Assembly (NCBI RefSeq): GCF_014635285.1
Contig: NZ_BMCR01000004.1
Span: forward strand, 310,001 to 374,000
Direction: 5' to 3'
Source of the DNA: Stappia taiwanensis
GTDB lineage: Bacteria; Pseudomonadota; Alphaproteobacteria; Rhizobiales; Stappiaceae
DNA length: 64,000 nt
The notes beneath the pieces were generated by a model. That model was not told the origin of the DNA. It did not search any database and saw only the letters and a program-made list of their open reading frames with translations. A program made the translations under genes and the position numbers. Below are positions 1 to 64,000 of the stretch, in pieces; the first letter of the stretch is position 1, and every line of letters begins with the position of its first letter.

Positions 1-1386
1 CTCTTCCATATGGGTCAGCAGCCAGCGCGCCCGTCCGGGAGAGCGTGTGCCATAGGCCCGGGCGATCTCCGCATCCGGCGGGCACGGTCCCCCTTCCAGC
101 GCGGCCTTGGCCAAGAGCAGGTAGACCCCGCGCATTTCCTCCGGCAGATTCTGGGCCACCGTCTCCGCCGTCGCCCAGGTCTGCGGGTCGATCTGATGCT
201 GCTCGACACCGGCGCGCACCATCGCCACCCGCTGGCGGAAATCGGCGAGTTCGGGCGGCTTTCCGGCAAGCCGGGCAATCCGGCAGCGCACGAGGAAATC
301 CTGATAAAGCGCCGCGACCGGCTGGAACGCCGCCTCACCGTCGGACAGAAGCTCGGCGATCACCGCATCGATGGCCTTTTCCCGCGCTTCCAGATCGAGC
401 GGTTCGGCTTCCACCACCTCGCGCGCTGCTGCCTGCCGCGTCAACCGGTCGAGCACCTCCGAGGCCGGCATCACCGGCTGCGGCTTGGGCTCTTCCACCG
501 CCGTGCGCTCTTCCCGACTGGCCGGTTGGAACAGAAGGTCGCGCACCTCCTCAGGCCGCGCCTGCGGCAAGGGCGTCAGCTTCGGCCCCCCGCCGCGTCC
601 CGCCGTTTCCACCTGGCCGATACGGATCGTCAGCGGCCGACGCGAAATCGCCGGACCGAGCGCGACAAAGTGGCCGCGATCGAGATTGCGGAAGGCTTCC
701 GCCTGACGCTTTTCCATGCCAAGCAGATCGGCCGCTCGCGCCATGTCGATATCGAGAAAGGTGCGCCCCATCAGGAAATTCGAGGCTTCCGCCGCCACGT
801 TCTTGGCCAGCTTCGCCAGACGCTGGGTGGCGATCACCCCGGCAAGGCCGCGCTTGCGGCCACGACACATCAGATTGGTCATGGCGCCCAGCGACACCCG
901 GCGTGCATCCTCGCCGGTATCGCCGGATGCTGCCGGCGCGAACAGCTGCGCCTCATCCACCACCACCAGCATCGGATACCAGTGGTCACGTTCGGCCTCG
1001 AACATGGCATTGAGGAAAGTGGCCGCCGCCTTCATCTGCCGGTCCGGCTCCAACCCTTCCAAATTGAGCACCACCGACACCCGGTGTGCCCGCACCCGCG
1101 CGGCGATCACCGCCAGATCGCGCTCGCTCGCCGCCGCGTCGATCACCACATGGCCGAACCTGTCGGCAAGCGTGACGAAGTCGCCCTCCGGATCGATGAC
1201 GGCCTGCTGAACCCAGGCAGCACTCTGCTCCAGCAGCCGGCGCAGGAGATGGGACTTGCCGGAGCCAGAATTGCCCTGCACCAGAAGCCGGGTCGCCAGC
1301 AGTTCCTCAAGATCGAGGCAGGCACCGTCCGCACCTGCCAGACCGCCGCCGGTGGTTACCTCTCCCATATCAATGCTAACGGTCAT
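1..1386 (-). CDS. HerA/DUF87-type ATPase, 3' end cut by window edge
   Basis: The reading frame is open from the ATG at 1386 to the window edge (462 codons), so the C-terminus is missing. The translation has a Walker A GNSGSGKS at residues 38-45, a PEGD motif near 66, a Walker B strand ending VVVDEAQLF near 142-149, and a later RGRKRGL...IATQR segment typical of the HerA/FtsK-like central ATPase domain (DUF87). Such proteins are cytoplasmic motor ATPases; some act with NurA-type nucleases in DNA processing, others have unknown substrates. No partner nuclease is visible in the window. The C-terminal part (after about residue 290) is rich in charged helices and has no motif I recognise. Antisense frames in this interval are long only because of high GC. 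Confidence 0.75.
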   Translation of the reverse strand, partial: MTVSIDMGEVTTGGGLAGADGACLDLEELLATRLLVQGNSGSGKSHLLRRLLEQSAAWVQQAVIDPEGDFVTLADRFGHVVIDAAASERDLAVIAARVRAHRVSVVLNLEGLEPDRQMKAAATFLNAMFEAERDHWYPMLVVVDEAQLFAPAASGDTGEDARRVSLGAMTNLMCRGRKRGLAGVIATQRLAKLAKNVAAEASNFLMGRTFLDIDMARAADLLGMEKRQAEAFRNLDRGHFVALGPAISRRPLTIRIGQVETAGRGGGPKLTPLPQARPEEVRDLLFQPASREERTAVEEPKPQPVMPASEVLDRLTRQAAAREVVEAEPLDLEAREKAIDAVIAELLSDGEAAFQPVAALYQDFLVRCRIARLAGKPPELADFRQRVAMVRAGVEQHQIDPQTWATAETVAQNLPEEMRGVYLLLAKAALEGGPCPPDAEIARAYGTRSPGRARWLLTHMEE

Positions 1387-1746
1387 GCTTGCCGCGTGTC
1401 CTGCTGGATCGTCATGTCGATATCGATGTGGGGCCGCGCGCCATCTCCGCCGAGTGCGTCTGGCAGGCTGCGGCCGAGTTGATCCGGCTGCCGATCCGCG
1501 CCATCCGTGCGGCAGACCCGGCCCCGTTCGCGGCAGTATCGGCGATTCGCGCCGCCACGACAAAAGCTGCTCGGCCTTCCCAGCGTTTCCGCGCCGTTTC
1601 GCCAGTTTCAGCCCCTGCCCCACGCGCTTGATCAGTAGAAGCCCGTAGAGGGAAGCCGGTACCTGGTTAGGGGATTTTTCATGGATATCGCCAAATGTGG
1701 CCGTAACACACCGATAAGCCGGTTACAGACCCTGGGGACTCCTTGC
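1387..1746. other. divergent intergenic region (360 bp)
   Basis: This stretch separates the HerA-like gene from the chemoreceptor. Apart from the doubtful small frame at 1389-1631, I see only an in-frame ATG at 1681 upstream of the chosen chemoreceptor start, and no clear promoter or hairpin. Confidence 0.4.
1389..1631 (+). CDS. possible small protein (80 codons, TTG start), doubtful
   Basis: A frame starting with TTG at 1389, divergent from the HerA-like gene, encodes about 80 residues with no Met start and no clear ribosome-binding site. Codons in the first half are GC-rich at the third position, which is the only argument for coding. I recognise no domain. It may equally be non-coding upstream sequence. 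Confidence 0.2.
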   Translation: MPRVLLDRHVDIDVGPRAISAECVWQAAAELIRLPIRAIRAADPAPFAAVSAIRAATTKAARPSQRFRAVSPVSAPAPRA

Positions 1747-3516
1747 ATGAGCGATCACACGACCTACGCCGCGCGTGACACGGCGGCACGTTCTCTCACC
1801 GAGGCAATCACCGGCTTCATGGCACCCGATAAATTCGACGAAGCCCTGGCCAGAAGCGTCTGGAAGGAACTGATGCCGGTCATGCCGGACATTCTCGACA
1901 GCTTCTACCAGGCGATCGACCGGACCCCGGAGCTGACCGACAAGCTGGGCGGATCGCAGGAAAAGGTTACGCGCCTCAAATCCGCGCAGATGGCGCATTG
2001 GGAGCATATCTTCAATCACGCACCGGATGCCGAGTTCGAGGCCCGGGCCAAGCGCATCGGCGAGGCGCATGTGCGCATTGGCCTCGACGTGCAATGGTAT
2101 CTGGCCTCCTATGGCCGTCTTCTGGTGGATGCGATCCCCGCCCTGGCACGACGTCACCGGCTGTCGCCGGGAAAGCTCGCCGCGACCCTTCAGGTGATGA
2201 TCAGCCGGGCCTTTCTCGACATGATCATGTCCTATGACGCCTACGAAACCGGCGTGCTACGGCTCAGGGCGGAGGAAAACCGGCGCGAGAACGACCTGAC
2301 CAGCCTGCGCACCCTTGCCGGCACGGCCGCCGACATCAACCGGATGACCGTGGCCATGGCGACCCTGTCGCAGAATACCCAGCGGGCCACCGAAAGCGGC
2401 CAGGCGATCTCCGCCGCCGCGTCACAGCTTGTCGCCTCGGTGGAGCAGATCGCCGAAAACAGCGACGGCGCGGCACAGGAAGCCAATGCCACCAACGCCA
2501 CGGTGAACGCGGGCCTCGGCGCCATGGAGGATGTCTCCGCCCGCATCGGCGACATTGCCGCCGCCTCCGATGAGAGCGCGGCCAACCTGAGCGAATTGCA
2601 CAAGGCATCGGAGCAAATCGGCGAGTTCCTCGGGGTGATCGAGAACATCGCCAACCAGACCAACCTTCTTGCCCTCAATGCCACGATCGAGGCCGCGCGG
2701 GCGGGCGAAGCCGGGCGCGGCTTCGCCGTTGTCGCCAGTGAGGTCAAGAACCTGGCCACCCAGGCGGCGCAGGCCACCGAGGACATTGCCCGGCGGATCG
2801 AGGCGCTGCAGGCGGGCATGGTCACCACCCAACAATCGATCGCCGCCTCGCGCGAAGCGGTCGACCGGGGGCAAGCGACCATTGCCGGTGCCAATGAGCG
2901 GATGCAGACCGTCGGCGATCAGATCGGCGCCGTTTCGGCACGCATGCAGGACATCTCCTCAATCCTTCAGCAGCAGAAGGAAGCAAGCCATGAGATCGCC
3001 GCCGGCATCACCGGCGTTGCCGACCTTGCCGAAGAAAATGAAAACCGTCTGCGGGACATGAGCCTCACCCTGGAAAGCAGCAACGAGCGCTTCTCAAGCC
3101 ATGCCGCGGCATGGGGCGACGCCTCCTCCCATCGCTCCATGTGCGAGATGGTGAAGATCGACCATATCCTGTTCAAGCAGCAGGTTGTCGATACGGTCCT
3201 GGGGAGGCCCTCGACCACTCCTGTCACCATTAGCGACCATCATGGTTGCCGGCTTGGGCATTGGCTCGATGGCATCACCGAACCGGCCATTCGCCGGCAT
3301 GCGGCCTATCAGGCCGTCGCGGCGCCGCACCAGCGCTGCCACGAGGCGGCGCGGGCTGCCCTCGACACCCATGCGGCGGGAAACGCGGCCCAGGCCGCAC
3401 AGCAACTGAGCACCCTGGAGGAAGCGAGCGAGGAGCTCATGCACGCGCTCGATGCCTTCGCCGAGGCTTTCGACACGGAGCTACGCACTCTCGACCGGCG
3501 CACGGAAGCGGCCTGA
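1747..3516 (+). CDS. globin-coupled methyl-accepting chemotaxis protein with C-terminal CZB domain
   Basis: The 589-residue protein has an N-terminal protoglobin sensor (about residues 10-175) with the [14 protein letters not shown] motif and probable haem-proximal His108. The MCP signalling domain (about 230-470) has a hairpin tip containing [21 protein letters not shown]-terminal chemoreceptor zinc-binding domain (about 485-560) shows [10 protein letters not shown]. There is no transmembrane segment, so it is a soluble cytoplasmic receptor of the HemAT class. Known family members sense O2 or redox state and signal through CheW/CheA; CZB domains bind zinc and have been linked to hypochlorite or zinc sensing. 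The start at 1747 is preferred over an in-frame ATG at 1681, because the extra 22 residues do not belong to the globin fold. It is a single-gene unit followed by a terminator. Confidence 0.9.
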
Positions 3517-3555
3517 CATCTGCCTCCCCGTCACACCCCTGAGACGAAACGGATC

Positions 3556-3584
3556 GGCGCTGCGCAACCCGCGCGGCGTTTTTT
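3556..3584 (+). terminator. rho-independent terminator after the chemoreceptor
   Basis: CGCTGCGC (3558-3565) pairs with GCGCGGCG (3571-3578) with one G-T wobble and a 5-nt loop, followed by six T residues. Confidence 0.75.
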
Positions 3585-3675
3585 CTTGCCTTATGCGTTC
3601 ACATTCGAAATCATCTATGTGACTTTCGAGCCGACACGCAAAAGCTGCAAGGCTCGCTCAAGGGGAGGAAGAAAC

Positions 3676-4242
3676 ATGAAACGATCCGTAATCCTGGCCG
3701 GCGCCGCAGTGCTGGCGCTGCTGGCGACCCCCGGCTATGCCACCGACGGTCTTCAGATCAGCCCGAAGGTCACCTCCGTCACCATCGAGACCGACGACGG
3801 ACCGGTGGAGATCACCCGCCACAAGAACGACATGCAGTTGATCGGCGGCGTCTTGCAGCCGATGGTTCCGGTCGCTGGGGTCCATCCGGTCGGCGAACTA
3901 GAGGTCCTGGAAGCGCTTCAGGATGACAGCGCCGCGGTGGTCGACATGCGGACCATGGAATGGCGGGTGAAATCGACCATTCCCGGCTCCATTCACATTC
4001 CCTATACCGAGGTCGCCATGCGTCTCGACGAACTGGGATGCAGCGGGGCACAAGGGTCGTGGGATTGCGCCAAGGCGACCAAGGTGTTCGCCTTCTGCAA
4101 TGGTCCGGCCTGCGCCCAGAGCCCGATGGCGATCGCCGCCATGGTCCGCGAAGGCTTCCCGGCCGACAAGATCTACTACTATCGCGGCGGGATGCAGGAC
4201 TGGCAGGTGCTCGGCCTGACCACCGCCGAGGACATGTTCTAG
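3676..4242 (+). CDS. exported rhodanese-like domain protein
   Basis: The 188-residue product starts at an ATG preceded by AGGGGAGGAAG, ahead of an in-frame upstream extension that lacks a signal sequence. Residues 1-17 form a Sec signal peptide (MKRSVILAGAAVLALLATPG) with probable cleavage after GYA. The rhodanese domain covers about residues 75-185, with the catalytic cysteine in FCNGPACAQSP and the substrate-entry segment VVDMRTMEWRVKSTIPGSIHIPY. Members bind and transfer sulfane sulfur in the periplasm; the substrate here is unknown. No sox or other sulfur-oxidation gene is adjacent, so it appears to be a single-gene unit. Confidence 0.85.
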   Translation: MKRSVILAGAAVLALLATPGYATDGLQISPKVTSVTIETDDGPVEITRHKNDMQLIGGVLQPMVPVAGVHPVGELEVLEALQDDSAAVVDMRTMEWRVKSTIPGSIHIPYTEVAMRLDELGCSGAQGSWDCAKATKVFAFCNGPACAQSPMAIAAMVREGFPADKIYYYRGGMQDWQVLGLTTAEDMF

Positions 4243-4339
4243 AAGCGGTATCTCTGGCCAACTCCGGCAAGATCACCCCCAGCAAGAGTGGGCCGCGGAC
4301 AAACCGCCGCGACCCGCCGACTTTTCAGGCGTGTGACAG

Positions 4340-5068
4340 TCAATGCGCGTGTCCGTGTCCGGCCTCAAAGGACAGCGTGGCGAAATGCTGGGTGCGGTCG
4401 GCATCCGGATCGTTTTCCAGCGGCACCGCATGCGCCACGGCGATCACATTCAGCCCATTGTTGCGAACCGTCATCTCGACCTCACCTGAAGGGTCGGTCG
4501 CTTCCAGTTTCGTCTCCGACATGTTGACGTAGTCGGGGATGAGCTTCGCCCCTGCAAGCGGCTCTCCCTTGTAGAGCACGCGCAACCGCAACGGCTGGCC
4601 AGCGCTGAGTTCTGTCGGATTGCCGAGCGGCACGATCTGTAGATCCTGTGCGGGCAAGTCCGGCACGTCACCGTGCAGATGCCGGAACGCCAGGGTGTGC
4701 TTGAGATAGCGCCCCGCCTGGCGCGCGCCCTTCACCTCACTCTTCGGTCGGTTCACCCATTTGCCATCGCTGCCCTCGGTGTAAAAGCCGTTGTCGAAGT
4801 CGACCAGAACCACCGCCGGCTCGCTTTCCGGGGCGAGCAGAACGTGGGTTTTCTGCCTCGCAACCTGCACCGCCACCGGTTTTCCGGCCTCATCCAAAGC
4901 CTTCACCGCCGCGACCTTGGCGGGATCGTAGGAGTCGTCGGATGCGCCATGGCCATAAACGAGGCCAAGCTCGCCCCACCGCTCGGCCAACCAGATTCCG
5001 TGGGCACTTGCCGTCTGAACCGCCCCGAAAATCATCAGCGCGGCAACCGCCGCCATCGAAACTCTCAT
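4340..5068 (-). CDS. DUF4198 periplasmic metal-handling protein
   Basis: The 242-residue protein has a signal peptide ending ASA, so the mature chain would begin with His (HGIWLAERWGELG), a common metal-anchoring arrangement. It ends GHGHAH, another likely metal ligand cluster. DUF4198 proteins often accompany nickel, cobalt or zinc uptake systems. The start at 5068 is preceded by GAGGTTGAG at suitable spacing and gives a proper signal peptide; an in-frame ATG at 5104 would add a leader overlapping the operator described at 5084-5103. No permease gene adjoins it, so its transport partner, if any, lies elsewhere. Metal identity is an inference from the family and the operator. Confidence 0.8.
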   Translation of the reverse strand: MRVSMAAVAALMIFGAVQTASAHGIWLAERWGELGLVYGHGASDDSYDPAKVAAVKALDEAGKPVAVQVARQKTHVLLAPESEPAVVLVDFDNGFYTEGSDGKWVNRPKSEVKGARQAGRYLKHTLAFRHLHGDVPDLPAQDLQIVPLGNPTELSAGQPLRLRVLYKGEPLAGAKLIPDYVNMSETKLEATDPSGEVEMTVRNNGLNVIAVAHAVPLENDPDADRTQHFATLSFEAGHGHAH

Positions 5069-5083
5069 CTCAACCTCACGAAT

Positions 5084-5103
5084 CGTTATGTTATTACATT
5101 TCA
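5084..5103. promoter_or_regulatory. Zur/Fur-like operator upstream of the DUF4198 gene
   Basis: ATGTTATTACAT is a near-palindrome inside CGTTATGTTATTACATTTC. It resembles proteobacterial Zur boxes, in which a GAAATGTTAT half-site is repeated in inverse. It lies about 20 bp upstream of the start codon at 5068, where repressor binding would block transcription. The match was made by eye. Confidence 0.45.
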
Positions 5104-5171
5104 ACTCCTATGATCTGAACCCCACCGTGTCAACGCGGCCGGAGCGCCAGCCCCACGGGTGCGGCGCGCAA

Positions 5172-5204
5172 ACAAAAACGCCCGCCGAAACCGACGGGCG
5201 TTCT
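5172..5204 (-). terminator. rho-independent terminator after matB
   Basis: AACGCCCG (5177-5184) and CGGGCGTT (5195-5202) form an 8-bp stem. Read on the minus strand it is followed by TTTTGTTT, placing the end of the malonate operon here. Confidence 0.75.
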
Positions 5205-5238
5205 TCTTTCAGGCAGGGACCGGTCGCGAAGACGCCGG

Positions 5239-6762
5239 TCAGCCGGCGCCGAACGTGTCCTTGTATTGATCGCGCAGCACGTTCTTCTGAATCTTGCCCA
5301 TGGTGTTGCGCGGCAGCTCGGGCAGCAGATAGACCTGCTTCGGCTGCTTGAATTTCGCCAGCTTGTCGGCCAGCGGGGCGATGACCTGTTCCGGGGTCAG
5401 AGCCGCCCCCTTGTGCGCGGCGACCACGGCAACGACACCTTCGCCGAAATCCGCATGAGGCACGCCGATCACCGCGCTTTCGGCGACGCCGTCGATCTCG
5501 TCGATCACCGCCTCGACCTCAGCCGGGTAGACATTGAAGCCACCGCTGATGATCAGATCCTTGGCCCTGCCGACGATCGACACATAGCCGCGCTCGTCGT
5601 TCCGCCCCATGTCGCCGGTGATGAAGAACCCGTCGGCGCGGAATTCCGACGCGGTCTTTTCCGGCATGCGCCAGTAGCCCTTGAAGACATTCGGGCCGCG
5701 CACCTCGATACCACCGACCTCGCCATCGGCCAGCACCTTGCCGGTCTCCGGATCGGCAATGCGCAGCTCCACGCCCGGCAATGGCAGCCCGACGGTGCCC
5801 GGACGCCGGTCGCCGTCATAGGGGTTGGAGGTGTTCATGTTGGTTTCCGTCATGCCGTAGCGTTCCAGGATCGCATGGCCGGTGCGGGCGCTGAACGCCT
5901 TGTGCACTTCCGCCGACAGGGGCGCGGAACCGGAGACGAACAGGCGCATGTGCTCGGCCAGCTCGCGAGTGAAGGCGTCCGACCCCAGAAGCCGGGCATA
6001 GAAGGTCGGGACGCCCATCATGGTGGTCGCCCGAGGCATCAGCCGCAGGACTTCCGCCAGATCGAACTTCGGCAGGAACAGCATCGACCCGCCGGCCAGA
6101 AGGGTCACATTGCTGGCCACGAACAGCCCATGGGTGTGGAAGATCGGCAGGGCATGCAGCAGCACGTCCTTGTCGGTGAAGCGCCAGTACTCGACCAGCA
6201 TCCGCGCGTTGGAGGCAAGGTTCTCATGGCTGAGCATGGCCCCCTTGGAGCGGCCGGTGGTGCCGGAGGTGTAGAGGATCGCCGCCAGATCATCCGGCCC
6301 ACGCGGCACATCGGCGAAATCGCCGGAAGCCTCACCGGCCAGGGTCGCCAGCGAGCCCTTGCCATTTCCATCAAGGGTTTCCAGCCGGCAACCGACCTTG
6401 CCGGCGATGGGGGTGAGCGCCTCGGTCCGTGCCGGGTCGCAGACCAGCAGTGCCGGCTCGGCATCGCCAACGAAATAGGCGACCTCCGCCGGGGTATAGG
6501 CGGTGTTGAGCGGCAGGAACACCGCGCCGGCCCGCACGGTGCCGAGATAGAGCATCAGGGCCTCGGCGGATTTGTCGACCTGCACGGCGACCCGGTCGCC
6601 GGGGACGACGCCAAGGGCCGTCAGCGCATTGGCATAGGCGCCAGACCGCGCCAGCATGTCCGCATAGCTGGTGATTTCGCCGGACGGGGCCTGCAGGAAC
6701 GGCGCAGCAGGATCGCGCACCGCCTCACGGATTTCGGAAAAGAGATGATTTTTCTGCGTCAT
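5239..6762 (-). CDS. matB: malonyl-CoA synthetase
   Basis: This 507-residue acyl-CoA ligase carries the AMP-binding P-loop ILYTSGTTGRSKGA (about residue 165), the ERYGMTETNMNTSNPYDG segment typical of MatB, the hinge GRAKDLIISGGFNVYPAEVE, and the C-terminal catalytic lysine in PRNTMGKIQKN. It converts malonate, ATP and CoA to malonyl-CoA in the cytoplasm. Its start overlaps the matA stop by ATGA, and it is the last gene of the operon, followed by a strong terminator. The pairing with malonyl-CoA decarboxylase and a TRAP transporter makes malonate the expected substrate. Confidence 0.92.
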   Translation of the reverse strand: MTQKNHLFSEIREAVRDPAAPFLQAPSGEITSYADMLARSGAYANALTALGVVPGDRVAVQVDKSAEALMLYLGTVRAGAVFLPLNTAYTPAEVAYFVGDAEPALLVCDPARTEALTPIAGKVGCRLETLDGNGKGSLATLAGEASGDFADVPRGPDDLAAILYTSGTTGRSKGAMLSHENLASNARMLVEYWRFTDKDVLLHALPIFHTHGLFVASNVTLLAGGSMLFLPKFDLAEVLRLMPRATTMMGVPTFYARLLGSDAFTRELAEHMRLFVSGSAPLSAEVHKAFSARTGHAILERYGMTETNMNTSNPYDGDRRPGTVGLPLPGVELRIADPETGKVLADGEVGGIEVRGPNVFKGYWRMPEKTASEFRADGFFITGDMGRNDERGYVSIVGRAKDLIISGGFNVYPAEVEAVIDEIDGVAESAVIGVPHADFGEGVVAVVAAHKGAALTPEQVIAPLADKLAKFKQPKQVYLLPELPRNTMGKIQKNVLRDQYKDTFGAG

Positions 6763-8120
6763 GCGACCGGATCCGAAGCCTTCTTCTTTTCAGGGACAGC
6801 CTTGAGCAAACGGGAGACCGCGCTGGCCGCCGCCACCGATCCGGTCGCGGCAAAGGCTTCGTGGTTCTTCTCGATATGCCCAAGGTCATAGAGATAATTG
6901 ACCATCATCCCGCAGGACTGGCGCTGGCCATTGCGGGAGGGATCGGCGTTCCAGTTGATCCGCTCCAGCCGGGCGCCATTGCCCAGATGGAAGCGGGCGA
7001 CCGGGTCGAGCGGACGAATGCCGCTTTTCTTCTCGCGCACCAGGTAATGCGCGCAAAGGGCGCGCAGGGGCTCGCGCAACTCCTCGTCCGGCCCCGCCTT
7101 GGCCCCGCCCTCCTTGAGCGCCTCGACCTGCGCCGGGCGCAAGGTTGCACAGGCGGCGCTGTCCGGATCGGCAAGCGCGCCGGTGAGCCAGGCGCGGAAG
7201 CCAGGCACCGGCGACAGGGTGACGAAGGTCTTCAGGTTCGGCAGGTCGCGGCGCAACTCCTCCACCACCTGCTTGATCAGGAAGTTGCCGAAGGAAATGC
7301 CGCGCAAGCCCTCCTGGCAGTTGGAAATCGAGTAGAACACAGCGGTGGTCGCCTCGCCGGCGGGCACCTCGGCCCGCTCCTCGGCCAGGATTGGCGGGAT
7401 CGCCTCGGGGATCGCCCGGGTCAGCGCCACTTCCACGAAGATCAGAGGATCATCGACCAGCGCGGGATGGAAGAAGGCATAGATCCGCCGGTCGGGCAGA
7501 TCGATCCGCCGGCGCAGGTCCTCCCAACCATTGATCTCATGCACCGCCTCATAGCGAATGATCCGCTCCAGGATCGCCGCCGGGGTCGACCAGTCCATGC
7601 GCTGCATGACAAGGAAGCCCCGGTTGAACCAGGAGGAGAACAGGTGCTCGAAATCCCGGTCGACCTCCTTCAGGGATGGATCGGTCCGCATGGCCGCAAG
7701 CAGATCGGTGCGCATGCGCACCAGCGCCGAGGTGCCGCCGGGGGCAAGGTTCAGCCGGCGGATCAACTCCTGCCGGCGCGGTTCGGACAGGGCATGCAGG
7801 CGGCGCAGCAGCGCCTCCTCGCCCGGCGTCTTCAGCACCGCCGCCGCCACATCGGCGACCCCATCGAGGTCCGGCCCGAACCGGGTTTTCAGGTCCTGGA
7901 AGAAGGACTGGCGCTCGGCGTCGGGCAGCCCCGCGTAGCTGGTCAGCACATCGCGGGCCAGCGCCACTCCGGAGGCTTCGCCGCGCTGGGACAGCAGCGC
8001 TTCGCACAGATCGCCGAGCCCCTTGCCGCTGGGCACCCGTTCCCGGCGAAGATCCAGCAGGTTGCGGCCCTGCTCGGCGATGGAGGACAGGAGGTCGTTG
8101 AAGAAGCTGGTACTGCTCAT
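6759..8120 (-). CDS. matA: malonyl-CoA decarboxylase
   Basis: The 453-residue product matches malonyl-CoA decarboxylase, with the N-terminal helical region and a catalytic-domain segment HPALVDDPLIFVEVALT and TAVFYSISNCQEGLRGISFG. It converts malonyl-CoA to acetyl-CoA and CO2, completing malonate assimilation with MatB. The ATG at 8120 overlaps the TRAP large-subunit stop (ATGA); an in-frame upstream extension would overlap that gene further and is not used. The stop overlaps the matB start, so translation of the two is probably coupled. Confidence 0.92.
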   Translation of the reverse strand: MSSTSFFNDLLSSIAEQGRNLLDLRRERVPSGKGLGDLCEALLSQRGEASGVALARDVLTSYAGLPDAERQSFFQDLKTRFGPDLDGVADVAAAVLKTPGEEALLRRLHALSEPRRQELIRRLNLAPGGTSALVRMRTDLLAAMRTDPSLKEVDRDFEHLFSSWFNRGFLVMQRMDWSTPAAILERIIRYEAVHEINGWEDLRRRIDLPDRRIYAFFHPALVDDPLIFVEVALTRAIPEAIPPILAEERAEVPAGEATTAVFYSISNCQEGLRGISFGNFLIKQVVEELRRDLPNLKTFVTLSPVPGFRAWLTGALADPDSAACATLRPAQVEALKEGGAKAGPDEELREPLRALCAHYLVREKKSGIRPLDPVARFHLGNGARLERINWNADPSRNGQRQSCGMMVNYLYDLGHIEKNHEAFAATGSVAAASAVSRLLKAVPEKKKASDPVA

Positions 8121-9433
8121 AAGGCGGTTCCCATCACGAGGTTGGGCAGCCACAGGGCGATCCCCGGCATCAGGCACAAGAGCACGATTGCGGCGACCAT
8201 GCAGCCGACATAGGGCAAGGAGCCCCGCAATATCTCCCCCAAAGTGATGTTCGGTGCAATGCCGTTGATCACGTAAAGGTTCAGCCCGACAGGCGGGGTG
8301 ATCAGGCCGATTTCCATGTTGATGGTCAGCACCACCGCGAACCAGTAGGGATCGAATCCGGCCTGAATGATGATCGGCAGCAGGATCGGCGCGGTCATCA
8401 GGATCACCGCCACCGGCGGCAGGAAGAAGCCGGCAAACAGCAGGAACACGTTGATGATCGCCATCAGCACCCAGGCGTTGACGTCAAGGCCGGCGATCCA
8501 TTCGGCGATGGTCTGGGTGATGAACAGGGACGACAGGGCGAAGGAGAACAGCTCCGACGCGCCGATGATCATCATGATCATCACGCTTTCCTTCAGCGTG
8601 TCGCGGAACAGCGAATTGTAGAGCGACAGGCGCCACAGGCGATAGATCACGGCGACGAAGATCAGGCAGAACAGCGCGCCGACACCGGCCGCCTCGGAGG
8701 GGGTGGCGATGCCGCCATAGAGCACGAACAGGATCGCGGCGATGATGCCAAGGAACGGCAACACCCGCGGCAGGGCGGCGAAGCGCTCGCGGAAGGAAAA
8801 CCGCCGCCCCAGAGCGTTGAGGCCGATGCCGCGCCGGCGGCAATCGAAGATGGTCCAGGCCATGAACAGCGCGGTCAGCAGCGCACCCGGAAGCAGGCCG
8901 GCGAGAAACAGCCGTCCGATCGAGGTTTCCGTCGCAATGCCATAGACGATCATGGTGATCGACGGCGGAATCAGAATGCCGAGCGTCCCGCCGGCGGCGA
9001 TCGAACCGGCGGCGGTCTCGTTGGGATAGCCGCGCTTGGTCATCTCCGGGATGCCCATCTTGCCGATGGCGGCACAGGTGGCCGGCGAGGATCCGGACAG
9101 GGCGGCGAAGATCGAGCAGGCGCCGAGATTGGACAGCACCAGCCCGCCGGGGACCCGGTTGAGCCAACGGTCCAGCGCCTCGTAAAGATCCTTGCCGGCC
9201 GGCGAGGAGGCCACCGCCGCGCCCATCAGGATGAACATCGGGATGGACACCAGGCCGAAGGAGGCCAGGCCGCCGAAGAAGGTCTCACCGAGGATCGACA
9301 GGCTGCCCCAGCCATCGGCCAGAATCAGCGCGGCGATGGAGACAAAGCCCAGCGCGAAGGCGATCGGGGTTCCGATCCCCAGAAGGAACAGGAGCGCGAC
9401 GAGAACACCGGCACCCCACAGCATCGGCGTCAT
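8117..9433 (-). CDS. matM: TRAP transporter large permease (DctM family), malonate
   Basis: This is a 438-residue, very hydrophobic DctM-family permease with the conserved GSSPATCAAIGKMGIPEM and LITPPVGLNLYVI motifs and about twelve membrane segments. It is the ion-coupled transport subunit of a TRAP system in the inner membrane. It overlaps the small permease gene upstream by ATGA and matA downstream by ATGA. Malonate as substrate is inferred from the operon, which has the gene order of rhizobial mat clusters. Confidence 0.88.
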   Translation of the reverse strand: MTPMLWGAGVLVALLFLLGIGTPIAFALGFVSIAALILADGWGSLSILGETFFGGLASFGLVSIPMFILMGAAVASSPAGKDLYEALDRWLNRVPGGLVLSNLGACSIFAALSGSSPATCAAIGKMGIPEMTKRGYPNETAAGSIAAGGTLGILIPPSITMIVYGIATETSIGRLFLAGLLPGALLTALFMAWTIFDCRRRGIGLNALGRRFSFRERFAALPRVLPFLGIIAAILFVLYGGIATPSEAAGVGALFCLIFVAVIYRLWRLSLYNSLFRDTLKESVMIMMIIGASELFSFALSSLFITQTIAEWIAGLDVNAWVLMAIINVFLLFAGFFLPPVAVILMTAPILLPIIIQAGFDPYWFAVVLTINMEIGLITPPVGLNLYVINGIAPNITLGEILRGSLPYVGCMVAAIVLLCLMPGIALWLPNLVMGTAL

Positions 9434-9915
9434 CGCGCGCCTCCATAAAGCTTCATGATTTCAGCCACATACTGAAGGACCAGCAGCCCGATCCCGAGGG
9501 GCAGCGGCAGCACCGGGATCCACAGCGGGATCGCCCAGACCGTGTCCGTCCGCCAGCCGCCGACCAGCGCCTCGTGAAAGAAGGTCCAGCCGGACCAGCC
9601 AAGCAGCGCGCAAAAGGCGATGCTGACGAGAGCCGACAACAGTTGCATCAGACGGCGCAGGGGCGGCTTTGCCTGCAGTTGCAACAGATCGACATTCACA
9701 TGGCCCTTTTCCAGCAGCACATAGGGCGAGCCAAGGAAGGTGGCGGCGACCAGCGCATAGATCACGTATTCGGTCTGCCAGATGGTGGATTCATTCAGAA
9801 AGTAGCGCAGCACCACCATCTGCGTGACCACCAGCGCCGCCGAGGCGGTCAAGAGCATGGCCAGAACCCCGAACGCCCGCGACAGCGCCGAGATGGCGGA
9901 AATATAAAGTTGCAT
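9430..9915 (-). CDS. matQ: TRAP transporter small permease (DctQ family), malonate
   Basis: The 161-residue protein has four membrane segments and the DctQ-family features RYFLNESTIWQTEYVIYAL and LGSPYVLLEKGHVNVDLL. It pairs with the DctM subunit, whose start it overlaps by four bases. The ATG at 9915 is chosen because the upstream in-frame extension is Arg/Pro-rich and unlike the family. Confidence 0.87.
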   Translation of the reverse strand: MQLYISAISALSRAFGVLAMLLTASAALVVTQMVVLRYFLNESTIWQTEYVIYALVAATFLGSPYVLLEKGHVNVDLLQLQAKPPLRRLMQLLSALVSIAFCALLGWSGWTFFHEALVGGWRTDTVWAIPLWIPVLPLPLGIGLLVLQYVAEIMKLYGGAR

Positions 9916-10069
9916 GACGGAAGTCTTCTGATGCGACCGGACGACGGATGCCGGTTCGGTGTCGATCCGCCGCGCGGGAACCGGTGGTTGTTCAGCCGGC
10001 CGACGCGGCGTTCGGACCCGCAAGGGTGGGCTGCCGGGTGCTCCGACGGCCCGCCCCGCTGGGCGCGGC

Positions 10070-11074
10070 TTATTCGACGGCGAGCGCCTTGGCGATCAGC
10101 TCATCGCCGCCCGGGACCTTCTCGGAAAACTCCTTGTAGGAGGTCTTCTTGGCGATCTCGAGCCAGGCGGCATAGTCGTCGGCGGACATTTCCACCACCT
10201 CGACACCCGCATCCTTGTAGGCCTTGATCAGCTTGCCATCGAGCCCCTTGGCCTCTTCCAGGAAGTAGGCTTCCGCCACCTTTCCGGCGGCCTTCAGCGC
10301 CTTCTGCTGGGCCTCGTCGAGCCGGTCCCAGCTGCGCTTGGACATGAGGATCGGCTCATACATGAACCACAGCGCATTGGCGCCGGGTGCCGTCAGGCAC
10401 ACCACCTGCTCGTAGAGGCGATAGGACACGAAGGAGCCAGAGGAGGTGTTGGCCGCATCGAGAACGCCGGTCTGAAGCCCGGTGTAGATCTCCGAAGACG
10501 GCATGGAGGCAATCGACGCCCCCGCCCCGACCAGCATCTGTTCAAAGGCCGGACCGGCGGCGCGGGTCACCTGCCCCTTCATCGTCTCCGGCGAAGTGAT
10601 GCACTGTTTCTTGGAGGCAAAGCCGCCGGCAAGCCAGGCATCGGCCAGCACCACCACACCCGCATCGTTGACGATCTTCTTGATGTCATCCATGAACGGC
10701 GAGGCATTCAGGCGCGCGGCCCGGTCATGGTTGCGCACAAGCCCAGGCATCAGGGTCGCGGAGAACTGCGGGTGGCGGCCCGAGGCGTAGTCGAGCGGGA
10801 AGGCAGAGATGTCGAGCTGCCCCTTGGTCATCGCCCCCCACTGCTCGCGCGCCTTGAAGAGAGACTGGCCGGGATAGACCTTGATCTCAAGGCCGACATT
10901 CGCCTTGGCGACCTCACGGGCGAGGATCTGCACCATCTCGTCGCGCACATCGCCCTTGCCGCCCGGCCATTGGTGCGACGCCTTCAAAACCTTGTCCGCC
11001 GCCTGCGCCGCCGGAATGGCAAGCGCCAGCGCCGTGGTGAGCCCGAGGGCCGCCTTCGCCAATTTCTGCAACAT
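10070..11074 (-). CDS. matP: TRAP transporter substrate-binding protein (DctP family), malonate
   Basis: The 334-residue precursor starts at an ATG preceded by GGGAGGAACAAC and has a signal peptide ending AAQAAD. The mature protein carries DctP-family features, including SSEIYTGLQTGVLDAANTS and a conserved Arg region (QVTRAAGPAFEQML). It would bind the ligand in the periplasm and deliver it to the membrane subunits. It is the first gene of the operon; the 154-bp gap to the small permease is the only non-overlapping junction, which may allow higher expression of the binding protein. The promoter must lie in 11075-11277, beside the palindrome at 11240-11249. Confidence 0.88.
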   Translation of the reverse strand: MLQKLAKAALGLTTALALAIPAAQAADKVLKASHQWPGGKGDVRDEMVQILAREVAKANVGLEIKVYPGQSLFKAREQWGAMTKGQLDISAFPLDYASGRHPQFSATLMPGLVRNHDRAARLNASPFMDDIKKIVNDAGVVVLADAWLAGGFASKKQCITSPETMKGQVTRAAGPAFEQMLVGAGASIASMPSSEIYTGLQTGVLDAANTSSGSFVSYRLYEQVVCLTAPGANALWFMYEPILMSKRSWDRLDEAQQKALKAAGKVAEAYFLEEAKGLDGKLIKAYKDAGVEVVEMSADDYAAWLEIAKKTSYKEFSEKVPGGDELIAKALAVE

Positions 11075-11239
11075 GTTGTTCCTCCCATCACCGACGACGG
11101 CCTTGCCGACGCCCGGCGTTCTTTTTTGAAAATACATCTTGTGGCTTGCGCCCAGTGGCGGACCGCCACCGATCCCTGGCCGGTTCCTCCCGCCCGGATT
11201 GCAAGGCAATCACGCTCCATGCATTCAAGTCAACGGTTT

Positions 11240-11249
11240 TTGTATACAA
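11240..11249. promoter_or_regulatory. palindromic GntR-type operator in the divergent malonate promoter region
   Basis: TTGTATACAA is a perfect 10-bp palindrome 28 bp upstream of the regulator start and 165 bp upstream of the binding-protein start. Palindromes of the TNGTNNACNA type are typical operators of FadR/FCD-class GntR regulators, so autoregulation and control of the mat operon are likely. Confidence 0.6.
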
Positions 11250-11277
11250 GAAAGGAGAATGTGCATATCCTGATCCC

Positions 11278-11970
11278 ATGAACACAGAGAGTGCCCCCCA
11301 CGCCCCCACCGCGACCCGCACCGCCAAGGCGCTGCGCGAAGTGCTGGAAGAGGACATTGCCGGCGGCGTCTATCCGCCGGGCACCCGGCTTGACGAAGCC
11401 TCTCTGGCGCGCCGTTTTGCCGTGTCGCGCACGCCGATCCGCGAGGCGCTGATCGAGCTCGCGGCATCGGGACTGATCGAGATTCGCCCCCGGCGCGGCG
11501 CCTTCGTGCGCGAAATCGGCATCCGCCGGCTGATCGAGATGTTCGAGGTGATGGCGGAGCTGGAGGCCATGTGCGGCCGCCTCGCCGCCCGCCGCATGAC
11601 GCCGGACGAGCACGCCCGGCTTGTCGCGGCGCATGAGGCCTGCGCCCGGGCCACCGAAAGCGGCGACCCCAGCGCCTATTTCGAGGCGAACGGCCAGTTT
11701 CACGAAGCGATCTACAGCGGCAGCGGCAACGAGTTTCTCGCCGAGCAGGCGCGCGCACTGCAAAGCCGTCTGAAACCCTATCGCCGGCTGCAACTGCATG
11801 TGCGCAACCGGGTGGGCAACTCATTTCAGGAGCATGAGGCGATCGTCGCGGCCATTCTCGACGGCGACGATACGCGAACGGAAGAGGCGCTGCGCGCCCA
11901 TATCCTGATTCAGGGGGAGCGGTTCAACGACTTCGTCGCCTCGCTCCGCCCCCGCGACGGCGCGAGCTGA
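11278..11970 (+). CDS. matR: GntR-family (FCD) regulator of malonate genes
   Basis: The 230-residue protein has an N-terminal winged helix (about residues 15-75, with GGVYPPGTRLDEASLARRF and SRTPIREALIELAASGLIEI) and a C-terminal FCD ligand-binding domain (about 85-215) with metal-site histidines in the HEA, FHEAIY and HEAIVAAI segments. FCD domains bind carboxylates such as malonate. It is divergent from the mat operon, and the palindrome TTGTATACAA lies in the shared gap. The AGGAGA motif is about 20 bases upstream of the ATG, so translation may be weak; no closer in-frame start exists. Confidence 0.82.
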   Translation: MNTESAPHAPTATRTAKALREVLEEDIAGGVYPPGTRLDEASLARRFAVSRTPIREALIELAASGLIEIRPRRGAFVREIGIRRLIEMFEVMAELEAMCGRLAARRMTPDEHARLVAAHEACARATESGDPSAYFEANGQFHEAIYSGSGNEFLAEQARALQSRLKPYRRLQLHVRNRVGNSFQEHEAIVAAILDGDDTRTEEALRAHILIQGERFNDFVASLRPRDGAS

Positions 11971-12000
11971 GCCGCGCCGTACCGTTTCAGCCCACTGCCA

Positions 12001-12714
12001 TCAGCTGGTCGAGTGAGCCTTGTCGAGCACCACCACCTTGGTGTGAAGCGGCACCCGGTTGAACAGATCGATGATGTCCTGATGCCACATGCGGATGCAG
12101 CCGCTGGACACGCTCCGGCCGATGCTGTCCGGCTTCTTGGTGCCATGGATGCGGTAGAGCGTGTCGACACTGCCCTGCCACAGGTCCATTGCCCGGGCGC
12201 CGAGCGGATTCCTTGGGCCGCGCGGGTAGCCGTCCTTCCAGTATTTCTCCAGCGCCGGGTTGCGGGCGATCATTTCCCGTGGAGGGCGCCAGATCGGCCA
12301 CACGCGCTTCACCCGCACCTTGGCATCGCCATTCCAGGCATAGCCGGCCCGGCCAACGCCAATGCCGTAGCGCAGAGCCTTGCCGCCGCCGAGCGTCCAG
12401 TACAGGAACTTGGCATAGGGGTCGATGATGATCGTCCCGGCCCGCTCGCTGGTGTCGTAATCCACCACCTGGCGCCAGTACTTGCGGTCATACTTCTTGT
12501 AGTTCAGCGCCGGGACCTTGAAATCGTAATCGGTCGTCGCCGCATAGGCCGCCGCGTAGTCGAACCCTTCCCCCGGCAACGGAGGCTGATTGTGCAACCC
12601 GACACTCGTCGCAACGCCCGAGGTCTGGCAGGCGGCCAGCACCAAGGGGGCCCCGAGAACGAGGCTGCGCCGCGTCAGCGCGCCACTGGCGTCAAGGCGC
12701 CGTTTCATTTCCAT
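12001..12714 (-). CDS. L,D-transpeptidase lipoprotein (YkuD domain)
   Basis: The 237-residue protein starts MEMKRRLDAS, has a twin-arginine-like TRRSLVLGAPLVLAAC leader and a lipobox (LAAC). The YkuD domain occupies the C-terminal half, with catalytic HGTKKPDSIGRSVSSGCIRM; the nucleophile is the cysteine of SGC. Such enzymes make 3-3 crosslinks in peptidoglycan or attach proteins to it, acting in the periplasm. It is monocistronic and convergent with matR, with a 30-bp gap. The substrate specificity within the family cannot be read from sequence. Confidence 0.9.
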   Translation of the reverse strand: MEMKRRLDASGALTRRSLVLGAPLVLAACQTSGVATSVGLHNQPPLPGEGFDYAAAYAATTDYDFKVPALNYKKYDRKYWRQVVDYDTSERAGTIIIDPYAKFLYWTLGGGKALRYGIGVGRAGYAWNGDAKVRVKRVWPIWRPPREMIARNPALEKYWKDGYPRGPRNPLGARAMDLWQGSVDTLYRIHGTKKPDSIGRSVSSGCIRMWHQDIIDLFNRVPLHTKVVVLDKAHSTS

Positions 12715-12788
12715 CGATCACTCCCGAATACCCGTTGTCCGGACGGTCCGTGTTGTAGCCGATCCCGCGCCAAAGCGCGAGCGTGCAT

Positions 12789-14429
12789 TCATGCACCAAC
12801 GACCCTGCCGTGCATCGGCTCCAGCGCGGCCGCCGCGATCAGGTCGCGGGTATAGGGATCGCGCGGCGCCTCGAAGATCGCCGCCGTCGGTCCGGCCTCC
12901 ACCACCTTGCCGGTCTTCATCACCACCACCGTATCGGCCAGCGCCCGCACCACCGCCAGATCATGGCTGATGAAGACATAGGTGAGCCGGTGTTCGGCCT
13001 GCAGTCCGCGCAACAGCTCGACAATCTGCTTCTGCACGGTGCGGTCGAGCGCCGAGGTCGGTTCGTCCAGCACCACCAGTCTCGGCTTCAGCACCATGGT
13101 ACGGGCAATGGCGATACGCTGGCGCTGTCCGCCGGAAAACTCATGCGGGTAGCGGTTGCGCATTGCCGGATCGAGCGACACCTCCTCCAGCACCTGACAG
13201 GCCCGCCGATCGCGCTCGCCCGCCGACAGGCCAGGTTCGTGCACCAGCAGCCCTTCGGTGACGACCTGACCGACGGTCATGCGCGGGCTGAGCGAGCCGA
13301 ACGGATCCTGAAACACCAGTTGCATCTGGCGGCGCAGCGGCCGCATCACCTGCTTGCCGGCGTTGGAAATATCCTGGCCGTCGAAATGCACCCGCCCCGA
13401 ATGGGGCAGCAATTGCAGGAGCGCCCGCCCGAGGGTCGATTTTCCCGATCCGCTTTCGCCGACAATGCCGAGGGTCTGGCCCTCACGCACCACCAGCGAC
13501 ACATCCTCCACCGCGTGAAACAGTACCGGCTGTTTCATGAAGCCGCGCGGAATGGCAAAGGACACCCCGACCTTCTGACCGTCGATGACAATCGGCTTGT
13601 CCTCGCCGACCGGCGGCTTCTCGCCCTCCGGCTCCGCATCCAGAAGCATCCGCGTATAGGGATGGGCCGGGTGATCGAAGATCTTCGCCGTCTGCCCGGC
13701 TTCCACCACCTCACCATCCTTCATCACCACCACCCGGTCGGCGATGCGCCGGACGATGCCCAGGTCATGGGTGATGAAGACCACGGCAATGCCGATGCGT
13801 TTCTGCAAATCGGCGAGCAGTTCGAGGATCTGCGCCTGGGTGGTCACGTCGAGCGCCGTCGTCGGCTCATCGGCAATCAGCACATCCGGGTCATTGGCCA
13901 ACGCCATGGCGATCATCACCCGTTGGCGCTGGCCGCCGGACAGCTCATACGGATAGGCCTTGATCTTGTCTTCCGGCGCGGGAATGCCGACGAGCTTGAG
14001 CAGGTCCAGCGCCCGGGCGGCCGCCGCCTTGCGGCCCAGCCCGCCATGCTCGATCATCGGTTCGCACAACTGCCGCTCGATGGAGTAGAGCGGGTCGAGC
14101 GAGGTCATCGGCTCCTGAAAAATCATGGTGATGCGGGCGCCGCGCACCGTGTTGAGGCGCTTCAGCGGCAGACCGAGGATGTCCTCCCCCCGGTAGAGCA
14201 CCCGCCCCTCGGCCCGACCATTGTCGCTGAGCAGCCCCATCGCCGCCATCATGGTCTGGCTCTTGCCGGATCCGCTCTCGCCGACGATGGCGACCGTTTC
14301 GCCCTTGCTCACGCTGATATCGACGCCGCGCACCGCCGCCACCGGACCATCGTTGGTCTGGAAGGTGACACGCAGGTTCTGAATGTCGAGAACGGGCTCC
14401 ACCCCGACCGCGTCCGTCATTGCCGTCAT
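12789..14429 (-). CDS. peptide ABC transporter ATP-binding protein with two fused ATPase domains
   Basis: The 546-residue protein contains two complete ABC ATPase domains. Each has a Walker A of the form GESGSGKS, a signature ([30 protein letters not shown]) and a Walker B with DEPT ([22 protein letters not shown]). This arrangement matches YejF/GsiA-type transporters. The start at 14429 leaves 2 bases after the permease stop; a second in-frame ATG at 14420 is possible. It drives import by the adjacent permeases and binding protein; oligopeptides or related amides are the likely substrates. Confidence 0.88.
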
Positions 14430-14431
14430 CT

Positions 14432-15559
14432 TTATCGGTCCTTCGGGTCGAGCGCGTCGCGCAGGCCATCGCCGATGAAATTGAGGGCGAACAGCGTCGA
14501 GGTGAGGAACAGCGCCGGGAACAGCAGCATGGTCGGATTGCCCTCGATGTCCCGCGCGCCTTCGGAGATCAGAACGCCCCAACTGGTCATCGGCTCCTGC
14601 ACGCCGAGGCCAAGGAACGACAGGAAGCTTTCCAGCAGGATCACCTTCGGCACCAGCAAGGTCATGTAGATCACCACCGGCCCGGTCAGGTTGGGGATGA
14701 TGTGCCGGCGCAGGATGCCGATGTTCTCCACCCCGAGCGCTTCGGCCGCCTGCACGAACTCCTGGCGCTTCAGGGTCAGGGTCTGGCCCCGGACGATCCG
14801 CGCCATATCGAGCCATTCGACCGCGCCGACGGCAATGAACATCAGCACGAAATTGCGCCCGAAGAACACCACCAGCAGGATCACGAAAAAGATGAAGGGC
14901 AGCGAGTACAGCACATCAACGATGCGCATCATCAACAGGTCGGCGCGCCCGCCGAGATAGCCGGACAGCGAGCCATAGGTGACGCCGATGACAATCGCCA
15001 CCACCGTCGCCAAAAGACCGATGGTCATGGAGATCCGCCCGGCGATCAGCGTGCGCGTCAGCAGATCGCGGCCGGTCGCATCGGTGCCGAACAGGAAGGT
15101 GAGTTGCTCGATATCGGCGACGATCACCGCAGAGCGGCCATCGGCGGCAAGATCCTCCAGCCGCGCGCCGGAGAAGATATCTCCCCGGTCGATGTAGCGC
15201 ACGATGCGCTGGTCGAGTTCGCCTTCGGAGGAGACCGGAATGCGCACGATGCCATCGCCGATGACGATGTCCTCGCCGACCTCGACCCGGGCGCGGCGCA
15301 GCGCCCGCCGCGCCGCCGGCGCCACCGTCTCCGCTCGCGGATAGGGCGTCAGGCTCGGCCCGACCTTCACATAGGAGCGATACACCTGGTCATAGCCATG
15401 ACCGGTCAGCAGCGGGCCGATGATGCAGGCCAGCGCCATCGCCACGAGAAAGCCCAGGCTCAGGGTCGCCGCCCTGTTGCGCTTCAGCCGGATCAGCGCG
15501 TCATCCCAGAGCGAGCGCCCGCGAACCGGCGCGGCTGCGGTTGTTTTCATGGTCGCCAT
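14432..15559 (-). CDS. peptide ABC transporter permease (OppC/YejE-like)
   Basis: The 375-residue inner-membrane permease has an N-terminal membrane segment, an unusually long soluble insert (about residues 65-150) rich in charged residues, then the FGTDATGRDLLTR motif and the EAA loop region EFVQAAEALGVENIGILRRHIIPN. The long insert between the first two membrane segments resembles YejE-type permeases, although the canonical ones are not identical. It is translated just upstream of the ATPase gene and five bases downstream of the other permease. Confidence 0.85.
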   Translation of the reverse strand: MATMKTTAAAPVRGRSLWDDALIRLKRNRAATLSLGFLVAMALACIIGPLLTGHGYDQVYRSYVKVGPSLTPYPRAETVAPAARRALRRARVEVGEDIVIGDGIVRIPVSSEGELDQRIVRYIDRGDIFSGARLEDLAADGRSAVIVADIEQLTFLFGTDATGRDLLTRTLIAGRISMTIGLLATVVAIVIGVTYGSLSGYLGGRADLLMMRIVDVLYSLPFIFFVILLVVFFGRNFVLMFIAVGAVEWLDMARIVRGQTLTLKRQEFVQAAEALGVENIGILRRHIIPNLTGPVVIYMTLLVPKVILLESFLSFLGLGVQEPMTSWGVLISEGARDIEGNPTMLLFPALFLTSTLFALNFIGDGLRDALDPKDR

Positions 15560-15563
15560 GTCG

Positions 15564-16487
15564 CTACCCCAGCCGCACGCGCGGATCGATCAGCGCATAG
15601 AGCAGATCGACCACAAGGTTGAAAATGATGATGAAGATGGCGATGACGATCACCGTGCCCATCACCAGCGTGTAATCGCGATTGAGCGCCGCCTGGACGA
15701 AATACCGGCCGATGCCGGGAATGCCGAAGATGGTCTCCACCACCACCGAGCCGGTCAGCAGCGCCGCCGCCGCGGGCCCTGCGTAGGACACCACCGGCAG
15801 GATCGCCGAGCGCAGCGCATGCACGACGACAACGGTCCAGGGCTTCAGCCCATAGGCGCGCGCGGTGCGGATATGGTGCGAACGCATCGCCTCGATCATC
15901 GCTCCGCGCGTCAGCCGGGTGACCACCGCGATTTGCGGCAAGGCCAGCGTCACCACTGGCAGCACCTTGTTGGCGAAGGCGCCATCGCCCCAGCCGCCGG
16001 CCGGCAGCCACCCCAGCCAGACGCCGAAGACCAGCGACAAGAGCGGTGCGATAACGAAGGTGGGAATGGTGATGCCAAGGGTGGCAAGACCGACGACGCC
16101 GTAGTCCGCCGGCTGGTTCTGGCGCAGGGCGGCGGCAACGCCGAGCAGCGTGCCGAACACCAGCGCCAGCACCAGCGCCGAGGCGCCGATCTGCACCGAG
16201 ACCGGCAGGCCCGAGGCGAACAGTTCGGACACCGAGAAGTCACGATAGACGAAACTCGGGCCGAAGTCGCCGCGCATCAGATTGCCGAGATAATAGAGGT
16301 ACTGTTCCCAGAGCGGCTTATCGAGGTGGTAGATCTTGTTCAGGTTCTCCATCACCTTGGCTTCGAGCGGCCGTTCCAGATTGAACGGTCCGCCCGGCGC
16401 GACGCGGATCAGGAAGAACGCCCCGGTCACAATGAAGAACAGGGTCGGGATCGCCGTAAACAGCCGGCGCAGCACGTAGCCAAGCAT
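15564..16487 (-). CDS. peptide ABC transporter permease (OppB/DppB-like)
   Basis: The 307-residue permease starts MLGYVLRRLFTAIPTLFFIV and has about six membrane segments. The FGPSFVYRDFSV segment and the EAA-type loop HHIRTARAYGLKPWTVVVVHALRSA are typical of the OppB family. It forms the membrane channel with the downstream permease. The gene follows the binding-protein gene after a 121-bp gap holding a hairpin, a common device to reduce permease expression relative to the binding protein. Confidence 0.87.
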   Translation of the reverse strand: MLGYVLRRLFTAIPTLFFIVTGAFFLIRVAPGGPFNLERPLEAKVMENLNKIYHLDKPLWEQYLYYLGNLMRGDFGPSFVYRDFSVSELFASGLPVSVQIGASALVLALVFGTLLGVAAALRQNQPADYGVVGLATLGITIPTFVIAPLLSLVFGVWLGWLPAGGWGDGAFANKVLPVVTLALPQIAVVTRLTRGAMIEAMRSHHIRTARAYGLKPWTVVVVHALRSAILPVVSYAGPAAAALLTGSVVVETIFGIPGIGRYFVQAALNRDYTLVMGTVIVIAIFIIIFNLVVDLLYALIDPRVRLG

Positions 16488-16563
16488 CAGATGCAGGCTC
16501 CAGGTTTGGCAGACAACGGGCGTCCACCGGCAGATGTCACGCCGGCGGAGCGAAGGACGAGAC

Positions 16564-16599
16564 GGCGGGGCAGTCCGTGAAAGCCGGAACCACCCCGCC
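16564..16599 (-). terminator. hairpin between binding-protein and permease genes
   Basis: GGCGGGG (16564-16570) pairs with CCCCGCC (16593-16599) across a 22-nt loop. It has no T-tract and lies directly after the binding-protein stop on the minus strand. It may stabilise the upstream mRNA or attenuate transcription. Confidence 0.4.
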
Positions 16600-16608
16600 G
16601 CCGGCCCG

Positions 16609-18204
16609 TCAGTTGCCGATCGACATCAGCCGCGTCGGATGCACATTCTGGAGATTGTCCTCCCAGCCGGACAGTTTGGGCGAGACCAGGCTGTGCGAGG
16701 AGTAGTAGAGGATCGGCAGGAACGGCAGATCCCGGAGGAACAGGGTCTCCGCCTGGCGCAGGATCTCCGCCCGCTTTTCCAGGTCCGTTTCGGCGGCGGC
16801 CTTGTCCATCAGCGCGTCATACTCGGGGTTGGCGTAATTCGCGTAGTTGAAGCCGTCGTTGTCCGATTCCACCAGGAACAGGAAATTCTGCGGGTCGGAA
16901 TAATCACCGATCCAGCCGGCGCGGGCGATGTCGTAGTCGCCCTTTTCACGCAAATGGGCATAGTGGCTGGCCAGGTCGCGGTTGACCATGGTGGTCTCCA
17001 CACCAATGGTCTTCCACATGTCGGCAATGGCGATAGCCGTGTTCTTGTGGTTCTCCGAGGTGTTGTACATGATCTCCAGCTTCAGGGGCTTGTCCGGGCC
17101 GAAACCGGCCTCGCCCAAAAGCTTCAACGCCTCGTCCTCGCGGTCGAGCATCGCCTTGCCCTTGTAGTCCGCCTCGACCGGCTCGCCGTAATTGTTGATC
17201 CCCGGTGGCACCAGCGAATAGGCCGGCACCATGGTTCCGCCCCAGATGTCCTCGCCAATATATTCCCGGTCGACCACCAGCGACAGGGCGCGGCGCACCC
17301 GTACATCGTCAAGCGGCGGCTTTTTCATATTGAACGAATAATAATACGTTCCAAGATAAGGCGGGGTGCGCACCTGATCGCCGAACTTGGTGCGCAAGGC
17401 GGCAATCTGATCGGTCGGCAGGTCCGAGCAGGAATGGATTTCCCCCGCCTCGAAGCGGCGCACACACGAAGCGCGGTCCTCAATCGGGTAGAAAATCACC
17501 TTGTCGATGGCGACGTTGTCGGCGCCGTGATAATGCGCATTCTTCACCGCGACCAGCTTGTCGTTCGGCGTGAACTCGGCAAGCGTGTAAGCGCCGTTGG
17601 TGACGATGTTCTCCGGCTTGACGAAATCCGTGCCATGGGCCTCGACGCTGGCCGGATGCACCGGAAGGCCGGTCTGATGGGTCAGCAGCTCCAGGAAATA
17701 CGGGGTCGCCTGTTCCAGAGTGATTTCCAGGGTCTTGTCGTCCAGCGCAACGACCCCAAGCGTCTCCGGCTTCGCCTCCCCCTTGTTAATCTTCTCCGCG
17801 TTCTTCACCGGATAGAGGATATTGGCGTATTTGGCACCGGTTTCCGGCGTCATGATCCGGCGCAGGGAGTAGACGAAATCGCCAGCGGTCACCGGGTCGC
17901 CATTCGACCATTTCGCATCGCGCAGCTTGAAGGTGTAGACCATGCCGTCATCCGACACCTCCACGCTTTCGGCCACACCCGGCACCACCTTCGCCCTGGC
18001 GTCATAGACCATCAGCCCCTCATAGAGGTCGCGCAGGATATGCCCCTCCGCAACGGTCGAGGTCTTGTGCTGGTCGAGGGTTTCCGGATTGCCGTCATTG
18101 CCGCGGTGATACACCACCTCGGCGGCGGCGGTCAGCGAGGTCGCGGCCAGCAAGGCCCCGGCCAGCAGCGTGGCGCGGAACGCCGAACCGACAGTCTTGA
18201 TCAT
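16609..18204 (-). CDS. peptide ABC transporter substrate-binding protein (SBP_bac_5 family)
   Basis: The 531-residue precursor starts at an ATG preceded by GGGAGAGAAAA and has a signal peptide ending LTAAAE. The mature protein shows SBP_bac_5 hallmarks: NPETLDQHKTSTVAEGHILRDLYEGL near the N-terminus, YTFKLRDAKWSNGDPVTAGDFV, and DVRVRRALSLVVDREYI. It captures oligopeptides in the periplasm. It is the first gene of the four-gene transporter operon; the promoter should lie in the gap shared with the divergent GntR gene. Similarity is closest by eye to OppA/MppA-type proteins. Confidence 0.88.
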   Translation of the reverse strand: MIKTVGSAFRATLLAGALLAATSLTAAAEVVYHRGNDGNPETLDQHKTSTVAEGHILRDLYEGLMVYDARAKVVPGVAESVEVSDDGMVYTFKLRDAKWSNGDPVTAGDFVYSLRRIMTPETGAKYANILYPVKNAEKINKGEAKPETLGVVALDDKTLEITLEQATPYFLELLTHQTGLPVHPASVEAHGTDFVKPENIVTNGAYTLAEFTPNDKLVAVKNAHYHGADNVAIDKVIFYPIEDRASCVRRFEAGEIHSCSDLPTDQIAALRTKFGDQVRTPPYLGTYYYSFNMKKPPLDDVRVRRALSLVVDREYIGEDIWGGTMVPAYSLVPPGINNYGEPVEADYKGKAMLDREDEALKLLGEAGFGPDKPLKLEIMYNTSENHKNTAIAIADMWKTIGVETTMVNRDLASHYAHLREKGDYDIARAGWIGDYSDPQNFLFLVESDNDGFNYANYANPEYDALMDKAAAETDLEKRAEILRQAETLFLRDLPFLPILYYSSHSLVSPKLSGWEDNLQNVHPTRLMSIGN

Positions 18205-18651
18205 TTTTCTCTCCCTGTTAGTCGCAATCTGATTTGCCCGAAATCCGCAAACCGGCCCGCCCGGGCCGGTCGGCATCGACCGGGGCGCGCGCCGCCGCCT
18301 CTCCTCCAGGCCTGGCCGGCGCGCACCAGCGGTGGTATTTTCCAAACATTCCACCCCGCACCGAGGATGACAATAGCCCCACCGCTCTCGATCCGGCGAA
18401 CCGCGCTGAAAACATATGATTTTCCGAAACTTCGAGAACTCCGGAAAATCATTCCGCTCTCAAGGATTCCGGCCGCGTAATCTTCCCGTTCGAAGGAGGC
18501 AGCTTCCCTCCGCGTCCCCGCACGTCCAACCGCGACTTTTCTGCGTCTGTCATGCGCGAGGCGGACACGCCCCTTGATTTGCGGACGACAATGCGTGATG
18601 CCTTTGCCTGACCAATTCAGCGGATCCGCCGCAAGACAGAAGACGGACGCC
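18205..18651. other. divergent intergenic region (447 bp)
   Basis: It separates the peptide-transporter operon from a GntR gene and contains a long dyad at 18416-18452. I see no convincing small gene; another possible GntR start (ATG at 18598) lies near the right end. Confidence 0.5.
18416..18452. promoter_or_regulatory. 37-bp imperfect dyad, probable operator
   Basis: ATGATTTTCCG (18416-18426) and CGGAAAATCAT (18442-18452) are perfect 11-bp inverted arms around a centre containing TTCGAGAA, itself palindromic. No T-tract follows in either direction, so an operator is more likely than a terminator. It is nearly midway between the two divergent start codons. Confidence 0.55.
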
Positions 18652-19371
18652 ATGCAGGATGTTGCGCCGCAGCTTCGCGGCAACCTCAAATCCGCCGTAG
18701 CGGAAACCATCGCACTGCGAATTCTCGACGGAACCTATCCGCCGGGCACCACGCTCCCCACCGAAGTGGACCTGCTCGCCGACCTCGGTGTCAGCCGCAC
18801 CTGCCTGCGCGAAGCCTTGCAGACGCTGGTCGGCAAGGGGCTGATCACCTCCCGGCCGAAGCACGGCACCAGTGTGCGCCCGGCGGTCGACTGGAACTAT
18901 CTCGATGACCAGATGCTGCACTGGCGCCGCAAGGTGGTGCCGCAGCATCAGATCCTGGACGAGCTTCTCAGCATCCGCGACCTGGTCGAACCGGAGGCCG
19001 CCGCCCTTTCGGCGGAGCACGCCAGCCCGCAGGACCTCGCCGATCTGCGCGAGGCGCTGGAGACCATGAGCTCCGCCGCCGGCGGACGCACCCAGGCGAC
19101 ACTCGATGCCGATGTGCGGTTTCACCGGCTGCTTCTGGCCGCCAGCGGCAATGCGCTGATGTCCGGTCTTGGCGCCTGCATCGAGAACGCCTTGCGCGCC
19201 TCGATCGTCGTCACCTCCGATCCGCGCATCACCGACCCGATCGCTCTCGATCAGCATCGGCTGGTGCTGGAGGCGGTAGAGGCTGGCGACGCGGACCGCG
19301 CGCGCGCGCAAATGCGCAAACTGATCGACATGACCCGCGTGCTGCTGCAGCGCGCCCGCACACTCACCTGA
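18652..19371 (+). CDS. GntR-family (FadR/FCD) transcriptional regulator
   Basis: The 239-residue protein has an N-terminal winged helix (GTYPPGTTLPTEVDLLADLG, SRTCLREALQTLVGKGLI) followed by a WNYLDDQMLHWRR linker typical of DgoR/sugar-acid-type members and an FCD domain with DADVRFHRLLLAASGN and LDQHRLVLEAV metal-site histidines. The start at 18652 is preferred for family length, though ATG 18598 is in frame. It faces the peptide-transporter operon across the 37-bp dyad and may regulate it. The WNYLDDQ signature suggests a sugar-acid ligand, but no such pathway is adjacent, so the effector is unknown. Confidence 0.8.
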   Translation: MQDVAPQLRGNLKSAVAETIALRILDGTYPPGTTLPTEVDLLADLGVSRTCLREALQTLVGKGLITSRPKHGTSVRPAVDWNYLDDQMLHWRRKVVPQHQILDELLSIRDLVEPEAAALSAEHASPQDLADLREALETMSSAAGGRTQATLDADVRFHRLLLAASGNALMSGLGACIENALRASIVVTSDPRITDPIALDQHRLVLEAVEAGDADRARAQMRKLIDMTRVLLQRARTLT

Positions 19372-19452
19372 CGCTCTGCGTCCGTTTCATCCACCGTATG
19401 CCGGAGCCGGTTCCCGCTTCGGTCATCTTTCAGGGTTTCAATCGGCTCGTTC

Positions 19453-21264
19453 ATGGCGCCTCCCGTTCTGCATCTTCGCGACATCTCCCTCACCTTCGGC
19501 GGCACGCCGCTGCTTACAGGCGCAGAAATCCAGGTCGGAGAAGGCGACCGGATCGGCCTTGTCGGCCGCAATGGCTGCGGCAAGTCCACTCTGCTGAAAA
19601 TCGCCGCCGGTCTGATCGAGGCCGACGGCGGTGAACGCTTCGTACAGCCGGGGCGCACCATCCGCTATCTGCCGCAAGAGCCGGATCTCAGCCGCTACGA
19701 CAGCGTCCTCGACTATGCCAGCGGCGGGCTTGCCCCCGGCGACGACCCGTACCGGGCGCAATACCTGCTGGAGGTGCTGGGGCTGACCGGGGCGGAGGAT
19801 CCGCGCACCCTGTCAGGCGGCGAGAAGCGCCGGGCGGCGCTCGCCCGTACCCTGGCGCCGGAACCCGACATTCTGCTGCTCGACGAGCCGACCAACCACC
19901 TTGACCTGCCGGCCATCGAATGGCTGGAAGGCGAAATCGCTTCGATGCGCTCGGCACTGGTGCTGATCAGCCATGACCGCCGCTTCCTCGCCGATCTGAC
20001 CCGGGCGACCGTCTGGCTCGACCGGGGCACCTCGCGGCGGCTCGACAAGGGCTTTGCCCATTTCGAGGCCTGGCGCGACGAGGTGTTCGAGCAGGAGGAG
20101 CGGGACCAGGCCAAGCTCGCGCAGAAGATCAAGCGCGAGGAACACTGGATGACCTATGGGGTCACCGCCCGGCGCAAGCGCAACATGCGCCGGGTGCGCG
20201 AACTCGCCGATCTCAGGAGCCAGAAGAAGGCCCATCGCGGACCGCAAGGGAGCGTGACGCTGACCGTCGGCGAAGCGGAGACCTCCGGCAAGCGGGTGAT
20301 GGAAGCGCGCGGCATCAGCAAGGACTTCGGCGCCGGACCGGTCGTGCGCGACTTCTCCACGCGGGTCCTGCGCGGCGACCGGGTCGGCCTCGTCGGCCCG
20401 AATGGCGCCGGCAAGACCACCTTGCTGAAACTGCTGACCGGCGCGCTCCAGCCCGACGAAGGCACCGTCATTCTCGGCACCGCGCTGGAAATGGTGACCA
20501 TGGATCAGGCGCGGGAGTCGCTGAAGGATGACGACACCGTCGCCGGCGTGCTGACCGGCGGGGGCGGCGACATGGTCACCCTGCCCTCTGGCACCCGCCA
20601 TGTGATGTCCTACATGAAGGACTTCCTGTTCGCGCCCGAACAGGCGCGCACGCCGGTTGCCGCTCTTTCCGGCGGCGAGCGCGGCCGCCTGATGCTGGCC
20701 CGGGCGCTGGCCCACCCGTCGAACCTTCTGGTGCTCGACGAACCGACCAACGATCTCGATCTGGAAACCCTCGACCTGTTGCAGGAGATGCTGGCGGATT
20801 ACGCCGGCACCGTGCTTCTGGTCAGCCACGACCGCGACTTCCTCGACCGGGTGGCGACGTCGGTGATCTTCGCCGAGGGCGATGGGCGCTGGACCGAATA
20901 CGCCGGCGGCTATTCCGACATGGTCGCCCAGCGCGGCGCCGGCGTCGCCGCCCGCAAGGCAGCCTCCTCCGCGCCGGCGAAAACGGCCACGAAACCGCGC
21001 CCGCAAGAAGAAAAGCCGAAGAAGAAGGCCCGCCTCAGCTTCACCCAACAGCATCAGTTGAAGACCCTGCCCGGCGAGATCGACGCGCTCACCAGCCGCA
21101 TCGCCACCATGCAGGGCGAGCTTGAGGACCCTGACCTTTTTGCCCGCGACCCAAAGCGCTTCGACAAGCTGATGGCCGAGATTTCCAAGGCGCAGGACAA
21201 GCTGGCGGAGGCGGAGGAAACCTGGCTGGAGTTGGAAATGCTGGCCGAAGGCGACGGCGACTGA
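19453..21264 (+). CDS. uup: ABC-F family ATPase, Uup type
   Basis: The 603-residue soluble protein has two ABC ATPase domains (Walker A GRNGCGKSTLL near residue 38 and GPNGAGKTTLL near 318; signatures LSGGEKRRAALART and LSGGERGRLMLARA; LDEPTNHLDLPA and LDEPTNDLDLET). The domains are joined by a charged helical linker and followed by a Lys-rich segment and a C-terminal coiled coil (about residues 535-600) that binds DNA in Uup. ABC-F proteins act on ribosomes or, for Uup, influence transposon excision and branched DNA intermediates. It has no membrane domains. It probably forms its own unit, ending at the hairpin shared with the convergent gene. Confidence 0.87.
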   Translation: MAPPVLHLRDISLTFGGTPLLTGAEIQVGEGDRIGLVGRNGCGKSTLLKIAAGLIEADGGERFVQPGRTIRYLPQEPDLSRYDSVLDYASGGLAPGDDPYRAQYLLEVLGLTGAEDPRTLSGGEKRRAALARTLAPEPDILLLDEPTNHLDLPAIEWLEGEIASMRSALVLISHDRRFLADLTRATVWLDRGTSRRLDKGFAHFEAWRDEVFEQEERDQAKLAQKIKREEHWMTYGVTARRKRNMRRVRELADLRSQKKAHRGPQGSVTLTVGEAETSGKRVMEARGISKDFGAGPVVRDFSTRVLRGDRVGLVGPNGAGKTTLLKLLTGALQPDEGTVILGTALEMVTMDQARESLKDDDTVAGVLTGGGGDMVTLPSGTRHVMSYMKDFLFAPEQARTPVAALSGGERGRLMLARALAHPSNLLVLDEPTNDLDLETLDLLQEMLADYAGTVLLVSHDRDFLDRVATSVIFAEGDGRWTEYAGGYSDMVAQRGAGVAARKAASSAPAKTATKPRPQEEKPKKKARLSFTQQHQLKTLPGEIDALTSRIATMQGELEDPDLFARDPKRFDKLMAEISKAQDKLAEAEETWLELEMLAEGDGD

Positions 21265-21308
21265 AAACCGCCCGCCCGGACTGCAACACAGGCCAGAGCA
21301 AGAAACGA

Positions 21309-21332
21309 CCGGACCGCTGACACGCGGTCCGG
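21309..21332. terminator. bidirectional hairpin between convergent genes
   Basis: CCGGACCGC (21309-21317) and GCGGTCCGG (21324-21332) form a perfect 9-bp stem with a 6-nt loop between the convergent uup and GDYXXLXY genes. It has no T-tract. Confidence 0.5.
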
Positions 21333-21338
21333 CATTCA

Positions 21339-21890
21339 TCAGAAGGCACTGTCCTGAAGCAGGACCTTGCCATCGGCGAGAAGGCGCAGCGGCGCCGAGC
21401 GCCCGTCCGCGCTGACGGCCACCACCAGCCGCATGGTGCTACTGTCAATCTGCTCGATCTCGCGGCCCCGCCCCTCCGGCACGAAGAACGCATCGAGCCC
21501 ATAGTCGATGAGAACGCGGTTTCCCGCCGCAATCCGCCGCACGGTTCCGTTCAGGGCGATGCGCCCGGCGGCGGGAGGCGTGCGGAGCAGGTCCACCGCA
21601 CGATAGATGCCGTCCGCATCCGGCTCCACCACGGTCCAAACGCGGTCACCGGCCTGAAGGTTCTCGGGGCTCCCGACCACGGAGACGTCCACCTCACCAA
21701 TCGCGGGATTGAGGATCACATAGTCGCCGCGCAGCAGATCGCGCGGATCGACCGGCCGCAGGGCCAGCGTCACCTCCGCTCCGGAATAATGCACCGACAA
21801 CCGGTCGGCGAGCGGCAGGGCGACCAGCAGGAGCTGGATCAGCGCGGCAAGCCCCCAGCGAAGCCAGGGAGAGCGCAAGGCGGTGCTCAT
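21339..21890 (-). CDS. GDYXXLXY domain protein
   Basis: The 183-residue protein has one N-terminal membrane segment (WGLAALIQLLLVALPLA) and the LLRGDYVILNPAIG segment that places it in the GDYXXLXY family, though the last motif position is Asn rather than Tyr. The rest is predicted periplasmic beta structure. Family members almost always follow a DUF2157 membrane protein, as here: its start overlaps the upstream stop by four bases (ATGA). The function is unknown; an envelope role is likely. Confidence 0.8.
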   Translation of the reverse strand: MSTALRSPWLRWGLAALIQLLLVALPLADRLSVHYSGAEVTLALRPVDPRDLLRGDYVILNPAIGEVDVSVVGSPENLQAGDRVWTVVEPDADGIYRAVDLLRTPPAAGRIALNGTVRRIAAGNRVLIDYGLDAFFVPEGRGREIEQIDSSTMRLVVAVSADGRSAPLRLLADGKVLLQDSAF

Positions 21891-23236
21891 GTCCGCTCCT
21901 CCAGCTTGGCCGCCGCCCGGCGACGCATCATCATCCGCGCGCTGACAAAGGCCACCGCAACCATCACCAGGCCGGCGACCAGGAAGAACGCCGACTGCCC
22001 CAGGAGCGAGCCGATGGTCTCGTGCAGCAGCAAAAGCAGCAAAATGGCGAGCCAGAGATTGCCCGCCACGGTCCAGGCCCCGACCGAAAGATAGACGCCA
22101 AGGGCGCTGACGGAGATCAGCGCCGCGCAGGCAATGGCGGCATGCAGCACCGTGGCCGTGGGCAACACCAGAAACAGCAGCGGCCCGGCAAGGTTCAACA
22201 AGGCAACGATGCAGACCGCCCGCCGCGCCTTCGTGTCGGCGCCACCGGCCAGCATCAGCCCGCAGCCAACGAGGGCCGCCGCCAGCATGAGCAGCACCGG
22301 CAGCAGATCGAAGATCACCGCAGCATCGAGCGCCAGCGGATCGCTCCGGCCGTCGAACAGCACGGCGGAGATGGTCAGGATGCTGGAAATCGACAACAGC
22401 ATGATGCCGCTGTTCTGCATCAGCCCGGCGAACAGCGGCAGGCCAGCCAGCATGGAGTGCTGGCGCCCCAGCACTAGCCCACCGCGCAGCAGCGTGCCCC
22501 AGACGGCGAGCGCGGCGGCAACAGCAGCAATCGCCAGCAAATATGGCCCCTCGTCATGGATCGACGGGATCCACCAGGCCGCCACCCAGCCATAGACCGC
22601 CACCCCTTGCACCAGAACCGCCACGCGGCCGGCGAAAGAGGAGAAGCGCAGGACATGCAGAAGGCAGGCGACAAACAGCGCCGCCGAGGTCCAGAAGATC
22701 GACATGAGCTCCGCCGCCGGATCTTCCCACCAGGGAATGGCGGCAAGCGCGGCGATGGCGGCAATCACCAGCGCACCGCGCGATCCGGTCAGCCAGGCGG
22801 CAGCGAGCGCCCCCAGCGACACCAGCAGGGCACCGCCTTCCCAGTCGGCAGGCAGGTGATAGATCTGCCCGATCAGCGCAATGCCCGAAATGAAGACGAG
22901 CGTTGCGAACATGGTGGCCACATCCGCCGCCCATTTGCGCCCCCGGCTCGCCAGCACTCCGGCGAGGCCATGCGCAGCGGCAATCGCCGCGAAGATGCCG
23001 ACCAGTTTCGCCACGCGCGGAATGCCGTCCCAGTTGGCGGCCACGAAGGCGGCAATCGACAGGGCCAGAAAGATGACGCCGATTGCGCCGAGCAGCATCG
23101 GCACCCGCATTCCGGCGGTCGCCCGTCCGGCGATATCGGCGCGTAGCAGCCCCGCCGTCTCGGCGCTGATCAGCCCCTCGCCGGTCCAGCGTGCCAGATC
23201 CGTCTCGATCCTCTTCCGATATCTCGTTTCAAACAT
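21887..23236 (-). CDS. DUF2157 polytopic membrane protein
   Basis: The 449-residue protein begins with a short soluble region (about 40 residues, including WTGEGLISAETAGLLRADI), then about twelve or more hydrophobic segments. The N-terminal segment and GVIFLALSIAAFVAANWDGI are typical of DUF2157. It is translationally coupled to the GDYXXLXY gene. The function is unknown in the family. The start at 23236 (MFETRYRKRIETD) is the only Met upstream of the domain. Confidence 0.82.
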   Translation of the reverse strand: MFETRYRKRIETDLARWTGEGLISAETAGLLRADIAGRATAGMRVPMLLGAIGVIFLALSIAAFVAANWDGIPRVAKLVGIFAAIAAAHGLAGVLASRGRKWAADVATMFATLVFISGIALIGQIYHLPADWEGGALLVSLGALAAAWLTGSRGALVIAAIAALAAIPWWEDPAAELMSIFWTSAALFVACLLHVLRFSSFAGRVAVLVQGVAVYGWVAAWWIPSIHDEGPYLLAIAAVAAALAVWGTLLRGGLVLGRQHSMLAGLPLFAGLMQNSGIMLLSISSILTISAVLFDGRSDPLALDAAVIFDLLPVLLMLAAALVGCGLMLAGGADTKARRAVCIVALLNLAGPLLFLVLPTATVLHAAIACAALISVSALGVYLSVGAWTVAGNLWLAILLLLLLHETIGSLLGQSAFFLVAGLVMVAVAFVSARMMMRRRAAAKLEERT

Positions 23237-23302
23237 CTTCCCTGCCTGCCGGCGTTGGGGCCGTGCCGCTCCGCTTCGACGTTTCGGGAAACGTGCGAAG
23301 GA

Positions 23303-24817
23303 TCAGCGAAGCCACTGCAAAGCGTACCAGATACACGCCGCCAGCGCCCCGGTCGAGGGAACCGTCACCAGCCAGGCGGTGACGATGGTCAGCACATGGG
23401 CGCGGCGCACCAGCTTGCGGCGGCGCAGATCCGCCGGCTCCGCCTCCCTGAGCACACCGCGTTCATCGAAGGGCGCGCGGCGCCGGACGGCCTTCTGCAA
23501 CCGGTCCCGGTTCATGAACCATTCGCGATAGAAGCCGACGCCGAACACCGCGCCGACCGCGATATGGGTGGAGGACACCGGCAGACCAAGCCCGCTTGCC
23601 ATCAGCACCGTGATCCCGGTGGCCAGCGCCACGCAAAACGCCCGGATCGGGTTCAGCCGGGTAATGCGCTCACCGACCATGCGCACGAGGCGCGGTCCGA
23701 ACAGCAGGAGACCGAAGGAGATCCCCGCCGCGCCGACGAGCAACACCGGAAACAGGAGGCCGGAGCCGGATTGCCCGGCCGCCGCCCCCGCCAGACCGTT
23801 TGTGCCGCCAAGTGCCCCGACGATGGCCGCGACCGGGCCGACCGCATTGGCCACATCATTGGCACCATGGGCAAAGGAGAGGATCGCCGCCGCCAGGATC
23901 AGCGGCCAGCGAAACAGATAGCGCAGCGACTGATTGCGGTTGTCCAGCCCTTCCGCCGCCCGCGCCACCATCGGAGCGGTCAGGGTCGCCGTCAGACCAG
24001 CCGCCGCCAGCCCGGTTGCCACAACCGCCGGCAGGGGAATGCTCGCTCCCGGAATGCCGATGGCCAGCAGATAGACCGCGAACACCCCAACCATCACGCC
24101 AAACAGCACCGGCACCCAGCATTTCGCGGCGGCAATCTTGTCTTCCCGGTAGATGATCCGATCCTTGATCAGCGCCAGGCACAGGGCGGCGATCAGAGCC
24201 CCGAGCAACGGCGAGGCCATCCAGCTTACAGCGATCGCGGCGATGGTGTGCCAGTCGAGCGCCACCGCCCCGGCGGTGGCCAACGCCGCACCGAAAACGC
24301 CACCGACCACCGCATGGGTGGTGGAGACCGGCGCCCGCAGGATGGTCGCCAGATTGATCCAGAGCGCCGAAGCGACCAGCGCCGCCATCATCGCCAGCGG
24401 AAAGTCCGCCGGATCGGCGAACATGGACGGATTGACGATGCGCGCGGAAATGGTGGTCACCACTTCCCGGCCGGCGATCAGAGCGCCCGCGCTTTCGCAC
24501 AGGGCAGCCAGCAGCAGCGCACTGCCCATGGAGAGCACCCGCGCGCCCACCGCCGGGCCGACATTGTTGGCCACATCGTTCGCACCGATATTCAGCGCCA
24601 GGTAGCCACCAACGGCGATGGCCGCCGCGATCAGCAGCCAGTTCGGGTTACTCTGAAAAACAAGCGCGGCAACGCCGGCGCAGACCAGAAGGAACGCCAA
24701 CCCCGTCGCCTGCGCCACGCGCGAACGCGACAGGAAGGTGGTCGCCTCCTCCACATAGGTGAATTTTTCCAGATCCTTGTCGAGGGTCGTGGTCGATGGC
24801 GGGCGAAAGACATTCAT
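23303..24817 (-). CDS. inorganic phosphate transporter, PiT family
   Basis: The 504-residue inner-membrane protein has the duplicated PiT signature, GANDVANNVGPAVGA in the N-terminal half and HGANDVANAVGPVAA in the C-terminal half, plus two PVSTTHAVVGG/PVSSTHIAVGA motifs. It would couple phosphate (as metal phosphate) uptake to the proton gradient. The start at 24817 is chosen over an upstream in-frame Met that adds an arginine-rich stretch. It lacks a neighbouring PhoU-like gene, which often accompanies PiT transporters. Confidence 0.9.
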   Translation of the reverse strand: MNVFRPPSTTTLDKDLEKFTYVEEATTFLSRSRVAQATGLAFLLVCAGVAALVFQSNPNWLLIAAAIAVGGYLALNIGANDVANNVGPAVGARVLSMGSALLLAALCESAGALIAGREVVTTISARIVNPSMFADPADFPLAMMAALVASALWINLATILRAPVSTTHAVVGGVFGAALATAGAVALDWHTIAAIAVSWMASPLLGALIAALCLALIKDRIIYREDKIAAAKCWVPVLFGVMVGVFAVYLLAIGIPGASIPLPAVVATGLAAAGLTATLTAPMVARAAEGLDNRNQSLRYLFRWPLILAAAILSFAHGANDVANAVGPVAAIVGALGGTNGLAGAAAGQSGSGLLFPVLLVGAAGISFGLLLFGPRLVRMVGERITRLNPIRAFCVALATGITVLMASGLGLPVSSTHIAVGAVFGVGFYREWFMNRDRLQKAVRRRAPFDERGVLREAEPADLRRRKLVRRAHVLTIVTAWLVTVPSTGALAACIWYALQWLR

Positions 24818-24886
24818 GATCACCGTCCGCCTCTCACGTTCCCCACACAGCACTGCCCATCGTCAGTCTGGGCTGCGTCCGAGGCA

Positions 24887-25438
24887 TCATGATGACAGAT
24901 CGGCCGTGGAGATCATGCGCAGCAGCGCGGAAAGTTCGGGCTCGTGGACACGCTGGGCCGCCTCTTCCGGCGAGAACCAGCGCATCTCCCGCTGCCCCTT
25001 CTCCGGGAAGTTGTCCGCCTGCGAGGTCACCCGCAACGGAAAGACCGACACGCGCACACGGCGGTCGAAGCCATTGTCGAGGCGCTTGTTGTAGCCGTAG
25101 CTGCCCATGGCCTTCTCGCTCATGGTGCCGACCATACCGACCTCTTCCCAGGCCTCCTCCGCCGCCGACTGGCTCAGCGTGCGCCGCTTCTGCGGCCATC
25201 CCTTGGGCAATACCCAGCGCCCGGTATCACGGCTCGTTGCGAGCAGCACCTCGACCTGACCGGACGGCATCCGTCGCCAGGGCAACGCCGCCACCTGCAC
25301 GGCCGGCGGCTTGCCACCAAGCCACAGGCGCACCAATTCGATGGCGCGGCCAAAGCGCATGGACAGAGTCGGGACGGGTGTGCTCGTCAGGGCCAAGATA
25401 CCCGGACCTCCTTTCTGGTTTCCAAGAGAGATCGACAA
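24887..25438 (-). CDS. Nudix hydrolase
   Basis: The 183-residue protein contains a Nudix fold with the box GWPQKRRTLSQSAAEEAWEE at about residues 79-98, close to the consensus GX5EX7REUXEEXGU, though the first acidic position is Thr and the REU arginine is Glu-like. The surrounding segment resembles the diphosphoinositol/diadenosine polyphosphate group (WVLPKGWP). It would hydrolyse a nucleoside diphosphate-linked metabolite. The substrate cannot be predicted. It stands 69 bp upstream of the phosphate transporter on the same strand. Confidence 0.82.
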   Translation of the reverse strand: MSISLGNQKGGPGILALTSTPVPTLSMRFGRAIELVRLWLGGKPPAVQVAALPWRRMPSGQVEVLLATSRDTGRWVLPKGWPQKRRTLSQSAAEEAWEEVGMVGTMSEKAMGSYGYNKRLDNGFDRRVRVSVFPLRVTSQADNFPEKGQREMRWFSPEEAAQRVHEPELSALLRMISTADLSS

Positions 25439-25561
25439 ACAGAATCGCGGCGTCTCAAATATTCGCCGGCGAACATTCTAAGTAGTCGCGTTCGCCCCGC
25501 ATTGCAAGAAAAAGCGCACAAATTACGCCTTTTTCCGCGAATACGTCAGAAACGTGGCAAT

Positions 25562-25583
25562 CCCGCCTCTTTTCCGAGGCGGG
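25562..25583 (-). terminator. hairpin after prfC
   Basis: CCCGCCTC (25562-25569) and GAGGCGGG (25576-25583) form a perfect 8-bp stem 14 bp beyond the prfC stop. The flanking sequence on the minus strand has no T-run, so termination efficiency is uncertain. Confidence 0.45.
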
Positions 25584-25597
25584 AGCCAACGTTGCTG

Positions 25598-27229
25598 TCA
25601 GTCCGGCGTATGAACAATTTCTCGCGTTTCCCGGAAGCGGATCTCCGGATTCTTTTCACCTACATAAGAGACTTCCCAGGCGTTCTTGAACAGGAACACC
25701 GGGCGGTCGTCGCGATCATAGGCAAGACTGCCCCGGCTGGCATCGAGAAAGCGGCGCAACACCTGGTCGTCGTCGCACTCGATCCAACGGGCGGTGTTGT
25801 ATTGCACGGCATCGAAGCCGATTTCCGTCTGGTACTCGACCTTCAGCCGGTCGATCACCACATCGAGCTGCAGCACGCCGACGACACCGACGATCCAGTT
25901 GGAACCGATGCTCGGCTTGAAGATCTGCACCAGCCCTTCCTCGGCCAGGTCCTCCAGGCCCTGGCGCATCTGCTTCACCCGCATGGTGTCGCTCAGCCGC
26001 ACCCGCCTCAGCACCTCCGGTGCGAAAGCCGGCAGGCCGGTAACGTGAATCTCCTCGCCCTCCGTCAGGGTGTCGCCAACCCGCAACTGGCCGTGGTTGG
26101 GCACCCCGATGACATCGCCGGGATAGGCGGTTTCGGCGATCTCGCGTTCTTCGGCGAAGAAGAAGATCGGCGCGGATACGGCGATGGTCTTGCCGGCGCG
26201 TACGTGCTTCAGCTTCATGCCACGCTTGAAGGTGCCAGAGCACAGCCGGACGAAGGCGATCCGATCCCGGTGCTTGGGATCCATGTTGGCCTGCACCTTG
26301 AAGACGAAGCCGGACACCTTCGGCTCATCGGGACGAATGACGCGGGCGGTGGCCGGCTGGGCATGGGGCGCCGGGCCGAATTCGGCGATGAACTCGATGA
26401 TTTCCTCAATGCCGTAGTCGCGCAGCGCCGAGCCGAAGAACACCGGCGTCATGTGGCCCTCAAGGAACGCCTCGCGGTCGAATTCCGGATAGGCCTCGGC
26501 GCCCAGTTCGACGTTCTCCTCCAGCTCGGCCATCACATTGGCGAAGACCGTGTCCGTCAGCACCGGATCCTCAAGACCCGACACCTCGCGTACGCTGTCG
26601 AAGCGCTGGCCACGTCCCTCGCTGGAGGTGAGAAAGCGCTTGTTGCGCCAGTCGTAGACACCAAAGAAGTCCGAGCCCATGCCCACCGGCCAGGTCATCG
26701 GCGTGACGTCGAGCGCCAGCGCCTCCTGGATCTCGTCCAGCGCCTCCAGCGGATGGCGGCCCTCCCGGTCGATCTTGTTGACGAAGGTGATGATCGGGAT
26801 ATCGCGCAAGCGGCAGACCTCGAACAGCTTGCGGGTCTGCGTCTCGATGCCCTTGGCCGCGTCGATCACCATGATCGCCGCGTCAACGGCGGTCAGCGTG
26901 CGGTAGGTGTCCTCGGAAAAGTCCTCGTGGCCCGGCGTGTCGAGCAGGTTGAAGGTGATGCCGCCGCGCTCGAAGGTCATCACCGAGGAGGACACCGAGA
27001 TGCCGCGCTCCTGCTCGATCTTCATCCAGTCCGAGCGGGCCCGGCGGCGCTCGCCGCGCGCACGCACCTGACCGGCGGCGCGAATGGCGCCCCCCGAAAA
27101 CAAGAGCTTTTCCGTCAGCGTCGTCTTACCCGCATCCGGGTGGGAAATGATCGCGAAGGTGCGCCGCGACAGATAGGGGGCGCTCTTGCCGGGCGCCTCG
27201 GCCGGCTGCGGAAGTTCGCTGAGGCTCAT
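25598..27229 (-). CDS. prfC: peptide chain release factor 3
   Basis: The 543-residue translational GTPase has G1 SHPDAGKTTLTEKLL, G2 region QERGISVSSSV, G3 LLDTPGHEDFSED, and G4 FVNKIDREG, with the RF3-specific domains after residue 280 (MKLKHVRAGKTIAVSAPIFFFAEERE). It recycles RF1/RF2 from ribosomes after termination. The length matches RF3. It stands alone with a 544-bp upstream region. The ATG at 27229 is preceded by CTAAGGAGCAGGC, a good ribosome-binding site. Confidence 0.95.
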   Translation of the reverse strand: MSLSELPQPAEAPGKSAPYLSRRTFAIISHPDAGKTTLTEKLLFSGGAIRAAGQVRARGERRRARSDWMKIEQERGISVSSSVMTFERGGITFNLLDTPGHEDFSEDTYRTLTAVDAAIMVIDAAKGIETQTRKLFEVCRLRDIPIITFVNKIDREGRHPLEALDEIQEALALDVTPMTWPVGMGSDFFGVYDWRNKRFLTSSEGRGQRFDSVREVSGLEDPVLTDTVFANVMAELEENVELGAEAYPEFDREAFLEGHMTPVFFGSALRDYGIEEIIEFIAEFGPAPHAQPATARVIRPDEPKVSGFVFKVQANMDPKHRDRIAFVRLCSGTFKRGMKLKHVRAGKTIAVSAPIFFFAEEREIAETAYPGDVIGVPNHGQLRVGDTLTEGEEIHVTGLPAFAPEVLRRVRLSDTMRVKQMRQGLEDLAEEGLVQIFKPSIGSNWIVGVVGVLQLDVVIDRLKVEYQTEIGFDAVQYNTARWIECDDDQVLRRFLDASRGSLAYDRDDRPVFLFKNAWEVSYVGEKNPEIRFRETREIVHTPD

Positions 27230-27773
27230 GCCTGCTCCTTAGAAATCGACAGCGGCGGCTTGCGCGGGTCCAGCGGACCGGGCTAAAGCTCCGGTCCTTG
27301 CCCGTTACAACCGGCCGGGAGGGACCGGCTCCCCGACCTGCCAGCCGGTTCGATCCCACATCCGCGCCGGCTCATCGCCGCGCCACCCTTTGTTTCGTGC
27401 GCCGGACCCCGGGGCCCGGCTCCATGAATGAAGTCGAAATGGTTTGAGGCGGATTGCTCTTCGTCAAGGAGCGAAAGCTCAGAAAATGTGGTTCATTTTC
27501 AAGACTTTCGCGACGCAGAGGAGGCGCAATCCGGTCAAATCCGAAGGACATGAAAATGACGTTCCCCCGTTTCGTCAGCGCGCTTGATCGGGCCACCAGC
27601 CCGCCCTGCACACCCTTCCTCGCGGGCGTTCGCCATGTTTCATGCCATGTCGGCCTCAGTCATGGAGCCGGACCCTAGTCAAGACCGGCGCAAAATACCA
27701 GTGCCGCGTACGCGCAGCGGCATTCATCAATCGCCAGCTCGCCCCGTCCTTACCCGCAATACCGGATCCGACA
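27230..27773. other. divergent intergenic region (544 bp)
   Basis: It separates prfC from the DUF2585 gene. An inverted repeat pair, CCGGCTCCATGA (27416-27427) and TCATGGAGCCGG (27660-27671), brackets about 230 bp. I see no RNA gene or convincing coding frame. Confidence 0.4.
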
Positions 27774-28343
27774 ATGACCGCTTCCCCTTCCCGGCATCTG
27801 CCGTTTGTCGTTGCCCTCGTGCTGATCGCGGCCACCGCCGCCATTCTGCTGGCCATGGGCCGGGTGCCGATCTGCACCTGCGGCGAGATCAAGCTGTGGA
27901 CCGGCGACGTGATCTCCAGCGACAACTCCCAGCACCTGTCGGACTGGTACACGCCCTCACACATCATCCACGGGATGATCTTCTACGCCCTGTTCCACTA
28001 CACCCTGCCCCGGGTGCCGCTGGGCTGGCGGGCGGTTGGCGCCATCCTCATCGAGGCGGCGTGGGAGATCCTGGAAAACAGCCCGATCATCATCGACCGC
28101 TATCGGGAGGCGACGATTGCCGTCGGGTACGTCGGAGACAGTGTGATCAACTCCGTGGCCGATATCCTGTGGATGCTGGTCGGCTTCTGGCTCGCGGCCA
28201 ATCTGCCCTGGCGCGTCACGCTCGGCCTCGCCCTGGCGATGGAGGCGGTTGCCGCTCTCGTCATCCGCGACAATCTCACCCTCAACATCATCATGCTGCT
28301 GTGGCCAATCGACGGCATCCGGGCGTGGCAATCGGGCCTTTGA
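27774..28343 (+). CDS. DUF2585 (UPF0314) membrane protein
   Basis: The 189-residue protein has four to five predicted membrane segments and conserved DUF2585 features: GRVPICTCGEIKLWTGDVIS, SDNSQHLSDWYTPSHIIHGM and WEILENSPIIIDRYRE. This family is widespread in Alphaproteobacteria with no known function. The start at 27774 follows TCCGACA and opens the first membrane segment. The following glycosyltransferase gene begins 105 bp downstream. Confidence 0.87.
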   Translation: MTASPSRHLPFVVALVLIAATAAILLAMGRVPICTCGEIKLWTGDVISSDNSQHLSDWYTPSHIIHGMIFYALFHYTLPRVPLGWRAVGAILIEAAWEILENSPIIIDRYREATIAVGYVGDSVINSVADILWMLVGFWLAANLPWRVTLGLALAMEAVAALVIRDNLTLNIIMLLWPIDGIRAWQSGL

Positions 28344-28448
28344 CCTCCGGTTGCCACCTTTAACCCGATCAAACCTGGCCGGGCCTTGACACCGCCGACG
28401 CGGACCGCAACCTTCCGCGCCTCACATCCTCAAATCCGCTCGGTCGCC

Positions 28449-29444
28449 ATGTCCTTCGTTCTGCCGCTTGCCCTTGCCGCCATCGGAGGCGGGATCGCCA
28501 CCGCCATTTCGGTGCATGACTTCTTCGAGGGCGAAACGCTGATCGCCGACCTGCGGCGCGCGCGCCGGCTGTCCCGGCTCGATCTGACAGAGCTCGACCG
28601 GAAAGTGGCCGCAGCGCCGGTCCGCAGCCCGGCCATCGTCTCGCTGACGACGATCCCGAGCCGGATCGGCCATATCGCCATGACGCTGAAGAGCCTCATG
28701 GATCAATCTTTGCCACCGGCGGAGATCCGCATCAACGTGCCCGACCATTCACGCCGGGAGAATTGCGGCTATGAGATTCCGGCGGAGCTGGAAGGACTCG
28801 CCACCGTGCGGATCGTCCGCTGCGAGGATGTCGGCCCGGCGACCAAGCTGTTTCCGACCCTGACCGCTGTCGAGCCCGACGCACCCATCATCGTTGTCGA
28901 TGATGACCGGATCTATCCGCCGGGCTTTATCGCCGGGTTGACGGCTGCCGCGGAAGAAGACCCGGACGCCGCGCCGGCCCTGTCCGGCTGGGTGGTGCCG
29001 GAGGACCTGACCGACCGGCCGACCACCATCCGCACGAACCTTTACATGCTGCCGCCGGCGCCGATCCGCGCCCGGCGCCTTCGCCAGCGCCGGGAAATCG
29101 ACATCCTGCAAGGGTTCTCGGGCTATCTGGTGCGCCCGCGTTTCTTTCCTCAGATGGCGGCGATGCTGTCTCATGACGGCGCGCCGGAGGCGGCGTTCTT
29201 TGTCGATGATGTGTGGATCTCCGGCCATTGCGCCGCGCCGAAATACGTGATCCCCGCGGCCCGGGCCGGCTTCCAGCTCTGGTCGCACAGGGCGCTCTAT
29301 CGCGCCTCCAGCCTCGGGCTGATCAATCGCGGCGAGGGCGGCGACGAAGGCCGCAACAACACCATCGTCATCCGTCACATGGCTGAGTGCTGGCGTGTGG
29401 GAGGCCCGGCGCGGCGTGCACCCCAAGGGCCTCAAGACGGCTGA
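28449..29444 (+). CDS. glycosyltransferase-like protein (GT-A fold) with N-terminal membrane anchor
   Basis: The 331-residue protein starts with one hydrophobic segment, then a GT-A-like domain beginning AIVSLTTIPSRIGHIAMTLK. A DDD metal-binding motif occurs in IIVVDDDRIYPPGF (about residue 157), and acceptor-side segments include FFVDDVWISG. It probably transfers a sugar to an envelope or capsule acceptor at the membrane. Its last 77 bp overlap the 3' end of the convergent glycosyltransferase gene. The donor and acceptor are unknown. Confidence 0.7.
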   Translation: MSFVLPLALAAIGGGIATAISVHDFFEGETLIADLRRARRLSRLDLTELDRKVAAAPVRSPAIVSLTTIPSRIGHIAMTLKSLMDQSLPPAEIRINVPDHSRRENCGYEIPAELEGLATVRIVRCEDVGPATKLFPTLTAVEPDAPIIVVDDDRIYPPGFIAGLTAAAEEDPDAAPALSGWVVPEDLTDRPTTIRTNLYMLPPAPIRARRLRQRREIDILQGFSGYLVRPRFFPQMAAMLSHDGAPEAAFFVDDVWISGHCAAPKYVIPAARAGFQLWSHRALYRASSLGLINRGEGGDEGRNNTIVIRHMAECWRVGGPARRAPQGPQDG

Positions 29445-31194
29445 CCGCATCGGCGACAGCGGCGGTCACCGACGCATCGCCGGCCAGAAACCGCTTTGCC
29501 ACCGGATCGATGGGCGCCAGACGCGGACCGATGCCCGGCAGGCCGGAGACGAAGCCGAGCCGGTCGCGCACATCGAAGGCCACCGCCCCTCCGCACATGG
29601 CAACATGATGCGGCGAGACCAGTGACACCAGATCGGCCAGCGGATGACCGCGCCCCACCGGCGTTTCCGCATAGGCCTCAGGCGCAAGCGGCGCGATCCG
29701 GCGCACCTCCGCCGCCTGGCCGTAATAGTCCGTGTTCTTCTGGATCACCCGCATCGGCCCGTCCGCATCGAGGAACAGGCTGCCAGCGCCGCGCCCGTAG
29801 CCATGCGAGCCATCGGCGAAATGCCGCGCCTCGTTCACCGGATGAGCGGTCAGCGCGCCGGTCTCCAGATCATCGGTGGAAAAGACATGAAGGGTCCGCG
29901 CGCCTTCGCCGTCCGCGCTCATGCAGGTCACCAGCCACCACTTGCCGTCGCGATGAAACACCTTGGTGTCGACCGCATCCACATCGTGGAAGAAGCGGCG
30001 CACCCGGCGCCACCTGCCCGGAAAGCCCACGCATTCATAGAGATCGAGCGCCCCGAGGGCGCAGGTCTCCGGCACCATCATCAGCCGGTCGCCGATCTGG
30101 AACAGATAGGGAAATGAGGCGTGCTCGCGCAGCGGCAACACCGGATGCACCGGTCCGGGCCGCAGCTCCTCATCCAGCTCCATCGCCACCAGCCGGCCGC
30201 ATTGCTCCACGTATTCAAACTCCTCGACGAACAGCCAGAGCCGCCCATCCCGACGCATCAGGAACGGATCGGCGTAATAGCTCAACGCCGGCGCGCGCAC
30301 CGGGGTCGGTGCCTCGTCGCCGGGCCGCATGACGAAGACCTGGAAATGCTCCTTCGGCCAGCGGTGCAGGCCGAGAAGGCGCCGGGTGTAGAAATCCTGC
30401 CAGCGCAGATTGATCCGGTCGCCCACCTTGTAGGCCCGGTAGCCGAGACGGACCAGCGGGTCGGCCCAGAGGGGCTGGCCGCCCAGCACCTTGTTGCGGG
30501 AGCTGAGCCAGCGCACCGGGCGGAACGAACTGATGTCGATGTCTCCCGGATTGAGCACCAGCTCACCGGCTTGCTCCATCCGGAACAGCACCACGCTCAA
30601 CACCGTCTGGTCCGCATTGTGGCCGCTTCGCTCGGCGGTAAAGGCGCGCGGATCGAGCGCCAGATCGCGCCAGGTGGCGATCAGCTTCCGCGCTGCGGGG
30701 GTAGCGGTCGCAAGGCCCAGAACTCCGCCGATGCGCACCTGACGATGCAGAAATTCCGGCTCGATCCGCAGATAGTCGCGCACGGCCGGCTCGCAGCACT
30801 GGTCGATGTTCGACTGCCCTTCCAGCGAATAGACATGATGGCGGGCCAGCACCTCCAGCGGCTCACGAAGGTCACCATGAAACAGGGTGGCGCTGTCGAG
30901 CCAGAACACGATACCGCCGAAGCGCTCGGCAACCTCGGCGATGATCAGCGGCTTCCAGGCGAAGGTCTTGGCCTCCACCGCCACATGCGGGGGATAATCC
31001 TCGAAGCGGAAACGAATGATCTCGCACCATGGGAAACGCGCGCTGAGATCCTGGCGCTGCTCCGGCGTCAGGCCGAGATCATAGGCAAGAATCCGGTGTT
31101 GCCGGTGCAGCCCCCGCCGCCGGACACTGAGCAGAAACTGGGCAAGGGTCCTGCCAAAACCCGCGTTCGCGGCGGTGACGATGGTAACGGTCAT
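29368..31194 (-). CDS. two-domain glycosyltransferase: GT-A-like N-terminus fused to GINT1-N-type propeller
   Basis: The 608-residue protein has an N-terminal GT-A-like domain (about 1-250; TIVTAANAGFGRTLAQFLLS, GGIVFWLDSATLFHGD, GHNADQTVLSVV). The C-terminal part (about 265-560) resembles the GINT1 N-terminal domain, with repeated propeller-like blades such as YYADPFLMRRDGRLWLFVEE and DTKVFHRDGKWWLVTC. The ATG at 31194 is the true start. The 3' end overlaps the convergent glycosyltransferase gene by 77 bp. Together they suggest surface glycan assembly, but the product is unknown. Confidence 0.65.
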   Translation of the reverse strand: MTVTIVTAANAGFGRTLAQFLLSVRRRGLHRQHRILAYDLGLTPEQRQDLSARFPWCEIIRFRFEDYPPHVAVEAKTFAWKPLIIAEVAERFGGIVFWLDSATLFHGDLREPLEVLARHHVYSLEGQSNIDQCCEPAVRDYLRIEPEFLHRQVRIGGVLGLATATPAARKLIATWRDLALDPRAFTAERSGHNADQTVLSVVLFRMEQAGELVLNPGDIDISSFRPVRWLSSRNKVLGGQPLWADPLVRLGYRAYKVGDRINLRWQDFYTRRLLGLHRWPKEHFQVFVMRPGDEAPTPVRAPALSYYADPFLMRRDGRLWLFVEEFEYVEQCGRLVAMELDEELRPGPVHPVLPLREHASFPYLFQIGDRLMMVPETCALGALDLYECVGFPGRWRRVRRFFHDVDAVDTKVFHRDGKWWLVTCMSADGEGARTLHVFSTDDLETGALTAHPVNEARHFADGSHGYGRGAGSLFLDADGPMRVIQKNTDYYGQAAEVRRIAPLAPEAYAETPVGRGHPLADLVSLVSPHHVAMCGGAVAFDVRDRLGFVSGLPGIGPRLAPIDPVAKRFLAGDASVTAAVADAVSRLEALGVHAAPGLPHASTQPCDG

Positions 31195-31330
31195 GAAGGC
31201 TGCCAAATAGAGAACAACTTGAGCGGTTTCTTGTCACCGACAATCGCCGGGATGGCAAGGGCGCGCCATCGCCCGCATCGAGATATGGAGACAGACAGGT
31301 GAGGACGGGAACCTCCGCCCTCCCCGCTTG

Positions 31331-32713
31331 TCACGACCGCCCCAGACGCCGCAGCGGCACACCAGAAACGACCTTTTCCTCGATTTCCTCTAGGGCACAT
31401 CCCCGGGTTTCCGGGATCCAGACCACCGCCACCACCAGTGCCAGCGCGCAAACCGCCGCGAACAGCATGAAGACCACCGCCAGACCGAACGCCGTCACCC
31501 CTGTCAGGAAGAAAACCGCCACCAGCGCATTGAACAGCCAGGAGGTGGCCGAGGCCGCCGACAGGCCGGCTTCCCGATAGGTCGATGGCACCAGTTCGGC
31601 CATCAGCACGTAGGGCAGCGGCCCGAGACTGATGGCGAAAGCGGCGATATAGACGCACAGACCAGAAAGGCCAAGCAGCGGCAGGTCAAAGAGGTTGGCG
31701 GCCACCACGGCACACAGGCCAAGCACCATCACCGCCGCGCCATAGATCGCCAGAGGACGGCGGCCCAGCCGGTCGACCACCAGTATCGCGATGACCGTCG
31801 CCACCACATTGACGAGCCCAAGGCCAAAGGTTGCTCCGAGCGCCGCCACGCCGGCGGGAAAGCCCAGCTCGATGAAGATCTTCGGCGCATAATAGAGGAT
31901 GCCGTCGATGCCGCTGAGGTTTTGCAGAATGAACATGGCGCAGCAAAGCGCCAACACCGCCACGGTGGCCCCCTGTCGCAAGGAGCCGAACCGATCCCTC
32001 AAGGACGGAGCCGGCCGATCCCGTTCTGAAAGCGTATCCACCGCCAGCACCGCCGGTTGATGCTCGACGCCAAGGGCAGCGGCGGCGCGCCGGGCGCGCT
32101 CGCTCCGGCCCACACTTTCCAGCCACAGCGGACTTTCCGGTACGCTCGCCAGCGCCGCAAGGCCCAACAGAGTGATGATCGCCCCGCCGCCGATGGCCGC
32201 CGGCCAGGCGTCCGGATCCTCCAGCCACAGCGGAACCGCATAGGCGGCGAGGATGCCGAGGGTCACGGCAAGCTGGAACAGCGACACCACGCCGCCCCGC
32301 CGGTGCGCCGGCGTCGCCTCCCCCGCATACATCGGCGCGACGGTGGAGGAGACGCCCACCGCCAGGCCCATCATCACTCGGGCGACCACAAGCCATCCGA
32401 GCCCCGGCGCCAGCACGGTGATGGAGTAGCCGCCGAGCGCCAGCACGAAGGCGACCAGCAGGGCCGGACGGCGCCCGAACACGCGCGCCAATGGCGCGGC
32501 CGCCAAAGCTCCGGCGAAGCAGGAGATCACCAGCGAAACGGTGAAATACTCCTGCCCAGCGATCGACAGATCGTAGGTGCCGGCGATCGGCTCCAGCCAG
32601 CCGGCGATGCTGGCGGTGCTGTAGCCGAACAACAGGCCGCTGGCGACGGTCAGCAGTGCAACACGCGCCAGCGAGAACGCCATCGGCCCTTCCATGGTGG
32701 GCAGGGGTTTCAT
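31331..32713 (-). CDS. MFS sugar porter (second of two)
   Basis: The 460-residue transporter has twelve membrane segments and sugar-porter motifs: GRRPALLVAFVLALGG after segment 2 (RXGRRP type), PESPLWLE after segment 6, and DRLGRRPLAIYG after segment 8, with a C-terminal PETRGCALEEIE. It would move a sugar or polyol across the inner membrane. It overlaps the first sugar porter by four bases (ATGA) and ends the four-gene operon. Direction of transport (uptake or export) cannot be read from sequence. Confidence 0.85.
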   Translation of the reverse strand: MKPLPTMEGPMAFSLARVALLTVASGLLFGYSTASIAGWLEPIAGTYDLSIAGQEYFTVSLVISCFAGALAAAPLARVFGRRPALLVAFVLALGGYSITVLAPGLGWLVVARVMMGLAVGVSSTVAPMYAGEATPAHRRGGVVSLFQLAVTLGILAAYAVPLWLEDPDAWPAAIGGGAIITLLGLAALASVPESPLWLESVGRSERARRAAAALGVEHQPAVLAVDTLSERDRPAPSLRDRFGSLRQGATVAVLALCCAMFILQNLSGIDGILYYAPKIFIELGFPAGVAALGATFGLGLVNVVATVIAILVVDRLGRRPLAIYGAAVMVLGLCAVVAANLFDLPLLGLSGLCVYIAAFAISLGPLPYVLMAELVPSTYREAGLSAASATSWLFNALVAVFFLTGVTAFGLAVVFMLFAAVCALALVVAVVWIPETRGCALEEIEEKVVSGVPLRRLGRS

Positions 32714-34044
32714 GCGGTGACCGCAAGCCCCCGCTTTTCCAGGTCTTCAAGGCTCGCGCCCTTGGTCTCCGGCGCCCGTGCCCAGGCATAGATGGCACCG
32801 AGGACGCAAAAGCCGCAGAAGATCGCGAAGGTGACGGCAGCCCCGGCAGCAGCCACCACGACCGGGAAGAGGAACACCACCAGGAAGTTGCAGCCCCAAT
32901 TGGCCACCGAGGCCATGGCCATGCCCCGGCTACGCATGGACAGCGGGAACAGCTCGGACATGTAGATCCACGGAAGCGGCCCGAGGCTGACGGCAAAGAA
33001 GGCGATGTAGACAAACAGGCCGACCAGCGCGACCGGCGCCATCTCCGGATTGCCCGAGTTCATGGTCAGGGCAATGACCGCAAGGCTGGCGGCGGCGCCG
33101 AGAAAGCCGATGATGAACAGGGGCCGGCGGCCGAGCCGGTCGACAATGAACATCGCCACCACGGTCATCAGCACGTTGACGATGCCGATACCGACGGTCG
33201 CGGCAAGCTGAGTGCTGGCACCGTCGAACCCGGCATGACCGAGGATCGTCGGTGCGTAGTAGATCACCGCATTGATGCCGCTGACCTGCTGCAGCAAAAA
33301 GGCGATGATGGCGAAGGAGGCGATCGGCCGCATCCGCTCCGACAGGAACTGGGACCAGTCCGCACTCTTCGGCGCCGAAGCCTGCGAGGCGGCGATATCA
33401 CGGACGATTTCGGCGGCAGCCTCCCGGCCCAGCTCCGGCTGTACCGCAGCGATGACCGTTTCCGCCTCCTCATTGCGACCGCGCATCACCAGCCAGCGCG
33501 GGCTTTCCGGCGCGAACCAGATGCCCCCGAGCGTGACGATGGCCGGCACCGCCCCGAGCGCCAGCATCCAGCGCCAGGCGCCGAGCGGCTCCAGCATCAT
33601 GTCGATCAGATAGGACACCAGAATGCCGATGGTAATCATCAACTGGAAGGCGGAAACCACCGCGCCGCGCTGACGCGCCGGCGCCAGTTCCGCCAGGAAC
33701 ATCGGCGCGGCAAGCGCGGAGGCACCGATGGCGATGCCCAGCATCAGCCGCGCGACGACCAGAACGACCTCGCCGCTGGCAAGGCCACTGGCAAGTGCGC
33801 CGATGCCGAACAGCAGCGAACAGATGATCAGCACCATGCGGCGACCGAGCGCATCCGCCCAGATCGCCGCCAGGATTGCACCGGCGACCGCGCCGAGCGG
33901 TACGGCGGAGGTCACCATGCCCTCGCCCGCCGCGGTGATGCCAAACAGCTTGGTGATGAATGGCAGCGCGCCGGCGATCACCCCTTCGTCAAAGCCGAAG
34001 AGGAAGCCGAACAGCGCGGCCAGCGCGACGAGACGAATGAGCAT
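32710..34044 (-). CDS. MFS sugar porter (first of two)
   Basis: The 444-residue transporter has twelve membrane segments, the GFLFGFDEGVIAGALPFI opening of the sugar porter family, GRRMVLIICSLLFGIG, PESPRWLVMRGRNEEA after segment 6, QQVSGINAVIYYAPTIL in segment 7, and PETKGASLEDLEK at the C-terminus. It follows the GMC oxidoreductase by two bases. It is only moderately similar to the second porter, so the pair is more likely two functions (for example uptake and export) than a recent duplication. Confidence 0.86.
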   Translation of the reverse strand: MLIRLVALAALFGFLFGFDEGVIAGALPFITKLFGITAAGEGMVTSAVPLGAVAGAILAAIWADALGRRMVLIICSLLFGIGALASGLASGEVVLVVARLMLGIAIGASALAAPMFLAELAPARQRGAVVSAFQLMITIGILVSYLIDMMLEPLGAWRWMLALGAVPAIVTLGGIWFAPESPRWLVMRGRNEEAETVIAAVQPELGREAAAEIVRDIAASQASAPKSADWSQFLSERMRPIASFAIIAFLLQQVSGINAVIYYAPTILGHAGFDGASTQLAATVGIGIVNVLMTVVAMFIVDRLGRRPLFIIGFLGAAASLAVIALTMNSGNPEMAPVALVGLFVYIAFFAVSLGPLPWIYMSELFPLSMRSRGMAMASVANWGCNFLVVFLFPVVVAAAGAAVTFAIFCGFCVLGAIYAWARAPETKGASLEDLEKRGLAVTA

Positions 34045-34046
34045 GA

Positions 34047-35543
34047 TCAGGCCTTTTCCTCAAGCTGGGCGGCAACGCCCTCGGCATGGCGCAAGGACCA
34101 GGCCGTGATGGTGAGATAGCTGTTGGCCGAGCCCTGCGACGGCCATGCGGCGGAATCGGCAACCGACAGATTGCCGAGCGACCAGAACCGGCCGTAGGTG
34201 TCGGTCACGCCGACGCCCGGCTCCGCCGACATGCGCAAGCCGCCGATCTCGTGCAGCGCGGCGCCCGGCGGGTTGATCTGGCTGCGCACCAGCTCCGCCC
34301 CCATGCCTTGGGCCACCTGCGGCAGGAAGGCGTTCATCTCGTCGAGAATGCGCAGATCGCTCTCGGTCCGGTCGGCCAGGACCACATATTCGCCCATGCT
34401 CCCCGGCCCGTCGCCCGCCTGTCCGGTCATGTGCACTTCATTGCTCTTAGCCGCCTCGCCGACACCAAAGCAATAGGCCAGCAGATAAAGCCCTTGCGGA
34501 TTGCAATCGAGCCAGACCGTCGCGTGATACGGCGAGTACCAGGTTTCGTCGAACGGCCCCTGCACCTGAATATGATAGGGCCGGTTCTCCGCCGCCGGAA
34601 TGAAGGTATAGATCGGCTCGTTCACCGGCGCGTTCAGCTTGAACAGGCCCTGAATGAACAGATGATCGGCGATATGACTGCCGACCAGCGGATGCACGTC
34701 CTTCAACCCCGAGGCCAGGGCCAGCCGGGTCGACTGGATCGCACCGCCCGCAAAGGCATAGTGGCGAGCAACGAGACGGAACCGCCGGTCATCCTGCGTG
34801 CCCCGGGCAATCAGGCCGGTAACCGCGTGACCATTGTGGTCGACCCGTTCGGCCAGCGTGTCCGGCACCAGAGTGATGCGCCCCCGGGCGACCGTCTGGC
34901 TCAGGAGGCCACTGCGCAGCAGGCGGTCGGCGGCGCAGTCGAACCCGCGCGGCACGTAGCCATTGCGCGATTCCTGCGTGTCGACACCAAGCGAGGCATG
35001 TTCGGCCTCGATACCGGCGCCGCGCAGACGCTCCAGGATCGTGTCCTGCGCCGCGCCGCGAAAGAACGGCGGCCGCTGCTCGCTACGCCCGGAGACATGC
35101 ATCAACGCCTCGGCGTGATCGTAGTAGGGAGCGAATTCCTCATAGTTCAGAGGCCAGTCGCCGAAGTCCCACTCGGAAAAGCGCGGCGTGCAGCCGCCCC
35201 AGAACAGGGTGCGCCCGCCCACCGCCGACCAGGCATCGTTGTTGAGCGGCGAAGCCACATCCTCTCGGTAGTTCGCCCGGTCGCTCCAGGCGGTGCGGTA
35301 GCGTACCAGATTGTGGATCTGCGGGGTGATCTCGCCCCGGCTGCGGAAGGGCGAGGAGCCGACGTGGTTCGGCAGGACAAAGGGCCCCGCCTCCAGGATC
35401 ACCACCGAAAGCCCCTTGCGGGCCAGCTCGATGGCGCTGGTCACGCCAGCCGTTCCCGAGCCGACGATCAGGACGTCGATGTTGGTGGTGGATTTTGAAA
35501 TGGAAAAGGGATCGGAAGCGAGAATGGACGAAAGAGTAGACAT
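34047..35543 (-). CDS. GMC-family FAD oxidoreductase
   Basis: The 498-residue flavoprotein has the FAD-binding VLIVGSGTAGVTSAIELARKG at residues 23-43, a second GMC segment (WSAVGGRTLFWGGCTPR), and a C-terminal catalytic region with HEIGGLRMS and SQGSANSYLTITAWSLRHAE, resembling pyranose oxidase and sugar C3-dehydrogenase-type GMC enzymes. No signal peptide or Tat motif is present, so it acts in the cytoplasm. It starts 13 bp after the aminotransferase gene. In this operon it probably oxidises a hydroxyl of a sugar or cyclitol to a ketone, the substrate for the aminotransferase. Confidence 0.8.
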   Translation of the reverse strand: MSTLSSILASDPFSISKSTTNIDVLIVGSGTAGVTSAIELARKGLSVVILEAGPFVLPNHVGSSPFRSRGEITPQIHNLVRYRTAWSDRANYREDVASPLNNDAWSAVGGRTLFWGGCTPRFSEWDFGDWPLNYEEFAPYYDHAEALMHVSGRSEQRPPFFRGAAQDTILERLRGAGIEAEHASLGVDTQESRNGYVPRGFDCAADRLLRSGLLSQTVARGRITLVPDTLAERVDHNGHAVTGLIARGTQDDRRFRLVARHYAFAGGAIQSTRLALASGLKDVHPLVGSHIADHLFIQGLFKLNAPVNEPIYTFIPAAENRPYHIQVQGPFDETWYSPYHATVWLDCNPQGLYLLAYCFGVGEAAKSNEVHMTGQAGDGPGSMGEYVVLADRTESDLRILDEMNAFLPQVAQGMGAELVRSQINPPGAALHEIGGLRMSAEPGVGVTDTYGRFWSLGNLSVADSAAWPSQGSANSYLTITAWSLRHAEGVAAQLEEKA

Positions 35544-35556
35544 GTTTTTCCCGTTT

Positions 35557-36855
35557 TCAGCGGCGGAACAAGGCATTGGCGACTTTGCGGAAGGCCGCGA
35601 CGATGTCGTCCACATCCGCATCGGTCAGTTTCGAGGCAATCGTCAGCAGCATCGACCGGCCGCAGAGATCATCGCAGCGCGGCAATGCACCCTTGTGATA
35701 GTCGATCTCATCGGCAAAGGCGTTCAGCGGATGGGTCCAGGGGAAACCGTCCCGGCTGTTGGACCGCTTTTCCGTCAGGCTGGGAATGTTGAAATACCAG
35801 TGCAGCCCCCATTCGCGCATGGCGAGACACCCAAGCGAGCCCTCCGGGCCGTGAATGCCCTCTGCCCGCAGCGCGGCGACAAACCGTTCGCAGAGGTCCC
35901 CATCCGGGAAACTGGCGATCAGGAACGGACCGCTGTCGCCATCCGGGTCCGGCACGGTGCGGAAGGTCAGTTCCGGGATATCCGACAGCGCCTCGCGAAT
36001 CCGCCATTTGGCGCTGCGCATGGCACCGGTGATCCGCGCCAGCTTGCGCGACTGGGCCAGCGCCATGGCGCCCGCCAGATCGGACATACGCGCGCCGACA
36101 CCCCAGAGCTGGCAGGTCTCGTCCGAAGGATCGAGCCGGCCGGCATCGTTTCGGGCATAGCCAAGGTCGTGCAGCGCGACGATGCGGCGGAACAGGGCAT
36201 CGTCATCGCTGACCACCATGCCACCATCGCCGGCCGTCATGTTCTTGTTGAGCTGGAAACTGAAAGTCGCGATATCGCCGAACCGGCCAACCGGCGTGCC
36301 GTTCTGGCTGGCACCCGCCGCCTGGGCGCAATCCTCGATCAGCTTGATTCCATGTTCGTGGGCAATGGCGGCGATGCGGCCCACGTGCCCCGGTGCGCCG
36401 CTCATGTGCACCAAAAGGATCGCCCGGCTGCGCTCGTTGATCTTCCGCTCCAGATCCTCCGGATCCATACAGAAGGTCTCGTCAATATCGACAAGGCGGG
36501 GAATGGCGCCGCTACGCACGATGGCCGAAACGCAACTGACCCACATGTAGCCGGCGATCAAAACCTCGTCGCCCGGACCGATTTCCAGCGCCGAAAGGGC
36601 GATAGATAGAGCCGCGGTGCCGGAGGAGACCGCCAATGCGTTGCGATGACCGTGGGTTTCGCACCACTCCCGCTCCAGCGTCTCGACCATATGTTGCGGA
36701 TCGGGCCCGTAGAACCGGAACGGACTTTGCGCCAGCACCACCTTCTCGACCAGCGCGCGCTCTTCTTCACCGATCCAGTGCGCCCCCGGCAACTCCCAGG
36801 GCAGCGGCTCGGTGCGCACCGGATCGCCGCCTTCGATCGCAAGACGGTTCGCCAT
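35557..36855 (-). CDS. DegT/DnrJ/EryC1/StrS-type aminotransferase
   Basis: The 432-residue PLP enzyme has the DegT-family fold: AVSSGTAALSIALSALEIGPGDEV (cofactor phosphate site), LIEDCAQAAGAS (PLP ring contacts) and FSFQLNKNMTAGDGGMV with the catalytic lysine in QLNKNM. These enzymes usually transfer an amino group from Glu or Gln to a keto-sugar or cyclitol. The start at 36855 gives the typical N-terminus MANRLAIEGGDP; a TTG 27 bases upstream has a better Shine-Dalgarno (GGGGAGAC) and may be used. It heads the operon with the GMC oxidoreductase and two sugar porters. Confidence 0.85.
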   Translation of the reverse strand: MANRLAIEGGDPVRTEPLPWELPGAHWIGEEERALVEKVVLAQSPFRFYGPDPQHMVETLEREWCETHGHRNALAVSSGTAALSIALSALEIGPGDEVLIAGYMWVSCVSAIVRSGAIPRLVDIDETFCMDPEDLERKINERSRAILLVHMSGAPGHVGRIAAIAHEHGIKLIEDCAQAAGASQNGTPVGRFGDIATFSFQLNKNMTAGDGGMVVSDDDALFRRIVALHDLGYARNDAGRLDPSDETCQLWGVGARMSDLAGAMALAQSRKLARITGAMRSAKWRIREALSDIPELTFRTVPDPDGDSGPFLIASFPDGDLCERFVAALRAEGIHGPEGSLGCLAMREWGLHWYFNIPSLTEKRSNSRDGFPWTHPLNAFADEIDYHKGALPRCDDLCGRSMLLTIASKLTDADVDDIVAAFRKVANALFRR

Positions 36856-37460
36856 CACGGTATGATTATGGTCGGTCAAACGGTGTCTCCCCAAGCCGTA
36901 GAAGTCTGCGTCTTCCACCGTGACCGGCCACCCTCCGGGCACACCCTCCACGGCGCCAGCCGGGGCTGGTAAGCGCCCGGCAGCGAAGGAATTCAACACA
37001 GAAGGTGTTATTGCTTTATTTCCAGACGTGTAAATTTTGACGGATACACCAGATCTGGCGTGACCCGACCTACCCCTCCGCAAATGCAATCTGTGCGTGC
37101 AACCTTACCCAGGCTTATCTGGCGGAACAGAGCGCGTCATCCTGTCGTGAGCTTGCCCCCTGCGCCGCACATATCAAACACAGATTTTTGCAACACCATG
37201 AACTCTTGCTTGATTCACTCTCCCGAAAGAAGGTTCCAATCCTCTTTGCACGCCCCTCGCGCTTCCTCTACCGTACGTTCAGTCAATCGCCAGTTCTCGC
37301 ATCTGAAGGGAAATGCCCGGGAAGCAACGATGACTTTCAGTCTGTCTGGTACAACATCACTACACACTCGCACAGTGGAGCCATCCTCCGACAGCGCACC
37401 TCCCTCATCATTACCAGACACCACCCCCTCCCCCTTCCCGCCACAGATACGGAGATCCCG
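36856..37460. other. divergent intergenic region (605 bp) between aminotransferase operon and glutamate decarboxylase
   Basis: It is unusually long and less GC-rich than its surroundings. I see a perfect palindrome CCAGATCTGG at 37049-37058, a short inverted repeat AACAC-AGAAG-GTGTT near 36995, and A/T-rich blocks around 37010-37040, but no confident promoter. A frame upstream of the decarboxylase is open for about 90 codons but is Ser/Pro-rich and does not look coding. Confidence 0.45.
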
Positions 37461-38840
37461 ATGAGCCGCAAATTCGACAACCCGTATGATGAGGTCTATG
37501 GCGCAAGGGGACTGTCCCTGTCATTGCCGAAATCGGATTTTCCCGCGCGCGAGGAAGACCCGCGGCGGGTCTATTCCGCCGTGCGCGACGAGTTGATGCT
37601 CGACGGCAATGCGCGCCAGAACCTGGCAACCTTCTGCCAGACCTGGGAAGAGCCCGAGATCCACGACCTGATGGATCTGTGCATCGACAAGAACATGGTC
37701 GACAAGGACGAGTACCCGCAGACCGCAGAGATCGAAGCGCGCTGCGTGCGCATGCTCGCCGATCTCTGGCACGCCCCCGAAGGGCCGGCCACGGGCTGCT
37801 CCACCACCGGATCGAGCGAGGCGGCCATGCTCGGCGGCCTGGCGATGAAGCGCCGTTGGGAGGCCAGGCGCCACGCCGAGGGCAAGCCGACCGACAAGCC
37901 GAACCTCATCACCGGACCGGTTCAGGTCTGCTGGCACAAGTTCACCCGCTACTGGGATGTCGAGCATCGCGAGATCCCCATGGAGAACGGCCGCTTCCTG
38001 ATGAGCCCGGAGGAAGTGCTGAAACTGTGCGACGAAAACACCATCGGCGTCGTTCCCACGCTCGGCGTGACCTTCACCGGCGAATTCGAACCGGTGAAGG
38101 CGGTCAGCGATGCGCTGGACAAGCTGGAGCAGGACACCGGGCTGGACATTCCGATCCATGTGGATGGCGCCAGCGGAGGCTTTCTCGCGCCCTTCTGCGC
38201 CCCGGAGCTGGAATGGGATTTCCGCCTGCCCCGGGTCCATTCGATCAATACCTCGGGCCATAAATTCGGTTTGGCTCCGCTCGGCGTCGGCTGGGTGATG
38301 TGGCGACAGGAAAGCGATCTGCCTGAGAACATGGTGTTCTGGGTGAACTACCTGGGCGGAGACATGAAGGATATCGCCCTCAACTTCTCCCGTCCCGGGG
38401 GACAGATCGTCTGCCAGTACTACAACTTCCTGCGCCTCGGTCGCGAAGGATACAAGAAGGTGCATACGGCCTGCTATGACAGCGCCGCCTTTCTGGCCCG
38501 GGAGATTTCGGCGCTGGGGCCGTTCGATATTGTGTTCGATGGCGACCGAAAGCGTGGAATTCCCGCAGTTTCCTGGAAGCTCAAGGAGGGGACGGATCCC
38601 GGCTTCACCCTGTTCGACCTGGCCGACCGGCTGCGCGTGCGCGGCTGGCAGGTGCCGGCCTATACCCTGCCGGCACATTGCGAGGGTCTGGCGATCCAGC
38701 GTATTCTGGTGCGCAACGGGGTAAGCCGCGACCTTTGCTCTCTGCTGATCGATGACATCAAGGCCGCACTCACTCATCTCGAAGCCCATCCGCGCAAGAC
38801 ACCGCTCGGCGAGGAGGATGCCTCGGGGTTCCACCACTGA
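37461..38840 (+). CDS. gad: glutamate decarboxylase
   Basis: The 459-residue PLP enzyme is of family II, with [20 protein letters not shown] at about residue 113, the aldimine-forming lysine in [16 protein letters not shown] (about 272), and [15 protein letters not shown] upstream of it. It decarboxylates glutamate to GABA and CO2, consuming a proton, a common acid-stress function. The start [11 protein letters not shown] is preceded by ACGGAGATCCCG. No GABA antiporter adjoins it; the next gene encodes a polytopic membrane protein. Confidence 0.9.
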
Positions 38841-38880
38841 TGGCCTCCCCGCTGGTTCGCCAGACCCGAGAGGGCCCGCA

Positions 38881-39732
38881 ATGAGCGGGCCCCTTGCCCC
38901 CCAGGAACCGGCCAGCATGACGCTGGCCGGACCGGCGCCCTTCGTCACCCTGCGCCGTTTCCGACTGCACGGTCATGGCGCGATCTGGCGCGCGCGCCAG
39001 AGCCGCAAGGGCCTGCTGCGGCATCCGGAGCAGACCGAGGTCCCCTTCTGGCACCGCCCCGCCTACAACTGGTGGATCGGCCTTTGCTTCGCCATCGGCT
39101 CGCTCCACTTCATTCTTGCAGCAACGCTCTCACTGGTCCCCGGCTCGCTGGCCATCTGGAAAATCGGGCTCATCTTCTTTCTGGGCTCGATCTTCTTCAC
39201 GACTGCGGGGTTCCTGCAGAACCTTCAGGCAGCGAACGCGCCGGATTTCTCGACCGCGCCTCCTCCCCCAGTCAAAGCGGGAGAGCTTCATCTGATCGGC
39301 TGGCGGCCATCCAATCTGGGCTGGCTCAGCACGATCACCCAGTTCGCCGGCACGGTGATGTTCAATTTCAACACCTTCGATGCCATCGTACCGCCGACGG
39401 ACTGGTACGTCGCAGATCTGACGATCTGGCTCCCCGGCATGATCGGGTCCGTTCTGTTCCTGATTTCCGGCTCGCTCGCCTTCATGGAAATCAGTCATGC
39501 CTATTGGTCGTGGAAACCGAAAGATCTGGACTGGCAGATCGCCTTTGCAAACCTTCTGGGCTGCCTCTTTTTCATGATTTCCGGCATTCTGGCCTATATC
39601 CCCAGAGGCCCCGAACCGGGGTGGATCGCGACCGTCGCCAACCTTCACCTGTGTCTCGGCGCTGTCGGCTTCCTGATTGGTGCGCTGCTGATGATGCGGG
39701 AGAGCAAACAGACCGCAACGATGACAGCCTGA
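38881..39732 (+). CDS. polytopic membrane protein of unknown function downstream of gad
   Basis: The 283-residue protein has an N-terminal basic soluble region (about 55 residues), then two clusters of membrane segments. NWWIGLCFAIGSLHFILAA and IWKIGLIFFLGSIFFTTAGF resemble YrhK-like repeats, and a second similar pair follows after residue 180. The 40-bp gap to gad and shared strand suggest one transcript. It might help export GABA or stabilise membranes at low pH, but this is speculation. It ends about 107 bp before the phage-like element's left repeat. Confidence 0.55.
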   Translation: MSGPLAPQEPASMTLAGPAPFVTLRRFRLHGHGAIWRARQSRKGLLRHPEQTEVPFWHRPAYNWWIGLCFAIGSLHFILAATLSLVPGSLAIWKIGLIFFLGSIFFTTAGFLQNLQAANAPDFSTAPPPPVKAGELHLIGWRPSNLGWLSTITQFAGTVMFNFNTFDAIVPPTDWYVADLTIWLPGMIGSVLFLISGSLAFMEISHAYWSWKPKDLDWQIAFANLLGCLFFMISGILAYIPRGPEPGWIATVANLHLCLGAVGFLIGALLMMRESKQTATMTA

Positions 39733-39838
39733 ACCGGCGGCGCGCTTGCCGCGTTGGCGGATCACCGACGCAGATCAGAGCAGCCGAAAACATGAGCGCT
39801 CCGGACAGTGATGCCCGAGCTGTCCGTTCCATCGCGAC

Positions 39839-39901
39839 TTTCAATGGGGTAAGTGGTGCCCAGGGCCGGAATCGAACCAGCGACACGCGGATTTTCAATC
39901 C
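39839..39901. repeat. attL: left 63-bp direct repeat, displaced tRNA-Phe 3' half
   Basis: It is identical to 51397-51459, starting TTTCAATGGGG and ending TTTTCAATCC. It contains the 3' 48 bases of tRNA-Phe plus 15 bases beyond CCA. It lacks the tRNA 5' half, so it is not a functional gene. Confidence 0.92.
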
Positions 39902-39944
39902 CGATGGACTTTCCGGACGCCAGCGCTTTAGCCGATTTTCCCCT

Positions 39945-39994
39945 GTCAAACCGACGACACGAAATCAAGCACTTAGCGGCGATTTGTCAAACGC
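39945..39994. promoter_or_regulatory. putative left arm-type integrase sites
   Basis: GTCAAACCG occurs at 39945-39953 and an 8/9 match (GTCAAACGC) at 39986-39994. The same 9-mer occurs twice at the right end, so these may be arm sites bound by the integrase N-terminal domain. Confidence 0.45.
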
Positions 39995-40142
39995 GGTTTC
40001 GGAGGAAATCCGGGACCTGGCGCGCCTTGTCCTGCGCATTGGAATGCGCCGGCACGCGACGCCGGAAAGCTACCTTGAGGACAAGCACGACGCGGCCGAC
40101 CGCCTGCTGTTGCTCGCCGACCGGCTGGAGTGCAGCCGATGA
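39984..40142 (+). CDS. possible small protein upstream of the replication gene
   Basis: The frame encodes 52 residues from TTG 39984, or 32 from an internal ATG at 40044. Its C-terminal part (HDAADRLLLLADRLECSR) is amphipathic, and its stop overlaps the next start by ATGA, the usual sign of phage operon genes. No ribosome-binding site is obvious for either start, so the start is uncertain. I recognise no domain. Confidence 0.4.
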   Translation: MSNAVSEEIRDLARLVLRIGMRRHATPESYLEDKHDAADRLLLLADRLECSR

Positions 40143-40918
40143 ACAGGGTCACGTCTCTGAAGGATCGCGGGCGCAAACCCGCCACCTACCGCATCCAGTA
40201 TTCCGACAAGGCCAACTGGATGATGGCGCTTGGTATCGACCAGAGACTGACACCGGCCGAAATGCGCATCGGCATCGTTCTGTGCGGCTACATCAACGCC
40301 CGATCCGGTAGAGCATGGCCGACGGTGCCCACCCTGGCGGAAGCCACGGGCACAAGCGTCAGCAGCGCCAAGCGCGCTATTCGGAAGCTGGAGAAGGTCG
40401 GCTTGATTTCCGTGCATCGCAAGGGCGGGCGTGGGCACCCCAACTACTACGAACTGCGCTTTGATCGTCTCGTGGACACAGCCGAAAAGGGGGTCACCAG
40501 TGAACCCTTTTGTTCTGAAAAGGGGGCCAGCAATGAGCCGAAAGGGGTTCAAAACCACCCTGTAAAAGGGTTCACCGGTGACCCCCAAATAGAAAAGAAA
40601 GAAATAAAAAAAACGCGCGCGCATACGCGCGAGGAACACCCGCGACCGGAGAGCCCCGCACCAGCTCAGGGCGAAAGCGGCACCGACAACGCATCGCGCG
40701 CCCCGTCCTCACCTCCATCATCGGCAGAACAGGCGGGACGCCAGCGCGCCGAATTCGTGCCCCAATCTGATCCGCGATGGGATCGCCTTTCGGAGGTCTA
40801 TCACCAGCGCAAGGGCAAGCCGCCAATGACTTTGCGGTTGCATGGAGAAAAGGGGTGGCTGTTTCCCGTGGACGTTCTCGACGCCCTGGAGGACTGCCAG
40901 CGTTTGGGTCCTTCCTAG
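40139..40918 (+). CDS. winged-helix replication-initiator-like protein (HTH_36 type)
   Basis: The 259-residue protein has an N-terminal winged helix (about residues 38-100; LTPAEMRIGIVLCGYINARS, PTLAEATGTSVSSAKRAIRK, LEKVGLISVHRKGGRGHPN) like that of phage and plasmid replication initiators. A disordered Ser/Pro/Glu-rich linker (about 120-210) and a short conserved-looking C-terminus (GKPPMTLRLHGEKGWLFPVDV) follow. The linker is encoded by an iteron-like, A-rich DNA segment resembling an origin, as in lambda O. It is probably the initiator that loads a helicase at that site. No helicase or primase is encoded in the element, so host functions would be needed. Confidence 0.65.
   Translation: MNRVTSLKDRGRKPATYRIQYSDKANWMMALGIDQRLTPAEMRIGIVLCGYINARSGRAWPTVPTLAEATGTSVSSAKRAIRKLEKVGLISVHRKGGRGHPNYYELRFDRLVDTAEKGVTSEPFCSEKGASNEPKGVQNHPVKGFTGDPQIEKKEIKKTRAHTREEHPRPESPAPAQGESGTDNASRAPSSPPSSAEQAGRQRAEFVPQSDPRWDRLSEVYHQRKGKPPMTLRLHGEKGWLFPVDVLDALEDCQRLGPS
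40485..40631. other. putative replication origin inside the initiator gene
   Basis: Four iteron-like units starting AAA(A)GGG occur at 40485, 40518, 40541 and 40564. The outer two contain GGGGGTCACCAGTGAACCC (40489-40507) and its 18/19 inverted match GGGTTCACCGGTGACCCCC (40568-40586). Directly after comes an A-rich tract (40587-40613) and an alternating CG/CA block (40614-40631), suited to melting. The layout is that of lambdoid origins. Confidence 0.6.
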
Positions 40919-41022
40919 GCTCGGGCAATGCGGGGAGACACAGCCCGGCGTTTTTCTCGCTGAAGTCAAATTGATAGCTAAAAGCAAATGATGCCAACGG
41001 GTTAGCTATGCGGAAGGTGCAT

Positions 41023-41511
41023 ATGTCGGACATGATCGGGGAACCCCGGACCTTGCGGAAGTCGGATTTCGCCAAGGTCGCCAACGTGTCGCCGGGGCGG
41101 GTGTCACAGATGATCCGCGCCGGCCTGCCGGTGGAGCCTGACGGGCGGATTGACGTTGCACGTGGCCGGCTGTGGATCCAGTCCAACATCGACCCCAAGC
41201 GATCCGCCGCCCAAAGCGACCAGGGCGACCTGCCGCTTGCCGCCCGCACCGACGCGGCGACCGAACGGGCGCGGCTGGTGAAGGAACAGGCGGACCATGC
41301 GGCGCTCAAGAACGCGCTGCTGCGCCAGGACCTGCTGCCCGCCGCCGATGTGGAACGGGAATGGACCGACATGCTGCGGCGCGTGCGCTCCCGGCTTCTC
41401 GCCGTCCCCTCCCGGCTGCGGCAGGTGCTGCCGCACCTGACCGCCCATGACGTCGGCGCCATCGACACCGAACTACGCCACGCGCTGGAGGATCTTGCCA
41501 ATGCCGAATGA
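41023..41511 (+). CDS. terminase small subunit (Nu1-like)
   Basis: The 162-residue protein starts with a winged-helix DNA-binding domain (RKSDFAKVANVSPGRVSQMIR), followed by a helical region (EQADHAALKNALLRQDLLPAADVEREWTDML) typical of gpNu1-type subunits. It would bind the packaging site and recruit the large subunit. ATG 41023 has a GGAAGGTG at good spacing; ATG 41008 is in frame but lacks one. It overlaps the large-subunit start by 11 bp. Confidence 0.75.
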   Translation: MSDMIGEPRTLRKSDFAKVANVSPGRVSQMIRAGLPVEPDGRIDVARGRLWIQSNIDPKRSAAQSDQGDLPLAARTDAATERARLVKEQADHAALKNALLRQDLLPAADVEREWTDMLRRVRSRLLAVPSRLRQVLPHLTAHDVGAIDTELRHALEDLANAE

Positions 41512-43279
41512 ACCGCTTTCCCGCGTTCGCCGCGCCGCGCTGCGGGCGCTCCAGCCGCCGCCGCGCCTGGCGCTTTCCGCCTGGATCGAAACCGAGATTC
41601 GCTTGCCGGCGGATGTGTCCGCCCTGCCCGGCCCGATCCGCCTCTATCCGTTCCAGCGCGGCATCGCCGATGCCATCAGCGATCCGGAGATCGAGCGCGT
41701 CACCGTCGTGAAATCCGCCCGCATCGGCTACACCACCTTGCTGGTGGGTGCGCTCGCCTCGCATGTGGTCAACGAGCCGGCGCCGGTGCTGTTCGTGCTG
41801 CCGACCGAGGACGATTGCCGAAACTTCGTCGTGACCAACGTGGAACCCACCTTCGAAGCCTCGCCGGTGCTGGCCGGGGCGCTGACCGGCGAAGCCGGCG
41901 GGGAGAACCGCAACACGCTGTTGTCGCGCCGGTTCCCCGGCGGATCGCTGAAGGTGGTGGCGTCGAAATCGCCGCGCAACCTGCGCGCCCATAACACCCG
42001 CGTGCTGATCGTCGATGAGGCCGACGCCATGGAAATGACCGCCGAGGGAAGTCCCATCCTGCTGGCGGAAAAGCGCACACTTTCGTTTCCAGACCGCAAG
42101 ATTGTCATCGGCTCCACGCCGATCTTCGAAGAAACCTCGCATGTGCTGAACGCCTACGGCCGCTCCGACATGCGGGTGTTCGAGGTGCCTTGCCCCGGCT
42201 GCGGCGCGTTTCAGGAAATCACCTGGCGGGATATCCACTGGCCGGAGGGACGGCCGCAGGACGCGCATTGGGCCTGCCCGGCCTGCGGTTCGGTGGTGGA
42301 GGAACGGCACAAGCCGGCCATGGTCGCCGGTGGCCGCTGGCGCGCCACCGCGCCGGAGGTGGAGGGGCATGCCGGCTTCCGAGTCAATGCGCTGGTGTCA
42401 CCGCTGGCGAACGCTTCCTGGGGCAAGCTCGCGGCGGAATTCCTGACCGCGAAGGACACGCCGGAGCTGCTCCAGACCTTCGTCAACACGGTGCTGGGGC
42501 AAGGCTGGCGCGCGGAAGGCGAGGAACTGGACGAGGCGGCCCTTGCCGCCCGCGCGGAAGGGTTTTCCGTCGAGGCGCTGCCGGAAGACGTGCTCGCGGT
42601 GACGGCGGGCGTGGACGTGCAGCGCGACCGGCTGGAAATCACCTTCGTCGGCTGGAGCCGGACGGGCGATGCCTTCGCCCTGGGGCATTCGGTGGTCTGG
42701 GGCCTGCCGGCCGATGGCGCCACCTGGGCGGAGCTGGACAGCCTCCTGAAGACCCGCCTCCCGCATCCCCTTGGCGGCACGCTGGGGCTCGATGCGGTGG
42801 CGATTGATTCCGGCGATGGCGAGACCATGGAAGCGGTCTATGCCTTCGCCTTCCCGCGTGCGGCGCGCAAGGTGCTGGCGATCAAGGGCGCGTCCGGCGC
42901 GCGGCCGTGGATCGAGCGTTCCAAGAGCCGGATCAAGGGCGGCCGGCTGTGGATTGTCGGCGTGGACGGGATCAAGAGCCACCTGGCCGGCCGGCTTTCG
43001 TCCGGCACCAGCGTGCGCTTTTCCCGGGAGCTTCCGGCGGTCTGGTTCGAACAGCTCGCCAGCGAGCGCGCCGTGGTGCGCTATGCCCGGGGCCAGCCAC
43101 AACGGCGGTTCGAGCGCATCGCCGGGCGACGGGCGGAAGCGCTCGACTGCATGGTCTACGCCTTCGCCGCCCGGCAGCTGATCAATCCGAATTGGGACGA
43201 ACGGCGGGACGCGCTGGCGCGACCGGAGGTGCGAGACGCAAAGCCGGCGGGCGTGATCCGGTCGGGGTGGTGTGGCTAA
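41501..43279 (+). CDS. terminase large subunit (GpA family)
   Basis: The 592-residue protein has a degenerate Walker A-like KSARIGYTT at residues 71-79, Walker B VLIVDEADAME at 168-178, a motif III-like IGSTP, and a zinc-ribbon-like CPGCG (231-235) with a second CPACG near 262, as in lambda gpA. The C-terminal half carries the nuclease-domain aspartates (VTAGVDVQRDRLE, GLDAVAIDSGDGE). It translocates DNA into proheads and cuts at cos-type sites. It is full length. Its presence with Nu1-like, gpB-like and gpW-like proteins indicates a lambda-type head module. Confidence 0.9.
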   Translation: MPNEPLSRVRRAALRALQPPPRLALSAWIETEIRLPADVSALPGPIRLYPFQRGIADAISDPEIERVTVVKSARIGYTTLLVGALASHVVNEPAPVLFVLPTEDDCRNFVVTNVEPTFEASPVLAGALTGEAGGENRNTLLSRRFPGGSLKVVASKSPRNLRAHNTRVLIVDEADAMEMTAEGSPILLAEKRTLSFPDRKIVIGSTPIFEETSHVLNAYGRSDMRVFEVPCPGCGAFQEITWRDIHWPEGRPQDAHWACPACGSVVEERHKPAMVAGGRWRATAPEVEGHAGFRVNALVSPLANASWGKLAAEFLTAKDTPELLQTFVNTVLGQGWRAEGEELDEAALAARAEGFSVEALPEDVLAVTAGVDVQRDRLEITFVGWSRTGDAFALGHSVVWGLPADGATWAELDSLLKTRLPHPLGGTLGLDAVAIDSGDGETMEAVYAFAFPRAARKVLAIKGASGARPWIERSKSRIKGGRLWIVGVDGIKSHLAGRLSSGTSVRFSRELPAVWFEQLASERAVVRYARGQPQRRFERIAGRRAEALDCMVYAFAARQLINPNWDERRDALARPEVRDAKPAGVIRSGWCG

Positions 43280-43490
43280 ACCAACACACGCGCCTCAAGG
43301 GACGCATATGGAGCCCTCGAGTTTCTATTTGCGTTTGCACATTGTGTGATAGTGTGGAAAAGCCTCATTTGAGGATTGCACGAAGGGCGCAGCTAACGTG
43401 ACGGCCATGCGGCTCCATCCATCGATGGCATACCACGTCTTGAATGCCATCGGACTTATACCCGCCCAAAAAACAACAACCAGAGGGCGA

Positions 43491-43515
43491 ACATATAAAC
43501 GCCAAGTTTATACGT
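43491..43515. promoter_or_regulatory. palindromic operator upstream of the antitoxin-like gene
   Basis: TATAAAC (43494-43500), spacer GCCAA and GTTTATA (43506-43512) are perfect inverted arms, extendable to 10 bp with one mismatch. It lies 34 bp upstream of the small gene's start, where a repressor would cover the promoter. Confidence 0.6.
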
Positions 43516-43549
43516 TATCATTAAAAGAATGAACGAAAAGGAGGTGGCG

Positions 43550-43741
43550 ATGTCAAAGAATAAGATCTTAGACGAGCTCGTTGAGCGTGCACGCCATCAT
43601 AAGATGACACCAGCGGAACGACGGGCACAACGTGTCAGTCTGATTCTTGGTCTTCGTGGTAACGAGTCCTTGCTCACAAAAGAGCGCATCGAGGAGATAC
43701 TCGATGATAACGAGGGAAACGGGTATCGCGAAGCTGGCTAA
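43550..43741 (+). CDS. small antitoxin-like protein upstream of Fic
   Basis: The 63-residue protein is helical and basic in the middle (RARHHKMTPAERRAQR), with an acidic end (EEILDDNEGNGY). The ATG follows an excellent AAGGAGGTGGCG. Position, size and AT-rich composition suggest the antitoxin of the downstream Fic protein. The canonical Fic inhibitory motif (S/T)xxxE(G/N) is absent; the nearest stretch is SLILGL. It could inhibit Fic in another way or serve as a DNA-binding autoregulator at the palindrome at 43494-43512. A terminator separates it from fic. Confidence 0.55.
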   Translation: MSKNKILDELVERARHHKMTPAERRAQRVSLILGLRGNESLLTKERIEEILDDNEGNGYREAG

Positions 43742-43781
43742 ATCTCTAATTGCCATAACAGCGCATAAAGACCTATGATTA

Positions 43782-43807
43782 TGGCCTGATATCAGGCCAT
43801 TTTTTTT
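43782..43807 (+). terminator. terminator between the small gene and fic
   Basis: ATGGCCTG ATAT CAGGCCAT (43782-43801) is a perfect palindrome followed by seven T residues. It stands 10 bp before the fic start and should reduce toxin expression relative to the upstream gene. Confidence 0.8.
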
Positions 43808-43816
43808 GGGCGCGCA

Positions 43817-44476
43817 ATGAAAGATGACAATTGGGATTTGATTAACGGACCCATCGCTCATGAAATTGAGGTCCTAAACTACTCAAATCAAATTAACAAT
43901 ATAGAGTGCATTGTTAAACTCCTTACCCACCAAGGGAAAGAGCAAGCGACAGATGTATTCCCATCCGAGATGGCACTAAAAGAACTACATAGGACCGGAA
44001 CAATATTTCTACTCCAACACCCCGGATATTATAGAGATGTGGAAGTTCATGTCGGAAATGAAAAGGTAATTGTGCACCAGCCTCCACCGTGCTCAAAAAT
44101 ACAGATGCATATTACAGATTTTTTTGAGACTCTTGGGAAACTATGGCCCAACTCAACGCCATTGGAATTAGCATCTTATGCTTTGTGGCGCATCAATTGG
44201 ATACATCCATTCAAAAATGGAAATGGAAGATGCGCCCGAGCATTTGCATATACTTGCCTTTGCCTGAAGTATGGCTTTATGCTCCCTGGAAACAGAACAA
44301 TAATTGACCTAATAATGGTCAACAAGATCACTTTTCAGAACTGCCTAAAAGAAGCAGACACTGCCTACGAATCAAACGGAGAGATAAATATCTCTTCAAT
44401 GATAAAATTTCTTGAGGAACTTCTTATACTTCAGCTTAAATCTTCTGTCGAAACAGAAAAATACGAAGAAGCATGA
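43817..44476 (+). CDS. Fic-family AMPylase/toxin
   Basis: The 219-residue protein carries the complete Fic motif HPFKNGNGRCAR at residues 130-141 (consensus HPFx(D/E)GNGRxxR; the usual acidic residue is Asn here). A flap-like segment around YYRDVEVHVG and helices on both sides (LELASYALWRINWI, AFAYTCLCLKYGFML) complete the fold. Fic enzymes transfer AMP or other nucleotide groups to target proteins. Neither this protein nor its small neighbour has an (S/T)xxxE(G/N) inhibitory motif. The gene is markedly AT-rich against its GC-rich neighbours, so it is recently acquired cargo. It could act as a toxin or anti-phage factor. Confidence 0.82.
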   Translation: MKDDNWDLINGPIAHEIEVLNYSNQINNIECIVKLLTHQGKEQATDVFPSEMALKELHRTGTIFLLQHPGYYRDVEVHVGNEKVIVHQPPPCSKIQMHITDFFETLGKLWPNSTPLELASYALWRINWIHPFKNGNGRCARAFAYTCLCLKYGFMLPGNRTIIDLIMVNKITFQNCLKEADTAYESNGEINISSMIKFLEELLILQLKSSVETEKYEEA

Positions 44477-44530
44477 CCCGCTCAAGAAAGGCGCTTTGGT
44501 GCAACGCCCCTGCTTCCTAGCTTGAACCTA

Positions 44531-44755
44531 TCAATCCTTCTTCAACCTCACGCCCGGCCCTTCGCCATTTTCGTCAATGAAGATCACGCCGGCGGCTTCG
44601 AGGGCGGCGCGGATCGCCTCGACCGTGCGCGGCTTCAGCTCTTCCCCGCGTTCAAGGCGCGTGACGGTCGTGGGAGAGACCTTCGCCAAATCGGCAACCT
44701 CCCTGATTCCCAAGCCCAAAGCTGCACGCGCCATTCGGCATTGAGCCGCATTCAT
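44531..44755 (-). CDS. XRE-family regulator, putative element repressor
   Basis: The 74-residue protein is a compact helix-turn-helix (LGIREVADLAKVSPTTVTRLERG) with a short C-terminal tail (EAAGVIFIDENGEGPGVRL) seen in many small XRE regulators. It is divergent from the downstream operon that contains the head genes. Two inverted copies of GTGTnACnnTGTGAC lie in the shared gap, beginning 1 bp from its start codon. It probably represses itself and the rightward operon, keeping the element quiescent. No peptidase-type domain is present, so induction would not be by RecA-dependent autocleavage. Confidence 0.75.
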   Translation of the reverse strand: MNAAQCRMARAALGLGIREVADLAKVSPTTVTRLERGEELKPRTVEAIRAALEAAGVIFIDENGEGPGVRLKKD

Positions 44756-44756
44756 T

Positions 44757-44825
44757 GTGTTACCCTGTGACTATTTTGTCTTGACGTGACCGTTTCAGGA
44801 TGCCTAATTGGTCACATCGTTACAC
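44757..44825. promoter_or_regulatory. paired operators in the XRE/structural divergent region
   Basis: GTGTTACCCTGTGAC (44757-44771) and, in opposite orientation, the complement of GTCACATCGTTACAC (44811-44825) agree at 11-12 of 15 positions. A TTGACG -35-like hexamer lies between them (44781-44786), and GTGACC/GGTCAC arms at 44786-44791 and 44810-44815 add a second dyad. Confidence 0.55.
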
Positions 44826-44848
44826 TTTTCATACCACAGGAGACACGG

Positions 44849-45103
44849 ATGGGCATCCATTTTCGTGAACGGGGAAGGTGCGTCCCTGTCTGGCTGACAA
44901 TCGAGCCGGCCACCCGCGCCCGCATCGAAGCGGCGATTGAGAACCTTGTCGCCCTGCTCGACCAGATCGACGGGGATTACGACCAGGAGTACGACACGGC
45001 GGACCTGGAGCCGGACGGGACGGACGAACCCCGCCGCGTCACCCCCGCCACGCGGCACGATCAACGCCAGTGGGCGCATGGCCACCAGGAAGGTTCCCGA
45101 TGA
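44849..45103 (+). CDS. small acidic hypothetical protein
   Basis: The 84-residue protein has an acidic centre (LLDQIDGDYDQEYDTADLEPDG) and a basic, Arg/His-rich end. The ATG has an AGGAGA ribosome-binding site. It is the first gene under the putative repressor operators and overlaps the next start by ATGA. I recognise no domain. Its position at the start of the element's main operon makes it a candidate for a helper-interference or regulatory protein, by analogy with other satellites. Confidence 0.6.
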   Translation: MGIHFRERGRCVPVWLTIEPATRARIEAAIENLVALLDQIDGDYDQEYDTADLEPDGTDEPRRVTPATRHDQRQWAHGHQEGSR

Positions 45104-45564
45104 CTGACTGTCGTGTTGCGGCCATCGGCCGGGAACTTGCCGAGCTGTCGCGTGAATGGGCACGGCTGGACGGGGAAGGATGCGCCGTGCAGGGCGCTCG
45201 CAAGATCCGGCTGGACCGCATGGAACGTGAGGTGCTGGACCGCATCGACCTGTTGCAGGCGGAAGCCTGCGGCACGCTGGCGACCAGCCCGGCCGGCGCC
45301 ATGGTGCAAACCATGCTCGCCTATGATCTCGCCAACAAGCTCTACGAATTCATCCCCGACGACGCGCCGGCCTACGAGGTCTCCGCGCTTCTGCGGGCAC
45401 TCACACGCGCGCTCTATTCCGCCGTGGATGCCATCGCCGCAACCACCGGCGAGGACCCCAATAGCCTCGGCGCCGATCACTTCATGGCCCGCGAATGGCA
45501 TCCGTTCCACCTGTGCGAAAGGGCGGGAGAGCGAAGCTCTACACAACATGAAAAGAACGCTTGA
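45100..45564 (+). CDS. hypothetical phage-associated helical protein
   Basis: The 154-residue protein is predicted helical (ELAELSREWARLDGEG, MEREVLDRIDLLQAEAC, SALLRALTRALYSAVDAIAATT), with no membrane segment. It is translationally coupled to the preceding gene through ATGA. No domain is recognised. GC content is close to that of the head genes. Confidence 0.6.
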   Translation: MTDCRVAAIGRELAELSREWARLDGEGCAVQGARKIRLDRMEREVLDRIDLLQAEACGTLATSPAGAMVQTMLAYDLANKLYEFIPDDAPAYEVSALLRALTRALYSAVDAIAATTGEDPNSLGADHFMAREWHPFHLCERAGERSSTQHEKNA

Positions 45565-45609
45565 CATGACATGAAAAGATGCGACCATGCCTTCACTCTA
45601 CATGTCATG
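45546..45609. promoter_or_regulatory. direct and inverted repeats upstream of the MerR-like gene
   Basis: ACATGAAAAGA occurs at 45546 and 45569 (23-bp spacing). CATGACATG (45565-45573) is inverted as CATGTCATG (45601-45609). A perfect TTGACA hexamer lies at 45561-45566, but a matching -10 is not clear. Autoregulation by the adjacent regulator is a reasonable guess. Confidence 0.45.
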
Positions 45610-45619
45610 GGAAGCAATT

Positions 45620-46168
45620 ATGTCCAAGAAGATGACCGTCAAAGACATGGCGTATCGCCTCGCAGTCGCTACCGGGCAGAGCGAAACGCTTCATGCTCGG
45701 CAGGTGCGCCACTGGGCACAGCATGGTCTTTTTGGCTTCGAAGACCTTGAGAGGTCCGGGGACAGCCGAACGGCGAGCTATTTTTACAATGACCGGCACC
45801 TTGCGGCCGCGCGCCTCTACGCCCTCTTCACCGCGATGGGGTGGAATATTGACCAGCTCGGCAAGGTGTCGCGGCTGATCAAGAACATCGGCCAGGACGA
45901 CGCGCCGAAGATCGATATCGGAGGCGCTTGGAAGATCGAACGCAACGGCCTCAAGGTGGTGGTGGACGCGGCCAAGGCGGGGGATTTCGACTGGTGCTTC
46001 GGCGTCTACAGCGATGAGCGCGGCACGGTGCATGGCGGTTCCATGATGCGTGCCTCGGCGACCGGTCCTTCTGAGCTGCGGCATAGCTTCGCACCGGTCT
46101 TCACCGTCATTGCCCTGGGACCGCTCTTCCGTCGGCTGTTCACCCCGGACGCCGGCGGCGAGGCCTGA
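45620..46168 (+). CDS. MerR-like DNA-binding protein of the element
   Basis: The 182-residue protein begins with a MerR-type winged helix (TVKDMAYRLAVATG, RQVRHWAQHGLFGF, YFYNDRHLAAARLYALFTAMGW), followed by a region with an uncharacterised C-terminus (DAAKAGDFDWCFGVYSDERG). ATG 45620 has GGAAGCA seven bases upstream; earlier in-frame ATGs at 45587 and 45602 are less likely. It lies between the early operon and the head genes, three bases before the portal gene, suggesting control of head gene expression. It sits beside repeats that could be its operator. Confidence 0.65.
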   Translation: MSKKMTVKDMAYRLAVATGQSETLHARQVRHWAQHGLFGFEDLERSGDSRTASYFYNDRHLAAARLYALFTAMGWNIDQLGKVSRLIKNIGQDDAPKIDIGGAWKIERNGLKVVVDAAKAGDFDWCFGVYSDERGTVHGGSMMRASATGPSELRHSFAPVFTVIALGPLFRRLFTPDAGGEA

Positions 46169-46171
46169 CCC

Positions 46172-47548
46172 ATGCGCCCCCTCGCCCGCCGCATCTTCGA
46201 TGCCGTCTTCCCGAAACGCTCGCTCGACGCGGGCGGCGGCGGCCGCCGCTGGCGGGATGCGCCGACCGTCACCAGCGCCAGCACGCTGCACGGGGTTGCC
46301 TCCACGGTCGCCGCCCGGGCCTTGCATTACGGCCTCAACAACCCGACCGGGGTGCGGATGCTGGAATGCCTGGCGACCAACATTGCCGGCGACGGGATCA
46401 AGCCCCGCTCCGAGCATGAGGACGAGGCGACCCGCCAAGCGCTGCATCGGCGCTTCAAGACCTGGACCGATGCGGCCGACGCGGACGGTCTGACGGATTT
46501 CTACGGCCTCCAGCAACTGGCGGTGCGCGACCTTGCCAGCTTCGGCGAGGCGCTGTTCACCTTCACCCCCGATCCGGACACGGGCGCGCCGCAACTGCGC
46601 AGGCTGCACCCGGAACAGCTCGACCGCTCCATGACGCGCACCCACGAAAGCGGGGCCGCCGTCTATCAGGGCGTGGAATTCGATACCTTCGGGCGGATCA
46701 CCGCCTATCACATTCGCCGGGCAGCGCCGGGCGATACGCTCGCCGGTCTTCCAAGCGCGCCCGTGCGGATGCCGGCGAGCGACATCATTCACCTGTTCCG
46801 CCCGCTGGTTCCCGGCCAGGTGCGCGGCCTGTCCTGGTTCGCCCCGGTCCTCCTGCCGGCGCGGGAGCTGGATGCCCTTTGCGATGCGCTCTTGATGCGC
46901 GCCAAGGTCGCCGCCCTCCACGCCGGGTTCATCACCGAGACGGATGGCAGCCCCCTCTATGAAGGGGAACAAAGCGGGTCCGTGCTGCAAGCCGGGCTGG
47001 AGCCGGGGGCGCTCATTCCCCTGCCGCCGGGCAAGGACGTTGCGTTTCCCGACGTGCCCGACCAGGGCGGCGCGGGGGCGCTGATGGGCACCACCTTCCG
47101 CCTGATCGCCGCCGGCATGGGCGTCACCTACGAACAGGCGACCGGGGACTATTCCCAGGTGAACTATTCCAGCGCACGGGCGGCGCTGCTGGAGTTTCGC
47201 CGCTTCTGCCAGTCGATCCAGCACCACGTGATGGTGTTCGGCCTGTGCCGGCCGGTCTGGCGATCCTTCATTCGCCACCAGGTGCTTGCCGGCACCATTC
47301 CGGCGACGGCCTATCAGGCAGACCCCGCCGCCTTCGAAGCGGCCAAGTGGCTTCCCCCGGCCTGGCCCTGGGTGGACCCGGAGAGCGACGCCAAGGCGGC
47401 GGAAGTCGCTTTGAACAACCGGCTGCGCAGCCGCTCCGAAATCATCGCCGAACGCGGCTATGACGCGGAAGATGTGGACGCGGAGATTGCCGCCGATGCG
47501 GCGCGGCTCGACCGGCTCGGCATCGGCCAACAGGAGGCAGCACAATGA
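46172..47548 (+). CDS. phage portal protein, lambda gpB family
   Basis: The 458-residue protein shows the lambda-family portal features: an N-terminal AARALHYGLNNPTGVRML segment, IIHLFRPLVPGQVRGLSWFAPVL with the conserved RGLSWFAP, and MGVTYEQATGDYSQVNYSSARAALLEF. It forms the dodecameric DNA entry ring at one head vertex and binds the terminase and connector. It is full length. The stop overlaps the next start by ATGA, as in an intact head operon. Confidence 0.92.
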   Translation: MRPLARRIFDAVFPKRSLDAGGGGRRWRDAPTVTSASTLHGVASTVAARALHYGLNNPTGVRMLECLATNIAGDGIKPRSEHEDEATRQALHRRFKTWTDAADADGLTDFYGLQQLAVRDLASFGEALFTFTPDPDTGAPQLRRLHPEQLDRSMTRTHESGAAVYQGVEFDTFGRITAYHIRRAAPGDTLAGLPSAPVRMPASDIIHLFRPLVPGQVRGLSWFAPVLLPARELDALCDALLMRAKVAALHAGFITETDGSPLYEGEQSGSVLQAGLEPGALIPLPPGKDVAFPDVPDQGGAGALMGTTFRLIAAGMGVTYEQATGDYSQVNYSSARAALLEFRRFCQSIQHHVMVFGLCRPVWRSFIRHQVLAGTIPATAYQADPAAFEAAKWLPPAWPWVDPESDAKAAEVALNNRLRSRSEIIAERGYDAEDVDAEIAADAARLDRLGIGQQEAAQ

Positions 47549-49371
47549 CCGCTCCGGCCCTGATGCGGGCGGGCTTCACCCCCGCCACCGTGGACGACAA
47601 GGCGCGCACCGTCGAGCTGGTCGCCTCGACCGGCGCGGGCGTTCCCCGCCACGACATGCGCGGAACCTTTCTGGAGGTGCTGGAGGTCAGCGAAGGCGCG
47701 GTGGACCTGACCCGCCTGGAAGGCCTGCCGCTGCTGGACAGCCACCGGCAAGACGGCCTCGACAATGTGCTTGGCGTGGTTCGCGCGGTGCGCTTCGAGC
47801 CGGGGCGGCTGATCGTCAAGGTTCAGTTTTCCACCCGCCGCGATGACGTCTGGCAGGACGTCCGCGCCGGGATCATCCGAAACGTGAGTGTCGGCTATCT
47901 CCCGAAGACATGGCGCGACGGCAAGGACCCGAATTCGGGCGCACGGGTCCGCACCGTCACGCAGTGGGAGCTACGCGAAGTCAGCCTTGTGGCGGTTGGA
48001 GCCGACCCCGCCGCACAAATTCGAGGAACCACCATGCCCCCCGAAACACATACTCCGGACGCGCCCCCGGCCAATACGGCGCCGGCGGCCACGCCGCCCG
48101 CCCCCACGGAAACCCGCGCGGCGGCAAATCAGGAAATCCGGGCGCTGGCCAATACCTTCGATCTGGGGTCCGATTGGGCAAATGCGCAGATCGACCGCGG
48201 CGCCAGCGAAACCGAGGCACGCGCTGCGGCGCTCGACAGCCTGCGCACGCAGCGCGCGGTCGCACCGACCGCCCGCACCAGTGCAATGCACCACCATGAC
48301 GACCCGGCGACCATCGCCACACGGATGGGCGAAGCGGTCTATGCCACGCGGGTCAACCCGGCACATGAGCTGTCGGACCAGGCGCGGGCCTTCGCCGGCA
48401 TGACGACGCTGGACATGGCGCGCGATTGCCTGCAGCGCTCGGGCGTCTCCACAACCGGCCTCAACCCGGCCGACACGATCACCCGGGCGCTGCACACCAC
48501 CAGCGATTTTGCCACCATCTTCGCCGACACGGCGAACCGCACCCTGCGAGCGGCCTATGCCTCGGCACCGGGCACGCTGAAGCGGCTGGCACGGCAGACC
48601 ACCCACAAGGACTTTCGCGCCAAGACCAAGGTGCAAGCGGCCGATATCGCCAAGCTGGAGAAGGTCAACGAGCATGGCGAATACAAGCATTCCGGCTTCG
48701 TGGAGGCGAAGGAAACCTATGCAATCGGCACCTACGGCACGATTGTCGGCCTGACCCGGCAAGCGCTGGTCAACGACGATCTCGGGGCCTTCACCGATCT
48801 GGCCGGCAAGCTCGGCACCGCGTCTTCCGAATTCGAGGCGCAATTTCTGGTGGACCTTCTCACCAAGGGCGGCGGCGGCGGCATCGGCCCGGTGATGGAT
48901 GACGGCAAGCCGGTGTTCCACGCCGACCACGGCAACCTTGCCGCAGCTGGCGGGGCGCTTTCCAAGGACGCACTGTCCGCCGCACGGCTCGCCATGCGCC
49001 GGCAGAAGGGCATCAACGGCCGGCCGATCGCCATTGCCCCGAAATTCCTGGTGGTGCCGCCGGAGCTGGAAACCACGGCGGAGGAAATCCTTGCCGCGAT
49101 CCAGCCGACCAAGACCGCCGACGTGAACGTGTTCGGCGGCAAGCTGGAACTGGTGGTGGAACCGCGCCTGACCGACGTGAAGCGCTGGTACATCGCCGCC
49201 GACCCGGCCACCGTCGAGGGGCTGGAATATGCCTATCTCATGGGGTCGGAAGGACCGCAGACCGACAGCCGCGCCGGCTTCGAGGTCGATGGCGTGGAGG
49301 TCAAGGTTCGGCTCGACTACGGCGCTTCGTTCCTCGACTGGCGCGGCTGGTACATGAACGAGGGGCAGTAA
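47545..49371 (+). CDS. prohead protease/major capsid fusion protein
   Basis: The 608-residue protein joins a prohead protease-like domain (residues 1-160) to a major capsid domain (about 230-608). Probable catalytic residues are His67 in DSHRQDG, Ser115 in NVSVGY and a Glu in WELREVSLV. The linker is Pro/Ala/Thr-rich. The capsid part includes FAGMTTLDMARDCLQRSGV and KHSGFVEAKETYAIGTYGTI. An internal in-frame ATG (48034, residue 164) with AGGA upstream lies exactly at the domain junction and may make capsid protein alone. It follows the portal gene with an ATGA overlap and precedes gpW with a TAATG overlap. Confidence 0.9.
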   Translation: MTAPALMRAGFTPATVDDKARTVELVASTGAGVPRHDMRGTFLEVLEVSEGAVDLTRLEGLPLLDSHRQDGLDNVLGVVRAVRFEPGRLIVKVQFSTRRDDVWQDVRAGIIRNVSVGYLPKTWRDGKDPNSGARVRTVTQWELREVSLVAVGADPAAQIRGTTMPPETHTPDAPPANTAPAATPPAPTETRAAANQEIRALANTFDLGSDWANAQIDRGASETEARAAALDSLRTQRAVAPTARTSAMHHHDDPATIATRMGEAVYATRVNPAHELSDQARAFAGMTTLDMARDCLQRSGVSTTGLNPADTITRALHTTSDFATIFADTANRTLRAAYASAPGTLKRLARQTTHKDFRAKTKVQAADIAKLEKVNEHGEYKHSGFVEAKETYAIGTYGTIVGLTRQALVNDDLGAFTDLAGKLGTASSEFEAQFLVDLLTKGGGGGIGPVMDDGKPVFHADHGNLAAAGGALSKDALSAARLAMRRQKGINGRPIAIAPKFLVVPPELETTAEEILAAIQPTKTADVNVFGGKLELVVEPRLTDVKRWYIAADPATVEGLEYAYLMGSEGPQTDSRAGFEVDGVEVKVRLDYGASFLDWRGWYMNEGQ

Positions 49372-49586
49372 TGGCAACGCTCGCCGAGCTGGCAACACGG
49401 CTGGAGGCGCTGCGCAAAATCCGCGCCGGCGGCCGTCGCGCCATCGATTCAGATGGCAGCAAGGTCGAGTATCGCAGCGACGGCGAGCTTGCGGCAGCGA
49501 TTGCCGACCTGGAGCGGCAGATATCCGCACACTCGGGCAAGCCCGCTGCCCGCGTCGTCTACATCAATTCCTCGAAAGGCACATGA
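49371..49586 (+). CDS. head-tail joining protein, lambda gpW-like
   Basis: The 71-residue protein matches gpW-type connectors: MATLAELATRLEALRKIRAG, a central SDGSKVEYRSDGELAAAIADL and a short C-terminal tail. gpW closes the filled head and gives the platform for further connector proteins. No gpFII-like or tail tube gene follows, which in a satellite would be supplied by a helper phage. The start overlaps the capsid stop by one base. Confidence 0.82.
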   Translation: MATLAELATRLEALRKIRAGGRRAIDSDGSKVEYRSDGELAAAIADLERQISAHSGKPAARVVYINSSKGT

Positions 49587-49587
49587 C

Positions 49588-49923
49588 ATGAAGAACTTCG
49601 TGCAACAGGGAAAATTCGTGACCGTCACCGCGCCGGCCGGCGGCATCAGCGCCGGGGATGGCGTGCTGGTCGATCACTTGTTCGGCGTGGCGACCACGAC
49701 CGCCACGGAAGGCGAACAGTTGGAAATCGCCACCGATGGCGTGTTCGACCTGGACAAGGATGCCGGCGCCTCCCTGACCGCCGGTGCGCCGATCTATTGG
49801 GACGACACCGCCAAGGTGGTGACCATCACCGCAACCGCCAATCTGCGGATCGGCACCGCGCTTGAAGCCGCCGCGCTGGCGGACGCCACCGGGCGCATCC
49901 TGATCACCGGCCACGCGATCTAG
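49588..49923 (+). CDS. DUF2190 capsid decoration protein
   Basis: The 111-residue protein is predicted all-beta and starts MKNFVQQGKFVTVTAPAGGI, with the DUF2190 features GDGVLVDHLFGVATTTA and GAPIYWDDTAKVVT. Family members decorate or stabilise phage capsids. It begins two bases after the gpW stop and is the last gene of the head operon, followed by a hairpin terminator. Confidence 0.87.
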   Translation: MKNFVQQGKFVTVTAPAGGISAGDGVLVDHLFGVATTTATEGEQLEIATDGVFDLDKDAGASLTAGAPIYWDDTAKVVTITATANLRIGTALEAAALADATGRILITGHAI

Positions 49924-49958
49924 CGGCGGGCCTCCTGGGCGGCGCGGTCCCGCCTGAA

Positions 49959-50013
49959 GCCCATGCCCGCCGCCGCTGGCACCTCATGACGGGCATGGGC
50001 AGACCGCTTTTTT
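49959..50013 (+). terminator. terminator after the head operon
   Basis: GCCCATGCCCG (49959-49969) and CGGGCATGGGC (49990-50000) form a perfect 11-bp stem with a 20-nt loop; six T residues lie at 50008-50013. It separates the head operon from the integration module. Confidence 0.7.
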
Positions 50014-50029
50014 CAAGCGAGGTGAGACG

Positions 50030-50266
50030 ATGAACAGAGCCCTTATTGAAGTGAATGTTCCTCCGTTCCGGATGCTCAAGAAATCCGATGCGGCGGGCTA
50101 CTGCGGAATGGCCGCCAAGGCATTCGAGGGCCTTTGCCCGGTCACGGCAGTGGAAATGCCGAACGGCGTGCGCCTGTGGGACGCTCGCGACCTGGACGCA
50201 TGGCTTGACGGTCTCAAGGCGGGAGACGCCGACAGCGACGACGCCATTCTCGACAAGTTGGGCTGA
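50030..50266 (+). CDS. excisionase-like helix-turn-helix protein
   Basis: The 78-residue protein has an AlpA/excisionase-type motif (MLKKSDAAGYCGMAAKAFEG and VRLWDARDLDAWLDGL). It has a GAGGTGAG ribosome-binding site and ends five bases before the integrase start. It probably acts as a recombination directionality factor or as an integrase regulator. Confidence 0.72.
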   Translation: MNRALIEVNVPPFRMLKKSDAAGYCGMAAKAFEGLCPVTAVEMPNGVRLWDARDLDAWLDGLKAGDADSDDAILDKLG

Positions 50267-50270
50267 TCCC

Positions 50271-51341
50271 ATGACCGTGGTGCGCGTGCGCGGCTTCCAG
50301 ATCTTCAAGGACCGCTTCGGCAAGTGGCGGTGCTACCACCGCAAGACGCGGCAGAAAGTCGACCTGGACCGGGCGCCGCTTGGTTCGGCAGCTTTCTTCG
50401 CCGAGTGCCAGCGGATCACCGACGCGCTTGCCACCGCCGGCGAACCCAAGCCGGGAACGCTCGGCAAGCTCATTGAGAAATACCGCGCCAGCCCTGATTT
50501 CATGGAAAAGGCACCGCGCACCCGCGCCGACTATCAACGGGTGTTCGATTACCTCTACCCGATCCGCGACACCGAACTTGCGAAATTCACCTCGCCGCTG
50601 GTGGTCAAGATCCGCGACCGGGCAGAAGCCAAACGGGGCGCGCGCTTCGGCACCTATGTCAAACAGGTGATTTCCCTTCTCTTCTCCTGGGGCAAGGAAC
50701 GCGGGTTCGTGAAGGTCAACCCGGCGCTTGGTGTGCGAGGTGTGCGCCGGAAGCGCGGCGCACCCATGGCGAACCGCCCCTGGAGCGATGCCGAACGGCA
50801 TGCGGTGCTGGAGGCTGCCCCCGCGCAAATGCTGCCGGCGCTCGGGCTGATGATGTTCACCGGCCTGGGACCGCAAGACGCGCTCACCCTGCCCCGCACC
50901 TTCTTCAAGAACGGCGCCATTGCAACGGAACGCTCCAAGACCGGCGCGCCGGTCTATTGGCCGGTTATCGAGCCGCTGCAAGACATTCTGGACGCGGCAC
51001 CGGCACACGACGCCCTGACGCTGTGCGCCAACTCGAAAGGCCGCCCCTGGACGGTCTCCGGCTTCCGGGCGTCCTGGACGACCTTGCGCCGAGCCCTGGA
51101 GGATGCCGGCAAGGTGCAACCCGGTCTCACGCTCTACGGCCTGCGCCACACCGTGGCGACGATCCTTCGCGAAGCCGGCTGCGATGATCGCACCATTGCC
51201 GATGCGCTCGGGCAGAAGACCGAGGACATGGCCCGGCACTACAGCAAGGCCGCCGACCTTCGCCGAAAGATGGGGGATGTGGGCGCCATTTTCGAAACCG
51301 CCGTGAACGACCGGCGAACAAAAACTGTCAAACCGGATTGA
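50271..51341 (+). CDS. tyrosine recombinase/integrase
   Basis: The 356-residue protein has an N-terminal arm-binding region, a core-binding SAM-like domain (about 62-165) and a C-terminal catalytic domain (about 168-350). Lys223 (SKTG), Arg292 (YGLRHTVAT) and the nucleophile Tyr324 (ARHYSK) are visible. The first catalytic arginine is replaced in TGLGPQDAL, and the His positions read Tyr and Gln (LYGLRH, LGQKT). This may be a family variant. It lies 55 bp from attR and reads towards it, as is usual for tRNA-integrating elements. Confidence 0.85.
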   Translation: MTVVRVRGFQIFKDRFGKWRCYHRKTRQKVDLDRAPLGSAAFFAECQRITDALATAGEPKPGTLGKLIEKYRASPDFMEKAPRTRADYQRVFDYLYPIRDTELAKFTSPLVVKIRDRAEAKRGARFGTYVKQVISLLFSWGKERGFVKVNPALGVRGVRRKRGAPMANRPWSDAERHAVLEAAPAQMLPALGLMMFTGLGPQDALTLPRTFFKNGAIATERSKTGAPVYWPVIEPLQDILDAAPAHDALTLCANSKGRPWTVSGFRASWTTLRRALEDAGKVQPGLTLYGLRHTVATILREAGCDDRTIADALGQKTEDMARHYSKAADLRRKMGDVGAIFETAVNDRRTKTVKPD

Positions 51342-51357
51342 AAATCCCGTCAAACCG
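51327..51357. promoter_or_regulatory. putative right arm-type integrase sites
   Basis: GTCAAACCG occurs at 51327-51335 and 51349-51357, spaced by 22 bp (two helical turns), at the end of the integrase gene and next to attR. The same 9-mer occurs at the left end. Confidence 0.5.
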
Positions 51358-51396
51358 AGGGGCAAAAGCGATGCCACCCGAAAAAGCTTCTAACGA

Positions 51397-51459
51397 TTTC
51401 AATGGGGTAAGTGGTGCCCAGGGCCGGAATCGAACCAGCGACACGCGGATTTTCAATCC
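51397..51459. repeat. attR: right 63-bp direct repeat within tRNA-Phe
   Basis: It is identical to 39839-39901. It covers tRNA-Phe from the anticodon stem to CCA plus 15 bases, so the element restores a complete tRNA gene. Confidence 0.92.
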
Positions 51460-51487
51460 GCTGCTCTACCAACTGAGCTACCTGGGC
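51412..51487 (-). tRNA. tRNA-Phe (anticodon GAA)
   Basis: A 76-nt cloverleaf can be drawn, with acceptor arm GCCCAGG/CCTGGGC, anticodon loop TTGAAAA (anticodon GAA), T-arm GGTTCGATTCC and encoded CCA. It is the integration target; the 3' half is supplied by the element. Confidence 0.95.
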
Positions 51488-51812
51488 CCGAGCGCTGCGA
51501 AAAGGTGCTGAGCGCTTCGAAGTGCCGGTCTTATAGACGACCCTTGCGGACCTGTCCAGTTGCCGGCTTCAAGTTTTACACAAGTGACTTTCACCCCGGG
51601 ATTTTTTCGCCTCCTGCCCGCCCCCTCTCCCGACTGCACACCCAGGTTACTCCTTGCGGGAACGGCTGATTTCAGCGCCTTCCAGCGCCTGCCCCCTCCA
51701 TCGCAGTGGCGGAAAAATCGCCAAATGAAGATGTCCCACCCATCGACACACAAGCGCTTCTCCTGTGCAAATCTCCCACCCTCTGGCGAGGAATCACGAC
51801 CGTAGGCCGCCC
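51488..51812. other. intergenic region (325 bp) between tRNA-Phe and the barrel gene
   Basis: It contains the tRNA promoter and a less GC-rich stretch with no coding frame I trust. Confidence 0.5.
51530..51558 (-). promoter_or_regulatory. probable sigma-70-type promoter of tRNA-Phe
   Basis: On the minus strand TGGACA (51558-51553) and TATAAG (51535-51530) are spaced by 17 bp, 43 bp upstream of the tRNA 5' end. Confidence 0.55.
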
Positions 51813-53198
51813 TCAGAAGGTCTTGATCACACTCAGCGCCGTCGAAACGTTCGAAAAATCCTTGATCTGGTAATTGGACTGCATCCGCCGGAATTCGGCG
51901 GTCAGCGCTAGGGCGACATCGGCACGCAGCGGAACCGTCACCGCTCCACGCAGCCAGAACTCATTGTCGTATTCGTTTTCGGTGAGGCTCACCGATGGAT
52001 CTGGAGCCGCGAACTGGCGCCGGATGTAGCCCGCATCAGCGTCCAGCAGCCAAGGCAGTTCCAGCCGCTCGATCGGCGACGCGAAGGCATAGGTCGCGCC
52101 GAGTGCGGCACCCAGCTCCCAGCTCTGCTCGAAATTCGCGCTCGCTTCCTCGAAGTCGCCCAGCAGCGTGCCGCGCACCGCCCAGTTTTCCGTTATTTGC
52201 CGGGTATGGGTGATTTGGGCCAGCAGTTGATAGCCATCCCGATTGCTGACTGAAGGATAGGTCACCGTGTCGCGGAACCAGCGCCGGCGGAACTCGACGC
52301 GGCCGGTCACACTGGAGAGCGATGACGGCAGGATGGCGAACCGCGTGCCGGCACCGATCGCGCCAGAGTAGTTGCCATCGTTCAGGCGCACACCGCCGAA
52401 GATGCCATAGACACCAAGGCGCGCATCGTCGATGTCGAACCGAGCGAGATTGAAGGATGGGCCAACGGTCAGTTCGGCCAATTCGGTGTTGAGCCGGGTG
52501 ATATCCAGATAGCGCCCGCCATAGAACAGGAGATCGGCTTCCAGCAGATCGCCCTGATTGCCAAGGTCATAGGCACCATGCACGTTGCCGGCGACGAACA
52601 CGTTCCAGTCCGGCTTGCCGGCCGCGGTGTTGTCGAGCAGATAGGGAAGTCCGTTCAGAACCACCACGCGCCCGCCGGGACCGGCATTGGCATTGGTCTG
52701 ATAGCGCACACCGGTCATCAGCGTCGCGGACAGCGTCGCCGGCGCCTCTTGCCCGTCGATTTCCGTCAAAAAGGTCTCAGCCCGTGCGGCGACCTCGTCG
52801 GGAACGCCGGGCGTCTGTGCCACAGCCTCGAAATGCACCCGGGCCATGTCAAAGGACCCGAGGCGGAAATAGAGCGCCCCCAGCTCCAGCCGAATACGCG
52901 GCTCGCCCGGCGCATAGATCAGCATCCGCTCAAGAGTGCCGACGGCTGCTTCCAGATCCCCGATCCGGGAGGATAGCTCGGCATATTCGAAGGCGATGTC
53001 GAGATTTGACGGATCACGCAGCATCGCGGCAAGAAGCTCCGCCTGACGGGCAAGCAGCGCCGGATTTTCCGTCGCAGGCGCGGCCATTCCGGACAGGTCC
53101 GCTTCCGCACACGCGGGCGCGCTTGCCGCCCCCCAGGCGACAAACAACGCAAGACCGGACACCAGACACACATTCGACCGGCCGCGCATTGCGCTCAC
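51813..53198 (-). CDS. TPR/beta-barrel outer-membrane protein, SLAM-like
   Basis: The 461-residue precursor has a signal peptide ending APACAE. A TPR-like helical region (about 40-150; DIAFEYAELSSRIGDLEAAV, PRIRLELGALYFRLGSFDMA) is followed by a C-terminal beta-barrel of alternating strands ending VSTALSVIKTF; the terminal Phe is typical of outer-membrane proteins. TPR plus about 14-strand barrel is the layout of surface lipoprotein assembly modifiers (DUF560, type XI secretion). The start is a GTG at 53198 preceded by GGGAGGGTGCG. No typical SLAM cargo gene is adjacent. It might secrete an unlinked protein. Confidence 0.65.
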   Translation of the reverse strand: MSAMRGRSNVCLVSGLALFVAWGAASAPACAEADLSGMAAPATENPALLARQAELLAAMLRDPSNLDIAFEYAELSSRIGDLEAAVGTLERMLIYAPGEPRIRLELGALYFRLGSFDMARVHFEAVAQTPGVPDEVAARAETFLTEIDGQEAPATLSATLMTGVRYQTNANAGPGGRVVVLNGLPYLLDNTAAGKPDWNVFVAGNVHGAYDLGNQGDLLEADLLFYGGRYLDITRLNTELAELTVGPSFNLARFDIDDARLGVYGIFGGVRLNDGNYSGAIGAGTRFAILPSSLSSVTGRVEFRRRWFRDTVTYPSVSNRDGYQLLAQITHTRQITENWAVRGTLLGDFEEASANFEQSWELGAALGATYAFASPIERLELPWLLDADAGYIRRQFAAPDPSVSLTENEYDNEFWLRGAVTVPLRADVALALTAEFRRMQSNYQIKDFSNVSTALSVIKTF

Positions 53199-53351
53199 CG
53201 CACCCTCCCGGAGGCTTTCAGAAAACCGAACATAACTCTAGGTGAAGGCTCCTGATGAGTCCTGCTCAGCGGCCGCTCTCAACCCGGTTTACCGGCACCT
53301 GTTGCCCTGACACAACACAGCGCTCTCCCTTGGCTCCAGAGCGACGGGAAC

Positions 53352-53381
53352 GAAAAACGCCGCCCGGAGCCCCGGGCGGCG
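53352..53381 (-). terminator. rho-independent terminator after the 5'-nucleotidase gene
   Basis: CGCCGCCCGG (53358-53367) and CCGGGCGGCG (53372-53381) form a 10-bp stem; read on the minus strand it is followed by TTTTTCG. Confidence 0.8.
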
Positions 53382-53432
53382 TCGCAGAAAATCGGCGCTA
53401 AACCGCGCCGCCCCGGGGGTGATCGCCCGGCG

Positions 53433-55046
53433 CTATTTCACTTCGCGCACGCGCCCGTCCAGATACGGCGTGTAGCCGCCTTGCAGGTTTCCGACATACT
53501 CGGCGACCACCTCTTCAAGGCCCGGGCCATAGTCATAGGCATTGGCACCGGCATCGGCGAAGATGCGATAGCCATCGCCGCCGCCGCGCATGTAGTTGTT
53601 CGACACGACGCCATAGACCTTCTCCGGGTCGAGCGGGACCCAGTTGCCCTCCTCCTCGACTTCAACAGAGATGATCCGCCCCTCCTTGGGCTTGCGCGCC
53701 CGGGTCCAGGAATAGCGAATGCCGGCAACTTGCGGGAAACGGCCGGCCGCCTCCTCCACCAGCGACACACCGTTTTCCAGCGCGGCGATCACATCGCTGC
53801 CCTTGAGCTGGAAGGTTGAAAGCGTGTTCTGAAACGGCAGTACGGTGATGACCTCGCCCATGGTCACCTCCCCGGCGTCGATGGAAGCGCGCAACCCACC
53901 GCCGTTCTGAATTGCGATCTGCACGCCCTGATCCTTGACCCGGGCCAGCATGGCATCGGCCACAAGGTTACCCATGGTGCATTCCTGCAAGCGGCAGCTG
54001 TCGCGCGATCCGTCGATCGTGTCACTGGTGCTGCCGATGACCTTGGTGCGCAACTCCTCCAGCGGCACGGCAAGTTCCGCCACCCGGGCGGCCACCTCCT
54101 TGTCGGCCGGCACGGAGGCATCCAGCAGGATCGGGTTGCCTGCGGCGGAGACAACGTTGCCATCATCATCGAACACCACCTCGATTTCGCCGAGGTACTT
54201 GCCATAGGCATAGGCCTGGACGACCGGCACCTGGCGACCGCGCGGGTTCTGCACCAGCACCGGATAGGGTCCGGCCGCTTTCTTGTCGGTATTGGACAGC
54301 AGCGTGTGCGAGTGACCACCGACGATCAGGTCGATGCCCGGCACCCGCGAGGCAACCTCCAGATCGCGCGGCAGACCAACATGGGTCAGGGCGATGATCT
54401 TGTCGACCCCTGCGGCCTCCATGCCCTCGACCGCCCCCTTGAGATAGGTCTCCGCCTTCAAGAAACCGACATTCTTGCCCGGCGAGGAGGTCTCGGCCGT
54501 ATCTTCGGCAAGGACGGACACGATGCCGACCTTCTGTCCGCCGACATCGAGGATAACCGACCCCGGCACCTTCCCCTTCAGCGACGGCTCGTTCTCCACG
54601 CCAATGTTGCCCGACAGAACCGGGAACTCGACCTTTTCAAGAAAATCCGCCAGCCCTTGCGGACCATCGTCGAACTCATGATTGCCCACGGCCATGGCGT
54701 CGAAACCGATGGCATTCATGAACTCGGCCGCCGCCTTGCCCTTGTAGGTGGAGTAGAACAGCGAGCCCTGAAACTGGTCGCCGGCATCGAGGGTAATGAC
54801 GTTCTTGCCCTCCGCAGCCAGCGCGGCGCGGCGTTCGTCGACCTTCGCCTTGACCCGGGCGATCCCACCAAAGCACTTGCCCTCGGCATCATCGTCGGCG
54901 GCGCAAGTGGAATCGTATTTGGTGATCGGTTCGAGGCGGGAATGCAGGTCGTTGATATGCAGGATGGTCAGCGCATAGTCGGCCTGTGAGGGTGTCGCGC
55001 CCAGCCCGAGCAGCGCCAGGCTCAATCCATAAACCAATCGTTTCAT
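53433..55046 (-). CDS. periplasmic bifunctional 5'-nucleotidase/metallophosphatase (UshA-like)
   Basis: The 537-residue precursor has a signal peptide ending PSQADY. The N-terminal metallophosphatase domain has LTILHINDLHSRLEP, LDAGDQFQGSLF, AVGNHEFDDG, ALTHVGLPRD and VGGHSHTLL metal ligands. The C-terminal 5'-nucleotidase domain has MGNLVADAML, AIQNGGGLRASI and VVSNNYMRGGGDGY for base stacking. It hydrolyses nucleotides outside the cytoplasm to release phosphate and nucleosides. The ATG at 55046 is preceded by GGGAGAGATGG. It is monocistronic, ending at a strong terminator. Confidence 0.9.
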   Translation of the reverse strand: MKRLVYGLSLALLGLGATPSQADYALTILHINDLHSRLEPITKYDSTCAADDDAEGKCFGGIARVKAKVDERRAALAAEGKNVITLDAGDQFQGSLFYSTYKGKAAAEFMNAIGFDAMAVGNHEFDDGPQGLADFLEKVEFPVLSGNIGVENEPSLKGKVPGSVILDVGGQKVGIVSVLAEDTAETSSPGKNVGFLKAETYLKGAVEGMEAAGVDKIIALTHVGLPRDLEVASRVPGIDLIVGGHSHTLLSNTDKKAAGPYPVLVQNPRGRQVPVVQAYAYGKYLGEIEVVFDDDGNVVSAAGNPILLDASVPADKEVAARVAELAVPLEELRTKVIGSTSDTIDGSRDSCRLQECTMGNLVADAMLARVKDQGVQIAIQNGGGLRASIDAGEVTMGEVITVLPFQNTLSTFQLKGSDVIAALENGVSLVEEAAGRFPQVAGIRYSWTRARKPKEGRIISVEVEEEGNWVPLDPEKVYGVVSNNYMRGGGDGYRIFADAGANAYDYGPGLEEVVAEYVGNLQGGYTPYLDGRVREVK

Positions 55047-55318
55047 AGACCATCTCTCCCAATTGACAGGCCGGCCCCACTGACATGCCGGGGCCTTCCG
55101 GGACGCCGTGAAAAAGAAGGCAGCGCCCCCCGAAACCGGCAGGCAAACAGTGCCACCATGGCTTGAAGAGGTCCAGTGAAAGCACTGCGACAGAGCAGGT
55201 TCTCTTCGCAATTCACCGCTGGCATCATGCAGCCAACAACGCCGCGGGTGCGCAGGCCCGCCGGCAATCGGGAGTGGTGGTCAGGTGCGGAAGGGGAGCC
55301 GGGTGCGCCGGAAGCAGC

Positions 55319-56167
55319 TCAGCACCCGTAGGTGCAAAGAACCTTTCGGGGGCCGGCATAGGCCTGGCTAGCGCGGTTGTAGTCGACGTAGCCATCCGGC
55401 GCGCGGCGCGGATTGGACAGGATCACCGGCGCCGGGATCGGCTGACCCGGCTGCGGCGGCATCGCGGAGTTGACGCTGGAAAAGTGTTGCAATGCGGCTT
55501 CGGAGGGCGGCCGGCCAGATCCGCCCCGCCCGGTCAGCAACTGCGCCACCTCGCGGATCATTGAGGGCGGCGTCCGGATCACACGTCCGGCGCCACCACT
55601 TGCCTCAATCGCGAAACCGGGACGATAGACACGCAGCTTGCGGCCATCCCGGCCGACAAAGGTCAGGTCCTTGCCGAACAGGAACGAATAAATAGACCGA
55701 TCGCCGTCATCGAGCAGGTTGGCCATGCCGCCGCGCACGCCGATGGTGCCTTGCCGGGTGCGGATCGTCACACCGCCACGCCTCTTCGACAGCTTGCCGC
55801 CAACATAGCGGGCAACGCCCTTGCCGAAGGTGGCGATCATCCGGCTGTTGCCCGCCGGCTGATAGACGAACTCATCGATCACCAGATCGGAATTCCGGCC
55901 AATGAGGAAATTCGACCCATCGGCGAGGAGGATCTGGACAAGCCCCTTGCCGCCGGTGCGAATGCGCTCGTTCTGGAACAGCGTCTTGCCGATCCGCACG
56001 GTCTTCAGCGGGCCGGCGCCGCGCTGGCTCCGAGCGCTCTGGTCGACAGCGCTGGCGACCCCCACCCCGTTCTCGGCCCGGGCACCGGCGGCGCTCCCGG
56101 CAACCAGCAAAGCCGGCAGAAGCAGAATGGCGGCACGAGACAGACGAAGGGAACAGCGACGGCGCAT
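55319..56167 (-). CDS. FecR-domain exported protein
   Basis: The 282-residue precursor has a signal peptide ending GARAEN, then a FecR-type domain (about 60-165) with TGGKGLVQILLADGSNFLIG, RYVGGKLSKRRGGVTIRTRQ and GTIGVRGGMAN. The C-terminal region is disordered and ends in a Cys-containing CTYGC. FecR-domain proteins without a membrane anchor or sigma factor often accompany surface-exposed or secreted proteins; the role here is unknown. A CRP-like site lies upstream. Confidence 0.8.
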   Translation of the reverse strand: MRRRCSLRLSRAAILLLPALLVAGSAAGARAENGVGVASAVDQSARSQRGAGPLKTVRIGKTLFQNERIRTGGKGLVQILLADGSNFLIGRNSDLVIDEFVYQPAGNSRMIATFGKGVARYVGGKLSKRRGGVTIRTRQGTIGVRGGMANLLDDGDRSIYSFLFGKDLTFVGRDGRKLRVYRPGFAIEASGGAGRVIRTPPSMIREVAQLLTGRGGSGRPPSEAALQHFSSVNSAMPPQPGQPIPAPVILSNPRRAPDGYVDYNRASQAYAGPRKVLCTYGC

Positions 56168-56242
56168 CGTATCAGCCTCCAGAACGTTCGCCGCATGTCA
56201 CCATGCGCGGAACCAACACTAAACCTCGTTGCAGCAAGACGA

Positions 56243-56258
56243 CGTGATCGGGATCACA
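56243..56258. promoter_or_regulatory. CRP/FNR-family-like site upstream of the FecR-domain gene
   Basis: CGTGATCGGGATCACA matches the CRP pattern TGTGA-N6-TCACA except for the first base. It lies about 83 bp upstream of the FecR-domain start, between it and yacG. Matched by eye only. Confidence 0.4.
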
Positions 56259-56296
56259 GTGATCCGCGATGCATCGTCCTGTCTCCCCGGTCAGGG

Positions 56297-56512
56297 TCAG
56301 CCTTCCTCCTGCCGACGCGCGAGTTCCTCCAGATCTTCCGGCTCGAGCTCGACAACAGGCACGCTGTAGCTGCCCGAGAGCCAGCGATTGAGATCCACAT
56401 CGGCGCAGCGCTTGGAGCAGAAGGGGTAGAAGGCCTCCAGCGACAGCTTTCCGCATTGCGGACAGGGCCGCACGGGCCGCTGTGCGGTCTTCTTGTCCTC
56501 AGAATCCGTCAT
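56297..56512 (-). CDS. yacG: DNA gyrase inhibitor/zinc protein YacG
   Basis: The 71-residue protein has four zinc-binding cysteines in CPQCG and [16 protein letters not shown], as in YacG. E. coli YacG binds gyrase and inhibits its activity in vitro. It belongs to the conserved block with maf, infA and hisD, on the same strand, but a 107-bp gap separates it from maf. Confidence 0.9.
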
Positions 56513-56619
56513 GCCATTTCCCGTATGGACCGAGCCATGCCTGGCTCAACTTTATGTCAGTGTGGCGCGGCCGTCGACCGCCTGCAATGCCAAGGACCCC
56601 GGCACTGGCGCGCAGACGA

Positions 56620-57255
56620 TCAGGCGCGGACCCGCGCCGGATCGTGCCAGGACCCCAGAACCGGATACTTCAAACCGCCGAGCAGGGCCGAGGTTTCCTG
56701 TAGCGGCAGGCCGACCACATTGGAGTAGGAGCCGGTCAGCTTGACCACGAAGGCACCAGCGAGCCCCTGAATGGCATAGCCGCCCGCCTTGCCCCGCCAT
56801 TCACCGCTCGCCAGATAGGCATCGATCTCGGCGCGCGACAGGCGCTTGAAGCGCACCCGCGTCTCCACGAGACGCTGACGGACGACATCCTTCGGCGCGC
56901 TGACGCACAGCCCCGTGTAGACCCGATGTCCACGCCCGGACAGCAATTGCAGGCAAGCTTCCGCCTCGTCGCGGGTTTCCGCCTTTGGCAGAATGCGCCG
57001 ACCGACGGCGACAACCGTATCGGCGGCCAGCACCAGCCCGTCGATGTTCTCCTCAACCCGATCGGCGGCGCGGCGCGCCACCTCGGCCTTGGTGCGTGCC
57101 AACCGCTGAGCCAGCGCGCGCGGGGTCTCGCCCTTGCGCGGGGTCTCGTCGATATCCGCCGGCATGAGCGTGTCCGGGTCGATCCCGATCTGCTGCAACA
57201 GCGCAAGACGCCGCGGCGAGGCGGACGCCAGGACAAGCTGGGGACGGTCGGTCAT
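56620..57255 (-). CDS. maf: Maf-family nucleoside triphosphate pyrophosphatase
   Basis: The 211-residue protein starts [24 protein letters not shown], has the Maf motifs [14 protein letters not shown] and [10 protein letters not shown], and [10 protein letters not shown]. Maf enzymes hydrolyse dTTP, UTP and modified pyrimidine or purine triphosphates; some arrest septation when overproduced. It is directly upstream of yacG and downstream of infA, as in other Alphaproteobacteria. Confidence 0.93.
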
Positions 57256-57313
57256 GTCAGGCGCGGCCTCTCGGTCCGCCGCGTGGCCACCGGGGCGGCG
57301 ACGACAGGCAGGA

Positions 57314-57532
57314 TCACTTGAAACGATAGGTGATGCGGCCCTTGGTCAGGTCGTAGGGCGTCATTTCCACCAGAACGCGGTCACCGGCGAGCACGCGAAT
57401 CCGGTTCTTGCGCATCCGGCCAGCGGTATGGGCAATAATCTCGTGGTCGTTTTCCAGCTTCACTCGAAAGGTCGCATTGGGGAGCAGTTCCGAAACCACC
57501 CCCGGAAACTCGAGGACTTCTTCCTTAGCCAT
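57314..57532 (-). CDS. infA: translation initiation factor IF-1
   Basis: The 72-residue protein is a single S1-like OB fold ([52 protein letters not shown]) and matches IF-1 along its whole length. It binds the 30S A site during initiation. It lies between the phosphatase gene and maf. Confidence 0.97.
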
Positions 57533-57655
57533 ATGGATTCCTGATTGTCATGCTAGATGTGGCGGCGAACCTAACGGATCGCAACAAGAAAGGGAACAGG
57601 CAGGTTTACGCGAAATCGCGGCGTTTTCTCCGCAACGGCATCCGTACCCGGATCA

Positions 57656-58117
57656 TCAACCGCCGGGGGTCGGCGTCCAGCCAAACCGCTTCTTGATCCG
57701 CGTCTGTAGCAGATCTCGCACCTCGCGGTAACTGGAAAGAATCTGCTCGCGCGAGCCGGTGGCAAGGGTCGGGTCGGGGGTCGGCCAGTATTCAACCTCC
57801 ACGGCCTCCGTCCGCGTCATCTCCAGCGCCTTGTGATGGGCTTCCGGCGCCAGGGAAATCACCAGATCAAAACCGGATTCATCAAGTTGCTCGAAGGTCT
57901 TGGGTCGGTGCCGCGACAGATCGCAGCCCACTTCCTGCATCACCGCGTCGACAAACGGATCGGGCTCGCCCTCGCGCACGCCGCAGGATTTGACATAGAT
58001 CCGCTGCGGGAAAAGCAGGCGGGTCAGCGCCGCAGCCATCGGGGATCGCACCGCGTTCATGCCGCAGGCGAACAGGACGGCACCGGGCACCTGTCCCGGC
58101 CGCGTCACCGCTCTCAC
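57656..58117 (-). CDS. low-molecular-weight protein-tyrosine-phosphatase family protein
   Basis: The 153-residue protein has the CX5R loop in [13 protein letters not shown] and the general-acid loop region in EYWPTPDPT. It starts at a GTG overlapping the UPF0262 stop (GTGA), so translation is coupled. It is a conserved member of this alphaproteobacterial block; the substrate is unknown and an arsenate-reductase-like activity is possible. Confidence 0.85.
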
Positions 58118-58611
58118 CCCTTCCAGTGCAGCGCGCAGACCAGGGTAAACAGGCGCCGCGCCGTCTGCATGTCGACGCGAACCTTCCCCTCAAGGCGCTC
58201 CATCAGGATCTGCGACCCCTCGTTGTGAACCCCCCGCCGGCCCATGTCGATGGCCTCGATCTGGCTCGGCGTGGCGCTCTTGATCGCCTCGAAATAGCTT
58301 TCGCAGATCATGAAATAGTCCTTCACCACCTTGCGCAGCGGCGTCAGGGACAGAACATGGGTGACGACCGGCTCGCCATTTTCCTGGGAAATAGCGAAGA
58401 CCAGACGTTTTTCCACCAGCGACAGGCGCAGGCGGAACGGCCCCTCGCCAACACCTTCGGGGGCGAACTCATTCTCGTCGATCAGGTCATAGATCGCCAC
58501 CGCCCGCTCGTGCTCGATATCGGGCGTCGAGCGAACAATGGAATCCTCGTCAAGCTCGACCGCGACCAGCCGGGCCGCATTGGTCCTGACCGCTTGCTGC
58601 GATGAAGTCAT
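58114..58611 (-). CDS. UPF0262 family protein
   Basis: The 165-residue protein matches UPF0262, with [59 protein letters not shown] and [18 protein letters not shown]. It is soluble, has no known function, and always sits between hisD and the phosphatase gene in this block. ATG 58611 is chosen over an in-frame upstream extension. Confidence 0.9.
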
Positions 58612-58706
58612 GGATGGTTCCCGTCCCCCGTCACGCCCATTTCCCACACCTAGCGTGCCGGAGGCCCTCCCGACAAGCCGGAGATCCACCTTCCATCCAA
58701 GCCAAC

Positions 58707-60077
58707 CTAGAGATTGAGCCGCTGGGCCACCGACCGGCCATGGGCCGACAGCCCCTCCGCCTCGGCCAGGGCAATCGCCGCCGGACCGAGCTCGCGCAGG
58801 CTTTCCGCCGTGCAGCGCAGCACCGAGGTGCGTTTGACGAAATCCAGCACCGACAGGCCGGAGGAGAAGCGCGCGGAGCGCGCCGTCGGCAACACGTGGT
58901 TCGACCCGCCGATATAATCGCCGATGGCCTCGGGGGTGTAGCGCCCCAGGAACGCGGCACCTGCATTGCGGATTCGAACGAACAGGGCTTCCGGATCGGC
59001 CACGGCCAGTTCCAGATGCTCCGGCGCGATGGCATCGACCAGCGCCGGCGCCTCGGCCATGTCGTCCACCAGAATCACCGCGCCGAAATCGCGCCAGCTC
59101 GCACCGGCGACCTCCACCCGGGGCAACCGGGCAAGCTGGCGCTCGAGCGCGCCTTCCACCGCCGTGGCGAAACCGGCATCGTCGGTGATCAGGATCGACT
59201 GGGCGCTCTCATCGTGCTCGGCCTGGGACAGAAGGTCGGCTGCGATCCAGTCCGGATCGTTCTCGCCATCGGCCACCACGAGGATTTCCGACGGCCCGGC
59301 GATCATGTCGATGCCGACCGTGCCGAACACCCGCCGCTTGGCCGCCGCCACGAAGGCATTGCCCGGGCCGACGATCTTGGACACGGCGGGAATGGTCTCG
59401 GTGCCGAAGGCAAGCGCGGCCACCGCCTGCGCGCCGCCGATGCGGTAGATCTCCTCAACGCCGGCCAGATGAGCGGCGGCAAGCACCAGCGGGTTGAGCA
59501 CGCCATCGGGGCTCGGCACCACCATGGCGATACGCTCCACACCGGCGACCTTGGCCGGAACCGCGTTCATCAGCACCGAGGACGGGTAGCTCGCCGTTCC
59601 GCCCGGCACGTAGAGCCCGACCGACTCAATCGCCGTCCAGCGCGAGCCGAGTTCGACGCCGATCGCGTCGGTGTAGCGGTCATCCTCCGGCATCTGCCGG
59701 CGGTGGTGGGAGGCGATCCGATCACGGGCCAGCGTCAGCGCGGCCAGCGTTTCTGCCGGCACCGCCGCGACCGCAGCCGCGATCTCATCGGCCGAGACCG
59801 TCAACTCCGCCATGCTGGTCGCGGCCAACCGGTCGAAGCGCTCGGTGTAGCGCAGCACCGCCGCATCGCCATGGCTGCGCACATCCTCCAGAATGTCGCG
59901 CACCGCCGCATCGACATCGACCGACGCTTCGCGCTTGCCGGCGAGCAGCGCCGCGAAATCCTGGCTAAAGGTGTCATCCGAGGTCGCAAGCCGCTGGGCC
60001 AAGATCGTCTCTCCAGTTGGGGTCCGCTCCGGCTTCCGGACGGAGATTTCAGGAAAACAGGAAGAGCAGCGCGCCAT
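58707..60077 (-). CDS. hisD: histidinol dehydrogenase
   Basis: The 456-residue enzyme has the HisD features [71 protein letters not shown] and [13 protein letters not shown]. It oxidises L-histidinol to L-histidine with two NAD+ and a zinc ion. The start at 60077 adds a leader ([12 protein letters not shown]) absent from usual HisD proteins; no other Met lies before the conserved core, so an alternative start codon nearer residue 17 is possible. Confidence 0.93.
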
Positions 60078-60190
60078 GTCCAGGGTGGCCGGGCTCGCTC
60101 TTCCCTGCCCTTTTCACCAAGGGCGGATAGGGCAGGATGCGGCGTCGCGCAATCCCCGCGAGGCAAATTGCCGCCCCGCGCGCCCGGCGA

Positions 60191-60628
60191 TCAGCCGATA
60201 TCGTGGCTTGGACGATGTTCGGTTTCCCAGGCCGCTCCAAGATCGGTCAGCCGCGCCTCGATGCATTCGGCCTCGGCGGAGAGCGTGCCGCCGCCGGCAA
60301 AGACCAATCGCAGATGGCCGGCCGGCGCCTCGCCTTCCTCGAACTCAACCGCCAGCAGCGACAGCACCGCGTCCTTGGCGTCCTGACGGATGTTCTGCGC
60401 CTTGAGCGCGCTGACGCGGGCGAAGGACAATGCGGCGCGGCGCCGTTCATGGCTCTTGCGCGCGCGCCCGTCTTCCATGTCCCAGGCGAAACGGTTCATC
60501 ACCAGCACCAGTTGCCGGTCCGCCGGATAATAGCGGATGTCGCCCACCTTCAGAACGGCGTCCTGCACCTGCGCGGAAATCACGGCAAGATCCTCCGCGT
60601 CGAGTGCGGCGAGTTTCAGCTGCTCCAT
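60191..60628 (-). CDS. DUF2948 family protein
   Basis: The 145-residue protein starts MEQLKLAALDAEDLAVISAQ and has KVGDIRYYPADRQLVLVMNR and LVFAGGGTLSAEAECIEARL, typical of DUF2948. It precedes hisD in most Alphaproteobacteria. The function is unknown. The upstream in-frame extension lacks a start near the conserved N-terminus. Confidence 0.88.
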   Translation of the reverse strand: MEQLKLAALDAEDLAVISAQVQDAVLKVGDIRYYPADRQLVLVMNRFAWDMEDGRARKSHERRRAALSFARVSALKAQNIRQDAKDAVLSLLAVEFEEGEAPAGHLRLVFAGGGTLSAEAECIEARLTDLGAAWETEHRPSHDIG

Positions 60629-60766
60629 TGACGAATGGCCCCGGTCGATAGATCGCCGCGCGCATCCGGCGCGGCCGTTGCGCCTAGACGTAATGATTTC
60701 GCCGCTCAAAGCAACATCGGAATGGTCCGAAGGCACTTCGCCCGCACATGCCGGAACCCGCCGTCT

Positions 60767-61927
60767 CTACCCCGCCAGCTTGCGCTCCAGCCCAAGAAGC
60801 ATGGCAAGACAGGCATCGAGCTGGTCGAGACTGACAAACTCGTCGGGCTTGTGCGCCTGTTCAATCGAGCCGGGACCGCAAACCACCACCGACATGCCGA
60901 GCGACTGGAACAACCCCGCCTCGGTGCCGAAGGACACGACACCGGCATCATTGGCGCCAGTCAGTTCGGACAGAATCGCCCGGGCCTCGTTGTCGCTCGT
61001 CGGCAGCAACCCCTCCACCTCGCCGACCACATGGGTGACGATGGCCGCATCCGGTGCCACCGCGCGCATCTCCGGCAGCAGGCTGTCCCGGGCAAAAGCC
61101 TCAATGTCCTCCAGAACCCGCGCACGGTCCTGCGGCCGAACGGGACGCATCTCCCAATCGAGCACGCAATGGCCGGGGATCACATTGTGGGCGACACCGC
61201 CGATCAGCCGGCCGACCTGAACGGTGGTAAAGGGCGGATCGAACCGGCTGTCCGACGGCGCCCCGCGCTTCAACTCCTCACGCAGCTCCATCAGCCGCGC
61301 GACGTAGCGCACCGCGTATTCCACCGCATTCACTCCCCGGTGCGGCAGCGAGCCATGCCCTTCAACGCCGGTGAACACGGTGGTGTATTCACAGCAGCCC
61401 TTGTGCCCCTCGATGATCTTCATCCCGGTCGGCTCGCCGATGATGGCGACCGCTGGCCTCAGATCCTGGACGGCGAGCTCATCGACCAGATGCCGGGCAC
61501 CGAGGCACCCGACCTCCTCGTCATAGGTCAGGCAGATATGCACCGGTCGGCGCAGCTCCGCCGCCGCATAGCGCGGCGCCACCGCAAGACAGGCGGCGAT
61601 GAAGCCCTTCATATCGCAGCTGCCCCGACCGTAGAGCCGCCCTTCCGCCTCGCGCAGTGTGAACGGATCGGAGGACCAGTTCTGATCGGCCACCGGCACC
61701 ACATCGCTGTGGCCGGACAGAACGATGCCGCCGCCGGTGTCCGGTCCGAGGGTGGCGAACAGATTGGCCTTGCGGCCGCTGTCATCGCGCATCACGGAGA
61801 TCCGTGCGCCCAGCGCCCCCAACCGGTCGGCGGCGTAGGCGATCAGCTCCAGATTGCTTTCCGAAGAGATGGTCGGAAAGGCAATCAGGTCGGCGAGGAT
61901 CGCCCGCGTGTCGTCAAGCAGCGTCAT
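60767..61927 (-). CDS. ArgE/M20-family deacylase, probable partner in ectoine degradation
   Basis: The 386-residue M20 enzyme has the metal-site motifs SGHSDVVPV (His, Asp), GRGSCDMKGF, LTYDEEVGCLGA (catalytic Glu), and a C-terminal EQAHKPDEFVS. It resembles acetylornithine deacetylase. It is 6 bp downstream of the ectoine hydrolase gene, so the likely substrate is N-acetyl-diaminobutyrate, the product of that enzyme. The usual partner DoeB/EutE belongs to the AstE family, so this would be a different family for the same step. Acetylornithine deacetylation is the alternative. Confidence 0.75.
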   Translation of the reverse strand: MTLLDDTRAILADLIAFPTISSESNLELIAYAADRLGALGARISVMRDDSGRKANLFATLGPDTGGGIVLSGHSDVVPVADQNWSSDPFTLREAEGRLYGRGSCDMKGFIAACLAVAPRYAAAELRRPVHICLTYDEEVGCLGARHLVDELAVQDLRPAVAIIGEPTGMKIIEGHKGCCEYTTVFTGVEGHGSLPHRGVNAVEYAVRYVARLMELREELKRGAPSDSRFDPPFTTVQVGRLIGGVAHNVIPGHCVLDWEMRPVRPQDRARVLEDIEAFARDSLLPEMRAVAPDAAIVTHVVGEVEGLLPTSDNEARAILSELTGANDAGVVSFGTEAGLFQSLGMSVVVCGPGSIEQAHKPDEFVSLDQLDACLAMLLGLERKLAG

Positions 61928-61933
61928 CCCGTC

Positions 61934-63118
61934 TCAATCCTGGACGTAAAGCGCACGCGGGCGCTGGCACAAGCATTCCGCCGGTCCCTCGGGGGTGATC
62001 AGGATGCTTTCGGTGATCTCCAGCCCCCAATCCTGCATCCAAAGACCGGGCATGAAATGAAAGGTCATGCCCGGCTCCAGCACCGTGTCATCCTCCGGCC
62101 GCAGCGAAACGGTGCGCTCCCCCCAGTCGGGCGGATAAGAGATGCCGATGGGATAACCGCACCGGGCGCTCCGCTCGATGCCGGCGCGCTCCAGCGGCGC
62201 GGCAAGGGCACGGGCGATGTCGGCCGCGGTGTTGCCGGCACGAGCGGCATCGAGCCCGGCTTCCAGCCCCTCCACCAGCGCCGCTTCCGCGTCGCGCAGG
62301 TATTGCGGCGGCGTTCCGATGAACACCGTCCGGCAGAACGGGGCGTGATAGCGGCGGTAGCAACCGGCGATTTCGAAGAAAGTCGCCATGTCGCGTTCGA
62401 TCAGCCGTCCATCCCAGGTCAGATGCGGCGCGGCGGCGTCCGATCCGCTCGGCAACAGCGGCACGATGGCCGGATAGTCGCCCCAGGCATCATCGGTTCC
62501 GCGAATGGCATCGGCATAGATATCGGCAACGAGATCGGTCTTCTTCATGCCCGGACGAATGCGCGAGACGATCCCGTCGATGATTTTTTCGGAGATGCGC
62601 GCCGCGCGGCGCATGAAGACGATTTCCTCGTCGGATTTCACCGCCCGCTGCCAGTTGACCAGGGCGGTGGCGTCCGCCAGTTCCGCTTCCGGCAATTCCG
62701 CCTTGAGGGTCAGATAGGCCTTTGCCGAGAAATAGTAATTCTCCAGTTCAAGGCCGATGCGGCGCCCTCCATACCCCTTGTCGCGGATGATGGCGGCCAG
62801 CGTCTCCATCGGATGGCGCACGGTCGACTGGACGTACTGGTCCGGATAGGCCGCCACCCGGTCATCCGCCATCCACACGGTGCGCACCGCGCCATTGGCG
62901 TCCTGGCTCCGCCCCCACCAGATCGGGTCCTCGTCATGGAAGACCAACACCCCCTGATGGACATAGAACGACCAACCGTCGTAGCCGGTCAGCCAGGCGA
63001 TGTTCGACGGATCCTCGATGAACAGGAGGTCCAGCCCCGCATCCGCCATCGCCGCGCGCACCTTTGCAAGGCGCCGCCCATATTCCCCATCTGTGAATGG
63101 AAGTTCACTCGCCGGCAT
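61934..63118 (-). CDS. doeA: ectoine hydrolase, M24 family
   Basis: The 394-residue protein is an M24 (creatinase/prolidase-like) enzyme with the ectoine-hydrolase hallmarks LAWLTGYDGWSFYVHQG (here IAWLTGYDGWSFYVHQG), WWGRSQDANGAVR and YHAPFCRTVFIGTPPQYLRD. Many M24 metal ligands are replaced, as in DoeA. It opens the ectoine ring to N-acetyl-L-2,4-diaminobutyrate. The ATG at 63118 has GGGAGGCGAT. It is divergent from an AsnC-type regulator, the arrangement known from ectoine catabolic clusters. Confidence 0.8.
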   Translation of the reverse strand: MPASELPFTDGEYGRRLAKVRAAMADAGLDLLFIEDPSNIAWLTGYDGWSFYVHQGVLVFHDEDPIWWGRSQDANGAVRTVWMADDRVAAYPDQYVQSTVRHPMETLAAIIRDKGYGGRRIGLELENYYFSAKAYLTLKAELPEAELADATALVNWQRAVKSDEEIVFMRRAARISEKIIDGIVSRIRPGMKKTDLVADIYADAIRGTDDAWGDYPAIVPLLPSGSDAAAPHLTWDGRLIERDMATFFEIAGCYRRYHAPFCRTVFIGTPPQYLRDAEAALVEGLEAGLDAARAGNTAADIARALAAPLERAGIERSARCGYPIGISYPPDWGERTVSLRPEDDTVLEPGMTFHFMPGLWMQDWGLEITESILITPEGPAECLCQRPRALYVQD

Positions 63119-63249
63119 ATCGCCTCCCCAAAAGCCTGCCATTTCTCCCGGCGCGAATTGTTACACAGGCCCACCGGCGGTTGGACAGACGGTTTTTTAC
63201 GCGCCCCTCCCCCACAACAGCTAGACGCGGCGATGGACAGGGCCCGCCG

Positions 63250-63756
63250 ATGCCCGCTATGACGCCCGGTATGATCCGCCTCGACGACCGCGATATCGCC
63301 ATCCTGAAGGTTCTGAGTGAAGAGGGCCGCCTGTCCAAGGCGGCGCTGGCCAAGCGTATCAACCTCAGCCCGACGCCCTGTTGGGAGCGACTGAAGCGGC
63401 TTGAAAAAGCCGGTATCATCGAGGGCTACCGCGCCGAAATTTCACTGCGCAAAACCGCCCCGCATGTCACCGTCTTCGTCACCCTGGAGCTGGAAACCCA
63501 CAATTCCGCTGCGTTCCAGGCATTCGAACGGGCAGTGACCACCTATCCGGAAATCGTCCAGTGCTGGGCGCTTGGCGGTGGCTTCGACTACCTGCTTCAG
63601 GTGGTGACGCGCGATGTGGAGAGCTATCAGGCGCTGATCGACCGGCTGCTCGATCAGGGGCTGGGGCTTGCCCGCTACTACACCTATATCGTCACCAAGC
63701 CGATCAAGACCGGCCACGTTCTGCCCTTCGATACCCTGCTTTCGGCCGCAGACTGA
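63250..63756 (+). CDS. doeX: Lrp/AsnC-family regulator, probable ectoine-catabolism regulator
   Basis: The 168-residue protein has an N-terminal helix-turn-helix (DDRDIAILKVLSEEGRLSKA, AKRINLSPTPCWERLKRLEK) and a RAM effector domain (about 85-155; HVTVFVTLELETHNSAAFQA, QCWALGGGFDYLLQVVT). It is divergent from doeA with a 131-bp gap. In ectoine-using bacteria an AsnC-type regulator (DoeX/AsnC) beside doeA controls ectoine degradation. ATG 63250 is used; 63259 and 63271 are also in frame. Confidence 0.78.
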   Translation: MPAMTPGMIRLDDRDIAILKVLSEEGRLSKAALAKRINLSPTPCWERLKRLEKAGIIEGYRAEISLRKTAPHVTVFVTLELETHNSAAFQAFERAVTTYPEIVQCWALGGGFDYLLQVVTRDVESYQALIDRLLDQGLGLARYYTYIVTKPIKTGHVLPFDTLLSAAD

Positions 63757-64000
63757 ACGGACCGGCAACGCCCCTCAAAAAAGACGGATCGTCTGGCCGC
63801 CCGGCCCCTCTTCAGATGCATGTTCGGCCCGTTCCGGCCCATCCTCCGACCGATGCAGGCAGCGGCTCCGGCACGCCGCCGGGTGCGCGGTGATTCCATC
63901 GGCTGTCGCACGCCTTGCGACAGGGCTATGCTCACGGACAACCGCGACGGACCGGCCATCTTTTCAGGTTCGCCGGCGCCAAAACGGCCCAGCCATAAGG
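63757..64000. other. right-edge region without recognised gene
   Basis: The last 244 bp hold no frame I trust and no clear hairpin. The next gene lies beyond the window. Confidence 0.4.

Follow-up and report, generated by a model that had tools for sequence, protein, structure and literature searches.

The closest described systems, the capsid-forming PICIs (cf-PICIs), are integrated satellites that encode their own TerS, TerL, portal, protease, capsid and connector, and no tail. Their terminase, portal and capsid belong to HK97-type families, probably other than those of the element described below. Their mean genome size is 14 kb (PMC10803314), three capsid clades have been reported (PMC11389934), an HNH endonuclease is among the features listed for their packaging module (PMC10690885), and the main hosts, as listed in one account, omit Alphaproteobacteria (PMC10803314). 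The Streptomyces satellites MulchRoom and MiniFlayer likewise carry their own packaging and capsid genes, and MulchRoom is thought to use the tail of its helper; as described, they differ from our element in having no genes resembling known primases, direct terminal repeats, virulent helpers and a Streptomyces host (PMC10690885).

We analyzed a 64,000-nt stretch of DNA from Stappia taiwanensis (hereafter referred to as the window), in which an island of 11.6 kb (39839–51459) is flanked by perfect 63-nt direct repeats. The right copy overlaps a tRNA-Phe(GAA) gene (51412–51487, minus strand), the sole tRNA identified by ARAGORN in the window. Repeats at tRNA-Phe also bound five related loci (L001, L009, L019, L020 and L021), and at least seven tRNA species are used as sites by tail-less relatives in Alphaproteobacteria. 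Pfam and PHROGs matches identified genes for replication, TerS, TerL, portal, protease-capsid, a single head-tail adaptor, cement, integrase and a Fic protein (Table 1). Scanning of 15 island ORFs yielded no match to any family of tail or lysis genes and none to an HNH endonuclease in the packaging module; a search for connectors identified one gpW-type adaptor, but neither a head closure nor a tail terminator gene. These results bear out the att boundaries, the gene content and the lack of tail, tape-measure, baseplate and lysis genes proposed in an initial annotation of this DNA. The ORF named there as excisionase-like matched no Pfam or PHROG family, but is conserved in relatives.

Table 1. 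Features of the island, in window coordinates.
Feature	Position	Strand	Basis or remark
attL, 63-nt direct repeat	39839..39901	+	repeat search
Small ORF, 52 aa, adjoins attL	39984..40142	+	14-member cluster among fetched loci; no PHROG match
Replication initiator, O-like (HTH_36)	40139..40918	+	Pfam/PHROGs
Cos-like motif GGGTCCTTCC, 102 bp upstream of TerS start	40906..40915	+	one copy in window
Terminase small subunit (TerS)	41008..41511	+	phrog_57, 4.5e-33
Terminase large subunit (TerL), GpA type	41501..43279	+	GpA ATPase and nuclease matches; start from gene caller
70-aa cargo ORF upstream of Fic	43529..43741	+	no family match
Fic-domain cargo	43817..44476	+	SoFic match; mob_myst_B below cut-off
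HTH regulator, opposite strand	44531..44755	-	Pfam/PHROGs
Small ORF o105, kept in near relatives	44849..45103	+	conservation
Small ORF o164, kept in near relatives	45100..45564	+	conservation
Predicted MerR-type regulator, immediately 5' of portal	45587..46168	+	position conserved, sequence variable; modelled structure
Portal, lambda family	46172..47548	+	Pfam/PHROGs/NCBIfam
Prohead protease-major capsid fusion	47545..49371	+	phrog_4523; NCBIfam NF045541
gpW-type head-tail adaptor (Ad1)	49371..49586	+	phrog_2545; NF047331
Cement/head decoration (DUF2190)	49588..49923	+	Pfam/PHROGs
Hairpin and T-run, probable head-operon terminator	49960..50015	+	folding; no entry in consensus scan
Small excisionase-like ORF, kept before int in relatives	50030..50266	+	no Pfam or PHROG match
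Tyrosine integrase	50271..51341	+	Pfam/PHROGs; start from gene caller
attR, 63-nt direct repeat, overlaps tRNA-Phe	51397..51459	+	repeat search and ARAGORN

The island is very probably a capsid-forming, tail-less phage satellite working in the manner of cf-PICIs. A P4-like or classical PICI nature, with the use and resizing of helper capsids, was ruled out by the island's own capsid gene. The likeness to cf-PICIs drawn in the initial annotation fits as a description of how the element would work; it does not establish membership, because the HNH gene (a feature listed in PMC10690885) is lacking and the two are set side by side by description only. Both kinds of element have small genomes, but the island family is shorter, at about 11.8 kb, than the cf-PICI mean (PMC10803314). 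It further differs in its GpA terminase, lambda-family portal and gpT-like protease-capsid fusion, and in the presence of a cargo slot between TerL and portal. In our best reading, the island represents a widespread satellite family that is cf-PICI-like in working, but different in head lineage, gene order, hosts and HNH. The initial annotation considered that an alphaproteobacterial version might be undescribed, and no description of this tail-less family was found in the titles and abstract openings searched, a coverage outside which subscription papers and preprints mostly fall.

The supposed lambda-type head set is lambda-like in its portal, whereas the capsid is of the Phage_capsid_4/Mu gpT-like type, fused to an S78-type protease. 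The capsid fusions are about 78 residues shorter (median) than those of tailed relatives, most of the deficit lying in the protease-capsid linker, and the gpW adaptor ends in a conserved C-terminal S-S-K-G-hydrophobic tip. The head genes are evolving under purifying selection, with dN/dS values of 0.06–0.39 for portal, capsid, TerL, gpW and cement in comparisons with three relatives. The "clean terminator" described downstream from the head operon is in part upheld: a 10-bp perfect inverted repeat followed by T6 folds stably (-30.1 kcal/mol, z -3.5), but a simple consensus scan listed nothing at ~49960–50015, and terminator-like sites are not in excess in the island (12, versus a mean of 12.0 in shuffles).

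The same gene order was sought with and without tail genes. Tail-less relatives in Alphaproteobacteria share the order Rep-TerS-TerL-cargo-portal-capsid-gpW-cement-int, and the tail-less layout recurs in five relatives from named genomes, one of which (L002) has an unmatched 86-aa ORF where gpW would sit. The relatives bounded by int are also tail-less, their capsid-int interval usually containing gpW, cement and one small ORF. RcKvothe-type phages and prophages (L098 and L028) have genes homologous to those of the island for TerL, portal, protease-capsid fusion and cement. They differ from it in placing gpW ahead of the portal, in lacking a cargo slot and in following cement with genes for head closure, tail terminator, tube and tape measure. 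No RcKvothe-type tail cluster was present in the 79 loci with gpW after the capsid (median TerL-portal gap of 2872 bp), whereas such clusters were found in 22 of the 30 loci with gpW before the portal (median gap of 216 bp), 8 further loci being assigned to neither order. No RcKvothe-type tail gene was detected in 78 further IMG/VR loci, with unlabelled ORFs outside the profile scan. The PHROG scan in which 107 downstream ORFs were pooled gives 25 of the 106 families matched, so tail matches beyond the int-bounded islands may go unseen. In a capsid tree of 74 rows, all 46 satellite-labelled rows were split from all 18 tailed-labelled rows by a single branch (96/94). Capsid relatives were found in at least 564 of 600 candidate stretches in one IMG/VR scan, satellite status having been shown for part of them.

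The nearest partial exception to the tail-less relatives is L043, the capsid of which is on the satellite side, nested among satellites; in this locus, an ORF of 857 aa resembles a tape measure and there is a match to a minor tail protein, but the eight downstream ORFs scanned matched nothing of the tube, baseplate or lysis kind. L049 was considered as a tailed locus on account of a 767-aa ORF, but this ORF has no tape-measure match and is membrane-sensor-like by eye, making the status of the locus ambiguous. Long ORFs in two other loci matched a methyltransferase (700 aa, L077) and a tape measure (794 aa, L076).

The lengths of 21 att-bounded islands averaged 11,845 bp (sd 458). Longer left modules are associated with shorter cargo slots: the attL-TerS distance and the TerL-portal gap were negatively correlated in these islands (r = -0.775; 0/20,000 permutations as low), in a statistic that ignores kinship and excludes two shorter islands (L064 and L068), and this was also the case for islands with repeats ≥40 nt alone (n = 11, r = -0.837, p = 0.0007). 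This trade-off is as would be expected if a fixed, small capsid capped island length. The replication-initiator module is itself swapped between relatives.

The cos-like motif upstream from terS recurs in 12 of the 13 testable rows of the capsid-tree clade including the window, the thirteenth being off by one base, and overall in 24/69 satellite-order loci versus 3/31 tailed-order loci; it may function as a cos site. One metagenomic relative, the IMG/VR contig L104, closes through a 127-bp exact terminal repeat into a circle of 11,371 bp, around which the genes follow the same cycle; a search downstream from its int for a tRNA-like attP found none. Such a repeat was present in just 1 of 48 IMG/VR contigs covered in full and in 0 of 9 in another contig set. 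Blocks of the island are 96.9–98.3% identical at the nucleotide level to Stappia indica, with the cargo and regulator replaced, whereas the flanks are 91.6% identical on the right (7.9 kb) and 89.5% identical on the left (645 bp). The element therefore has a more recent common ancestry than its flanks. Within the genus, 7 of 14 Stappia genomes lack a capsid match, and all 14 retain the right flank.

The main alternative put forward initially was a deletion remnant of a tailed prophage, the head module of which survived the loss of the tail and lysis genes. The head genes are indeed homologous to those of the tailed phages RcKvothe (33% identity) and LPPA33 (36%). However, a full tail and lysis module following the same island in close relatives, with a deletion scar in the window, was sought and not found, and no truncated version of the tailed order was seen, the order being unlike that of tailed relatives. 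Many genomes share the order and a similar length, which independent recent deletions would each have had to produce; together with the separate position of the satellite rows in the capsid tree, the purifying selection on head genes, and the intact att repeats and integrase, this renders a remnant extremely improbable. The shared layout and nearly equal length of so many relatives suggest a working mobile element rather than a broken virus, its tails most likely being borrowed from other viruses.

It is also very unlikely that the island is an autonomous virus needing no helper, either because its short tail went unrecognised or because it enters cells without one: genes for replication, packaging and the head are all encoded by the island, and L043 and L049 have some extra genes of the neck, tape-measure-like or minor-tail kind, but there is little between capsid and int in the int-bounded islands and no lysis family match in the island of the window. 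A head locus domesticated by the host, such as a gene-transfer-agent-like locus, might be invoked because a homologue of the phrog_778 tail-assembly family is present elsewhere in the genome, at a single place (C4:155338), probably within a gene transfer agent cluster; in a search of 14 control genomes, Caulobacter alone also matched. The att boundaries, the use of several tRNAs, the presence of the island in only part of the genus, its greater similarity between species than that of its flanks and the circular relative make domestication highly implausible.

As a satellite, the island would integrate at tRNA-Phe by means of its own integrase and, on helper infection or induction, would excise and replicate with its own initiator. 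It would build its own small heads, with its TerS and TerL cutting and packaging island DNA at the cos-like site upstream from terS. The head would terminate at the gpW adaptor, with neck and tail parts, and cell lysis, supplied by the helper. The TerL-portal interval would serve as an exchangeable slot, occupied in the window by Fic. More tentatively, and with somewhat less than even credence, we propose that capsid-forming satellites had an independent origin in Alphaproteobacteria, in which the shortened protease-capsid linker, acting as a scaffold, sets head size, the single gpW neck with its conserved tip could take tails of several helper kinds, possibly including the host gene transfer agent, and a fixed head of ~12 kb causes replication and defence modules to trade length. 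If this large alphaproteobacterial family is real, the packaging of DNA into a satellite's own head with a borrowed tail would have evolved additional times. Capsid-size control and the acceptance of foreign tails become testable, the former by comparing linkers between satellites and tailed relatives, the latter through the gpW tip.

The TerL-portal interval of relatives often carries defence-type genes, and the family would add to the mobile pool of such genes, those for restriction-modification among them. The Fic cargo reported initially is present and matches SoFic; its protein may have a defence role. The pre-portal gene of the window is predicted, from its modelled structure, to encode a MerR-type regulator, the MerR-like appearance of the others being judged by eye. 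The pre-portal genes could not be treated as one sequence family, as only 7 of 45 were joined in a profile search; the 45 include at least one portal fragment (L022). A Foldseek search of a viral library gave no match at E≤0.001.

A tblastn search of a phage collection with the gpW adaptor recovered only three AcaML1 records (E 1e-2). In 20 chosen genomes, the RcKvothe-type tail terminator gene was carried by 2 of 11 satellite-bearing genomes and by 1 of 9 others, a distribution that gives no link between the islands and this phage type. The genome of the window has a tailed prophage of its own (L028), of the RcKvothe type.

On sequence evidence, the 11.6-kb island at tRNA-Phe is a member of a real and widespread family of putative capsid-forming tail-less satellites, apparently undescribed so far. 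Comparison with Pfam, PHROGs and NCBIfam identified, in order, an O-like replication initiator (RepO), the small (TerS) and GpA-type large (TerL) terminase subunits, a 70-aa ORF, a Fic protein, a minus-strand HTH gene, two small ORFs, a MerR-like gene, a lambda-family portal, an S78 protease fused to a Phage_capsid_4/gpT-like capsid, a gpW-type adaptor, a DUF2190 cement protein, a small ORF and a tyrosine integrase. None of the 15 island ORFs scanned against these databases matched a tail or lysis family, as the initial annotation had reported, and its perfect 63-bp att repeats were located as two identical copies.

Coordinates of features of the island in the window
Feature	Position	Description
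attL	39839-39901	63-nt repeat, identical to attR
10-base motif GGGTCCTTCC	40906	102 bp before TerS start
Cargo	43270-44537	unaligned to Stappia indica
Terminator-like hairpin	43781-43800	parts Fic gene from 70-aa ORF
Most of MerR-like gene	45525-46121	unaligned to Stappia indica
attR	51397-51459	63-nt repeat, identical to attL; overlaps tRNA-Phe

In published descriptions, cf-PICIs encode HNH, both terminases, and a head set of capsid, protease, portal and connectors, while a helper supplies the tails (PMC10690885), their capsids form three radiations (PMC11389934), and the list of main hosts contains no Alphaproteobacteria (PMC10803314). The proposal that the island follows cf-PICI logic held in part: judged from its genes alone, the island works like a cf-PICI, but it is not filed as one, because HNH is absent and it was set beside cf-PICIs by description only. 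The suggestion of a possibly undescribed alphaproteobacterial version agrees with our literature search, which covered mostly open papers, with subscription papers mostly outside its coverage, and yielded no alphaproteobacterial capsid-forming satellite.

A capsid-protein scan of genome contigs recovered relatives in Stappia indica, Labrenzia, Pleomorphomonas and two Pseudovibrio; the gene order sought was found tail-less in all five, with an 86-aa ORF lacking any match in the place of gpW in one (L002). Whole-genome searches matched the capsid protein in 35/87 genomes of the family (E≤1e-3), 37/249 of the order (E≤1e-60), 17/385 of the class (E≤1e-30) and 27/398 of the phylum (E≤1e-60), counts that take in tailed prophages too. 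Within the family, capsid identity was at least 48% at 13 places in 12 genomes; with G037 (on a 3.7-kb contig) and G008 and G011 (<1.5 kb of sequence after the capsid) set apart, none of the remaining places had a tail cluster. Within the genus, the right flank was kept in 14/14 genomes, seven of which had no capsid match (E≤1e-3).

Gene strings from 77 fetched regions, read with a codon-model gene caller, revealed two architectures. The satellite type reads Rep-TerS-TerL-[variable slot]-small genes-portal-capsid-gpW-cement-(small ORF)-int, with gpW after the capsid, whereas the tailed type, exemplified by Rhodobacter phage RcKvothe, has gpW before the portal and reads TerS-TerL-gpW-portal-capsid-cement-head closure-tail terminator-tube-tape measure. 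Among fetched loci with a readable TerL upstream of the portal (near-duplicates included; eight loci in neither group), the 79 with gpW after the capsid contained no RcKvothe-type tail cluster and had a median TerL-portal gap of 2872 bp, versus 22 with such a cluster and a gap of 216 bp for the 30 with gpW before the portal. By labelled ORFs, no RcKvothe-type tail cluster occurred in 78 added IMG/VR loci, many of them short. Eight extra regions hand-picked from the phylum search (two of them, L211 and L212, short or with few genes called) had gpW before the portal in 4/4 cases outside the class and the satellite order in 4/4 cases inside it.

The capsid-domain tree, built from 74 rows that we picked and labelled from gene strings, has a branch (support 96/94) parting all 46 satellite-labelled rows plus L043, L088, L090, L091 and L097 from all 18 tailed-labelled rows plus L049, L075, L076, L077 and L094. 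The satellite label changed three times on the tree because odd rows were scored apart (mean after shuffling 22.8; 0/500 shuffles as low). Several rows (L041, L091, L097 and L088) have long branches, and the tree, being unrooted, separates the two states without saying which is older. When 107 ORFs lying after the capsid in satellite-type loci were pooled and scanned against PHROGs, one tape-measure match appeared among the best 25 of 106 families; it came from L076, which has its terminase downstream and a capsid grouping with tailed phages. The nearest exception, L043, falls on the satellites' side of that branch (capsid 51.7% identical to that of the window) and lacks the cargo slot; its cement gene is followed by an 857-aa ORF resembling a tape measure (phrog_9483, 2.4e-18) and by one of 195 aa that matches a minor tail protein (phrog_1924, 3.3e-41), with no tube, baseplate or lysis match in six further downstream ORFs scanned. 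L043 and L180 (G413:C6) represent a relative that spans about 17.7 kb between tRNA-Gly and an ORF resembling an integrase. Its cement gene is followed by tape-measure-like and minor-tail-like ORFs, a layout possibly intermediate between satellite and tailed phage.

Where loci have an integrase downstream, the direct repeat coincides with a tRNA gene's end; the tRNAs used are those for Phe, Met, Gln, Ser, Arg, Gly and Glu, and L088, of odd architecture, adds tRNA-Val. The repeat is at least 42 nt long in the clearest loci and 15-27 nt elsewhere. It lay away from any tRNA in L059 and L062, no tRNA was called in L063, and no direct repeat was found in L010, L011, L013-L016, L061, L065 and L096. 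A metagenome contig (L009) has 63-nt tRNA-Phe repeats near its two ends. The tRNA-Phe att sequence also occurs at places other than the tRNA gene itself (G074:C11:37-93 and G079:C1:1347323-1347379), a hint of other islands that use the same site.

The 21 att-bounded islands had a mean length of 11,845 bp (sd 458, range 10,702-12,536), with L064 and L068 (9.9 and 9.2 kb, cement not found), L088 (odd architecture), L059 and L062 (doubtful repeats), L058 (identical to L003) and repeat-less loci omitted; adding L064 and L068 gave 11,642 bp (sd 809, n=23). The attL-TerS length was negatively correlated with the TerL-portal slot (r=-0.775, 0/20,000 permutations as negative, n=21), also for repeats of at least 40 nt (n=11, r=-0.837, p=0.0007) and at least 22 nt (n=14, r=-0.811, p=0.0004), kinship being ignored throughout, and the two parts together had an sd of 472 bp versus 996 expected if independent. 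The simplest cause of this trade-off would be a fixed head volume. Metagenome contig L104 (IMGVR_UViG_3300010392_003325; 11,498 bp, capsid 56% identical) has ends identical over 127 bp and therefore forms a circle of 11,371 bp, ordered int-small ORFs-TerS-TerL-small ORFs-portal-capsid-ORF-cement-int, with the contig ends between cement and int. Such a circle is consistent with an excised or a replicating molecule, or with concatemers; a search of it for a tRNA-like attP recognised none. Identical ends occurred in 1/48 IMG/VR contigs available in full (L104) in one set and 0/9 in another.

The protease-capsid fusion had a median of 601 aa (577-635) in 42 satellite rows and 679 aa (581-710) in 18 tailed rows, four satellite rows <560 aa (capsid a separate or partial ORF) being set aside. 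Capsid domains were about equally long; 51 of the roughly 78 missing residues fell at residues 151-200 of the window's fusion protein, in the linker from protease to capsid that is expected to hold a scaffold domain, and the shorter interval may set a smaller capsid. The gpW C-terminus has a pattern like S-S-K-G-hydrophobic, the loose form [ST][KR]G occurring in the last residues of 94/102 distinct satellite-order proteins (mostly from the IMG/VR sister clade) versus 9/30 tailed-order proteins. Motif GGGTCCTTCC, a predicted cos or terminase-binding site, occurs once in the window (0.15 expected; at least one copy in 13/100 shuffles). In the window's tree clade (16 rows, 13 testable), it or its one-base variant GGGTCCTCCC was present in 12/13, forward and 65-126 bp upstream of TerS, in the RepO end or non-coding DNA alike; the thirteenth, L104, has GGGTCCTTCT. 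The motif was found in 24/69 satellite-order loci tested (L043 and tailed L076 included) versus 3/31 tailed-order loci. In the sister clade, GGTTCCT lay within 330 bp upstream of TerS in 28/31, at a matching place in the aligned subset.

The island aligned to Stappia indica in four blocks at 96.9-98.3% nucleotide identity, versus 91.6% over 7.9 kb for the right flank and 89.5% over 645 bp for the YrhK gene on the left. Because the element is more alike than its flanks, its core appears to have moved, or to have been exchanged, since the hosts diverged; cargo and regulator were seemingly swapped as cassettes. Replication modules were also exchanged, near relatives having RepO, a 632-aa protein or two others upstream of TerS. 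The dN/dS values were 0.06-0.39 for TerL, portal, capsid, gpW and cement, 0-0.24 for TerS and 0.11-0.16 for the integrase. In 45 loci, a count taking in near-duplicates and at least one fragment of a portal (L022), the gene directly before the portal is variable and encodes 130-260 aa; structure modelling of that of the window gave a MerR-type regulator (mean pLDDT 81; best solved-structure match CvkR, 7xn2, E 6.3e-4) and probably controls the head operon. PADLOC analysis of 95 cargo proteins, selected by hand, mainly the longer ones from 166 non-redundant plus a few added, matched the mad2 model in 21 and the overlapping Type I methyltransferase (≤12), Type II methyltransferase (≤10) and Type IIG (10) models. 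The window Fic protein matched SoFic (3.7e-12), with mob_myst_B below the cut-off; its motif, HPFKNGNGRCAR, has Asn at the position where Asp or Glu is usual. In L019, the TerL 3' end and a portion of the HTH gene each give two alignments flanking the cargo, which suggests that a cassette was inserted by duplication.

In loci L003, L011 and L059 the portal-labelled ORF is longer (634-637 aa) and the capsid ORF after it shorter (461-468 aa), an arrangement that would fit a protease joined to the portal and not to the capsid. The window's own genome contains the head region of an RcKvothe-type prophage reaching the contig end (L028; G000:C2:1-16302), a candidate resident helper. The small Rhodovastum plasmid RHOAph (L097; NZ_OW485609.1, 10,690 bp), possibly a plasmid-form capsid element, carries a protease-capsid fusion, ParA, DUF3987 and a toxin-antitoxin pair, its annotation listing no portal or terminase. 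A 7,842-bp plasmid of Synechococcus elongatus (hits H54-H57) encodes a distant relative (24%) annotated as an HK97 family prohead protease.
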